This document shows positions 1 through 32,126 of a DNA stretch of 32,126 nt, piece by piece. Positions within the stretch are counted from its first letter, which is position 1; every line of letters starts with the position of its first letter. Origin of the DNA: Thermoleophilia bacterium (GTDB lineage Bacteria > Actinomycetota > Thermoleophilia > Miltoncostaeales > Miltoncostaeaceae); contig JADLHW010000154.1 in assembly GCA_020848615.1 (NCBI GenBank), positions 1 to 32,126 of the forward strand. The letters are read 5' to 3'. Under the pieces are notes generated by a model. The model was not told where the DNA came from and did no database searches. It was given only the letters and a program-made list of their open reading frames with translations. The position numbers and the translations under genes were made by a program.

Positions 1-158
1 AGATCCGTCACAGGGCCGCCGAAGCCTGCATGGAACTCCCGTTCGAGGCGTTCGAGGACCAGGTGCGCCCGTTCCTGGACCCTCCGGTCGCGGCCCTCTA
101 CGACGAGGCCGCCTGGTCGCAGATGCAGGAACACGTCGTGACGGAGCTCGTTCGATGA
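1..158 (+). CDS. C-terminal end of an AbiEii/AbiGii-like nucleotidyltransferase toxin (partial)
   Basis: The reading frame is open from base 3 and ends with a TGA at 156-158, giving 51 visible residues of a gene that begins outside the window. The tail has the pattern FEDQVRPFLDPPVAAL, which resembles the C-terminus of actinobacterial AbiEii/AbiGii toxins (a phenylalanine-rich helix followed by VRPFL-x-P). AbiEii proteins are nucleotidyltransferase-fold toxins paired with AbiEi antitoxins in abortive-infection toxin-antitoxin modules. The stop overlaps the ATG of the next gene by 4 bases, so the two are translationally coupled, and the partner looks like AbiEi, which supports the call. The catalytic GS-x10-DxD region lies outside the window and cannot be checked. 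Family assignment rests on a short tail and the neighbour only. Confidence 0.5.
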   Translation, partial: IRHRAAEACMELPFEAFEDQVRPFLDPPVAALYDEAAWSQMQEHVVTELVR

Positions 159-853
159 CCGGCTCGCAGGCATACGGCCGGCTCAGAGCGTTCGGCCGAC
201 CGGTGATCGAGACTCGGGAGGCCGCGACACTCCTTCAGATCTCTCCGAGCAATGCCTCGCATCTGCTGAGATCGTTGGGTGCGGCGGGGCTCGTCCGCAG
301 GATCCGTCACGGCCTGTGGGCGATCGACACCGCCACCGACCCCTTCGTGATCGCTCCCTACCTGACGGTGCCCTATCCGGCCTATGTGTCGCTTTGGTCC
401 GCCCTCGCCGCGCACGACATGATCGAGCAGATCCCGGCCCGGGTCTTCATCGTCTCGCTGGGCCGCTCGCGCAGAATCGACACCGGGTTCGGGCACTACT
501 CGGTCCACCATTTGGCGCCCGAGGTCTTCGGCGGGTTCGAGGGTGACGCGGAGCACGGTTACCTGGCGACCCCTGAGAAGGCGCTCTTCGACACGCTCTA
601 TGTCCGTGCACCTCGTGGCGGCAGGGCGTACCTCCCCGAGCTCACCCTGCCGAACGGCTTCGACGCTGGAGAGCTGGTGCGGTGGCGTGACCTCATCCCG
701 ATTCCGAAGCTGCGCACGATCGTCGGCCGAGGCATTGACCGTGTCCTCACCGGGCAGGTGGACTCGGGCCGCAGCGTGGAGTCCGGCGCGTCACCGCTGG
801 CCTCGGCAGGCACGGCGAGAAGGTCACCTGGCGGATCGTCGCCAACCGGGTAG
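155..853 (+). CDS. AbiEi-like winged-helix antitoxin/transcriptional regulator
   Basis: A 232-residue protein. Residues about 15-60 form a winged helix-turn-helix, with the recognition part ATLLQISPSNASHLLRSL followed by a wing ending GLWAI. Residues about 65-190 resemble the AbiEi C-terminal domain: YPAYVSLWSAL, then the later TPEKALFDTLY signature typical of this family. AbiEi proteins bind inverted repeats in their own promoter and neutralise the AbiEii nucleotidyltransferase without forming a stable complex (type IV). The ATG overlaps the upstream toxin-like stop (ATGA). The order toxin then antitoxin is the reverse of the usual abiEi-abiEii order. The last 30 residues are Ser/Gly-rich and look unlike a conserved domain, so a late frameshift or natural extension is possible. 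The module is less GC-rich than its neighbours, consistent with transfer. Confidence 0.65.
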   Translation: MTGSQAYGRLRAFGRPVIETREAATLLQISPSNASHLLRSLGAAGLVRRIRHGLWAIDTATDPFVIAPYLTVPYPAYVSLWSALAAHDMIEQIPARVFIVSLGRSRRIDTGFGHYSVHHLAPEVFGGFEGDAEHGYLATPEKALFDTLYVRAPRGGRAYLPELTLPNGFDAGELVRWRDLIPIPKLRTIVGRGIDRVLTGQVDSGRSVESGASPLASAGTARRSPGGSSPTG

Positions 854-910
854 CGGCCCTCGCCCCATCTCATCAGCGCCGTCTCTTGGCCGGCGCCCGT
901 CAAGCATCTG

Positions 911-926
911 GACGACACATGTCGTC
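911..926. other. Short inverted repeat between the antitoxin and lysE-type gene ends
   Basis: Two perfect 7-base arms (GACGACA / TGTCGTC) are separated by two bases. The repeat sits 3 bases beyond the stop of the leftward LysE-type gene and about 57 bases past the stop of the rightward AbiEi-like gene, so the two genes converge on it. It could be a small bidirectional terminator element or a protein site. The 2-base loop is too tight for a full hairpin and there is no T-tract, so the function is uncertain. Confidence 0.25.
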
Positions 927-929
927 TCG

Positions 930-1565
930 TCAGTCGTCGCGGCCGGTGAGGGCCAGCTTCACGCCGAGCGCCATCACGGCGAACGCCCCCGCGCCGCCCA
1001 CGTGCACGAGGCGCTGCGGGCGCCGCGCGAACCACCGCTGGGCGGTGCCCGCCGCGACGCCCCAGGCGCCGTCCGACACCATCGCGATGGCTGCGAACAC
1101 CAGGCTCAGGAGGCCCATCTGCAGCCACACGGGCGCGCCGTCCCGGTCGACGAACTGGGGCAGCACCGCGCCGAAGAACACCACCACCTTGGGGTTGGTG
1201 ACGCCGACGACGAAGCCGTCTCGCACGATGCGGCGGGTGGGGATGCGCTCCACCCCGCCCGCGAGCGCCGCGGGCAGGTCGCCACGGTGCCGCCACATCT
1301 GGACGCCCAGGAACACCAGGTACGCCGCACCGGCGAGCTTCACGATCGTGAACGCGGTGAGGCTCGTCGCGATGATCCCGCCGAGCCCGGCGGACACCAG
1401 CCACGCCAGCAGCAACGCCCCCGCGGTGTTCCCGGCCGTCGTCGCGAGCGCCGCTCGCGGTCCCAGGGCCACCCCGCGGCTCACGGCGAACAGCACCGAC
1501 GGTCCCGGCACCACGATGATCACCAGTGCCGCCAGGGCGAACCCGATGATCTGGTGGGCGGACAT
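930..1565 (-). CDS. LysE/RhtB family amino-acid exporter
   Basis: A 211-residue integral membrane protein of normal length for the LysE/RhtB family. The first segment carries the hallmark proline-glycine stretch VVPGPSVLFAVSRG, followed by the conserved GNTAGALL helix and KLAGAAYLVFLGVQMWR. Later segments FVVGVTNPKVVVFFGAVLPQFV and the C-terminal hydrophobic helices complete the six-helix pattern. Family members export basic or neutral amino acids and analogues across the cytoplasmic membrane. ATG 1565 is preceded by AGGA about 7 bases upstream. The gene stands alone, transcribed leftward, with its own upstream intergenic region holding two palindromes. The substrate cannot be read from sequence, and no LysG-like regulator is adjacent. 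Confidence 0.9.
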   Translation of the reverse strand: MSAHQIIGFALAALVIIVVPGPSVLFAVSRGVALGPRAALATTAGNTAGALLLAWLVSAGLGGIIATSLTAFTIVKLAGAAYLVFLGVQMWRHRGDLPAALAGGVERIPTRRIVRDGFVVGVTNPKVVVFFGAVLPQFVDRDGAPVWLQMGLLSLVFAAIAMVSDGAWGVAAGTAQRWFARRPQRLVHVGGAGAFAVMALGVKLALTGRDD

Positions 1566-1745
1566 CCCATGATCCTAGGCGCCCCAGGCCCTCCGGGGCA
1601 CCTCCCAACGCCCCGTGCGTCACGCGACCGTGCCCGATGACGTCCCCAATCGGGGCGTCCGTCCGAGGGCACAGACACCGTGCCGGAACCGTGCCGACGC
1701 GCGACCGGCTCACGCACGTCCGCCCCCCTCCCGGCTGCCCGGGAA

Positions 1746-1779
1746 GTGTGCAATTGCACACCGGGACGTGCAATTGCAC
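1746..1779. promoter_or_regulatory. Two CAATTG-centred palindromes 20 bp apart: candidate operator
   Basis: The first site, 1746-1761, is a perfect 16-base palindrome, GTGTGCAATTGCACAC. The second, 1768-1779, is a perfect 12-base palindrome, GTGCAATTGCAC. Their centres are exactly 20 bases apart, about two helical turns, so two dimers would bind the same DNA face. They are AT-containing islands in very GC-rich DNA and lie about 180 bases upstream of the LysE-type start. This is typical operator geometry for a dimeric winged-helix, Lrp or TetR-type regulator. Which protein binds is unknown. Confidence 0.6.
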
Positions 1780-1912
1780 ACGCTGCGCACGCGCCCCACG
1801 CCCAAGGCCATGCGGTTCACGCCGCCGGTCGGGCCCCGAAGCGGCTCCTCGGGAGTGGCGGCGCTGGATCGGCAACCCGAGCCGCTGACCCGCCACCGCC
1901 CGCCCCACGATC

Positions 1913-1940
1913 CGTCCCGGCCGTCGCAGCGGCCGGGACG
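1913..1940 (-). terminator. Hairpin downstream of the leftward operon
   Basis: An 11-base perfect stem (CGTCCCGGCCG / CGGCCGGGACG) with a 6-base loop begins 17 bases beyond the stop of the last leftward gene (stop at 1958-1960). Its position suggests a transcription terminator for the long leftward operon. There is no T-tract on the minus strand, which is common for actinobacterial terminators, so it may instead be a processing or stability element. Confidence 0.55.
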
Positions 1941-1957
1941 TCTCGTGATCGCCCGGG

Positions 1958-2857
1958 CTACCGCTTCTTCTTCTTGGGGAGGCGCCGGGTGGGGGGCGGG
2001 GTGGGGACCGACCGCAGGGCCCCCTCGGCGATCTGGGCGACCAGGCCGACGCCGATGGCGGCGGGGATGCCGGCCAGACCGACGACGTCCTGCACGGCGG
2101 CCTGCTCGGCGGTCGTGATGCCGGCGATGACGCCGTCGGTGTCCTTGAAGACGCGCATGATCACGCGGAACGCGTGCACCTGGGCGGCGTCCTCGCACAC
2201 GCCCATGCCGACGTGCTGGATGCCGTGGGCCTCCGCCAGGCCCTCGCGGGACAGCCCGGGGGCGCCGCCGCCGTGGGCGACGACCTCGTGCAGGGCACCG
2301 AAGCCCGCGGCACGGCCGAACAGGGACCCGGCGTCACGGGCGATGCGGAGCGCCATCTGCGGCTCCCACGCGTCGCCCTGCTCCGGGTGGCGCTCCAGCA
2401 GGGCGGGCAGCAGCTGCTCGGGGTCATGGTGCCCGTGCTCGTCGGCCTCGTCGGCGGCATCCTCCTCGGCCTTCATGGCGAGCCACTCGGTGCACACCGC
2501 GCAGTCGCCGTCCACGCCCAGGGCCTCATGGGCCAGCGCGACGAGCTTGGGGGTGGGGTCGTCCTCCGCGTCGTCGTCCTCGCGCTGCGACTGCGCCTGC
2601 AGGTATGCGTCGGCCTTCGCGCGGTCGAAGCGGCCGTCCTCGCCCACGCCCTCGGTGAGCAGCTCGGTGACGGCTGGGGCCAGGTCCAGGGGCAGGGTCG
2701 CGGCCAGGCCGACGGTCTCGGCGTCGCTGCCGCGCATGCCGCGCAGGATGGCCGGCGGCGTGCGGGCCATGCGCTCCACCAGGTCCCCCTGGGGCACCAG
2801 CCCGGTCTCCTCCATCAGCCGGTTCAACAGGATCTGGGTGAGCGAGTACTGCTCCAT
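1958..2857 (-). CDS. Uncharacterised acidic protein with CxxC motif and lysine-rich tail
   Basis: A 299-residue protein I do not recognise. It begins MEQYSLTQILLNRLMEETGL and has no signal peptide. There are two strongly acidic stretches (about residues 91-100 and 129-146), a CAVC motif (C119, C122), a histidine cluster at 141-144, a second conserved-looking region around 185-240, a hydrophobic Gly/Ala-rich segment at about 255-278 that could be a single membrane helix or an amphipathic helix, and a basic end, RRLPKKKKR. ATG 2857 follows directly on the TAA of the glycosyltransferase gene with no spacer, so it is the last gene of the leftward chain. CxxC plus His could bind a metal, but no family is evident. 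Coding status is supported by the tight spacing, codon pattern and hairpin just past its stop. Confidence 0.75.
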   Translation of the reverse strand: MEQYSLTQILLNRLMEETGLVPQGDLVERMARTPPAILRGMRGSDAETVGLAATLPLDLAPAVTELLTEGVGEDGRFDRAKADAYLQAQSQREDDDAEDDPTPKLVALAHEALGVDGDCAVCTEWLAMKAEEDAADEADEHGHHDPEQLLPALLERHPEQGDAWEPQMALRIARDAGSLFGRAAGFGALHEVVAHGGGAPGLSREGLAEAHGIQHVGMGVCEDAAQVHAFRVIMRVFKDTDGVIAGITTAEQAAVQDVVGLAGIPAAIGVGLVAQIAEGALRSVPTPPPTRRLPKKKKR

Positions 2858-4066
2858 TTACATGGTCCTTTCCCCGGCGACCCCGGAGGCGACGGCCCGG
2901 CGGCGCGGCGCACCGTCCAGGACCTCGCGGTAGATGTCCTCGACCTGACGGGCCACGATGGGCCACGCATAGCGCTCCTCGGCGACCGCCCGGCCGCGCG
3001 CGCCCCAGTCGCGGCGCAGGGCCGCGTCCGTGAGCACCTCCGCCAGCCCGGCGGCGAGCGCCACCGGGTCGTCGCACGGGACGAAGCGCCCCGGTGCGCC
3101 GTCGCGGATGACCTGCCGGAACCCGACGTTGTCCGCGCACACGACGGGGATGCCGGACGCGAGGGCCTCCAGCAGCACCACCCCGAACGAGGCGAGGGTG
3201 CACGGCGCGGCGAGCACCGTCGCATGCCGGTACATCTCGGGCCGCTCGTCCTTCAGCAGGCCCTCCCAGCGGATGCGGTCCCACACGCCGAGGCGCCTGG
3301 CGGTGCGCTCGTAGTACGGCCGCATGGGGCCGTCCCCGATGACCTGCACCTCGAAGTCGTGCCCCTGGTCCTGCAGGATCTTCGCGGCGTCCAGGAGGGT
3401 GTGCAGGCCGTTGCGCGGGTCGAAACGGCCCACGAACAGGATGCGCGGGGGCCCGGCGTGGCGTGGCTCGCCGGCCTCCAGCGGCCGGAACAGGGTGGTG
3501 TCGATGCCGTTGGGCACCACGTCCCACGGGCCGGGGAAGTACTGGTCCAGGCTCATCACGCACGCCTGCGACACCACGATCTTGCGGTCCAGGTTCCGCA
3601 GGGCGGCGCTCACGTACGGGTGGCCCAGCCGGTAGCCCCAGTGCCCGCCGTCGAAGTACGTGTGGAACGTCCCCACCGTGCACGCGGCCCGTGAGATCTT
3701 CGTGCCGAGCAGCGACAGCACCGGCGGGGCGAGGCCCTGGGTGTGCACCACGTCGGCGTGCGCCATCGCCCGGGCGAGGCGGCGCTTGAGGCCCGGGCCG
3801 ACGGTGATGCGGGCGATCGACCCGTTGCTCACCACGGGGACCGACCGGCCCACGCGCACCGTCCGGTACCCGTGCAGCTCCCGGTTCTCGGCATCCAGCG
3901 CCTGCGCGGCGGCCCGTTCGTGGCGGCTCGTGTTGCTGGTGATCACCGTGACGTCGTGTCCCAGTGCCGCGAGCTCGGCCGACAGGAAGTGCACGTGCTC
4001 GGAGATGCCGCCCAGCACCGGGTACGCGTACTCGGTGACCATCGCGACCCGTAGCGGCCGGCTCAC
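2858..4066 (-). CDS. GT4 family glycosyltransferase (PimB-like), lacking first Glu of the EX7E motif
   Basis: A 402-residue GT-B fold glycosyltransferase of family GT4. The N-terminal domain has the acceptor-side start VTEYAYPVLGGISEHV (GG loop at 19-20) and FHTYFDGGHWGY (134-144). The C-terminal domain has VPNGID (184-189), ILFVGRFDPRNGLHTLLDA (about 209-227), VIGDGP (242-247) and LASFGVVLLEALASGIPVV (about 291-309). The closest functional group by appearance is actinobacterial phosphatidylinositol mannosyltransferases and related lipid or diacylglycerol glycosyltransferases. In the EX7E nucleotide-sugar motif the second Glu is E300, but the first position is Ala292 (codon GCC). The gene starts with an ATGA overlap with the PAP2 gene, suggesting a shared role in (inositol) glycolipid synthesis at the membrane. 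The exact donor and acceptor cannot be assigned. Confidence 0.88.
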   Translation of the reverse strand: MSRPLRVAMVTEYAYPVLGGISEHVHFLSAELAALGHDVTVITSNTSRHERAAAQALDAENRELHGYRTVRVGRSVPVVSNGSIARITVGPGLKRRLARAMAHADVVHTQGLAPPVLSLLGTKISRAACTVGTFHTYFDGGHWGYRLGHPYVSAALRNLDRKIVVSQACVMSLDQYFPGPWDVVPNGIDTTLFRPLEAGEPRHAGPPRILFVGRFDPRNGLHTLLDAAKILQDQGHDFEVQVIGDGPMRPYYERTARRLGVWDRIRWEGLLKDERPEMYRHATVLAAPCTLASFGVVLLEALASGIPVVCADNVGFRQVIRDGAPGRFVPCDDPVALAAGLAEVLTDAALRRDWGARGRAVAEERYAWPIVARQVEDIYREVLDGAPRRRAVASGVAGERTM

Positions 4067-4872
4067 CGGGCGCCCGCCCCGCTGAGCACCGGCACCGGCG
4101 CGGGGTCCGCGCCGCCGTCGCCGTCACGCCCGTACCGCCAGGGCCGCGGGATGTCCCGGGCGCTCACCAGGTGCACCAGGCCGAGGGCCAGCAGCACGCA
4201 CGTCGCGCCGCCGACGCCGTCGAGCCAGTAGTGGTTCGCCGTGGCGATCGTGACCCACGTCATCCACGCGGGGATGAGCCACACCAGGTACCGCCACCGC
4301 CCCGCGGGGCGCAGCAGCCAGGTGAGCAGCAGGGCGTAGAAGAACGAGTAGCCGATGTGCAGGGACGGCATCGCCGCGAACTCGTTGCGGAACGGCTGGA
4401 ACCAGTCGAGGGCGCCGCCCAGCTTGAGCGCCTCCTTCGTGGTGTCCTCCAGGCCCAGGTCCAGGAACCTGGGCGGGGCCAGGGGGAACAGCCAGAACAC
4501 CAGCACCGCGAAGATGTGCGTTCCCCAGAACCAGTTGCGCACGAACGCGTACTGCGGCCTGCGCATGAGCCAGATGAGGGTGAAGAACGCGATGAACCCG
4601 GGGGTGTGGGCGAGCGTGTAGTACCACTTCACCACGGCCTCGCCACCGGCGATGGCGTGGGTGATGTCCTGGATGTTGCCCTCGATGTGCATGCCCAGGG
4701 CCGACTCGACATCCACCACCGAATCGGCGTTGCGCATCGCCCGCGCGATGTCGGCGCGGGTCTCCGGGGCCACCAGGTCCCGCGCCGCCTCGTAGGCGAA
4801 CGAGAGGACGAAGAACAGCAGCACCTCGAAGCCCCCGTGCCACCGGGCCCGCCAGATCCGTGAAACACCCAC
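4063..4872 (-). CDS. PAP2_3-type membrane phosphatase / inositolphosphotransferase-like protein
   Basis: A 269-residue multi-spanning membrane protein. Hydrophobic segments lie at about residues 16-26, 92-104, 117-132, 172-186, 196-212 and 220-236. The PAP2 catalytic motifs are visible: AAMPSLHIGYS (about 166-176, catalytic H172) and TANHYWLDGVGG (211-222, H214 and D218), with the APPRF element (132-136) typical of the Aur1/Ipt1-like PAP2_3 branch. Enzymes of this branch transfer phosphoinositol or phosphoglycerol head groups or hydrolyse lipid phosphates. I chose GTG 4872, 11 bases after the M20 stop, because it is in frame and gives a basic N-terminus before the first helix; there is no strong ribosome-binding site. 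The stop overlaps the GT4 start, linking it to glycolipid synthesis. Confidence 0.85.
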   Translation of the reverse strand: MGVSRIWRARWHGGFEVLLFFVLSFAYEAARDLVAPETRADIARAMRNADSVVDVESALGMHIEGNIQDITHAIAGGEAVVKWYYTLAHTPGFIAFFTLIWLMRRPQYAFVRNWFWGTHIFAVLVFWLFPLAPPRFLDLGLEDTTKEALKLGGALDWFQPFRNEFAAMPSLHIGYSFFYALLLTWLLRPAGRWRYLVWLIPAWMTWVTIATANHYWLDGVGGATCVLLALGLVHLVSARDIPRPWRYGRDGDGGADPAPVPVLSGAGAR

Positions 4873-4883
4873 GGCGGAGGACC

Positions 4884-6023
4884 CTACCAATGCGCGCCGG
4901 TGGCGAGCCGCCCCAGCAGCGCCGCCGCGACCGCCGCCCGGGCGGCCACCGAACCGGTGTCGGCCCACTCGTCCGGGCCGTGCAGCCCGCCGCCCACGAC
5001 GCCCAGCCCGTCGATGACCGCGAGGCCGGCGCCCGCCAGGTGGTTCGCGTCGGACACCCCGCCCACCGAGACCGCCGCGGGCGCGAGATGCCGGGCGCGT
5101 GCCTCCTCGATGTACAGGTCCGCCAGGCGTGCGGCGCCGGGGGTCACCGGCATCGCCGGGCAGCCCACCACCTCGGTCACCGTGGCGCGCACGTCCCGGC
5201 GCGCGGCGATCCGGGAACAGGCCCGCTCCAGGCCGGCCCGCGCCTCCGGCAGGGCCGTGCCGGCGGTGACCCGCACGTCCACCTCGGCCACCGCCGCGTC
5301 GGGCACCACGTTCACGGCGGCACCGCCGCGGATGATCCCCACCGTCACGTCGGTGCCGTCCCCGGGGGCCGCGAGGGCCTCCGCGGCCAGCACCATCTCG
5401 GCCAGGGCCGTCACGGCGTTGCGGCCCTCGGCGGGGTTGCGGCCGGCGTGCGCCGCCCGGCCCGCGACCTCCACGCGCAGGACGGACCGCCCGCGGCGGC
5501 CCACCACCACGTCGCCGGCGCCGGCGGCGGGCTCGAACACCAGGCCGGCGTCCGCGGCGGCCGCCGCGGCGTGCAGCAGCGGCAGGCTGTGCGGCGCGCC
5601 GAGCTCCTCGTCGGGGGTGATGAGCAGCTCCCAGCCCAGGGCGCCGGCGTGGGACGCGGCCTCGAACCCGGCCAGTGCGGCGATCATCACCAGGATCCCG
5701 CCCTTCATGTCCGCGACCCCGGGCCCGGTGATCACCCCGTCGGCGCCGAGGGCGACCGGCGGCCCCGGGAGGTCCGGGCCGTGGACGGTGTCGTAGTGCC
5801 CCACCAGCACCACGCGGCGCGGGGCCTCCGGCCGCACGACCATCCGCAGGGCGGCCGCGCCGCCGTCCAGCGGGATGTCCTCGAGGGTGCCGGGCAGGCG
5901 GGCCGCGCGTTCCCGGATGAGGGCGGCCATCGCCGCCAGGCCCGGCAGGTCGTGCGAGCCGGAGGGCTGGCCCGCCCACCGCGCCAGCACGGGGCCGGCG
6001 TCGGCGATCACGTCCGGGCTCAC
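4884..6023 (-). CDS. M20 family metallopeptidase/amidohydrolase (CPG2-like)
   Basis: A 379-residue cytosolic zinc hydrolase of normal M20 length. Metal and catalytic residues are all visible: HYDTVHG (H76, D78), GPGVADMKGG (D105 bridging), TPDEELGAP (E139 base, E140), FEPA (E164) and C-terminal GGLHGPDE (about H348). The dimerisation lid domain lies at about 178-290. The order and spacing resemble glutamate carboxypeptidase (CPG2)-like enzymes that cleave N-acyl or peptide amides. GTG 6023 overlaps the TGA of the lipoprotein gene (GTGA), which fixes the start; the frame is open further upstream but that would overlap the lipoprotein gene. It is translationally chained to the B6 operon, so it could hydrolyse an N-acyl ring-opening product. 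That role is inference; a general peptidase role is equally possible. Confidence 0.9.
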   Translation of the reverse strand: MSPDVIADAGPVLARWAGQPSGSHDLPGLAAMAALIRERAARLPGTLEDIPLDGGAAALRMVVRPEAPRRVVLVGHYDTVHGPDLPGPPVALGADGVITGPGVADMKGGILVMIAALAGFEAASHAGALGWELLITPDEELGAPHSLPLLHAAAAAADAGLVFEPAAGAGDVVVGRRGRSVLRVEVAGRAAHAGRNPAEGRNAVTALAEMVLAAEALAAPGDGTDVTVGIIRGGAAVNVVPDAAVAEVDVRVTAGTALPEARAGLERACSRIAARRDVRATVTEVVGCPAMPVTPGAARLADLYIEEARARHLAPAAVSVGGVSDANHLAGAGLAVIDGLGVVGGGLHGPDEWADTGSVAARAAVAAALLGRLATGAHW

Positions 6024-6382
6024 GGCTCGTCGCCGGTGCGGGTGCGCCGGCACCGCAGGGCCGGCTCCTCCACGTTGGTCACCGCCGCGCCGTCGCGCAC
6101 CACCACGCAGTACGGCCAGATGTGCGGCTCCCCGAAGTTCACGTTGCAGCGGAAGATCGGCTCGCCGCGCCGGGAGCGCACGTCCGTGGCCGCGCACTTC
6201 ACGTAGTGCATGGACAGGGACCTCGCCTCCAGGCGGGCCCGCAGGGCACCCTCCGCGCCGGTCACCGACACCGGGAAGGCGTCGGGGGTGGCCGGCCGGG
6301 CGGGGGACGAGGGGGAGCCGTCCCCGCCGCAGCCGGCGACCAGTGCCGCGATCACCAGCACCGCGGCGAACCGGGTGGTCAT
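6020..6382 (-). CDS. Small secreted lipoprotein of unknown function
   Basis: A 120-residue protein with a signal peptide (MTTRFAAVLVIAALVAGC) ending in a lipobox with C18, followed by a Ser/Pro/Ala linker. The mature part has four cysteines (in VKCAATDV, FRCNVNFG, WPYCVVV and LRCRR), which could form two disulfides outside the membrane. A mature core with MHYVKC...FRCNVNFGE looks like a small DUF4333-like or similar extracytoplasmic module, but I cannot name it firmly. ATG 6382 overlaps the VOC gene stop (ATGA), and its own stop overlaps the M20 GTG. The 4-base overlaps on both sides support the coding call. Function is unknown. Confidence 0.8.
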   Translation of the reverse strand: MTTRFAAVLVIAALVAGCGGDGSPSSPARPATPDAFPVSVTGAEGALRARLEARSLSMHYVKCAATDVRSRRGEPIFRCNVNFGEPHIWPYCVVVRDGAAVTNVEEPALRCRRTRTGDEP

Positions 6383-6780
6383 GCGGGCTGCTCGACCTCC
6401 ACCAGGAACCCGTCGGGGTCACGCAGGAAGAACCGGTGGCCGCCCCACGGCGGCGAGAACGGCGGGGCCAGCATGTCCGCCCCCGCGGCGAGCAGGTCCG
6501 CGTGGACGGCCAGGCAGTCCGCCACCTCCAGCACCAGCACCGCGGCCGCAGAGGAGGGGTCCGGGGGCGCGACCATGAGCACCCCCGGCCGGTCGTCCGC
6601 CGGATGGCCCTGCTCGGCCAGCGACAGGCGCATCCCCGCCCGCACCAGGCTCGCGTACGGCGGGTCGTCGTACACGGCCTCCACCTCGAACCCGAGCATG
6701 TCGCGGTAGAACGCGACGGACCGGTCCACGTCGGCGACGGCCAGGATCACCCCTGCCCGGGTGACGGGGAACGCGGGCAT
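6379..6780 (-). CDS. VOC (glyoxalase/bleomycin-resistance) family protein
   Basis: A 133-residue single-unit vicinal-oxygen-chelate protein with two beta-alpha-beta-beta-beta modules: module one starts with VILAVADVDRSVAFYRDMLGFEVE (about residues 10-33), and module two ends with HRFFLRDPDGFLVEVEQ (about 115-131), the standard FxDPDGxxxExxQ ending with the final Glu as a likely metal ligand. The usual first-strand metal histidine is not evident (the position reads AVADV), so metal binding may be altered. Homologues range from glyoxalases to extradiol dioxygenases and isomerases. The ATG shares one base with the stop of pyridoxal dehydrogenase (TGATG), making it the last gene of the recognisable B6 set. 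A role in B6 breakdown is inferred from coupling only. Confidence 0.85.
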   Translation of the reverse strand: MPAFPVTRAGVILAVADVDRSVAFYRDMLGFEVEAVYDDPPYASLVRAGMRLSLAEQGHPADDRPGVLMVAPPDPSSAAAVLVLEVADCLAVHADLLAAGADMLAPPFSPPWGGHRFFLRDPDGFLVEVEQPA

Positions 6781-7511
6781 CAGTTGTGCGACATTCCGGC
6801 GTCGGCGACCAGCAGCTGCCCGGTCACCCAGCCGGCCTCCTCGGAGGCGAGGAACGCCACCGACGGGGCGATGTCGGCCGCCACGCCGCGCCGCGGGATG
6901 CACTGCAGCATCTGCACGAACTCGAACGACTCGGCGTGCGGGCTGGCCATCGTGCCCTCGGTCTCGGTGAGGCCCGGCGCCACCGCGTTCACGGTGATGC
7001 CGTGCTTGCCGATCTCGCGGGCCAGGGCCCGGGTGAAGCCCAGCACGCCGCCCTTGCTCGCCACGTAGTGCGCGAGGTTGGGGGTGCCGGCGAGCACCAC
7101 GTTGCTGCACAGGTTCACGATGCGGCCGTACCCGGCGTCCCGCATGGGCCTGCTGCCGTGGTGGCAGCACAGGAACAGGCCGTCGAGGTTGACGGCCATG
7201 ATGCGCTTCCACTCCGCGAAGTCCAGGTCGTCCCAGGCCACGAACGGCACGATCGCCGCGTCGTTCACCAGGGCGTCCAGCCGCCCGTAGTGCGCCACGG
7301 TGTCGGCCACCATGCGCTTCACGTCGTCCTCGGAGGAGACGTCCACCTTCATGCCCAGGCCGCCCTCCGGGGCCGCCGCCTCGGCGCCCGCCCCGTTGAG
7401 GTCCGCCACGACGACCCTGGCGCCCTCGGCCGCCAGCTTGTCGGCGATCGCCCTGCCGATGCCCTGCGCGGCGCCGGTGACGATGGCCACGCGTCCGTCC
7501 ATCTTGCCCAT
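6780..7511 (-). CDS. Pyridoxal 4-dehydrogenase (SDR family, NAD-dependent)
   Basis: A 243-residue classical short-chain dehydrogenase. The cofactor motif TGAAQGIG lies at 12-19, the NNAG position reads NDAA (83-86), Asn109 is in VNLDG, and the catalytic set is S136, Y149 and K153 (YVASK). Segments IVPFVAWDD (87-95), AGTPN (141-145) and ASPHAE resemble, as I recall it, the Mesorhizobium loti pyridoxal 4-dehydrogenase, which oxidises the pyridoxal hemiacetal to 4-pyridoxolactone with NAD+. The lactonase gene directly upstream supports this. ATG 7511 has AGGTG a few bases upstream; GTG 7517 is in frame and overlaps the lactonase stop (GTGA), so it is an alternative start two codons longer. A generic SDR would not be expected to share the pathway-specific segments. 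Enzyme activity has not been shown. Confidence 0.88.
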   Translation of the reverse strand: MGKMDGRVAIVTGAAQGIGRAIADKLAAEGARVVVADLNGAGAEAAAPEGGLGMKVDVSSEDDVKRMVADTVAHYGRLDALVNDAAIVPFVAWDDLDFAEWKRIMAVNLDGLFLCCHHGSRPMRDAGYGRIVNLCSNVVLAGTPNLAHYVASKGGVLGFTRALAREIGKHGITVNAVAPGLTETEGTMASPHAESFEFVQMLQCIPRRGVAADIAPSVAFLASEEAGWVTGQLLVADAGMSHN

Positions 7512-7513
7512 GC

Positions 7514-8260
7514 TCACACCTCGTAGAAGTCGGGTGCGTGGCGGTAGGAGCCCCACGCGTCCATGTCATGCGTGAAGAAGACCTGCGCGTCGTGCTGCTC
7601 GGCCAGGGCCTTCACCCGGCGGATGGCCCGCACCCCGGCGACCGGGTCGATGTGGAAGCCGGGCTGCAGGCCCCGGTCCCACGCGTCCTGGGTGTAGGTC
7701 ACGTCGAACGGGAACAGCATGGCCTTCGCGCCCTCGGGCGCCACCAGCAGCGAGTAGTGGCCCAGGGTGTGCCCGGGGGTCTCGTACAGGTGCAGGCCCT
7801 TGGCGATCTCCTGGTCACCGCTGATGGGCACCAGCCGCGCGTCGGGGTGGTCCCAGCCGTGGTCGGAGTACCCGAAGTGCTCGAACGGCTCGCAGTTGCG
7901 GGCCTGCGCGATCTCCCTGGCGTGCACCAGGACCCGGGCGCCCGGCACCAGCTTGTTGCCGCCCACGTGGTCGAAGTGCAGGTGCGACATCACCAGCGTG
8001 TCCACATCGGACGGCTGGAAGCCGCACAGCGCCAGCTGCGCCGGGATCGTCTGCTCCGGGGTCTGCTCCGGCAGCTCGAACGGCAGCACGGCCTTCACGT
8101 GCTCCAGGTCGTAGCCGGAGTCGAACAGGAACAGCCCCTCCTCGTGCTGGATCAGCACCGAGTAGACGGGGAACCGCACCGGGTTCCCGCAGCCGATGTT
8201 CCAGGTGATGTGCGCCTGGTCGATCACCAGGCTCCCGGAGTCCAACAGCCAGATCTTCAC
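7514..8260 (-). CDS. 4-pyridoxolactonase (metallo-beta-lactamase fold)
   Basis: A 248-residue metallo-beta-lactamase-fold lactonase. Zinc ligands are visible: SHLHFDH (H93, H95, D97, H98), TPGH (H164), FPFD (D186) and FTHD (H231). The family is shared with N-acyl-homoserine lactonases, but several segments match the Mesorhizobium 4-pyridoxolactonase as I remember it: VRFPVYSVLI (28-37), the QTIP segment, CEPFEHFGYSD (123-133) and FHIDPVAGV (202-210). The reaction is hydrolysis of 4-pyridoxolactone to 4-pyridoxate in the cytosol. GTG 8260 lies 3 bases after the FHMPC dehydrogenase stop. The substrate-making enzyme is encoded by the next gene downstream, and later pathway enzymes upstream. An automatic annotation would probably call this an AHL lactonase (quorum quenching), which the context argues against. 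Confidence 0.9.
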   Translation of the reverse strand: MKIWLLDSGSLVIDQAHITWNIGCGNPVRFPVYSVLIQHEEGLFLFDSGYDLEHVKAVLPFELPEQTPEQTIPAQLALCGFQPSDVDTLVMSHLHFDHVGGNKLVPGARVLVHAREIAQARNCEPFEHFGYSDHGWDHPDARLVPISGDQEIAKGLHLYETPGHTLGHYSLLVAPEGAKAMLFPFDVTYTQDAWDRGLQPGFHIDPVAGVRAIRRVKALAEQHDAQVFFTHDMDAWGSYRHAPDFYEV

Positions 8261-8263
8261 GGC

Positions 8264-9202
8264 TCAGCCCGCCTTCGCCTCGGAGGCCTCGATGGCCTTG
8301 CGGACGGTCACGAACGCCGCGGCCCGCTGCTTGCGCAGCTCGTCGATCTGCTCGGGGGTGTAGTCGAACAGGCCGCCGCCGGTCTTCATGCCCAGGCGGC
8401 CCTGCTCGATGAGGCCCTGGATGGTGGAGGACACGTCGTCGCGGTTGCACAGGTCCTTGTTCAGATAGGACCCGACGGCGTTGTAGATGTCCATGCCCGC
8501 CATGTCGAGCAGGGCCATGGGGCCGATCACCGCGAGCTTGTAGCCGATGCCCCAGCGCACGTTGAGGTCGAGGGCCTCGGGGCTCACGATGCCCCGGTCC
8601 ACCAGGTCCAGGCACTCCCGCATGATCGCGTAGAGCACGCGGTTCTCGACGAAGCCGGGGACCTCCTTCTCGATCACCGGGTGGTAGCCGATCTCCCGCA
8701 CCAGGGCGCAGGTGCGGTCCAGGACCTCCTGGCTGGTCTTCTCACCGGGGATCACCTCGATCATGGGGATGAGGTGCGGCGGGTTGGACCAGTGCTGGCC
8801 GATCACCCGCTCGGGGTGCTCGCACACCTCGGCGATCGCGGTGATCGGGATGCCCGAGGTGTTGGACGCCAGCACCGTGGTGGGGGAGCAGTGCTGCTCG
8901 AACTGCTTGAAGATCTCGTGCTTGAGCTCCAGCCGCTCCGGGATGGCCTCCAGCACCATGTCGCAGCCCTCGAGCGCCGAGGCCAGGTCGGTGTGGTAGC
9001 TCACCGAGCCGCCGGGCGCCGACGGCGCCTCGAGCCGGTCGAGGATTCCCTCGGCCATGGCGACCATGCCCTTGGCCCGCTCGAGCGCGTCCGCGCTGAC
9101 GTCGTACATGGTCACGGTCACGCCGATCCGGGCGAGCGTGGCGCCCATTCCCGGACCCATCGTGCCGGTGCCGATCACGGCGATCCGGTTGAACTCCGCC
9201 AC
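8264..9202 (-). CDS. FHMPC dehydrogenase (5-formyl-3-hydroxy-2-methylpyridine-4-carboxylate 5-dehydrogenase)
   Basis: A 312-residue protein of the 3-hydroxyacyl-CoA dehydrogenase superfamily. The NAD motif GTGTMG is at 11-16 and the N-terminal Rossmann domain runs to about 185, followed by a helical dimerisation domain. The segments GIPIT (117-121), HWSNPPHLIPMIEV (137-150), VPGFVENRVLYA (181-192) and the later GPMALLDMAG match my recollection of the Mesorhizobium loti enzyme, in which His137 and Glu149 form the catalytic dyad; here H137 and E149 fall at the same numbers. The reaction is NAD-dependent oxidation of the 5-aldehyde to 3-hydroxy-2-methylpyridine-4,5-dicarboxylate. The usual acyl-CoA substrate is unlikely in this setting. 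GTG 9202 comes 1 base after the molybdenum hydroxylase stop, with GGAGGTG upstream. This is one of the strongest pathway markers in the window. Confidence 0.92.
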   Translation of the reverse strand: MAEFNRIAVIGTGTMGPGMGATLARIGVTVTMYDVSADALERAKGMVAMAEGILDRLEAPSAPGGSVSYHTDLASALEGCDMVLEAIPERLELKHEIFKQFEQHCSPTTVLASNTSGIPITAIAEVCEHPERVIGQHWSNPPHLIPMIEVIPGEKTSQEVLDRTCALVREIGYHPVIEKEVPGFVENRVLYAIMRECLDLVDRGIVSPEALDLNVRWGIGYKLAVIGPMALLDMAGMDIYNAVGSYLNKDLCNRDDVSSTIQGLIEQGRLGMKTGGGLFDYTPEQIDELRKQRAAAFVTVRKAIEASEAKAG

Positions 9203-9203
9203 C

Positions 9204-11456
9204 TCACACCTCCGAGCGTTTGTCGTTGCGCGACTGGATTGCCCGCCACACGCGCTCCGGCGTGAGCGGCAGCTGGTTCACGGGGACCCCGGCGTCGGCG
9301 ACCGCGGTCGCCAGCGCGGCGGCCACGGCGGCCAGCGCGCCCTCGCCGCAGCCCTTGGCGCCGAACGGGCCCGGCCCGTCGGCGTTCTCGACGATCACGC
9401 AGGACATCTCGCGCGGGATGTCCCGTGTGGTCGGCACGCGGTACTCCAGGAGCGTCTCGGTGGACAGGTGCCCGCCGTCGAACAGCACCTCCTCGAACAG
9501 GCCGGTGCCGAGGCCCTGGATGCCGCCGCCCTCGTCCTGGCGCTCCACGAAGGCCGGGTTGATGGCCCGCCCGACGTCCGCGATGGTCGCGGTGCGCAGT
9601 GCCCGCACCACGCCGGTGTCGGGATCGACCTCCACCTCCGCGGCGCCCACGGCGACCTCCCAGAACACGGGGCCCTCCGCGTACGAGCCGGAGCCCTCCG
9701 GATGAACGTCGGCGCGGCCGATGAGCTCACCGCCGGCGAACCCGAAGTGCCCGCGCATGAGGTTCAGGTACTCGGCGGGGTCCGCCTCGCCGCCCGCCAT
9801 GTCCTCCAGCTGGCGGCGCAGGTCCTCTGCGGCGCGCTGCACCGCGAGGCCGGCCACGGTGGTGGACCGGCTGGCGCCCGTGGAGCGGTCATACGGCGTG
9901 AAGCGGGTGTCGGTGCCGCCCATCCGGACGCGGTCGACCGGCAGGCCCAGGACCTCCGCGGCGATCTGCGGCATCACGGTGCGGGCGCCCTGGCCCACCT
10001 CGGTGGTCCCGCAGTTCACGGTGATGAGGCCGTCGGCCTCCATCCGCACCGTCGCGCAGCTCACGGGGTGCGCGCCGGCGGCGAGCACGCCCACCGACAG
10101 GCCGCGGCCCACCCATTCGGTGCGCGGGCGGTCCCAGCCGAGGGCGGCGGCGGCCTTCTCCACGTCGCCGATGAGGTCCCCGTCCAGCGGCTTGCCGCCC
10201 GGCCGGACGTCCTCGCCGTGGCGCAGCAGGTTCCTGCGGCGGATCTCCAGCGGGTCGATGCCGAGCTTCCGGGCGATCTCGTCCACCTGGAGCTCACCGG
10301 CCCACTGCTGGTGCACGGCGCCGAACGCGCGGTAGGAGCCGGCGGGGGAGACGTTGGTGTACACGCAGTCGGCGACCACCGACACCGCCTCCCACCGGTA
10401 CGGGCCGGGGGCGGCGTCGCCGGCGGTCGCGACCACGCGGGGACCGTTGTCCGCGTACGCGCCCGTGTCGAACAGGCAGACGGCCTGGCGCGCGACCAGG
10501 GTGCCGTCGTTGCGCGCCGCGGTGCGCAGGTGGATGCGGCAGCTGTGCTGGCGGCTGGTGAGGATCGCCTCGTCCACGCGGGCGACGACCCGCACGGGCC
10601 GGCGGGCCTTGCGGGCCACCGCGATGGTGAGGGGCTCCAGGCGCGTGTAGCTCTTGCTGCCGAACCCGCCGCCCAGGAACGGCACGATGATGCGGACGTT
10701 GGACAGCGGCACGCCGAACACCGAGGCCATCTCCGCCCGCACCAGGAACGGGTGCTGGCAGTTGGCCCACATCGTGATCTCGTCGCCGTCCACCTGCGCG
10801 ATGCACGCGTGGGTCTCCATCGAGTACTGGTAGGCGGACCCGAACTCGAACGTGCCCTCCACCACCACGTCGGCGGCGGCGAACGCGGCGTCGAGGTCGC
10901 CCCAGTCGAGCTCGTAGCGGTAGCAGACGTTCCCCAGCCGCTCGGGCAGGTTCCCCAGGCCGTGGAACGCGCCGCCGCGGGCCGGCTCCTCGTGCACCAG
11001 GGGCGCGCCGGGCCCGGTGGCGCCGTCCAGGTCGGTGGCGGCGGGGGTGGGCTCGTAGTCCACGCGGATGGCGCGCACCGCGGCCTCCGCCTGCTCCTCG
11101 GTCTCGGCGGCCACCACGGCGACCGGCTCGCCCGCGAAGCGCACCCGGTCGATCGCGATGATCGGGCGGTCGCGGATCGCGTGGCCGTAGTACGGATCGA
11201 TGTCCAGCAGGTCGGTGCCCACCAGGACGCACACCACGCCGGGCATGGCCTCGGCGGCGGAGGCGTCGATCGAGCGGATGCGGCCCGCGGGGATCTCGCT
11301 GCGCAGGACCTTGCCGTGCAGCATCCCGGGGACCTCGGTGTCACCGACGTACTTCACCTGGCCCCGGATCTTCTGGGCGGAGTCCTTGCGGGGCACCGAG
11401 TGGCCCAGCGCGCTGCCGGTCTCCAGGTGCTGCTGCGGGGTGGGGGTGGTGGTCAT
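9204..11456 (-). CDS. Molybdopterin-binding large subunit of a xanthine-dehydrogenase-family hydroxylase
   Basis: A 750-residue large subunit. Residues about 20-135 form the a/b hammerhead domain. The first molybdopterin domain has LGGGFGSKSY (261-270), a later YRAFGAVHQQWAGE segment corresponds to the YRAFG-x-PQ substrate/cofactor motif, and GAKGCGEGAL near the end holds the expected catalytic Glu (about E705). These enzymes insert oxygen from water into aromatic heterocycles, usually at a carbon next to nitrogen, and pass electrons through 2Fe-2S clusters to FAD. ATG 11456 overlaps the 2Fe-2S subunit stop (ATGA). The FAD subunit lies on the divergent operon. Placed among B6 genes, a pyridine carboxylate such as MHPC is the likely substrate. 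That is inference; nicotinate hydroxylases give the precedent. Confidence 0.9.
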   Translation of the reverse strand: MTTTPTPQQHLETGSALGHSVPRKDSAQKIRGQVKYVGDTEVPGMLHGKVLRSEIPAGRIRSIDASAAEAMPGVVCVLVGTDLLDIDPYYGHAIRDRPIIAIDRVRFAGEPVAVVAAETEEQAEAAVRAIRVDYEPTPAATDLDGATGPGAPLVHEEPARGGAFHGLGNLPERLGNVCYRYELDWGDLDAAFAAADVVVEGTFEFGSAYQYSMETHACIAQVDGDEITMWANCQHPFLVRAEMASVFGVPLSNVRIIVPFLGGGFGSKSYTRLEPLTIAVARKARRPVRVVARVDEAILTSRQHSCRIHLRTAARNDGTLVARQAVCLFDTGAYADNGPRVVATAGDAAPGPYRWEAVSVVADCVYTNVSPAGSYRAFGAVHQQWAGELQVDEIARKLGIDPLEIRRRNLLRHGEDVRPGGKPLDGDLIGDVEKAAAALGWDRPRTEWVGRGLSVGVLAAGAHPVSCATVRMEADGLITVNCGTTEVGQGARTVMPQIAAEVLGLPVDRVRMGGTDTRFTPYDRSTGASRSTTVAGLAVQRAAEDLRRQLEDMAGGEADPAEYLNLMRGHFGFAGGELIGRADVHPEGSGSYAEGPVFWEVAVGAAEVEVDPDTGVVRALRTATIADVGRAINPAFVERQDEGGGIQGLGTGLFEEVLFDGGHLSTETLLEYRVPTTRDIPREMSCVIVENADGPGPFGAKGCGEGALAAVAAALATAVADAGVPVNQLPLTPERVWRAIQSRNDKRSEV

Positions 11457-11908
11457 CGGGCGAGCTCCCGCGCCGCGTCGATGATCGCCCGGTAGCCGGT
11501 GCAGCGGCACACGTTGCCGGACAGGGCCTCGCGCACCACGTCCTCGTCGTCGGCGAGCTCCCCGGCCTCCAGCAGGGACGTGATGGTGAGCGCCATCCCG
11601 CTGGTGCAGTAGCCGCACTGCAGCGCGTTGTGGTGCTCGAACACCTCCTCCAGGCGCGCGAAGCCCGGGGTCTCGGCGAGGCCCTCGATGGTCATCACCC
11701 TGCGCCCGCGCGCCTCGTGGGCGAGGGTGGTGCAGGCGCTCACCGGCACGCCGTCCAGCAGCACGGTGCAGGTGCCGCACACCTGGACGTCGCAGGACCG
11801 CTTGGCCCCGGTGAGGCCCAGGCGGTCACGCAGGACGTCGAGCAGCAGGTCGCTGGGCGCGACCTCCAGCGTCCGCGGCACACCGTTCACGGTCGTCTCG
11901 ATCAGCAT
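11453..11908 (-). CDS. 2Fe-2S small subunit of the molybdenum hydroxylase
   Basis: A 151-residue iron-sulfur subunit of normal length. The plant-type ferredoxin cluster is bound by C39, C44, C47 and C59 (CDVQVCGTC and the Cys 12 residues on), and the second cluster by C98, C101, C134 and C136 (CGYC and CRC). The protein relays electrons from the molybdenum centre to the FAD subunit. ATG 11908 lies 16 bases after the decarboxylase stop, and the stop overlaps the large-subunit ATG, so the pair should be made in equal amounts. All eight cysteines are intact. Confidence 0.95.
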   Translation of the reverse strand: MLIETTVNGVPRTLEVAPSDLLLDVLRDRLGLTGAKRSCDVQVCGTCTVLLDGVPVSACTTLAHEARGRRVMTIEGLAETPGFARLEEVFEHHNALQCGYCTSGMALTITSLLEAGELADDEDVVREALSGNVCRCTGYRAIIDAARELAR

Positions 11909-11924
11909 GCCGCCGCCTCCCAGC

Positions 11925-12650
11925 TCATGCCGCCCGGCGCAGCCAGGCGTCCCAGTACTCGCGCACGAACCCGTCCCGGTACTTCTCGGGGGCCAGGCGC
12001 CGCGCGTCCTCGTCGCTCATGGGGGACAGGGCCCCGCCGAGCGTCCCCGCGACCGACTGGATGCGGGCCGCCCGCTCCAGCGTCGCCGCGGTCACCACCA
12101 CCCACGGGATGTCCGCGCCCACCACCAGCACCCCGTGGTTGCGCATGAGCACCGCGCGGCAGTCCCCGAGGGCCTCCGCCACCGCGGCGCCCTCGCCGGC
12201 CGACACCACCAGGTCGGGGCTCGCGTCGTAGCGCGGCAGCCCGTCGGCGAACAGCACGGCGTCGTGGCTCAGCATCTCCAGCCGGGCCCCGGTGGCCGCG
12301 AGCGCGGTGGCGTGCAGGGGGTGGCCGTGCACCACGGCGCCCACGTCCGGCCGCACCCGGTACACCTCGGTGTGCAGCGCCGTCTCCAGGTGCAGCTCGG
12401 CGCCGTCCTCCAGCGGCCGGCCGTCCAGGTCCACCATCACCACGTCGTCCGCGGTGACCTCCTCCAGTGCGATGCCCTTGCGCTTGATCAGCGCGGCGTC
12501 GCGGCCCGGCACCCGGGCGCTCACATGGCCCAGCGTGAGGTCCGAGTACCCCTCGGAGGCCAGCACCCGGCAGGCCGCGGCGACGTCGTCCCGCAGGCCG
12601 CGGAGCTCGTCGGCCACGCGGCCGCCCTCGCTGGCCGTGGTGGCGCTCAC
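11925..12650 (-). CDS. Class II aldolase-family decarboxylase, probable HMPDC 4-decarboxylase
   Basis: A 241-residue protein of the class II aldolase/adducin family. The metal site is E89 plus HGH (H108, H110) and NHG (H172), with E89 exactly 19 residues before H108 as in fuculose-phosphate aldolase. The start SDLTLGHVSARVP (36-48) is typical. In Mesorhizobium loti, a member of this family removes the 4-carboxyl group from 3-hydroxy-2-methylpyridine-4,5-dicarboxylate, the product of FHMPC dehydrogenase, to give MHPC. Since FHMPC dehydrogenase is encoded in the same operon, this is the best assignment; a sugar-phosphate aldolase is the alternative. GTG 12650 overlaps the cupin stop (GTGA), which decides the start over longer in-frame options. 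Confidence 0.83.
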   Translation of the reverse strand: MSATTASEGGRVADELRGLRDDVAAACRVLASEGYSDLTLGHVSARVPGRDAALIKRKGIALEEVTADDVVMVDLDGRPLEDGAELHLETALHTEVYRVRPDVGAVVHGHPLHATALAATGARLEMLSHDAVLFADGLPRYDASPDLVVSAGEGAAVAEALGDCRAVLMRNHGVLVVGADIPWVVVTAATLERAARIQSVAGTLGGALSPMSDEDARRLAPEKYRDGFVREYWDAWLRRAA

Positions 12651-13009
12651 CGCCGGTCCGTGGGCGGGTAGTCCGGGTGGGGGAACCCGAACACCATCAC
12701 CACGTCCTCGTCGCCGGTGTTCGCCACGGCGTGCCACACCCCCGCGGGGATGTGCAGGGCGTCGCCCGTGGTGAACGGCACGGCACCGTCGTCGAGCCGC
12801 AGCTCCCCGGAGCCGGAGACCACGTAGGCGAACTCCTCGGTCTCGTGCCGCACGGCGCCCAGGATCGTCCCCGGTGTGAAGACCGACGCACCCAGGGACC
12901 CCACCGCGCCGGGGACGCTGGACCCGGTGACCAGCATCCGGCTCCAGCTGTCCCCGGGCAGGGGGATGGGGTCGACGTCCGCCAGCGAGACGACCGAGAC
13001 GCCGCTCAC
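12647..13009 (-). CDS. Single-domain cupin protein
   Basis: A 120-residue small beta-barrel protein. Cupin motif 1 is GAVRHETEEFAYVVSGSG, where one His and Glu are present but the usual HxH pair reads H-E-T, and motif 2 is GDALHIPAGVWHAVAN with the expected PxG and His. Two or three metal ligands therefore remain, so a metal-dependent isomerase, decarboxylase, dioxygenase or pure binding role is possible. The C-terminus PHPDYPPTDRR is typical of small stand-alone cupins. The GTG overlaps the stop of the M29/NicX-like gene (GTGA) and its own stop overlaps the decarboxylase GTG, so it belongs firmly to the catabolic operon. I cannot give it a substrate. Confidence 0.88.
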   Translation of the reverse strand: MSGVSVVSLADVDPIPLPGDSWSRMLVTGSSVPGAVGSLGASVFTPGTILGAVRHETEEFAYVVSGSGELRLDDGAVPFTTGDALHIPAGVWHAVANTGDEDVVMVFGFPHPDYPPTDRR

Positions 13010-14007
13010 AGCACCCACTTGCCGTCCTTGAGGATGTGGGTGTCGTCGTCCTCGATGCGCATGGTGGCGTTCAGGAACACGCCGTCCAGGTGCAGGGCGC
13101 AGACGTTCTGCCCGCCCGGGTACGCGTTGTGGTTGTCGCCGAGCGCCATGTGCACCGTCCCGACGCGGCCCTTCTCGGACGGCGTGCCGAACGGCGCCTT
13201 GTCGCTCACCCCGAAGGCGAACTCGCCGAGCACGGTGGCGTTCTCGACGCCGTCGATCGCCTTGCGCAGCCGCTCGGCCTCGTCGCCGCCCTCGATCCTG
13301 ACGGCCTTGCCGCCCTCCATCGTCCAGGTGATGGGCTCCTTCACCTGGCCCTCCAGGCCGATGCCCAGCATCACGCCGTCCACCACGGCGATGCCGTGCG
13401 TGTAGTCCTCGACGGCGGCGAAGGCGACCTCCGCCCACAGCGGCACCGGGCCCATCATCTGCCCGCGATGCTTGATGGGCGTGACCTCGAGCGACGGCCG
13501 CCCCTCGATGGACACGTGGAAGTCGCAGCCGGCGGGGGTGGTCACGTGGACGTGCTTCTTGCCCTCCAGCACCGACATCGCGTGCTTGGCGCGCGCGATC
13601 GCCATGTGGAGGTCCTCCACGGTGAGGCCCCAGGAGCCCATCCCGGGCTCCACCGAGGCGATCTTGCCGTTCGCCGCGCAGGTCTCCTTCACCGCGTTGA
13701 CGTGCGCGAAGCGGTTCGCCCACTCCAGGTTGGTGATGATGATGACCTCGTCGCTGGCGATCATCGCCTGGTGCAGGTTGCGGGGCGGCGCCATGGGGAA
13801 GCGCACGTCCGCGCGGCCGCGGCGCACCTGCTGCTCGTTGTTCATCACCACCGGCCAGCCGCCGCGCTCCACGACGATCTGGGCGACGGCCTCGGCCTGC
13901 TCGCGGTTCTCGTCGTCGCAGATGATCGTGACGACGTCGTCCGGCTCGACGGACATGCAGACGTCCACGACCAGCGCGGCGTCCTGCAGCAGCTCCACAC
14001 GGGCCAT
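13006..14007 (-). CDS. M29 aminopeptidase/NicX-like metalloenzyme (candidate ring-cleavage dioxygenase)
   Basis: A 333-residue protein resembling the M29 (aminopeptidase T) superfamily, to which the 2,5-dihydroxypyridine dioxygenase NicX of nicotinate degradation also belongs. Residues 1-150 form the Rossmann-like N-terminal part. The metal-site region holds E194 (WAEVAF), E262 (GEFAFG), H286 (VHMALG), H293, and HLD at H306/D308, the conserved His-x-Asp pair of both M29 and NicX proteins. Because both M29 glutamates seem retained, hydrolase chemistry cannot be excluded. In this operon, next to a molybdenum hydroxylase and a cupin, a NicX-type Fe(II) dioxygenase opening a dihydroxylated pyridine is attractive. 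The gene starts 4 bases after the flavoenzyme stop. Family call firm, reaction inferred. Confidence 0.75.
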   Translation of the reverse strand: MARVELLQDAALVVDVCMSVEPDDVVTIICDDENREQAEAVAQIVVERGGWPVVMNNEQQVRRGRADVRFPMAPPRNLHQAMIASDEVIIITNLEWANRFAHVNAVKETCAANGKIASVEPGMGSWGLTVEDLHMAIARAKHAMSVLEGKKHVHVTTPAGCDFHVSIEGRPSLEVTPIKHRGQMMGPVPLWAEVAFAAVEDYTHGIAVVDGVMLGIGLEGQVKEPITWTMEGGKAVRIEGGDEAERLRKAIDGVENATVLGEFAFGVSDKAPFGTPSEKGRVGTVHMALGDNHNAYPGGQNVCALHLDGVFLNATMRIEDDDTHILKDGKWVL

Positions 14008-14011
14008 CTCG

Positions 14012-15040
14012 CTACCTCACTCTCTCGGCCGCGAACCGCGGCAGGACCTCGCTCGCGAAGCGCTCGACCTGGCCGAACTGGTCGATCGCCCCGAAGCGGC
14101 AGACGAAGTGGTCGACCCCGGCCTCGGCGAACCTCCGGAGCCACTCGGTGATCTGGTCCGGCGTGCCCACCGGCCCCCAGTTGCCCAGGTCCATGGCCTG
14201 GGACAGCTCGGGGTAGTACTTGCCGATGTACTCGCCGAAGGCGGCGCGGGCCTCGTCCTCCGAGTCGCCCACGTTCATGGTCACCTGGTAACAGATCTTC
14301 AGCCGGTCGAAGTCGGCGCCCTCGTCGTCGGCCACCCTGCGGATCCAGGCGAGCTGCTCCTCGAGCTCCTCGGGGTGCTCCGCCCGGCAGCAGGTCATCC
14401 AGCCGTCGCCGTAGCGCACGATGCGACGACACGCGGCGATGATCCGCCGCTCCATGGTCTCCTGGGACGCCTTGCCCACGAGGCGCGGATTGGAGACCAC
14501 CCAGATCGGCGGGGGGCTCTGCACCGGCATCAGCGGGCCGAGCTCGGTGCCGGAGTAGAACGCCACGTCGTCGTAGGTGAAGTGCTCGCCCTGGAGGTTC
14601 ACCTTCCCGGTGGTCCAGAGCTGGCGGATGGCGTCCAGGCCCTCCTCGAAGATCGCCGTGCGCTTCGTGAAGTCCCAGCCGAGGGCCGCGAACTCGCGCC
14701 GCACGCCCTCCTCGGGGTTCCCGGCGCCGGTGCCGAGGATCGTCCGCCCGTTGGAGAGGTGGTCGAGGGTCGCCCACTCCAGCGCCAGGTACAGGGGGTT
14801 GCGGGTGGAGGACACCATGCAGGAGGTCCCCAGGCGCACCCGCTCGGTGCGCTGGGAGATCGCCGACAGCAGGGAGATGGGCTCGTACCGCGGCTTGGAG
14901 AACAGGCTGTCGCCCACCCACACCGAGTCGAAGCCCAGCTGCTCGGCCCGCTCCGCGAGGGACAGGAGCATGGGCAGGTCGTACTCCGGGGCGATCAGCG
15001 GCTCCCGGTTGTTGAGGTTCACCCCGAATTCCAGACTCAT
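14012..15040 (-). CDS. LLM-class (luciferase-like) flavin-dependent oxidoreductase
   Basis: A 342-residue TIM-barrel flavoenzyme of the bacterial luciferase/F420 superfamily. Hallmarks are LAERAEQLGFDSVWVGDS near the start, then RVRLGTSCMVSSTRNPLYLALEWATLDHLSNGR, GTGAGNPEE, and a C-terminal VGTPDQITEWLRRFAEAGVDHFVCRF. Members use FMNH2 or F420; the former include ring-opening monooxygenases such as RutA for pyrimidines and a pyridine-opening enzyme known from Arthrobacter. A four-residue signature separating FMN from F420 users cannot be read by eye. ATG 15040 overlaps the regulator stop (ATGA), so it is the first enzyme gene of the leftward operon. It could hydroxylate or cleave a B6-derived pyridine, or carry out the otherwise unassigned 4-pyridoxate oxidation. 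Its substrate is inferred only. Confidence 0.88.
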   Translation of the reverse strand: MSLEFGVNLNNREPLIAPEYDLPMLLSLAERAEQLGFDSVWVGDSLFSKPRYEPISLLSAISQRTERVRLGTSCMVSSTRNPLYLALEWATLDHLSNGRTILGTGAGNPEEGVRREFAALGWDFTKRTAIFEEGLDAIRQLWTTGKVNLQGEHFTYDDVAFYSGTELGPLMPVQSPPPIWVVSNPRLVGKASQETMERRIIAACRRIVRYGDGWMTCCRAEHPEELEEQLAWIRRVADDEGADFDRLKICYQVTMNVGDSEDEARAAFGEYIGKYYPELSQAMDLGNWGPVGTPDQITEWLRRFAEAGVDHFVCRFGAIDQFGQVERFASEVLPRFAAERVR

Positions 15041-15732
15041 CGCTTGAGCACGACCTCCTCGTGGCTCGCGGCCTCGAGCGTTCGCTGTGGCACGCGGATG
15101 TGGTTTCTCAGCAGCCGTTCGGCCCGGCCGGCGTCGCGGGCGCGGCATGCGCGGGCGATCGCCCGGTGCTCGGCCACCGACCGGCGCACCGTGCCCCGGA
15201 GGGCGACGGAGCGCATCTGGTAGCGGCCCATGTGGCCGATGAGCTGCCGGTACATGTCCTGGAGCGTCGTGTTCCGCGACACGTCGACGAACAGCTGGTG
15301 GAACGAGCTGTTCAGGACGAAGAAGCCGTCGATGTCATCGCGCCCGAGGGCCAGGACCTGGCGGTCGACGATGGCGTCGATGCGGTCGACGTCGTCGTCG
15401 GTGAGGTTGGGGACCGCCAGCCGGATGGCCAGCGTCTCCAGGGCCTCCCGGACCTGGTAGGCCTGCATGAACTCCTCGTGGGTGAGCGCCGAGACCACGG
15501 CGCCCCTGCGGGGCCGCACCGTGACCAGGCCCTCGGCGGCGAGCCGCCCCAGGGCCTCGCGGATGGGCCCGCGGCTCACGCCCAGCGACGCGGCGAGGGG
15601 GACCTCCGACAGCACCGTCCCGGGGGGGAGGGTGTTGTCGAGGATCTGCTCGCGCAGGTGCGTGTAGACCCGCTCCCACAGCGTGACGTTCTCGACGGGA
15701 GCGAGCGCGGCCGTATCCCTGCGGGCGGCCAT
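15037..15732 (-). CDS. GntR family regulator, FadR/FCD subgroup
   Basis: A 231-residue DNA-binding regulator. Residues about 17-80 are the GntR winged helix (LWERVYTHLREQILDNTLPPG, then LAASLGVSRGPIREALGRLAAEGL and VRPRRGAVV). Residues about 88-222 form the all-helical FCD effector domain, with the metal-site histidines visible in SSFHQLF, AEHRAI and RNHIRV. FCD regulators usually repress catabolic operons until a carboxylate effector and metal bind, and they recognise short TTGT/ACAA-type palindromes. Such a site lies at 15809-15821 in the divergent promoter. It is therefore the likely local repressor of both B6 operons, perhaps responding to a pyridine carboxylate such as 4-pyridoxate. The ribosome-binding site is weak. 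The ligand is inferred. Confidence 0.9.
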   Translation of the reverse strand: MAARRDTAALAPVENVTLWERVYTHLREQILDNTLPPGTVLSEVPLAASLGVSRGPIREALGRLAAEGLVTVRPRRGAVVSALTHEEFMQAYQVREALETLAIRLAVPNLTDDDVDRIDAIVDRQVLALGRDDIDGFFVLNSSFHQLFVDVSRNTTLQDMYRQLIGHMGRYQMRSVALRGTVRRSVAEHRAIARACRARDAGRAERLLRNHIRVPQRTLEAASHEEVVLKR

Positions 15733-15766
15733 CAGGAAGCGGATTCCGTGTTTGGCCGCCGAGCCA

Positions 15767-15821
15767 TTGACTCGTGCTTCATGCCTGGGATAAGAACTCG
15801 TCGAATGTCTGTTGTCAACAG
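15767..15821. promoter_or_regulatory. Overlapping divergent promoters with a GntR-type palindromic operator
   Basis: Leftward promoter: TTGACA at 15818-15813, a 17-base spacer, and TCTTAT at 15795-15790, giving a start near 15783, about 50 bases before the regulator ATG. Rightward promoter: TTGACT at 15767-15772, a 16-base spacer and GATAAG at 15789-15794, with a start near 15801. The two -10 boxes occupy the same bases on opposite strands. The 13-base palindrome CTGTTGTCAACAG (15809-15821) contains the leftward -35 and lies just past the rightward start, so one bound GntR/FCD dimer could block both promoters. The boxes are seen directly; their use is inferred. Confidence 0.7.
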
Positions 15822-15938
15822 TTGGCGATGGACTCCCGCGACACCCCGTCAGGGGCCCCCGGGGGCCGTCCCAACGACCGAACCGCCGCCGGGGGCACGA
15901 GCCCGGATCGCGATCCGCAGAAAGGACTAGGGGGGAAA

Positions 15939-17012
15939 TTGAGACGTTCCTTCAAGCACGCGGCGCTCGCCGTGATCGTCGCGGGGGCAGTGGCCCTCAC
16001 CGGCTGTGGCAGTGACAGCGGCAGCGGTGACGACACCAGCGGAGGCTCGACCAGCGCTCCGGCGGTCTCGATCGCCAAGATCGGCATCGCCGCGCCCGAG
16101 AAGGGCAACGACTACGGCTGGAACCAGCAGGGCGTCGACGGCGCGAAGGCCGCCGCGGCGAACCTGGGGGCCGAGATCGAGGTGGCCGACGGCGTCGGCT
16201 ACGACAACGTGGAGCCGGTGCTCCGGCGCCTCGCCCAGCAGGACAGCAAGCTCATCATCGCCCAGGCCTCCGGGTACAACACGGTGGCCCCGAAGGTCGC
16301 GGCCCAGTTCAAGGTGCCGACCCTCGTCTACGACTCGCCGTCGGCCACCAAGGCCGGCGAGGTCGCCGACGTGGAGACCTCCAGCCAGCAGGGCGCGTAC
16401 CTCGCCGGCATCCTCGCGGCGAAGACCACCAAGACCGGCACGCTCGGCATCGTGGTCTCCGCGGCCGACACGAACTGGTTCAAGATGGCCGGCGGCTTCG
16501 CGGCCGGCGCGAAGAGCGTCAAGGCGGACGTGAAGTTCAAGATGGCCCAGGTCGGCCAGGCCGCGTACGCGGACTCCGCCGGCGGCAAGCGCGTGACCGC
16601 CCAGGTCATCGCGGCCGGCGCCGACATCGTGTTCGGCATGGGTGACGGCGCGTCCTTCGGGATGCTGCAGGCCGTCGAGACCGCGAAGGCCCCCGCGGGA
16701 GCCGACAAGGTCTACTTCATCGACGTGATCGGCGACAAGTCGCCCATCGACAAGAAGGACGTCCTGCTGTCCTCGGTCCTGTGGGACTTCACGAAGGTGT
16801 TCGAGCAGGCCGCCGCGGACATCGGCGCCGGCACGTTCGGCAGCACCGGCTACGAGATCAACGTCACGAACGGGATCTCGCTGCTGAAGACCGATCTGGC
16901 CCCCGAGGACGTGTGGGCCGAGGTCGACGACGCCCAGGCGAAGATCGCCTCGGGCGAGATCGAGGTCCCGCTGACGCCGGACCAGGCCGCCGTCGACGCG
17001 CTGATCAAGTAA
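15939..17012 (+). CDS. BMP-family ABC transporter substrate-binding lipoprotein
   Basis: A 357-residue lipoprotein beginning at TTG 15939 (LRRSFKH), with GGGGGG just upstream as ribosome-binding site. The signal peptide ends in the lipobox ALTGC with C23, followed by a Ser/Gly/Asp linker. The mature part has the BMP/PnrA pattern: IGIAAPEKGNDYGWNQQGVDGAK near the start, then DNVEPVLRRLAQQDSKLIIAQASGY, the VADVETSSQQGAYLAGILAA hinge segment, and IVFGMGDGASFGMLQA. BMP proteins bind nucleosides, and in spirochetes riboflavin. An in-frame ATG at 15828 would add 37 residues lacking signal character, so I rejected it. As the first gene of the divergent B6 operon it probably binds a B6 vitamer, an inference from context. 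A hairpin follows the stop. Confidence 0.9.
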   Translation: MRRSFKHAALAVIVAGAVALTGCGSDSGSGDDTSGGSTSAPAVSIAKIGIAAPEKGNDYGWNQQGVDGAKAAAANLGAEIEVADGVGYDNVEPVLRRLAQQDSKLIIAQASGYNTVAPKVAAQFKVPTLVYDSPSATKAGEVADVETSSQQGAYLAGILAAKTTKTGTLGIVVSAADTNWFKMAGGFAAGAKSVKADVKFKMAQVGQAAYADSAGGKRVTAQVIAAGADIVFGMGDGASFGMLQAVETAKAPAGADKVYFIDVIGDKSPIDKKDVLLSSVLWDFTKVFEQAAADIGAGTFGSTGYEINVTNGISLLKTDLAPEDVWAEVDDAQAKIASGEIEVPLTPDQAAVDALIK

Positions 17013-17021
17013 CCCCCGACC

Positions 17022-17049
17022 GGGCGGCGGCGTGACGGCGCCGCCGCCC
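17022..17049 (+). terminator. Strong intercistronic hairpin between binding-protein and ATPase genes
   Basis: An 11-base perfect GC stem (GGGCGGCGGCG / CGCCGCCGCCC) with a 6-base loop TGACGG starts 10 bases past the lipoprotein stop. There is no T-tract. Position and strength suit an attenuator or 3-prime stability element that keeps the binding protein in excess over the ATPase and permeases, as often found in ABC operons. Confidence 0.55.
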
Positions 17050-17068
17050 GCGCATCCTCTGGAGTGAG

Positions 17069-18682
17069 TTGACCGGCACCACCGACACCGCAGGCCACGA
17101 CGCGGCCGCCGCTCCGGCGGCCGTCGAGTTGCGCGGCATCACCAAGGCATTCCCGGGCGTCCTCGCCAACGATCACATCGACCTGGCGCTGCGCCCCGGC
17201 GAGGTCCACTGCCTGCTCGGCGAGAACGGGGCGGGCAAGTCGACGCTCATGAGCATCCTGTCGGGCATGGTCCAGCCCGACGAGGGCGACATCCTCATGG
17301 ACGGCGCGCCCGTCCGCATCGACTCGCCCAAGCGGGCGATCGAGATGGGCATCGGCATGGTCTACCAGCACACCACGCTGGTCCCCACGCTGTCCGTCCT
17401 CGACAACCTCATGATGGGCAGCTCCCGCGCGTTCCGCCTGGACGAGGCCGGCTCGCGCGAGCGCCTCGCCGAGGTGGCGGCCATGCTGGGGGTGGACGTC
17501 GACCCCGACGCCGAGACCCAGTCGCTGGCCCTCGGCCAGCAGCAGCAGGTCGAGATCATCAAGGCGCTGTGGCGCGGGTCGAAGGTGCTGATCCTCGACG
17601 AGCCCACCTCGATGCTCACCCCGCAGGGCGTGGTGGAGCTCGCCAAGGCCGTCGAGCGCCTGAAGGGCCACGGCCTGGGCGTCGTGCTCATCACCCACAA
17701 GCTCCACGAGGCCACATCCATGGGCGACCGCGTGACGGTCCTCAAGCAGGGCCGCGTGGTGGGGCGCCTCGCCCCGCATGAGCTCGCGGGACGCTCCCAC
17801 CAGGAGCTGCAGGACGTGATCGTCGGGATGATGTTCGGCGAGCAGGTGGCACCCGCCCCCGAGCTGGTTGAGCTGCAGGAGCACGTGGAGCCCGCGCGGG
17901 CCCGGCGCGACCTGCCCGAGGAGCCGCTGCTCACGGTGGACGCCCTGGAGGTGGGCGCCAAGGGCGGCGAGATGGGCCTGCGCGGCGTGAGCCTCGCGGT
18001 GCGGCCGGGGGAGATCCTCGGCATCGCCGGCGTGGACGGCAACGGTCAGCGCGAGCTCGCCGAGGCCATCGCCGGCCAGCGGCCCGCGACGGCTGGCGAC
18101 ATCCGCTTCCGGGGCGTGTCGATCGCCCGCCTGTCGGTGTGGCAGCGCGAGCGCCTGGGCCTGCGGTACGTCAGCGACGACCGCATGGGAGAGGGCACCG
18201 TGGCCGCGCTGCCCGTGGGCCTCAACCTCGTGCTGAAGCGCATCGGCCAGGCGCCGTTCTGGCGCCGCGGCAGCATCCGGCACGCCGAGGTGGAGCGCAA
18301 CGCCCGCGAGAAGATCGCCGAGTTCGCGATCCGCACGCCGGGCTCCGGCACGCGGGTCGGGACGCTCTCCGGCGGGAACATCCAGAAGGTCGTCCTCGCG
18401 CGGGAGCTCTCGAACGACCCGAAGCTGGTGGTCTACAACAAGCCCACCTACGGGCTGGACATCGTCACGACCCGCATGGTCCGCGAACGCATCGAGGCGC
18501 TCGCGGCGGAGGGGGTGAGCGCCCTGGTCATCTCCACGGACCTGGACGAGCTGGTGGCGCTGTGCGACCGGATCGCGGTGATCAGCCGCGGCCGCATCGC
18601 CGGCGTCATCGAGAACGGGGCGGGCGCGGAGCAGCGCGTGGGAGAGCTGATGGTCGGCGGGCACGCGGAGGTCGTCCGATGA
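17069..18682 (+). CDS. ABC transporter ATPase, duplicated domains (BMP/simple-sugar type)
   Basis: A 537-residue fused double ATPase of the BMP/nucleoside and sugar importer class. The first domain has Walker A GENGAGKST (51-59), signature LALGQQQQVE (about 153) and Walker B VLILDEPTS (about 173-181). The second half begins at about residue 285, has a degenerate Walker A (GVDGNGQRE), an intact LSGGNIQKV (about 434) and a weakened Walker B reading LVVYNKPTYGLD, where the usual catalytic Glu is Lys. One functional and one degenerate ATP site is normal for this class. Start TTG 17069 follows GGAG at 17061-17064. The stop overlaps the permease ATG (ATGA). It powers uptake by the adjacent permeases. 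Confidence 0.93.
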   Translation: MTGTTDTAGHDAAAAPAAVELRGITKAFPGVLANDHIDLALRPGEVHCLLGENGAGKSTLMSILSGMVQPDEGDILMDGAPVRIDSPKRAIEMGIGMVYQHTTLVPTLSVLDNLMMGSSRAFRLDEAGSRERLAEVAAMLGVDVDPDAETQSLALGQQQQVEIIKALWRGSKVLILDEPTSMLTPQGVVELAKAVERLKGHGLGVVLITHKLHEATSMGDRVTVLKQGRVVGRLAPHELAGRSHQELQDVIVGMMFGEQVAPAPELVELQEHVEPARARRDLPEEPLLTVDALEVGAKGGEMGLRGVSLAVRPGEILGIAGVDGNGQRELAEAIAGQRPATAGDIRFRGVSIARLSVWQRERLGLRYVSDDRMGEGTVAALPVGLNLVLKRIGQAPFWRRGSIRHAEVERNAREKIAEFAIRTPGSGTRVGTLSGGNIQKVVLARELSNDPKLVVYNKPTYGLDIVTTRMVRERIEALAAEGVSALVISTDLDELVALCDRIAVISRGRIAGVIENGAGAEQRVGELMVGGHAEVVR

Positions 18683-19812
18683 GCAGCGACGCGACGGCCC
18701 CCGCCACCGCCGCCCAGGCGCCGCCCGGCCCCGCGGAGACCGCGCCGCCCGCGGCCATCGGCCGCATGGCCGAGATCGTGGTGCGCTCGCTGGTGCCCGT
18801 GCTGCTGGCCCTGGTGGCCGGCGGGCTGGTGCTGCTCGCGCTCGGCGCGAACCCCATCCAGTTCTACGCGGACGTGTGGTCCGGCGGCATGGACTTCGGC
18901 GCCTGGCAGGACACGGTCATGCGCATGGCCCCGCTCGCGCTCATCGCCTGCGGCCTCATCTACGTGTTCAAGGCGGGCATCTGGAACCTGGGGATCGACG
19001 GCCAGTTCCTGCTGGCCGGCGGGGTCATCGCCGGCCTCGCGCCCGAGCTGTACGGCAACATGCCCGACGCCCTGATGTTCCTGATCCTGTTCATCGTGGC
19101 GGGCGTCGTGGCCTCGGTGTGGACGATCGTCCCGGCCCTCCTGCGCGCCCACTACGGCGTGAACGAGATCATCACCTCGCTGATGACGAGCTTCATCGGC
19201 ATCAACCTCGCGAACATCCTCATCAAGGGCCCGTTCCAGGACACCGCCTCGAACGTGCCGCAGACCGAGGCCATCCCGTTCACCAACCTGCTGCCCACCA
19301 TCCCGGGCACGCGCATCCACGTGGGCGTCATCGTGGCCGCGGTGCTGGCGATCGCCACGTGGTACGCGATGTCGCGGACCTCGTTCGGGCTGCGGCTCGC
19401 CATCCTGGGCGCCAACGCCCGGGCGGCCGCGCACGTGGGCATCTCGGTGCCGCGGCTCATCCTGGTGGCGTTCATGACCAGCGGCGCCTTCATCGGCCTG
19501 GCCGCCGCCGCGGAGATCATGGGCATCTGGGGCTACGTGCGGGCCGACTGGAACCCGGCGTTCGGGTTGCTGGTGGTTCCGCTGGTGTTCCTCGCCCGGT
19601 TCAACGCGCTCGCCACGATCCCGTTCGTGGCGGCGCTCGCCCTCATGACGATCGGCGGCGACCTCGCCACGCAGAACGCGGGCGTCTCGAACGAGTTCAC
19701 GCTCCTGCTGGTGGGCCTGGTCCTGCTGTTCATGGGGGTCACCGAGCTGCTCGGGCGGCGCCGGAGCCTCGGGCAGAGCTACCTGCAGGGCATCAAGCGG
19801 CGGAAGGGCTGA
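18679..19812 (+). CDS. ABC transporter permease 1 (BMP-type importer)
   Basis: A 377-residue membrane protein of the branched-chain/BMP permease family (YufP-like). A Pro/Ala-rich cytosolic lead of about 30 residues is followed by about nine to ten helices. Typical segments are RMAPLALIACGLIYVFKAGIWNLGIDGQFLLAGG (the GxxNLGxDG-Q coupling/loop signature of this family), ALLRAHYGVNEIITSLMTSFI, and TSFGLRLAILGANARAAAHVGIS, the cytosolic EAA-like loop contacting the ATPase. The ATG overlaps the ATPase stop by 4 bases. It pairs with the next permease to form the channel. Substrate is set by the binding protein, proposed here to be a B6 vitamer. Confidence 0.93.
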   Translation: MSSDATAPATAAQAPPGPAETAPPAAIGRMAEIVVRSLVPVLLALVAGGLVLLALGANPIQFYADVWSGGMDFGAWQDTVMRMAPLALIACGLIYVFKAGIWNLGIDGQFLLAGGVIAGLAPELYGNMPDALMFLILFIVAGVVASVWTIVPALLRAHYGVNEIITSLMTSFIGINLANILIKGPFQDTASNVPQTEAIPFTNLLPTIPGTRIHVGVIVAAVLAIATWYAMSRTSFGLRLAILGANARAAAHVGISVPRLILVAFMTSGAFIGLAAAAEIMGIWGYVRADWNPAFGLLVVPLVFLARFNALATIPFVAALALMTIGGDLATQNAGVSNEFTLLLVGLVLLFMGVTELLGRRRSLGQSYLQGIKRRKG

Positions 19813-19813
19813 C

Positions 19814-20764
19814 GTGTCCGAGATCTTCACCACCGACGTCCTCACCGCGCTGCTGGCCGGCGGCATCCTCGCCGGGGTGCCGCTGCTGTTCGCCGCCCTG
19901 GGCGAGATGGTCGCCGAGCGCGCCGGCGTCCTGAACATCGGGCTCGAGGGCTACATGCTCATGGGCGCGTACGTGGGGTTCGTCACCGCCTACCACACCA
20001 ACACGTTCCTGGGCTTCCTGGGCGGCGCCGCCGCGGGGGCCGCCGTGAGCCTCATCATGGTGGTCCTGTGCATCCGCCTCGGCCTCGACCAGATCGTGGT
20101 GGGCATCGCCATCACGCTGGCCGCAGAGGGGGCGACGGCGCTCATCTTCGACTCCCAGTTCGCCGAGAGCCGGCCCACCCTGGGGGCGACCGAGCGCATC
20201 GACATCCCCGGGCTGTCGCAGATCCCGGTGGTGGGCGGCGGGGACACCAGCGACGGCAGCGTCTTCAGCCAGCCGCCCATCGTCTACATCGGCCTGGCCA
20301 TCGTGGTCGGCACGGCCTGGACCATGCGGCGCACCCACTGGGGCCTGAACATCCGCGCCGCGGGCGACAAGCCCAGCGCCCTGGACGCCGCCGGCGTGAG
20401 CGTGCTGGGCACCCGCACGTGGGCGACGCTGTTCTGCGGGGCGATGGCCGGCATGGGCGGCGCCTACCTGTCCATCACCGCCGCCGGCCTGTTCGAGGAC
20501 TTCATCACCCAGGGCCGCGGCTTCATCGCGATCGTCCTGGCGATGCTCGCCCGGGGGAAGGGCGCCTGGGTGCTCATCGGGGCCTTCGTGTTCGGGATCT
20601 CCCTGTCGATCTCGGACGCCCTGCAGATCGCGGGCGTCGACATCTCCACCGATCTGGTCTTCATGCTGCCGTTCGTCACGGTGATCGCCGTCCTGGTGGT
20701 CTTCGGGCGGCGGTCGTACCTGCCGGCGGCGCTCGCGCTGCCCTACGTCCGGGGTGCCCGCTGA
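19814..20764 (+). CDS. ABC transporter permease 2 (BMP-type importer)
   Basis: A 316-residue membrane protein (YufQ-like), the second half of the permease heterodimer. It has about nine helices. The family marker MVAERAGVLNIGLEGYMLMGAY lies near residues 35-56, and the coupling loop is THWGLNIRAAGDKPSALDAAGVSV. The C-terminus ends GRRSYLPAALALPYVRGAR, close to standard length. GTG 19814 is one base after the stop of permease 1, and its TGA shares a base with the SRPBCC gene ATG (TGATG), so transport and enzyme genes are one transcript. This coupling is the main ground for assigning the importer to the catabolic pathway. Confidence 0.93.
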   Translation: MSEIFTTDVLTALLAGGILAGVPLLFAALGEMVAERAGVLNIGLEGYMLMGAYVGFVTAYHTNTFLGFLGGAAAGAAVSLIMVVLCIRLGLDQIVVGIAITLAAEGATALIFDSQFAESRPTLGATERIDIPGLSQIPVVGGGDTSDGSVFSQPPIVYIGLAIVVGTAWTMRRTHWGLNIRAAGDKPSALDAAGVSVLGTRTWATLFCGAMAGMGGAYLSITAAGLFEDFITQGRGFIAIVLAMLARGKGAWVLIGAFVFGISLSISDALQIAGVDISTDLVFMLPFVTVIAVLVVFGRRSYLPAALALPYVRGAR

Positions 20765-21411
20765 TGCGCATCGACACCGACTTCTCGATCACCCGGCCGC
20801 CGGCCGAGACCTACGAGCTGCTGCTGCAGCTGGAGGACGTGACCCCGTGCTTCCCCGGCGCCGAGCTGGGCGCCGAGCGGCCCGACGGGTCGCGCGAGGT
20901 GCGGGTGACCGTGCGGCTGGGCCCCATGAAGCTCGCCTACGACGGGGACGTGCGCATCGCCGAGCGTGACGACGCCGCCCTGCGGGCCGTGCTCGCCGGG
21001 AACGCCCGGGAGGCGCGCGGCGCCGGGTCGGCGAGCGCCACCATCACCATGCGGGTGGAACCCGACGGGACGGGCTCGAAGGTGCTCGCCGAGGCGGAGG
21101 TGGATCTCACCGGCCGCGCCGCCCAGATGGGGAAGGGGATCGTGGAGGACGTCGCCCGCCGGCTGGTGGGCGACATGGCCTCCTGCCTGGAGACGCGGTT
21201 CGCCCAGGCGTCCGGGGCGGCGGTCCCGGCGAACGGCGCCCGACCCGCACCGGCGTCGCCGCCGCCGGCGGCCGCCCAGCCGCTCGACGGCGGGCGGCTG
21301 CTGGCCGGCATGGTGAAGGACCGTTTGCGCGACCCCAGGGTCGCGGCGGCCGCGGCGGCCGGGGGCCTGCTGCTGCTGCGGATGCTCGGCCGACTCCTGA
21401 GGAGGCGCTGA
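20764..21411 (+). CDS. CoxG-like SRPBCC protein with C-terminal membrane anchor
   Basis: A 215-residue protein. Residues 1-150 form a helix-grip SRPBCC domain of the CO-dehydrogenase subunit G type: FSITRPPAETYELLLQLEDVTPCFPGAEL at the start, RLGPMKLAYDGDV in the middle, and DLTGRAAQMGKGIVEDVARRLVGDM at its end. A Pro/Ala linker (about 158-178) leads to a hydrophobic Ala/Leu stretch and an arginine-rich end, LGRLLRRR, suited to membrane attachment. CoxG proteins recruit molybdenum hydroxylases to the cytoplasmic membrane, and such genes often accompany XDH-type enzymes. The FAD subunit of the hydroxylase is two genes downstream. The ATG shares one base with the permease stop, and its own stop shares one with the transaminase ATG. 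Confidence 0.85.
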   Translation: MRIDTDFSITRPPAETYELLLQLEDVTPCFPGAELGAERPDGSREVRVTVRLGPMKLAYDGDVRIAERDDAALRAVLAGNAREARGAGSASATITMRVEPDGTGSKVLAEAEVDLTGRAAQMGKGIVEDVARRLVGDMASCLETRFAQASGAAVPANGARPAPASPPPAAAQPLDGGRLLAGMVKDRLRDPRVAAAAAAGGLLLLRMLGRLLRRR

Positions 21412-22595
21412 TGCGCGACCCCATGTTCACGCTCACCGCGGGCCCCACCGCCACGTGGCCCCGGGTGCAGGCCGCGATGTCCGGCCCGGTGGTCTACGAC
21501 TACGACCCCGTGTTCCTGGAGCGCTTCGCGCGCACGGAGCGCAAGATCGCGGAGCTGTACCGCACCTCCGGCGACGTGGTGCTCATGCAGGGCGAGGCGG
21601 TGCTGGGCCTGGAGGCCGCGGCCCGCGCCCTGGTGCGCCCCGGCATGACGGCGATCAACCTGGTGTCCGGCGTGTACGCCAAGTGGTTCGGCATCTGGCT
21701 CGCCGAGTACGGCGCGAACCTCGTGGAGGTCGAGGTGCCGTACGACGAGCACGTCGACCCGGCCCTGGTGCGGCAGGCCCTGGAGGACCACCCCGACGCC
21801 GGCCTGGTGGCGGTGGTGCACTCCGAGACCCCGTCGGGCGTGCTGAACCCGCTGAAGGACATCGCCGCGATCGTGCGCGAGCACGGCGCCCTGATGGTCG
21901 CCGACGTCGTGAGCTCCCTGGGCGGGGAGGACCTGGACTTCGACGGGTGGGGCCTGGACCTCGCGGTCGCCGGCCCGCAGAAGTGCCTCGCCGGCCCGCC
22001 CGGCATGTCGCTGTGCGCCGTCTCGGACCGCGCATGGGAGGCCATCCGCGGGAACCCGGCGGCCCCCCGCGGCTCGTTCCTGTCGCTGCTCGACTGGAAG
22101 GACCGCTGGATCGACGGCGGGCGCCACGCGTTCCCGTACACCCCGTCGGTGGTGGACGTCGCCGGGGTGGAGGCCGCCTGCGACGTGGTGCTGGAGATGG
22201 GCGTGGAGGCGTCCATCGCGCAGCACCGCCTCGCGGCCCGCGCGGTGCGCGAGGGCGTGGTGGCGATGGGCCTGGAGCTGTGGGCGCGCAACCCGGCGTT
22301 CGCGACGTCGTGCATCACGGCGGTGCGCGTGCCGGAGGGCGTCGACGCGCTGGGCGCGCTCGCCCACATCCGGGAGCGGTACGGCGTGATGCTGAGCCCG
22401 GGCTACGGGGAGATCAAGGAGAAGCTGTTCCGGGTGGGCCACCAGGGCCCGGGCGCCGCTTCGCTGAACCCGGTGGTCGCCCTGGCCGCCCTCGGCCGCG
22501 GGCTGGCCGACCTGGGCGTGGCGGTCCGCACCGGCGACGGCCTGGAGGCGGCCCTGGCCGTCCTGTCCGGCGCGGGCACCGCGGTGCCCGCGTGA
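21411..22595 (+). CDS. Pyridoxamine-pyruvate transaminase (class V aminotransferase)
   Basis: A 394-residue fold-type I aminotransferase. The PLP-type lysine is K191 in AGPQKCLAGPPG. As I recall the Mesorhizobium loti enzyme, distinctive shared segments are LTAGP (8-12), YDYDP (29-33), GEAVLGLEAAA (61-71, E62), SGVYAKWFG, EVEVPYDEHVDP (106-117) and PSGVLNP. The enzyme converts pyridoxamine and pyruvate to pyridoxal and L-alanine, using the vitamer as substrate rather than as bound cofactor. The C-terminal segment reads GYGEIKEKLFRVGH; R341 is retained but Tyr332 stands where I recall an arginine. Neighbouring alanine dehydrogenase fits the alanine product. A serine-glyoxylate type aminotransferase is the alternative, but context and segments argue against it. 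Confidence 0.88.
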   Translation: MRDPMFTLTAGPTATWPRVQAAMSGPVVYDYDPVFLERFARTERKIAELYRTSGDVVLMQGEAVLGLEAAARALVRPGMTAINLVSGVYAKWFGIWLAEYGANLVEVEVPYDEHVDPALVRQALEDHPDAGLVAVVHSETPSGVLNPLKDIAAIVREHGALMVADVVSSLGGEDLDFDGWGLDLAVAGPQKCLAGPPGMSLCAVSDRAWEAIRGNPAAPRGSFLSLLDWKDRWIDGGRHAFPYTPSVVDVAGVEAACDVVLEMGVEASIAQHRLAARAVREGVVAMGLELWARNPAFATSCITAVRVPEGVDALGALAHIRERYGVMLSPGYGEIKEKLFRVGHQGPGAASLNPVVALAALGRGLADLGVAVRTGDGLEAALAVLSGAGTAVPA

Positions 22596-23443
22596 GGCTC
22601 ACGCCGTTCGAGATCCACACGCCGTCCAGCCTGGCGGAGGCCGCCGCGCTCATGGAGCGCCTGGGCGACGACGCCGTGCTGTACGCCGGCGGCACCGAGC
22701 TGCTGCTGGTGATGAAGCTCGGGTTCGCCGAGTACGACCACCTCATCGACATCAAGGGCATCGCGGAGCTGCACCGGCTGGAGGTGGAGGCCGGGGAACT
22801 GGTCATCGGCGGGTGCGTCACCCACCGGGAGATCGAGCGGTCCCCCGCCGTGCAGGGGGGATGGCCGCAGATCGCCGCCATGATCCGCGGCGTCGCGAAC
22901 GTCCGCGTCCGCAACGCCGGGACCCTGGGCGGCAACCTGGCGTTCGCCGACCCGCACTCGGATCCCGCCACGTTCCTGCTCGCCGCCGACGCCCGCGTGG
23001 ACGTGTGGGGTCCCGCCGGGGTCCGCAGCGTCCCCATGGCCGGGTTCGTGCTGGGCCCGTACGCGACGGCCGTGCGGGAGGGGGAGGTGATCCTCGCGGT
23101 GCGCGTGCCGCCGCTGCCGGCCGGCGCGGCGATGGCCCACCGCAAGATCTCGTTCCACGAGCGCCCCGCCGTGACCGTCACCTGCATGGTGCGGCGGGAC
23201 AACGGGGCGGTCACCGACGCGCGCATCGCCGTGGGGTCCGTGGGGCTGGCGCCCGCCCGCCTCGCCGAGGCCGAGCGGGCGCTGGCCGGGGGCGCCCCGG
23301 CGGAGCGGGTGGAGGCCCTGGCCCGTGAGGAGTGCGCGCCCACCGAGGACGCCAACGGCGCGGAGGACTACAAGCGCCACCTGGTGGGCGTCCTGGTACG
23401 CCGCACGGCCGACGAGGCCCTCCTGCGGGCCGGGGCGGCGTGA
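22592..23443 (+). CDS. FAD-binding medium subunit of the molybdenum hydroxylase
   Basis: A 283-residue subunit of the CoxM/XDH-B type, normal length. FAD-binding motifs are YAGGTELLL (31-39) and RNAGTLGGNLAFADPHSDPA (107-126). The C-terminal CO-dehydrogenase flavoprotein domain follows from about residue 165 (AHRKISFHERPAVTV). It takes electrons from the 2Fe-2S subunit and passes them to an acceptor, completing the enzyme whose other two subunits are encoded at 9204-11908 on the opposite strand. GTG 22592 overlaps the transaminase TGA (GTGA). No other FAD subunit lies near the leftward operon, so pairing across the two operons is the natural reading. Confidence 0.92.
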   Translation: MRLTPFEIHTPSSLAEAAALMERLGDDAVLYAGGTELLLVMKLGFAEYDHLIDIKGIAELHRLEVEAGELVIGGCVTHREIERSPAVQGGWPQIAAMIRGVANVRVRNAGTLGGNLAFADPHSDPATFLLAADARVDVWGPAGVRSVPMAGFVLGPYATAVREGEVILAVRVPPLPAGAAMAHRKISFHERPAVTVTCMVRRDNGAVTDARIAVGSVGLAPARLAEAERALAGGAPAERVEALAREECAPTEDANGAEDYKRHLVGVLVRRTADEALLRAGAA

Positions 23444-24558
23444 TGCGGGTCGCCGTCGTCCGTGAGATCAAGACCGACGAGCACCGGGTCGCGCTCACCC
23501 CCGACGGGGCCGCCGACCTGGTGGCCGCCGGGCACGAGGTGCTGGTGGAGCGCGGCGCCGGGGCCGGCAGCGGCTTCCCGGACGGCGCGTACGCCGCCGC
23601 CGGCGCCGCGCTCGTGGACGTGGAGGACGCCTGGGACCGCGCGGACCTGGTGGTGAAGGTCAAGGAGCCGCTGGCCTCCGAGTGGCCGCGGCTGCGGCCC
23701 GGCCAGGTGCTGTTCACGTTCCTGCACCTCGCGCCGGATCCCGAGCTCACCCGTGCCCTCACCGAGTCGGGGGCCACGTGCATCGCCTACGAGACGGTCC
23801 AGACCGACGACGGGCGCCTGCCGCTGCTGGCCCCCATGTCGGAGGTCGCCGGACGGCTGGCCCCGCAGGTGGGCGCCGGCGCCCTGGAGCGCAGCCGCGG
23901 CGGCCGCGGCGTGCTGCTCGCCGGCCTTCCCGGCGTGCCGCCCGCCCGCGTGGTCGTGATCGGCGGCGGCATCGTCGGCACCAACGCCGCGGCGATCGCG
24001 CTGGGGATGGGGGCGGAGGTCACCGTGATCGAGCGCTCGGTGGAGCGCCTGCGCCAGCTGGAGCTGGAGCTGGGCCGCCGCGCCCGGCTGGTGGTGTCCA
24101 CGCCCGCCGCGGTGCGGCGGGAGCTGGGGGACGCCGACATGGTCATCGGCGCGGTGCTGGTGGCCGGTTCGCGGGCCCCGCGCCTGGTGTCCCGAGAGGA
24201 CCTGTCCCGCATGCGGGAGGGCGCCGTGCTGGTGGACGTCGCCATCGACCAGGGCGGCTGCTTCGAGACGTCCCGTCCCACCACGCACCGGGACCCCGTG
24301 TTCACGGTGGACGGGGTGGTCCACTACTGCGTCGCGAACATGCCGGGCGTGGTGCCGCTCACCAGCACCCTGGGGCTCACCGCCGTGACCCTGCCGTACG
24401 TCCGCCTCATCGCCGACATGGGCGCCGAGGCGGCCATCCGCCGGTCCGCGCCGCTCCGGCGCGGGGTCAGCACCATGGCCGGGCAGCTCACCAGCCGCGA
24501 GGTGGCGGACGCGTCCGGCGCGCGGTGGGCGGCGGTCGAGGACCTGCTGGCCGCCTGA
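23443..24558 (+). CDS. ald: Alanine dehydrogenase
   Basis: A 371-residue protein of the alanine dehydrogenase/transhydrogenase family and of standard length. Substrate residues are visible: R15 in DEHRVALTP, K74 in VKVKEP and H95 in FTFLHLA, each within one position of the numbering in characterised Ald enzymes. The NAD domain has VVIGGGIVGTNAA (about 173-185) and the catalytic-region Asp in VDVAIDQGGCFETSRPTTH. It oxidises L-alanine to pyruvate and ammonia with NAD+. Coupled by a shared base (TGATG) to the FAD subunit and close to the pyridoxamine-pyruvate transaminase, it would regenerate the pyruvate acceptor and release the pyridoxamine nitrogen as ammonia. Confidence 0.9.
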   Translation: MRVAVVREIKTDEHRVALTPDGAADLVAAGHEVLVERGAGAGSGFPDGAYAAAGAALVDVEDAWDRADLVVKVKEPLASEWPRLRPGQVLFTFLHLAPDPELTRALTESGATCIAYETVQTDDGRLPLLAPMSEVAGRLAPQVGAGALERSRGGRGVLLAGLPGVPPARVVVIGGGIVGTNAAAIALGMGAEVTVIERSVERLRQLELELGRRARLVVSTPAAVRRELGDADMVIGAVLVAGSRAPRLVSREDLSRMREGAVLVDVAIDQGGCFETSRPTTHRDPVFTVDGVVHYCVANMPGVVPLTSTLGLTAVTLPYVRLIADMGAEAAIRRSAPLRRGVSTMAGQLTSREVADASGARWAAVEDLLAA

Positions 24559-24580
24559 CGGCGCGACGAGGAGCACGCAG

Positions 24581-26104
24581 ATGAAGCACCCGGACGTCCT
24601 GATCGTCGGCGCCGGCTCGGCCGGGTGCGTGCTGGCCGCGCGCCTGTCGGAGGACCCGAACCGCCGGGTGCTGCTGCTGGAGGCCGGCGACCCGCCCACG
24701 GATCCCCGGATCCTCGACCCCCTGCAGTGGCCGCTGCTGGGCGACGCGCCGTACGACTGGGGGTACCGCACGGTCCCCCAGCCGCACGTCGCGGGCCGGT
24801 CGTTCCACTGGGCCCGCGGGCGGCTCGTCGGCGGCTCCAGCCAGCTCCACGCCATGGGTCACGTGCGCGGCCACGACGCCGACTTCGACGCCTGGGCGGC
24901 GGCCACCGGGGACCCCGGCTGGTCCGCCGCCGGCCTGCTGCCGTACTTCATCCGGTCGGAGTCGTTCAGCGGCGGTGCATCCGCCCACCACGGCGCCGAC
25001 GGACCCATGACCGTGTGGCTCCCGGACGAGCTCAACCCGGTGGCCGAGGCCTACATGCGGTCCATCCAGGACCTGGGGCATCCGTGGATCGGGGAGCACA
25101 ACGGCCCGGCGGGCATGGAGGGCGCCGCCCGCAACAGCCTCATGATCCGCGACGGGAAGCGGGTGAGCGCCGCCGCCGCGTACCTCGACCCGGTGCGGGA
25201 CCGGCCGAACCTCGAGATCGTGACCGGCGCCGTGGTGGACCGCGTGCTGATGACCGGCCGGCGCGCCACCGGCGTGGGGGCGATCGTCGACGGGGTGCCC
25301 CGGGTGATCACCGCCGGGGAGGTCGTCCTGTGCGCCGGATCCATCGCGTCGCCGCTCATCCTCATGCGCTCCGGCATGGGCCGGCCCGCCGACCTCTCAC
25401 CCCACGCCATCGCGTGCACCCACCACCTGCCGGCGGTGGGCGGCAACCTCCACGACCACATGCTGGCCGCGGGCAACCTGTACCACTCGCGGCGGCCGGT
25501 GCCGCCGTCGCGCCTGCAGCACTCCGAGTCGCTGCTGTACGCGAACGAGGCGGGGGAGGCCTGGCCGGACATCGTCACGGCCTGCGTGGTGCGGCCCGCG
25601 GTGAGCGAGTGCTTCCAGGCGCCGGAACCCGGCACGGCGTACACGTTCTTCTTCGGGGTGTGCCATCCGCGCAGCCGCGGGCGCCTGGTCCTGGGCGGCC
25701 CCGGGCCGCTGGACCAGCCGGTCATCGACCCCGCCTACCGGTCGGACCCGTACGACCGCGACCGGTTCCGTGCCGCGCTGCGGCTCGCCCGGCGCATCGG
25801 GCACGGCGCCGCCATGGACGAGTGGCGCGCGGAGGAGCTCCTGCCCGGCCCGGCCGTGCGGGACGACGCCGACGAGGACCTGGACGCCTTCATCGCGCGT
25901 GCGGCGATCACGCACCACCACCCGGTGGGGACCTGCGCCATGGGCGCCGACCCGCGGACCTCCGTGGTCGACGCGGCGCTCCGCGTGCACGGCACCGAGG
26001 GGCTGCGCGTGGTGGACACCTCGGTGATCCCGTCCATCACCACGGGCCCGGTGCACGCCGCGGCGCTGGCGATCGCCGAGCGCGCCGCCGACCTGTGCTC
26101 ATGA
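24581..26104 (+). CDS. GMC-family FAD oxidase, probable pyridoxine 4-oxidase
   Basis: A 507-residue GMC oxidoreductase. The FAD motif GAGSAG is at 10-15 and GRLVGGSSQLHAMGHVRG (80-97) is the GMC signature 1; VLCAGSIASPLILMRSG (249-265) is signature 2. The catalytic end has HHHPVGTCAMG (H445, H447) and TTGPVHAAALAIAERAADL, where P490 stands in place of the usual second His or Asn. Microbacterium pyridoxine 4-oxidase is, to my knowledge, unusual in using two histidines and a proline here, so the active site fits oxidation of pyridoxine to pyridoxal. It may also, or instead, oxidise 4-pyridoxate, the step otherwise unassigned. ATG 24581 has GAGGAG upstream. It is the last gene of the rightward operon. 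Confidence 0.85.
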   Translation: MKHPDVLIVGAGSAGCVLAARLSEDPNRRVLLLEAGDPPTDPRILDPLQWPLLGDAPYDWGYRTVPQPHVAGRSFHWARGRLVGGSSQLHAMGHVRGHDADFDAWAAATGDPGWSAAGLLPYFIRSESFSGGASAHHGADGPMTVWLPDELNPVAEAYMRSIQDLGHPWIGEHNGPAGMEGAARNSLMIRDGKRVSAAAAYLDPVRDRPNLEIVTGAVVDRVLMTGRRATGVGAIVDGVPRVITAGEVVLCAGSIASPLILMRSGMGRPADLSPHAIACTHHLPAVGGNLHDHMLAAGNLYHSRRPVPPSRLQHSESLLYANEAGEAWPDIVTACVVRPAVSECFQAPEPGTAYTFFFGVCHPRSRGRLVLGGPGPLDQPVIDPAYRSDPYDRDRFRAALRLARRIGHGAAMDEWRAEELLPGPAVRDDADEDLDAFIARAAITHHHPVGTCAMGADPRTSVVDAALRVHGTEGLRVVDTSVIPSITTGPVHAAALAIAERAADLCS

Positions 26105-26165
26105 CCGCCGGCCCGATGCCGATGGGGGGCGGCGACCCCGCCGCCGAGCGCCCGGAAGGGCCTTT

Positions 26166-26173
26166 GCTAGGGT
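26166..26173 (+). promoter_or_regulatory. Extended -10 promoter candidate for yajC-secDF
   Basis: The sequence TGCTAGGGT includes an extended -10 (TG-C-TAGGGT at 26165-26173 region), typical of GC-rich actinobacterial housekeeping promoters. No recognisable -35 lies 17 bases upstream. A start near 26180 would give a leader of about 34 bases before the yajC ATG. It lies beyond the GMC oxidase stop, separating the housekeeping secretion genes from the B6 operon. Confidence 0.4.
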
Positions 26174-26213
26174 CCTGAGGTTCCCGGACAGCGACACGGC
26201 AGGTGCCCCCAGC

Positions 26214-26543
26214 ATGGGAGGAGCAGCCCTCCTCATCTACCTCGTGATCTTCGTCGGGATCATCTACATGTTCGTGGTGATCCCGCAGCGCAAGCTCCGC
26301 CGCCAGCAGGCGGAGCTCATGTCGAAGCTCTCGGCCGGGGATGAGGTCGTCACCACCGCAGGTATCTACGGCACCGTCACGGAGCTGGAGGACGCGGAGA
26401 CCCTCCTGCTGGAGGTCGCCGAGGGCACGGAGATCCGCATCGCCCGCGCGGCGGTCGCGAAGATCATCGTGGACGTCCCCGCGACGGACGTCGTGACCGA
26501 CGGGCCCTCGCCGGACGCCGACCCCGACGCCGGAACGGCATAG
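26214..26543 (+). CDS. yajC: YajC, Sec translocase accessory subunit
   Basis: A 109-residue membrane protein with one N-terminal helix (about 4-23, ALLIYLVIFVGIIYMFVVIPQ) followed by a basic stretch RKLRRQQAE and the conserved domain KLSAGDEVVTTAGIYGTV (39-56) and EIRIARAAVAKI (about 78-89). It joins SecDF in the holotranslocon that assists SecYEG. The length and motif order are standard. Its stop is 3 bases before the secDF ATG, the usual arrangement. Confidence 0.97.
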   Translation: MGGAALLIYLVIFVGIIYMFVVIPQRKLRRQQAELMSKLSAGDEVVTTAGIYGTVTELEDAETLLLEVAEGTEIRIARAAVAKIIVDVPATDVVTDGPSPDADPDAGTA

Positions 26544-26546
26544 CCG

Positions 26547-29420
26547 ATGAACACCGGGAGGCGCGCGCTCCTCCTGCTGCTGGTGGTGATCGGCCTCACG
26601 GCCGCATCCCTGGTGGCGATCGCCCTCAAGCCGGCCACGCTCGGGCTGGACCTGCAGGGCGGCGTGGAGGTCGTGCTCGAGGGGCGGCAGACCAGCGCCG
26701 AGCAGCCCGTCGACTCCGCGGCGATGAACCGCGCGGTCGAGGTCATCCGGAGCCGCGTCGACGCGTTCGGCGTCGCCGAGCCCGAGATCCAGACCGCCGG
26801 CTCCAACCAGATCGTGGTGGCGCTGCCCGGCGCCGACGACCCCGACCGGGTCGTGAACGACCTCATCAAGCCGGCGCAGCTGTTCTTCTACGACTTCACG
26901 GACAACGTCGTCGACGACACGCCGAACCCGGACCTCTACAAGACGGTCCTGCAGGCGCAGAAGACGAAGATCCAGGACACGTCGCAGGGCTCACAGACGC
27001 TCTACGCGTTCACGAAGGACACCCACCGGCTCGTCGCCGGACCCGTGGTGGTGGGCGTGGAGGCCGGCGCGCGCGAGACGGCGATCCAGGACCTGCGCGA
27101 GCTGGTGCGGGCCGAGGGGACCACCCTGGCGAAGGTCGACGTGGAGGCGGTGCCGAAGGGCCTCACCATCGTCCGGAAGGTCCAGGAGCTCGAGACCCGC
27201 GCGAGCGGCGGCCGGAACACCTACTTCATCTTCCAGGACCGCCCCGGGGTCACCGGCAAGGACATCAGGTCCGCCGACAGCATCCGCGACGTGGGGCAGG
27301 GCCGCACCGGCGAGCCCATCGTGACCATGGAGTTCACGGGCTCCGGATCCGACAAGTTCCACGACATCACCCGCGACCTCGCCCAGCGCGGGGCCGTGCA
27401 GAACACGCTGTTCTCGTTCGCGATCGTGCTGGACGGCGAGCTCATCTCGAACCCCACGATCGACCCGCAGGACCTCCCGGACGGCATCGGCGGCGGCCGC
27501 GCCCAGATCGAGGGCAACTTCACCGCCGAGTCCGCCCGCACCCTGGCCGACCAGATCAACTCCGGCGCCATCCCGGTGCGCCTGGAGGTGGTGAGCCAGA
27601 AGCAGGTGTCCGCGACCCTCGGCAAGGAATCCCTGCGCTCCGGGCTCATCGCCGGCGTCGCGGGCCTCCTGCTGGTCGTCGCGTTCATGATCGTCTACTA
27701 CCGCCTGCTCGGCCTCGTCGCGACGCTGGGCCTGCTCATCTACGCGGCGCTGTTCTACGCCGCCGTGGTGCTGGTGCCCATCACCCTCACGCTGCCCGGC
27801 ATCGCCGGTGTGATCCTCACCATCGGCGTGGCGTCCGACGCCAACGTGGTCATCTTCGAACGCGTGCGGGAGGAGGCCAGGTCGGGCAAGAGCTCCGCGG
27901 CCGCCCTCTCGGCGGGCTACCGCAAGGGCCTCGCCGCGATCATCGACGCGAACGTCGTGACGTTCTTCACGGCGATCATCGTGTTCCTGTTCGCGACCGC
28001 CGGCCCGCGGGGCTTCGCCTTCACGCTCGGTATCGGGGTGCTGCTGTCGCTGCTCACCGCCGTGTTCGCCACGCGGGCGATCTTCGGCGTGCTGGTGGGC
28101 ACCCGGTTCATGCGCGACGAGAAGGCGCTCGCCCTCAACCAGGGCCACGTCTTCAGCGTCGACTGGGTGGGCAAGTGGCGCCTGTGGCTGGTGCTGTCCA
28201 CCATCCCGGTGCTGTTCGGCCTGGGCTGGCTGGGCGTGCAGGGCCTCAACCTGGGCCTCGACTTCGAGTCCGGCACCCGCATCGCGATCACGTACGACAG
28301 GCCGACCACCGAGAACGGCATCCGTGACGTGCTGGCGGCCGAGGGCGTCAACGACGCGAAGATCCAGGCCACCACCGAGAAGGTGGAGGGCAGGGACGTC
28401 GCCGGCTTCCAGATCCAGACCAAGTCGCTGGAGCCGGACGTCCAGCAGAAGATCCTGCGCGACCTCGACACGCGCTTCGGCGCCGAGGTGAGCTCGCTCG
28501 ACCAGGTGGGCCCCACCTTCGGCAAGCAGATCATCCGCAACGCGATCTACGCGGTGATCATCAGCTTCATCATCGTGGCGCTGTACCTGGTCATCCGCTT
28601 CGAGTACAAGCTCGCGCTGCCCGCGATGCTGTCGGTGATCCACGACGTGGCGCTGTGCATCGGCGTCTACGCCGTGCTGGGCAAGGAGGTGACCAGCGCG
28701 ACGGTCGCCGCCCTGCTCACCATCCTCGGGTACTCGCTGTACGACGTGGTGATCGTGTTCGACCGCATCCGGGAGAACGTCCCCCTCATGCGCGGCAAGC
28801 GCTATCGGGACATCGTGAACCTGTCGGTGAACGAGGTGTTCACCCGGTCGCTCATCACCTCCCTCACCACGCTGCTGCCGGTGCTGGCCCTGTACTTCTT
28901 CGGCGGCGACACCCTCCACGACTTCTCATTCGCCCTGCTGGTCGGGATCCTGGCCGGCGGCGTGAGCTCCATCGTCATCGCCGCGCCGCTCGCGGCGTTC
29001 TGGAAGGAGCGGGACCCGGACGAGCAGCGCCGCGCCGCGAAGATCGAGCGCAAGCGGCAGCGGATGATCGCCAGCGACTCCGACGTCGTGGACCTCGCCG
29101 TGCTGGAGCGCGCCGAGAGCGCCCTGGACGACGTCCCCCTGGACCAGAACGCCGGCCTCATCGGCGAGGGCAGCGCATCCATCCCGCCGGAGGAGTCCGT
29201 GGACCCGCGTCCGGTGGAGCTGCCCGCCGGCGCTCCCGCCGCGGTGGTCACCGACGAGGACGAGGCGGACTACGAGCCGCTGGACGCGTCCCCGCCCGGG
29301 GACGGCCAGGACGGCGCGGACGAGGCCGCGGCCCAGCAGGGCCGGCGGATCGACCGCGAGCGTCCCGACCCGGAGCGGCAGCGGCGGCACCAGCAGGTGC
29401 GCCGCAGGAAACGCCGGTAG
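26547..29420 (+). CDS. secDF: Fused SecDF protein-export protein with long hydrophilic tail
   Basis: A 957-residue natural fusion of SecD (about 1-525) and SecF (from about 533). SecD shows the first helix, LGLDLQGGVEVVLEG (near 31-45), the large periplasmic P1 domain, then ASDANVVIFERVREE (about 430-444), with the Asp implicated in proton transport in this family. SecF starts HVFSVDWVGKWRLW, followed by LNLGLDFESGT, and ends its membrane part in LLVGILAGGVSSIVIAAPLAAFW. The last 130 residues are hydrophilic: acidic and Pro/Ala-rich, then a basic end, VRRRKRR. It uses proton-motive force to complete translocation. Many Actinomycetota carry separate secD and secF, so the fusion is of taxonomic interest. 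No frameshift is seen. Confidence 0.96.
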   Translation: MNTGRRALLLLLVVIGLTAASLVAIALKPATLGLDLQGGVEVVLEGRQTSAEQPVDSAAMNRAVEVIRSRVDAFGVAEPEIQTAGSNQIVVALPGADDPDRVVNDLIKPAQLFFYDFTDNVVDDTPNPDLYKTVLQAQKTKIQDTSQGSQTLYAFTKDTHRLVAGPVVVGVEAGARETAIQDLRELVRAEGTTLAKVDVEAVPKGLTIVRKVQELETRASGGRNTYFIFQDRPGVTGKDIRSADSIRDVGQGRTGEPIVTMEFTGSGSDKFHDITRDLAQRGAVQNTLFSFAIVLDGELISNPTIDPQDLPDGIGGGRAQIEGNFTAESARTLADQINSGAIPVRLEVVSQKQVSATLGKESLRSGLIAGVAGLLLVVAFMIVYYRLLGLVATLGLLIYAALFYAAVVLVPITLTLPGIAGVILTIGVASDANVVIFERVREEARSGKSSAAALSAGYRKGLAAIIDANVVTFFTAIIVFLFATAGPRGFAFTLGIGVLLSLLTAVFATRAIFGVLVGTRFMRDEKALALNQGHVFSVDWVGKWRLWLVLSTIPVLFGLGWLGVQGLNLGLDFESGTRIAITYDRPTTENGIRDVLAAEGVNDAKIQATTEKVEGRDVAGFQIQTKSLEPDVQQKILRDLDTRFGAEVSSLDQVGPTFGKQIIRNAIYAVIISFIIVALYLVIRFEYKLALPAMLSVIHDVALCIGVYAVLGKEVTSATVAALLTILGYSLYDVVIVFDRIRENVPLMRGKRYRDIVNLSVNEVFTRSLITSLTTLLPVLALYFFGGDTLHDFSFALLVGILAGGVSSIVIAAPLAAFWKERDPDEQRRAAKIERKRQRMIASDSDVVDLAVLERAESALDDVPLDQNAGLIGEGSASIPPEESVDPRPVELPAGAPAAVVTDEDEADYEPLDASPPGDGQDGADEAAAQQGRRIDRERPDPERQRRHQQVRRRKRR

Positions 29421-29519
29421 CGCCCTCCGCCTAATACCGGCGATCCCCCCGCCGATAACGACCCCAGGCATCCGCATCGGACTGCCGGTGCCGTCGTGAT
29501 CGACCGGAGGACCGCGCGA

Positions 29520-30197
29520 GTGTGGAGCAGGCTTGAGGGTGTTGGCAGGGATGGCGGCGGGACGGCCTCCGCGCGCCGTGTGCCCGAGCCCGCGCCCGCG
29601 ATCCTGAACGAGTGGGTCGCCCCGGCGCAGCCCGTTCACGACCGGGGCGGGCAGACACCCGACGACATGGCCGTGATGGCGGAGTGGTGCGCGGTGGGGT
29701 ACAGCGCCCCGGATCCGCCGTCGCCCGAGCCGGAGGAGATCGACCTGGCGGCGTTCGCCGAGTGGTCGGCCCCCGTGGTCGCCGCCCGCGCCGAGCCCGA
29801 CCTCGCGACCCTGTCGGAGTGGTCGACGATGCCGTCCGGCGCGGTGATCCTGGAGCGTGCGCTGGCGCTGGCCGAGGCCGCCGCGGTGCGCGAGGCGCCG
29901 ATGAGCCGCATCGAGCGCACCCGCGCCGAGGGCACCTTCCAGGTGACCGGCCTGGCCCTGGCCTCCGGGCACCTGGTGTTCGAGGGCATCACCTTCACGC
30001 ACCGCCTGCAGCGGGCCCCGAGGCCCGAGTCGGTGCGGCTCGTGGCCAGCACCGAGGAGAACGTCGCCCCCGGTGGCCTGGTCGTGATGGCCGACAGCGG
30101 TTTCGGGCCGGGCCCGGAGGGGTTCACCCTCGTGCTCGCCGCGGCCGCGCCCGGCCGGTTCCACGCGCGGGGACGCTACGAGGTCGAGCTGAGCTGA
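29520..30197 (+). CDS. Uncharacterised protein with spaced EW motifs
   Basis: A 225-residue protein I do not recognise, with no signal peptide or membrane helix. GTG 29520 is preceded by GGAGG at 29506-29510 with 9-base spacing; an in-frame GTG at 29496 lacks a site, so I prefer 29520. The N-terminal half carries four short motifs, LNEW, MAEW, FAEW and LSEW, spaced about 20-35 residues apart in a Pro/Ala/Asp-rich setting. The C-terminal half (about 135-225) looks folded and beta-rich: GTFQVTGLALASGHLVFEGITFTHRL and later GGLVVMADSGFG and GRFHARGRYEVEL. The next gene also has Trp-centred acidic repeats, hinting at a common role. Coding is supported by codon pattern and ribosome-binding site; the function is unknown. 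Confidence 0.7.
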   Translation: MWSRLEGVGRDGGGTASARRVPEPAPAILNEWVAPAQPVHDRGGQTPDDMAVMAEWCAVGYSAPDPPSPEPEEIDLAAFAEWSAPVVAARAEPDLATLSEWSTMPSGAVILERALALAEAAAVREAPMSRIERTRAEGTFQVTGLALASGHLVFEGITFTHRLQRAPRPESVRLVASTEENVAPGGLVVMADSGFGPGPEGFTLVLAAAAPGRFHARGRYEVELS

Positions 30198-30272
30198 ACG
30201 CACCGGGCGCCAGCCGCCCGTCACGGAGGGGTCGCGACGCCGGACGGCGCCGACCCGGAACCCTGACCGTTG

Positions 30273-30291
30273 GCCGCCCCGGACGGGCGGC
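30273..30291 (+). terminator. Hairpin in the gap before the repeat-protein gene
   Basis: A perfect 7-base stem (GCCGCCC / GGGCGGC) with a 5-base loop lies about 75 bases past the preceding stop and 40 before the next ATG. No T-tract follows. It may end transcription of the upstream gene or be a leader structure of the downstream one. Confidence 0.35.
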
Positions 30292-30330
30292 AGTTCGCCC
30301 CTCGGACGAGGGTGCATGGAGGCCCTGAGG

Positions 30331-32126
30331 ATGATGAGCACGATGAACCTCGCACTGGTCGCCGGTGTCGCCGCCCTCCTGGTGGTGCTGCTGGTGATGC
30401 GGCGCAACACCGCGGACGGCGGCTCCTCGCCGAAGTCCGCGAAGGCGTCCGCGGTGAAGGTGCCCAAGGTGAAGGCCGTGAAGGAGCCGAAGGCCGGCAA
30501 GGCCCGCCGCGTGAAGCCGGTGAAGGCCGAGAAGCCCGTGAGGGCCCCGCGTTCGCGCGGCCGCCGTCGCGGCGCCGAGGCCGTGCCCGTCGCGGCGGCC
30601 GCCGGCATCCCGGAGGCCGAGCAGGTGACCGGCGAGTTCGGCCTGCCGACCGCCCCGGTGCCGGGCGAGCCCGACTGGGACGCCATGCGCGCCGCGCTGA
30701 ACGGCGTGGAGGTGCCGGAGCCGGTGACCGCCGAGACGGCCGTCACCGCCGAGGCCGCGCCCGTCGCGGGTGCGGTGCCGGTGGCCGGCGCGGAGGCGCC
30801 CGAGGACGCCTGGGACGACGAGGCGCTCATCACCGAGCCGGGCTGGCCGCTGCCCGGTGACATGGACGGCGGATGGGAGGACGGCGGGGAGCACGCGTTC
30901 GACACGACCCCGGCCCCCGAGGCGCCCGCCGCCGAGACCTGGCTGGGACAGGCGCCGGCCGCACCCGAGCCCGAGGCGGAGGCCGAGCCCGAGGCCGAGC
31001 ACGACGCCATGTGGGCGCCCGACCCGGCCGACGCGTGGAAGGCCGCCAAGGAGGCCGACGCGCCCACCGGCGACGCCGTGGCCCCGCAGGCCGACGCCTC
31101 CGAGGACGCCGCCTGGACCGGCGGCGGCTGGAACGCCGATGCCGAGCCGCGGGACGAGGCCGGCGACATGGCCGCCGAGGCCCTGGACAAGCCGTCGTGG
31201 AACGACATCCCGGTGACCGCCGAGGCCGAGCCCGTCACGGACTGGGACGCCCAGGCCTGGTCCCCGCCCGTCGCGGACGAGACCCCCTCGATCGGCTCCT
31301 GGGACGCACCGGCCGACCCCGTCGCCGAGGAGACCCCGTCGATCGGCTCCTGGGACGCACCCGCCGAGCCCCTCGCCGAGGAGACCTCCTCGATCGGCTC
31401 CTGGGACGCACCGGCCGAGCCGGTCGCCGAGGAGACCCCCGCCATCGGATCCTGGGACGCCGGCTGGGAGACCCCGGCCGGCGACGCCCCGGAGGCCGGG
31501 CCCGCCGATGAGCCGTCGCCCTGGGCGACGGGCGACGGGACCCCGGCCGCCGAGGCCGATCCGGGCCTGGTGGGCGCCGGCGCCGAATCCGCCGCCACCC
31601 TCGCCCCGGAGGCGCCGGTGGAGCACCTCACCGCCCAGGACGACCTGAGCGCGCAGGAGCCGGCCGACTCGTGGGCCCCGGCCGCGGACGACGCCTGGGC
31701 GTCGGCCATCGCCGAGGCCACCCCTCCGGTGACCTCCTGGAACGTCGACGACCCGGACGAGTGGGCGCCCCGGCCGGAGGAAGCTCCCGAGGCCGTCGCG
31801 CCGAGCGCCGAGCCCGAGGCCGAGGTCGCCCCGGCACCGGAGGCCGAGGTGGCCCCGGACCCGGAGCCCGAGGTGGTCGTGGAGCCCGCGGCCGAGGTGA
31901 TCGCGGAGCCCGAGGCCGAGGTGGTCGCCGAGCCGGCGGCCGAGGCCGCGCCGGTCGTCGAGACGGTCATCGAGGTGCCGGGCGCCGAGGCCACCGCATC
32001 GCCGGTCGCCGACGCCGCGGCACCCGTCACGGCGCCCGCGGACGGCCTGGCGTGGTGGGACGACGTCGAGCCCGACGCGTCCGACATCCTCGTCGACGAG
32101 ACCCCCGACTGGATGCGCGGGCAGGG
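30331..32126 (+). CDS. Membrane-anchored acidic low-complexity protein with Trp-centred repeats (partial)
   Basis: The frame stays open from ATG 30331 to the window end (598 residues visible, C-terminus missing). GGAGG at 30318-30322 sits 8 bases before this ATG; ATG 30316 is an in-frame alternative. A short N-terminus leads to one membrane helix (about residues 5-23, LALVAGVAALLVVLLVM), then a Lys/Arg/Pro/Ala-rich stretch (about 24-80, with KVKAVKEPKAGKARRVKPVKAEKP), which by the positive-inside rule places the long remainder in the cytosol. The remainder is strongly acidic, Ala/Pro/Glu-rich and probably disordered, punctuated by Trp in motifs such as DAWDD, GSWDAP, DSWAP and DEWAP, including a 17-residue tandem repeat at 31270-31461. 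I know no family for it; a scaffold or envelope-associated role is only a guess. Confidence 0.75.
   Translation, partial: MMSTMNLALVAGVAALLVVLLVMRRNTADGGSSPKSAKASAVKVPKVKAVKEPKAGKARRVKPVKAEKPVRAPRSRGRRRGAEAVPVAAAAGIPEAEQVTGEFGLPTAPVPGEPDWDAMRAALNGVEVPEPVTAETAVTAEAAPVAGAVPVAGAEAPEDAWDDEALITEPGWPLPGDMDGGWEDGGEHAFDTTPAPEAPAAETWLGQAPAAPEPEAEAEPEAEHDAMWAPDPADAWKAAKEADAPTGDAVAPQADASEDAAWTGGGWNADAEPRDEAGDMAAEALDKPSWNDIPVTAEAEPVTDWDAQAWSPPVADETPSIGSWDAPADPVAEETPSIGSWDAPAEPLAEETSSIGSWDAPAEPVAEETPAIGSWDAGWETPAGDAPEAGPADEPSPWATGDGTPAAEADPGLVGAGAESAATLAPEAPVEHLTAQDDLSAQEPADSWAPAADDAWASAIAEATPPVTSWNVDDPDEWAPRPEEAPEAVAPSAEPEAEVAPAPEAEVAPDPEPEVVVEPAAEVIAEPEAEVVAEPAAEAAPVVETVIEVPGAEATASPVADAAAPVTAPADGLAWWDDVEPDASDILVDETPDWMRGQ
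31270..31461 (+). repeat. 51-bp tandem repeat, 3.8 copies, in coding sequence
   Basis: Copies begin at 31270, 31321, 31372 and 31423 and encode variants of a 17-residue unit, VAEETPSIGSWDAPAEP; the fourth stops at GSWDA. The period is a multiple of three, so copy-number change would keep the frame. The first three copies are nearly identical in DNA, which suggests recent duplication and possible length variation between strains. Confidence 0.85.

Follow-up and report, generated by a model that had tools for sequence, protein, structure and literature searches.

A vitamin B6 degradation gene cluster in Thermoleophilia with a putative hydrolytic route of pyridine ring opening

The question raised by this locus is how the pyridine ring of vitamin B6 would be opened by a gene cluster in which the expected ring-opening oxygenase is not found. 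Two B6 catabolic routes have been named, and the route with sequenced enzymes uses an oxygenase for ring opening (PMC3538738). The window, by which we mean the whole stretch of 32,126 nucleotides that was analysed, belongs to a Miltoncostaeaceae-related genome of the Thermoleophilia and holds a B6 catabolic regulon in two divergent operons, whose gene identities are read from the sequence (Table 1). The upper pathway is present, as both the 4-pyridoxolactonase and the pyridoxal 4-dehydrogenase score above their curated NCBIfam cut-offs. From 14007 down to 9204 the minus operon is transcribed in the order M29-like protein, small cupin, class II aldolase-like protein, 2Fe-2S subunit and Mo subunit; the luciferase-like (LLM) protein, the cupin and the HMPD-decarboxylase-like gene are in the same operon and were not mentioned in the finding of the first-pass annotation. 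The reading that we prefer, to which we give a probability of roughly 45%, is that the two operons are a regulon for vitamin B6 uptake and degradation and that the known upper steps would be followed by C6 hydroxylation, reduction by LLM with F420H2, and hydrolytic opening by the M29 protein.

Table 1. Features of the two divergent operons, with the matches on which each name is based
Feature	Position	Strand	Basis
GntR/FCD-type regulator	15037..15732	-	minus operon gene 1; NCBIfam GntR-family matches; adjoins LLM in many loci
Luciferase-like (LLM) protein, putative F420H2-dependent ring reductase	14012..15040	-	PF00296
M29/NicX-fold metalloprotein, putative hydrolytic ring opener	13006..14007	-	PF02073
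Small cupin	12647..13009	-	weak cupin-type NCBIfam matches; 3' of M29 in both cluster types
Class II aldolase-fold protein, putative HMPD decarboxylase	11925..12650	-	NCBIfam class II aldolase and 3,4-dihydroxyphthalate decarboxylase matches; PDB 2z7b Mlr6791 E 4e-21
Mo-hydroxylase 2Fe-2S subunit	11453..11908	-	NCBIfam search
Mo-hydroxylase molybdopterin subunit	9204..11456	-	PF01315, PF02738, PF20256; PDB relatives 4-HBCR, quinoline 2-oxidoreductase
FHMPC 5-dehydrogenase homologue (3HCDH family)	8264..9202	-	best match NF042925, 429 bits, below cut-off 500
4-Pyridoxolactonase	7514..8260	-	NF047925, 355 bits, above cut-off 325
Pyridoxal 4-dehydrogenase (SDR)	6780..7511	-	NF047923, 366 bits, above cut-off 325
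BMP-type substrate-binding protein, putative B6 ABC transporter	15774..17012	+	NF047927, 422 bits, above cut-off 400
ABC ATPase and two permeases	17069..20764	+	PF00005, PF02653; reading frames
CoxG-like accessory protein, named by eye	20764..21411	+	reading frame; homologues in neighbouring clusters
Pyridoxamine-pyruvate aminotransferase (PPAT) homologue	21411..22595	+	PDB 2z9u E 9e-104; NF046070, 428 bits, below cut-off 600
Mo-hydroxylase FAD subunit (third subunit)	22592..23443	+	PF00941 E 6e-47; best NCBIfam glyceraldDH_beta, 169 bits
Alanine dehydrogenase	23443..24558	+	TIGR00518, 492 bits, above cut-off 392
GMC flavin alcohol oxidoreductase, candidate for pyridoxine or 4-pyridoxate alcohol oxidation	24581..26104	+	PF00732, PF05199

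The claim of the first-pass annotation that the oxygenase acting on 3-hydroxy-2-methylpyridine-5-carboxylate (MHPC) is missing agrees with our searches. No MHPC oxygenase (MHPCO) was found in the window, and among 16 PF01494 matches across the 96%-complete genome the best one is closest in sequence to enzymes of the 4-hydroxybenzoate 1-hydroxylase type (E 7e-76) and matches MHPCO only remotely (E 1.8e-23); a second match was likewise not MHPCO, and this result covers these 2 of the 16. When plasmids were searched by tblastn for an annotated, MHPCO-containing B6 cluster as a positive control, the only matches were unspecific ones to HCDH at 35-40%.

In the route that we propose, pyridoxamine would be converted by the PPAT homologue together with alanine dehydrogenase, pyridoxal would be taken to 4-pyridoxate by the SDR and the lactonase, the 5-alcohol would be oxidized by the GMC protein or an ADH, the resulting aldehyde would go to the FHMPC dehydrogenase homologue, and decarboxylation at C4 would fall to the class II aldolase-fold protein. 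This upper route, which is of the Mesorhizobium type, would end at MHPC. In place of MHPCO, the first lower step would usually be an alpha-hydroxylation at C6 by the three-subunit Mo-hydroxylase with oxygen from water, the second a partial ring reduction by LLM with F420H2, and the third a hydrolytic ring opening by the M29-like dinuclear metalloprotein and its cupin partner, and no O2 would be used in ring cleavage. Ring reduction followed by hydrolytic opening has a precedent in nicotinate catabolism (PMC9304392). The product would perhaps be finished by an amidase, an M20 protein or an amidohydrolase, depending on the locus; one downstream hydrolase common to all loci was considered and rejected, as Amh2 and M20/amidase vary and neither is found at many loci. 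We infer the LLM cofactor, the substrates, the order of the steps and every reaction of this lower pathway.

When 75 related loci were compared, LLM, M29, aldolase and HCDH were found together at 41, and the hydroxylase was present in 39 of those 41. Because these four genes co-occur at so many loci, the arrangement is not due to chance. The M29 and cupin pair is found in two cluster types that are never mixed among the 75 loci: in type 1 it accompanies LLM, the class II aldolase and the SDR/lactonase (MBL), and in type 2 it accompanies a PreA-like reductase, UbiD and AOR. Thus, across the types, LLM is swapped for the PreA-like reductase, the aldolase for UbiD and SDR/MBL for AOR. LLM is at 56 loci and the PreA-like reductase (DHOD) at 11, with both at none, and likewise the aldolase is at 57 and UbiD at 12, with both at none; this mutual exclusion may stem from few evolutionary events. 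The conserved cluster occurs in several phyla, including Thermoleophilia, Chloroflexota, Acidimicrobiia, Armatimonadota and others. One type-2 locus (L142) has a B6-type substrate-binding protein at 389.5 bits (cut-off 400) as well as PPAT-like and FHMPC-DH-like proteins. Several type-2 genomes have COX1, and therefore type 2 is not purely anaerobic.

The first-pass annotation had described the hydroxylase as three-subunit and XDH-type, and this is correct because the FAD subunit, which lies outside 9204-14007, is encoded at 22592-23443 on the divergent plus operon (PF00941) and completes the set of Mo, 2Fe-2S and FAD subunits. None of the curated NCBIfam equivalogs reached its cut-off with the hydroxylase, and its S and M subunits gave their top scores to glyceraldehyde dehydrogenase models. 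The putative C6 hydroxylation of MHPC by this enzyme is plausible. The hydroxylase is usual but dispensable in the cluster: two type-1 lineages lack an orthologous hydroxylase and have LLM, M29, cupin and aldolase, and therefore the hydroxylation step is not universal. The type-1 and type-2 hydroxylases were rejected as orthologues, as they form separate clades in a tree that puts paralogues between them, and therefore a common reaction is not implied.

That LLM is a putative F420H2-dependent ring reductase is suggested by its best NCBIfam match, the F420 family TIGR03619 (145 bits, below the cut-off of 167), and by its nearest PDB sequences, FGD/Mer, which are F420-dependent members. In aerobic actinobacteria, F420H2-dependent reductases of the LLM superfamily have been reported to use picrate and dinitrophenol as substrates (PMC8498797), and the source genome encodes an F420 ligase. 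Comparison of the predicted fold does not decide between F420 and FMN as the cofactor, as the scores for luciferase (Z 33.4) and FGD1 (Z 32.1) lie within about 1 Z of each other. Of 20 type-1 genomes, 19 carry an F420 ligase, and a strong match to it was found in none of 11 type-2 genomes; as proof of the LLM cofactor this partition is weakened by lineage, because the type-2 members of the Thermoleophilia fall in its families f2 and f4, and these are mostly without F420 ligase regardless of cluster type. An alternative that we regard as unlikely is that LLM, whose fold includes FMN monooxygenases and RutA, is an FMNH2-dependent ring-opening monooxygenase acting on MHPC, that M29 replaces E-2AMS hydrolase on the acyclic acetamido product, a role that its metal hydrolase site suits, and that the Mo-hydroxylase has a side activity such as aldehyde oxidation, in line with its glyceraldehyde dehydrogenase scores and with the two lineages that lack it. 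However, the LLM sequence is nearest to F420 enzymes, and type 2 retains M29 and cupin while the PreA-like reductase replaces LLM; this makes a shared cyclic substrate fit better than an acyclic amide made with O2.

The M29 protein (AlphaFold model, pLDDT 94) had been described as M29/NicX-like, and this holds for the fold, as the closest solved structure is NicX, which is of similar length and aligned over its full length (Z 33.0, rmsd 3.0, 316 residues), followed at Z 24.6 by PepS. The iron site of NicX is incomplete in it. The Fe(II) ligands of NicX are His265, Ser302, His318 and Asp320 (PMC7910607); H265 is replaced by A264 and S302 by A288, both positions are Ala in all the type-1 and type-2 proteins aligned, and the HxD motif is the only NicX ligand pair present. 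The M29 hydrolase site is an EEHYHD set of five metal ligands and a catalytic Tyr, Y352 (PMC7023490), and all five metal ligands (E193, E262, H286, H306, D308) are invariant in 28 sequences. The catalytic Tyr is not kept, position 293 being His in type 1 and Ala or Ser in type 2, and the nearby Tyr296 is conserved. Relatives with 46-49% identity are found in B6-like clusters of Peptococcaceae and Aerophobetes genomes without COX1 (haem-copper oxidase). From these residues we infer that the M29 protein is a putative hydrolytic ring opener. The model of the first-pass annotation, in which the Mo-hydroxylase turns MHPC into 2,5-dihydroxy-6-methylnicotinate and the M29 protein cleaves it between C5 and C6 as a NicX-type Fe(II) dioxygenase, draws on the NicX fold, on the conserved H102, which is equivalent to His105 of NicX, and on 3-hydroxypyridine degradation in Agrobacterium DW-1, where alpha-hydroxylation is followed by an Fe(II) dioxygenase (PMC6525221), but the two missing iron ligands beside an intact dimetal set and the type-2 relatives in genomes without COX1 make it improbable. 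The hydroxylase and the NicX-like enzyme were also said to work as a pair, and since two lineages have M29 without the hydroxylase they are not an obligate couple. A last reading is that the cluster does degrade B6 but that M29, cupin and LLM are accessory to this (B6 conjugate deglycosylation or deacylation, or detoxification) and an unlinked enzyme opens the ring. There is room for such an enzyme among the genome's oxygenases outside the two PF01494 matches, but we regard this reading as very improbable because no other part of the cluster is as constant across phyla as LLM, M29, cupin and the decarboxylase-like gene.

Returning to the hydrolytic reading, we tentatively suggest that O2-independent opening of the B6 ring may exist in two versions, one with F420H2 and LLM in aerobic F420 producers including the source genome, and one with the PreA-like reductase, UbiD and AOR that reaches anaerobes, and that M29-cupin may represent a heterocycle hydrolase of a new type. 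If true, a further B6 route would be added by an MHPCO-free cluster with a counterpart in genomes without haem-copper oxidases, a function would be given to a protein group now called aminopeptidases, and B6 breakdown in oxygen-free habitats would be suggested. Papers that describe B6 catabolism as anaerobic or F420-dependent were not found in a search of mostly open-access literature, which does not prove novelty.

Compared with known systems, the cluster resembles B6 degradation pathway I of Mesorhizobium loti MAFF303099 and Pseudomonas sp. MA-1 in PPAT, the SDR pyridoxal 4-dehydrogenase, 4-pyridoxolactonase and the FHMPC dehydrogenase and HMPD decarboxylase homologues, and it differs in that no MHPCO was found and no E-2AMS hydrolase identified here, with LLM, M29, cupin and Mo-hydroxylase instead. 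With NicX (2,5-dihydroxypyridine 5,6-dioxygenase of P. putida, PDB 7cn3) the M29 protein shares the full-length fold, the HxD motif and the His105 equivalent, whereas it lacks the H265 and S302 iron ligands and keeps E193, E262 and H286 of the M29 site. With the M29 aminopeptidases AmpT, AmpS and PepS it shares all five metal ligands and the fold (Z about 24), but it has about 330 residues compared to 400-418, does not keep the Tyr position and is encoded in a small-molecule catabolic cluster. The alpha-hydroxylation proposed here is like that of 3-hydroxypyridine to 2,5-dihydroxypyridine in Agrobacterium DW-1, but the DW-1 route finishes with an Fe(II) dioxygenase, a type that the residues of the M29 protein do not fit. 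As proposed, the lower route is like anaerobic nicotinate catabolism in Eubacterium barkeri and reductive pyrimidine catabolism (PreA) in its water-derived hydroxylation, ring reduction and hydrolytic opening, and unlike them it would use enzymes of other families, LLM as the reductase and M29 as the hydrolase, on a B6 derivative.

The minus-strand operon, in the 32-kb window of 73% GC from a 3.6-Mb host genome in 183 contigs, runs from a GntR regulator through a luciferase-like protein (LLM), an M29-like protein, a cupin, a class II aldolase-fold protein, the small and large subunits of a Mo-hydroxylase, a 3HCDH-family protein and a metallo-beta-lactamase to an SDR, and its adjacent genes overlap or are almost in contact. 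The divergent plus strand encodes a BMP-type ABC transporter, a CoxG-like frame, a class V aminotransferase, the hydroxylase FAD subunit, an alanine dehydrogenase and a GMC oxidoreductase; all three subunits of the hydroxylase noted in the first-pass annotation are thus encoded. By NCBIfam the SDR is pyridoxal 4-dehydrogenase (366 bits, cut-off 325), the lactamase-fold protein is 4-pyridoxolactonase (355, cut-off 325) and the binding protein is putatively part of an ABC transporter for B6 (422, cut-off 400). The top NCBIfam matches of the 3HCDH-family protein (FHMPC dehydrogenase, 429 bits) and of the aminotransferase (pyridoxamine-pyruvate transaminase, 428 bits) were below their cut-offs of 500 and 600; in a PDB sequence search the aminotransferase matched the Mesorhizobium transaminase structure 2z9u (E 9e-104), and the aldolase-fold protein matched Mlr6791 (2z7b; E 4e-21) with other aldolases ranking above it. 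The absence of the 3-hydroxy-2-methylpyridine-5-carboxylate (MHPC) oxygenase, MHPCO, claimed earlier, stands as likely and not as proven: 2 of the 16 PF01494 matches in the host genome were compared, the best being nearest to 4-hydroxybenzoate 1-hydroxylase-like enzymes (E 7e-76 vs 1.8e-23 for MHPCO) and the other a weak general match. M20 hydrolase, amidase or PF04909 amidohydrolase genes occur in other loci in the place of the window's M20 gene, and possibly supply a last amide hydrolysis. Many loci carry a zinc alcohol dehydrogenase after the SDR, where the window has the GMC oxidoreductase of the divergent operon instead.

Coordinates of features in the window and in compared loci
Feature	Locus	Position	Strand	Remark
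LLM	window	14012-15040	-
M29 protein	window	13006-14007	-
M20 family hydrolase	window	4884-6422	-	3' of operon
Winged-helix-like protein	window	155-853	+	AbiEi antitoxin likeness by eye; no Pfam match
SecD-SecF fusion	window	26547-29420	+	single frame, after YajC
Zinc alcohol dehydrogenase	L045	14107-15153
Zinc alcohol dehydrogenase	L051	1842-2885
B6-like cluster	L142	2491-20987
Distant M29-like proteins	L066, L067 (Thermoleophilia)	about 9-18 kb		about 30% identical; adjoin LLM, GntR and SDR genes

The M29 protein (Pfam family M29) is, by sequence and model, a protein of NicX-like shape with a predicted M29-like metal site. NicX was its sole match in a single-sequence PDB search (E 0.012) and was about level with PepS in a profile search (7e-17 and 6e-16). 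When its AlphaFold model (pLDDT 94) was overlaid on known structures, the whole chain aligned with NicX (Z 33.0) and PepS, AmpT and AmpS aligned more weakly (Z 24-25), which bears out the likeness first seen in the sequence. NicX binds iron by His265, Ser302, His318 and Asp320 (PMC7910607) and M29 enzymes have the set EEHYHD (PMC7023490). In the profile alignment the HxD pair (H306, D308) is common to NicX and the window protein, whereas the His265 and Ser302 positions are Ala, which does not fit membership of the NicX enzyme family, and the M29 residues E193, E262 and H286, lost in NicX, are kept and are invariant across 28 homologues. Where M29 enzymes have their Tyr, the type-1 proteins carry His and the type-2 proteins Ala/Ser (types defined below).

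Seventy-five non-duplicate loci were collected by a class search together with a contig-level scan of genomes. In type 1 (61 loci) M29 occurs with LLM and/or the aldolase, and in type 2 (12 loci) with a dihydroorotate-dehydrogenase-fold (DHOD) protein and/or UbiD; the cupin comes after M29 in both. No locus mixes the types: LLM (56) and DHOD (11), aldolase (57) and UbiD (12), and SDR (35) and AOR (7) show zero overlap. At the type-2 locus L142 the DHOD protein is nearest to PreA, which reduces the ring in pyrimidine breakdown; B6-transporter-like, PPAT-like and FHMPC-dehydrogenase-like genes are found at that locus too. If SDR plus lactonase brings about the same net reaction as AOR, and the aldolase the same as UbiD, then LLM is most simply the counterpart of PreA, a ring reductase. 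B6-like clusters with a PreA-like reductase and UbiD, and AOR in some, were seen at L142, L143, L144, L149, L153 and L155 in SAR324, Deltaproteobacteria, Aerophobetes and Peptococcaceae, and may represent anaerobic B6 degradation; COX1 was not matched in the genomes of L143, L149, L153 and L155 and was matched in other type-2 genomes. The M29-LLM pairing recurs at L066/L067, in a cluster without an assigned substrate. Actinobacterial or Chloroflexota-like cluster versions in MAGs titled Bifidobacterium breve, Rhodospirillales and Bacillota (L118, L088, L105) possibly reflect mislabelling or contamination.

In NCBIfam, LLM scores highest against the model of an F420 family (145 bits), short of the cut-off of 167, and among PDB sequences it is closest to FGD and Mer. 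The host genome encodes F420 ligase, as do 19 of 20 type-1 genomes; the one type-1 genome without it is 73% complete. Among 11 type-2 genomes there was one weak partial match. This split comes partly from lineage, since the families of the window's class that hold type 2 mostly have no strong ligase match, and about 60% of genomes of the class have one.

The hydroxylase is present in 39 of 41 loci having LLM, M29, aldolase and HCDH. The type-1 loci L058 (best homologue 37%, in a single-contig genome) and L098/L052 (none matched in a genome 87% complete) have no hydroxylase subunits and retain the rest of the cluster, type-2 hydroxylases form a separate clade not sister to type 1, and in two type-2 Thermoleophilia genomes the closest homologues are 39-40%. 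The hydroxylase is therefore a frequent but dispensable partner, apparently recruited more than once. Hydroxylation of MHPC, a candidate substrate, at C6 by the predicted enzyme would be chemically sensible, and alpha-hydroxylation of 3-hydroxypyridine is known (PMC6525221).

For the steps beyond MHPC we infer that the ring would be hydroxylated with water by the Mo-hydroxylase, reduced with F420H2 and opened by metal-dependent hydrolysis. A rival explanation is that LLM is an oxygenase and the M29 protein an amidohydrolase; a fold comparison of LLM with F420 and FMN enzymes was a tie. The first-pass proposal that the M29 protein is a NicX-type dioxygenase acting after C6 hydroxylation agrees with the fold evidence but is less likely, because two of the four iron ligands are Ala with the M29 ligands intact, and because of the type-2 genomes without a COX1 match. 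The proposed order of hydroxylation, reduction and hydrolysis would resemble the way in which Eubacterium barkeri and Azorhizobium degrade nicotinate (PMC9304392). In aerobic actinobacteria, picrate and dinitrophenol are substrates of F420H2-dependent enzymes from the LLM superfamily (PMC8498797). Compared to known enzymes, the M29 protein resembles NicX along the full chain, but it carries the E, E, H and HxD of M29 enzymes, with the Tyr of EEHYHD replaced by His.

Follow-up and report, generated by a model that had tools for sequence, protein, structure and literature searches.

Two plus-strand genes downstream of secDF

The window, meaning the whole 32,126-nucleotide stretch analyzed here, ends with two plus-strand frames that we refer to as genes A and B, in keeping with the original prediction of two adjacent proteins, one of them membrane-anchored. 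Gene A (29496-30197, + strand; 233 aa, GTG start) lies directly 3' of a fused secDF gene (26547..29420, + strand) whose product has a long C-terminal tail with the end RRHQQVRRRKRR. Gene B (30316-32126, + strand) comprises the first 603 codons of a frame that is open at the window end. Third-position GC is 0.944 in A and 0.962 in B, compared to 0.983 in the neighboring secDF gene. Long minus-strand frames also run across A and B; these were set aside because codon bias and conservation belong to the plus frames. Promoter-like and terminator-like sites were sought around A and B, and none were found. Comparison of A with its Ga0077560 orthologue gave a dN/dS of 0.24. The B frame of Ga0077560 is possibly broken.

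The layout of B agrees with the predicted helix, basic stretch of about 55 residues, and acidic tail. A single N-terminal membrane helix (residues 11-28; 30346..30399, + strand), also present in relatives, is followed directly by a Lys/Arg-rich stretch of 58 residues (29-86; 30400..30573, + strand). The rest of the frame is, by composition, an acidic Ala/Pro-rich linker with 25 Trp (30574..32126, + strand), in which GSWD occurs four times at intervals of 17 residues (31294-31458, + strand) and AWWDDVEPD lies at 32050-32076 (+ strand). When relatives' B-type frames with an intact 5' end were examined (G001 not counted), 12/13 had a membrane helix and then 5-14 Lys/Arg in 30 residues; a few relatives, namely G012, G005, and G003, have only a short basic stretch. 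The missing C-terminus of B was recovered on another contig, C36, which overlaps the end of the window (31746..32126, + strand) with 376/381 bases identical and carries B onward to a stop codon (minus strand, from 107851 downwards). This bridge leads to a C-terminal beta-domain of ~95 residues, beyond the window, that is homologous to the one in A.

Both genes are conserved in relatives, which removes the concern that either might be an unconserved frame. Genes with the domain lie between secDF and ubiB in 12/12 relatives' loci that have both flanks on the contig, and copies of the type described here were confined to one Thermoleophilia family among the genomes searched. A and B mostly occur as a pair. 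G002 and G003 keep a single copy, and G008 has a minimal 182-aa frame without the long linker, so some genomes manage without the long linker or without the pair. The domain was missing from 15/15 examined genomes of genus g9. In other lineages the slot beside secDF holds unrelated genes, named by eye as phasin-like (g9 and f4) or as a small membrane protein (f7 and f5), and secDF persists there without A or B; the secDF neighborhood may therefore be positional only. The SecDF of the family with A and B also ends in a basic tail. A functional link between A/B and SecDF would be argued from gene position alone. Literature searches on Thermoleophilia with secDF or with intrinsic disorder returned nothing on the A and B genes.

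A C-terminal domain common to A and B

The C-terminal beta-domain of A (29922..30194, + strand) and that of B share 39% identity (E 6e-17), and because these domains are homologous, A and B are paralogues as judged from sequence. The original prediction had related the two proteins through shared Trp-acid spacing; the relation stands, on the grounds of the homologous domain and the pairing of the genes, and the spacing does not serve as its reason. Pfam and NCBIfam searches with A, the in-window part of B, and the continuation on C36 gave nothing significant, and no well-known domain at the end of B explains its architecture. A PDB sequence search with a 28-row profile reached a best E of 0.77. 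The domain alignment (A3) left out G023_B, G019_A, G019_B, G001_A, and G000_B. Relative to the Ga0077560 orthologue, dN/dS was 0.07 in the A domain.

Profile comparison relates the domain to heads found on secreted proteins of Thermoleophilia, some of them collagen-like, for which we found no family name. Comparison by hhalign gave Prob 94.5% and E 8e-8 over 98 columns, which is most of the domain; the score of 46.5 was reached by 0/150 shuffles (maximum 26.1) and was 46.0 without G266. Unlike A and B, the secreted proteins have a signal-like segment at the start, collagen repeats in some cases, and Cys in the domain. Those Cys are mostly missing from the A and B domains, with one kept in B. 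The export arrangement of signal segment and stalk is not what is found in B, where the helix is followed by basic residues and an acidic linker with no collagen match.

Structure prediction, using three alignment rows, gave antiparallel strands for the A domain (pLDDT 68.7) and a mainly beta, low-confidence model for a B-type domain, that of the Ga0077560 orthologue (pLDDT 64.5). H-type lectin folds headed the VIA-align lists of both models (pLDDT 69 and 65), with best Z of 7.9 (rmsd 2.7, 92 aligned) and 5.3 (rmsd 3.6, 86 aligned). The H_lectin profile matched the domain weakly (Prob 14%) in a similar register and above 200/200 shuffles, while its score was reached by 5/200 shuffles with an A-only profile and 2/200 with a B-only profile; the set comprised 10/11 loci, L121 being dropped for stops in frame. 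PF09458 itself matched none of 28 domains, and its cut-off was passed in 0/199 class genomes. Foldseek searches with the domain models returned no E under 0.001, and the list for the A domain was headed by a phage tailspike. Literature searches on H-type lectins with a membrane anchor, intrinsic disorder, and Actinobacteria found nothing on these genes. With Foldseek E not below 0.001, Z under 8, and Prob 14%, an H-type lectin identity is the strongest structural lead and is unproven.

Linear motifs, linker, and MarR-headed paralogues

Upstream of its folded part, which starts at about residue 143, A carries four xxEW motifs (29604..29822, + strand), both as predicted: LNEW (37-40), MAEW (61-64), FAEW (87-90), and LSEW (106-109), spaced 24, 26, and 19 residues apart. 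Three of the four fit the fuller form D(L/M)AxxxEW, and similar motifs of the fuller form DLAxLxEW recur in A of other genera (G001, G005, G019, G022, and G025). The part of A that bears them is probably disordered. In this genus A lacks a membrane helix; since it has one in several other genera, the division into a soluble A and an anchored B is not general.

The motif of B is different. LITEPGWPLPGDMDGGW (30826..30876, + strand) represents a conserved linear motif of the type ITEPGWPxPGDxDxxW (PGWP motif), found in 14/15 untruncated B-type frames and giving the best 16-mer linker match in 68/82 between-genus pairs, at distances from the C-terminal domain that range from 112 to 532 residues. 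The idea that it is related to DUF2510 was rejected for lack of such a Pfam match. G001:C115, matched by a PGWP profile, was likewise rejected as a different protein without the architecture. Shuffling separated the two proteins further: an acid directly adjoins Trp in 4/4 cases in A (1.2 expected, p=0.009) and in 12/25 in B (10.4 expected, p=0.34). Direct Trp-acid adjacency thus exceeded chance in A and did not in B, where it follows from composition. With A above chance, B within it, and DLAxLxEW set against ITEPGWPxPGDxDxxW, the "shared Trp-acid spacing" of the original prediction is not one motif.

The fast-evolving linker of B aligned poorly with that of the Ga0077560 orthologue (dN/dS 0.56). 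An acid lies within 3 residues of an aromatic in 25/27 cases in B, which is within chance (21.5 expected from shuffling, p=0.074); such proximity exceeded shuffles (p<=0.05) in 8/14 B linkers. The dominant aromatic varies by genus, being W, Y, or F, and even aromatic spacing (p<=0.02) was seen in 4/14 linkers, three from one genus and none from this genome. B-type linkers carry a net charge of -0.13 to -0.25 per residue.

In two relatives, paralogues with a B-like N-module end in a MarR winged helix instead of the beta-domain. Their genes are located elsewhere, not beside secDF, and comparison of their neighbors by eye revealed no common context. Because the same N-module carries these winged helices, a cytosolic C-terminus of B is supported. 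Literature searches on transmembrane MarR proteins or membrane-anchored transcription factors gave, among the matches listed, papers on other topics.

A candidate membrane scaffold and its alternatives

The original proposal, a membrane-associated disordered scaffold in the cytosol, is still the best reading, given the helix and Lys/Arg in 12/13 frames and the MarR-headed paralogues. We give an even chance to the idea that the two paralogues, A and B, serve as subunits of a cytosolic scaffold specific to this lineage and held at the inner membrane face. B would adopt an N-out/C-in orientation, and self-association of the C-terminal domains, perhaps as trimers like the related collagen-stalk heads, would recruit soluble A to membrane-held B. 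A partner could dock on the PGWP motif and on the motifs of A, and the linker, with its acids and aromatics, could gather clients as a multivalent chain of spacers and stickers. Candidate clients are the Sec translocon, ribosomes, and a division or polar component.

This reading is favored because the PGWP motif persists at widely varying distances from the domain, because A and B have a common domain, a conserved gene order, and a helix followed by positive residues, and because constraint is strong on domains and weak on the linker (0.07 versus 0.56). The MarR heads, the relation to secreted heads, the genus-dependent linker aromatic with nearby acids in 8/14 linkers, and a likeness to PopZ point the same way. 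Counted against it are the dependence of the proposed oligomerization on distant relatives and a low-confidence fold, the A helix in other genera, the lack of even spacing here, the reduced loci of G002, G003, and G008, and the absence from g9.

An accessory role at the Sec translocon, in which B would tether ribosomes or nascent chains near SecDF via its basic stretch with help from A, seems unlikely to us: the fixed place beside secDF, the basic residues after the B helix, and the basic SecDF tail fit it, but the slot is filled by unrelated genes where secDF persists alone, and the N-module also occurs on MarR-headed paralogues encoded away from this locus. That these are fast-evolving low-complexity proteins, with Trp motifs of no specific meaning and only anchor and domain mattering, would accommodate the chance-level adjacency in B, the linker dN/dS, and the nearly linker-free G008. 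The conservation of PGWP across frames and genera and the recurrence of DLAxLxEW in A argue against this reading, which we regard as quite unlikely.

The Lys/Ala/Pro stretch of B resembles histone-H1-like tails and might bind DNA or RNA and hold the nucleoid or RNA at the membrane; the N-module common to MarR-headed relatives fits this. Given the short basic stretch in G012, G005, and G003, and beta-domain structure lists without a clear nucleic-acid-binding relative near the top, we judge such a tether very unlikely. Display of the beta-domain at the cell surface, where a predicted H-type-lectin-like fold may bind sugars, draws on the homology to secreted heads and on the leading place of lectin folds for both models. 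We hold it to be highly improbable, since positive residues follow the B helix, the N-module bears winged helices in two paralogues, the secreted-domain Cys are mostly absent, and the H_lectin profile link is weak.

If the scaffold reading is true, an extracellular-type head domain was turned into a cytosolic assembly module in one bacterial lineage, and the W/Y/F swap from genus to genus offers a natural test of how disordered linkers stay functional despite sequence change. A broader proposal, which we consider doubtful, is a class of modular, disordered scaffolds tethered to bacterial membranes, with an anchor module (helix, basic stretch, PGWP, and acidic/aromatic linker), exchangeable heads (beta-domain or MarR winged helix), and a soluble paralogue recruited head-to-head, forming a condensate-like cytosolic layer beside the Sec machinery. 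That PGWP also occurs on MarR-headed proteins suggests a module for membrane targeting that can be transferred. The unnamed domain family and the short conserved motif are defined here and directly testable.

Several known systems resemble parts of this arrangement. The E. coli division protein ZipA is described as having a short N-terminal membrane segment, a flexible unstructured linker, and a C-terminal interaction domain (PMC5651908). B has the same layout, with linker flexibility suggested by composition, but differs in a C-terminal domain predicted to be all-beta, an acidic and aromatic linker, and a paired paralogue; ZipA family models in Pfam and NCBIfam did not match the B pieces. PopZ, a Caulobacter polar scaffold, combines an acidic Pro-rich disordered linker of similar composition (-0.28 net charge per residue) with a C-terminal oligomerization domain that is helical (PMC9512792). 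B is unlike PopZ in its membrane helix and its conserved PGWP motif, and its domain may differ as well, the low-confidence B-type model being mainly beta. Vertebrate galectins are eukaryotic and not membrane-anchored. In one study, galectins with aromatic disordered tails have a common tail composition and an aromatic type that varies between lineages (PMC12979664), much as the W, Y, or F of B linkers is exchanged between genera.

A conserved gene pair between secDF and ubiB

The two frames that follow the fused secDF gene, A and B, are a real, conserved and unnamed gene pair. The window is an entire contig (C154), one of 183 in a 3.64-Mb assembly, and carries A at 29496-30197 on the plus strand (233 aa, ~75 bases downstream of secDF), and B starts at 30316 on the same strand and stays open for 603 codons up to the window end, where it runs off. 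Third-position GC in both frames (0.94-0.96) is near the secDF value, and a coordinate check found the Trp-centred acidic motifs reported in both by the original prediction where it had placed them. The missing C-terminus of B was recovered from another contig of the assembly, C36, on which the frame continues to a stop codon; the final 381 bases of the window (31746-32126) match the end of C36 at 376/381 positions, the five mismatches suggesting strain variation in a metagenome assembly. The contig break lies inside the low-complexity linker of B, an acidic and aromatic stretch between its N-terminal part and its C-terminal domain. Beyond the stop codon, on the minus strand of C36, are genes that we named by eye from their translations as UbiB/AarF-like, RecJ and RelA/SpoT. 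The near relative Ga0077560 is listed as 'Thermoleophilia Ga0077560' in PMC10994693, which gives the class as Thermoleophilia. In this relative A and B share a single contig (locus L047, G001:C102), with secDF on one side and the same downstream genes in the same order. In this record the B frame reads as broken at 4355-4560, where the basic stretch should follow on from the membrane helix; the helix is encoded, in another frame, and the break may be either real or an error of the record.

The C-terminal beta-domain common to A and B was detected in 17 of 61 genomes (the window's own and 60 relatives), each of them one of the 37 members of the window's family; within this set, none of the 24 genomes from other families and none of the 15 from genus g9 had it. 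A search of 399 genomes of the class matched 19, comprising 18 of the window's family and G266, whose match is a secreted protein, and a search of 396 genomes of the phylum matched six, all of the window's family. Domain genes lie between SecDF and UbiB in 12/12 loci with both on the contig, and five one-sided loci agree with the order secDF-domain genes-ubiB. G004 and G015 have a third domain copy each, G002 and G003 have one copy each, and in G008 a single divergent copy sits between secDF and recJ. Between B and ubiB, L052 (G004) and L051 (G015) carry the third gene, C, which encodes a membrane helix and a domain of its own; its domains form a separate clade (100/100) on a long branch.

As named by eye, the slot between secDF and ubiB holds a phasin-like protein in g9 and family f4 and a small membrane protein in f5 and f7; the phasin-like protein, a small one, fills the slot in L096, L097 and L104. 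Since other genes occupy the slot in these groups, A and B look like a gain into a neighbourhood that exists without them. SecDF itself was compared in the window (29100-29420) and in L062, L063, L094, L096, L097 and L099. In the window's family it has an acidic, probably disordered C-terminal tail whose last residues form a basic motif of the RRHxQVRRRKRR type, and SecDF in other families of the class has shorter basic ends.

Paralogy and constraint

Over their final ~95 residues, A and B align with a BLASTP E of 6e-17 and 39% identity over 97 columns. By sequence, the two are paralogues, and grouping them has better ground than the shared Trp-acid spacing used in the original prediction. They are the only copies of the domain in the window's own genome at E<=0.001. 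Five columns are invariant when 28 domains from this genome and its relatives are aligned. A tree of 30 domains has a 100/100 branch that parts the A rows from B, C and the single copies of G002 and G003, so the A/B duplication looks older than the genera; resolution among the A rows is poor, and placement of the long-branch G008 copy is unsure. For one pair, the window and Ga0077560, a Nei-Gojobori-style script gave dN/dS values of 0.07 for the A domain, 0.20 for the B domain, 0.34 for the N-terminal part of A and 0.56 for the poorly alignable B linker, with 0.23 for SecDF.

A membrane anchor, a linker and a conserved motif

B-type architecture was assessed in 13 relatives' frames with an intact 5' end, with Ga0077560 left out and G013 and G016 truncated. 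A strongly hydrophobic helix (mean hydropathy 2.28-3.05) was present at the N-terminus in 12/13 frames, with 5-14 Lys/Arg in the 30 residues after it, and the helix was in frame with the domain in 12/13, the exception being G002. Under the positive-inside rule, this arrangement would place the remainder of B in the cytosol, making it a probable cytosol-facing tether. The consensus ITEPGWPxPGDxDxxW (PGWP motif) occurs in 14/15 untruncated B-type frames, being absent from G002 and diverged in G007. It lies 96-238 residues past the helix and 112-532 ahead of the domain, and is the best 16-residue linker match in 68/82 between-genus pairs; G007 is involved in 11 of the other 14. The rest of the linker carries a net charge of -0.13 to -0.25 per residue and 3.8-9.1 aromatics per 100 residues, mainly Trp in g1 and g10, Tyr with Trp in 3/4 g12 genomes and Phe in G004. 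Acidic residues within three positions of aromatics exceeded shuffles (p<=0.05) in 8/14 linkers, the window's falling outside this threshold (p=0.074), and aromatics were evenly spaced (p<=0.02) in 4/14, three of them from g12, with no even spacing in the window's linker (p=0.76).

With the pattern used, xxxEW motifs numbered four in A of the window's genome, Ga0077560 and G005, two in G025, five in G022 and six in G019; G015, G007 and G010 had one or two each, and none were found in G012, G020 and G023. A of the window's genus has no membrane helix; one is present near the N-terminus in G012, G015, G019, G007, G010 and, by eye, G025.

A profile built from the PGWP motif identified further anchor proteins. 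G019 and G025 each encode an extra protein that combines a membrane helix and a basic stretch with the sequence IVEPGWPLPGEIxxxW, an acidic/aromatic linker and a C-terminal winged helix matching MarR_2 over the cut-off (E 8e-10 and 5e-11, respectively). Because the winged helix should face the cytosol, these predicted membrane-anchored proteins (L136, G019:C182 near 9428; L137, G025:C1 near 1346760) support a cytosolic orientation for B. A 710-aa frame in G007 (L139, G007:C100 near 20712) has a membrane helix, a basic stretch, a PGWP-like motif and a very acidic linker, with no recognised head. A second motif profile (E<1e-5) matched 13 of 42 genomes returned by the family search, and 13/13 also carry the domain.

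Secreted relatives and proposed function

The G266 match has a signal-like N-terminus, and relatives of its domain were found in 9/199 genomes of the class, two of them (G002 and G020) in the window's family. The secreted relatives that we read have signal-like starts, and collagen repeats were over the Pfam cut-off in 2/3 scanned. In L143-L149 and L151, the unnamed secreted head domain mostly ends in (G/S/A)xWAVTAP and partly follows collagen repeats. Comparison of profiles of the 28 domains and nine secreted sequences (L150 dropped because its domain was unclear; L152-L154 not included) gave a Prob of 94.5% and an E of 8e-8 over 98 columns. None of 150 block-shuffled profiles reached the score of 46.5 (maximum 26.1), and with G266 removed the score was 46.0, again reached by 0/150 shuffles. 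Predicted structures of A- and B-type domains, made from three sequences only, consist of antiparallel strands (pLDDT 68.7 and 64.5). H-type lectin folds, the family of discoidin and SLL-2, came first without significance in the VIA-align lists of both models and in the Foldseek list of B, and the H_lectin profile matched the domain weakly.

Building on the architecture, homology, constraint and gene order of the pair, we propose that B would act as a tether facing the cytosol. Collagen stalks are trimeric, which suggests that the heads of A and B may self-associate and thereby bring A to B. The motifs could dock a partner that the linker would concentrate. A scaffold role for the pair is plausible, a proposal we regard as evenly balanced, and its link to Sec is one of position only. 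A member of neither the ZipA nor the PopZ family, B is similar to ZipA in layout and to PopZ in the composition of its linker.
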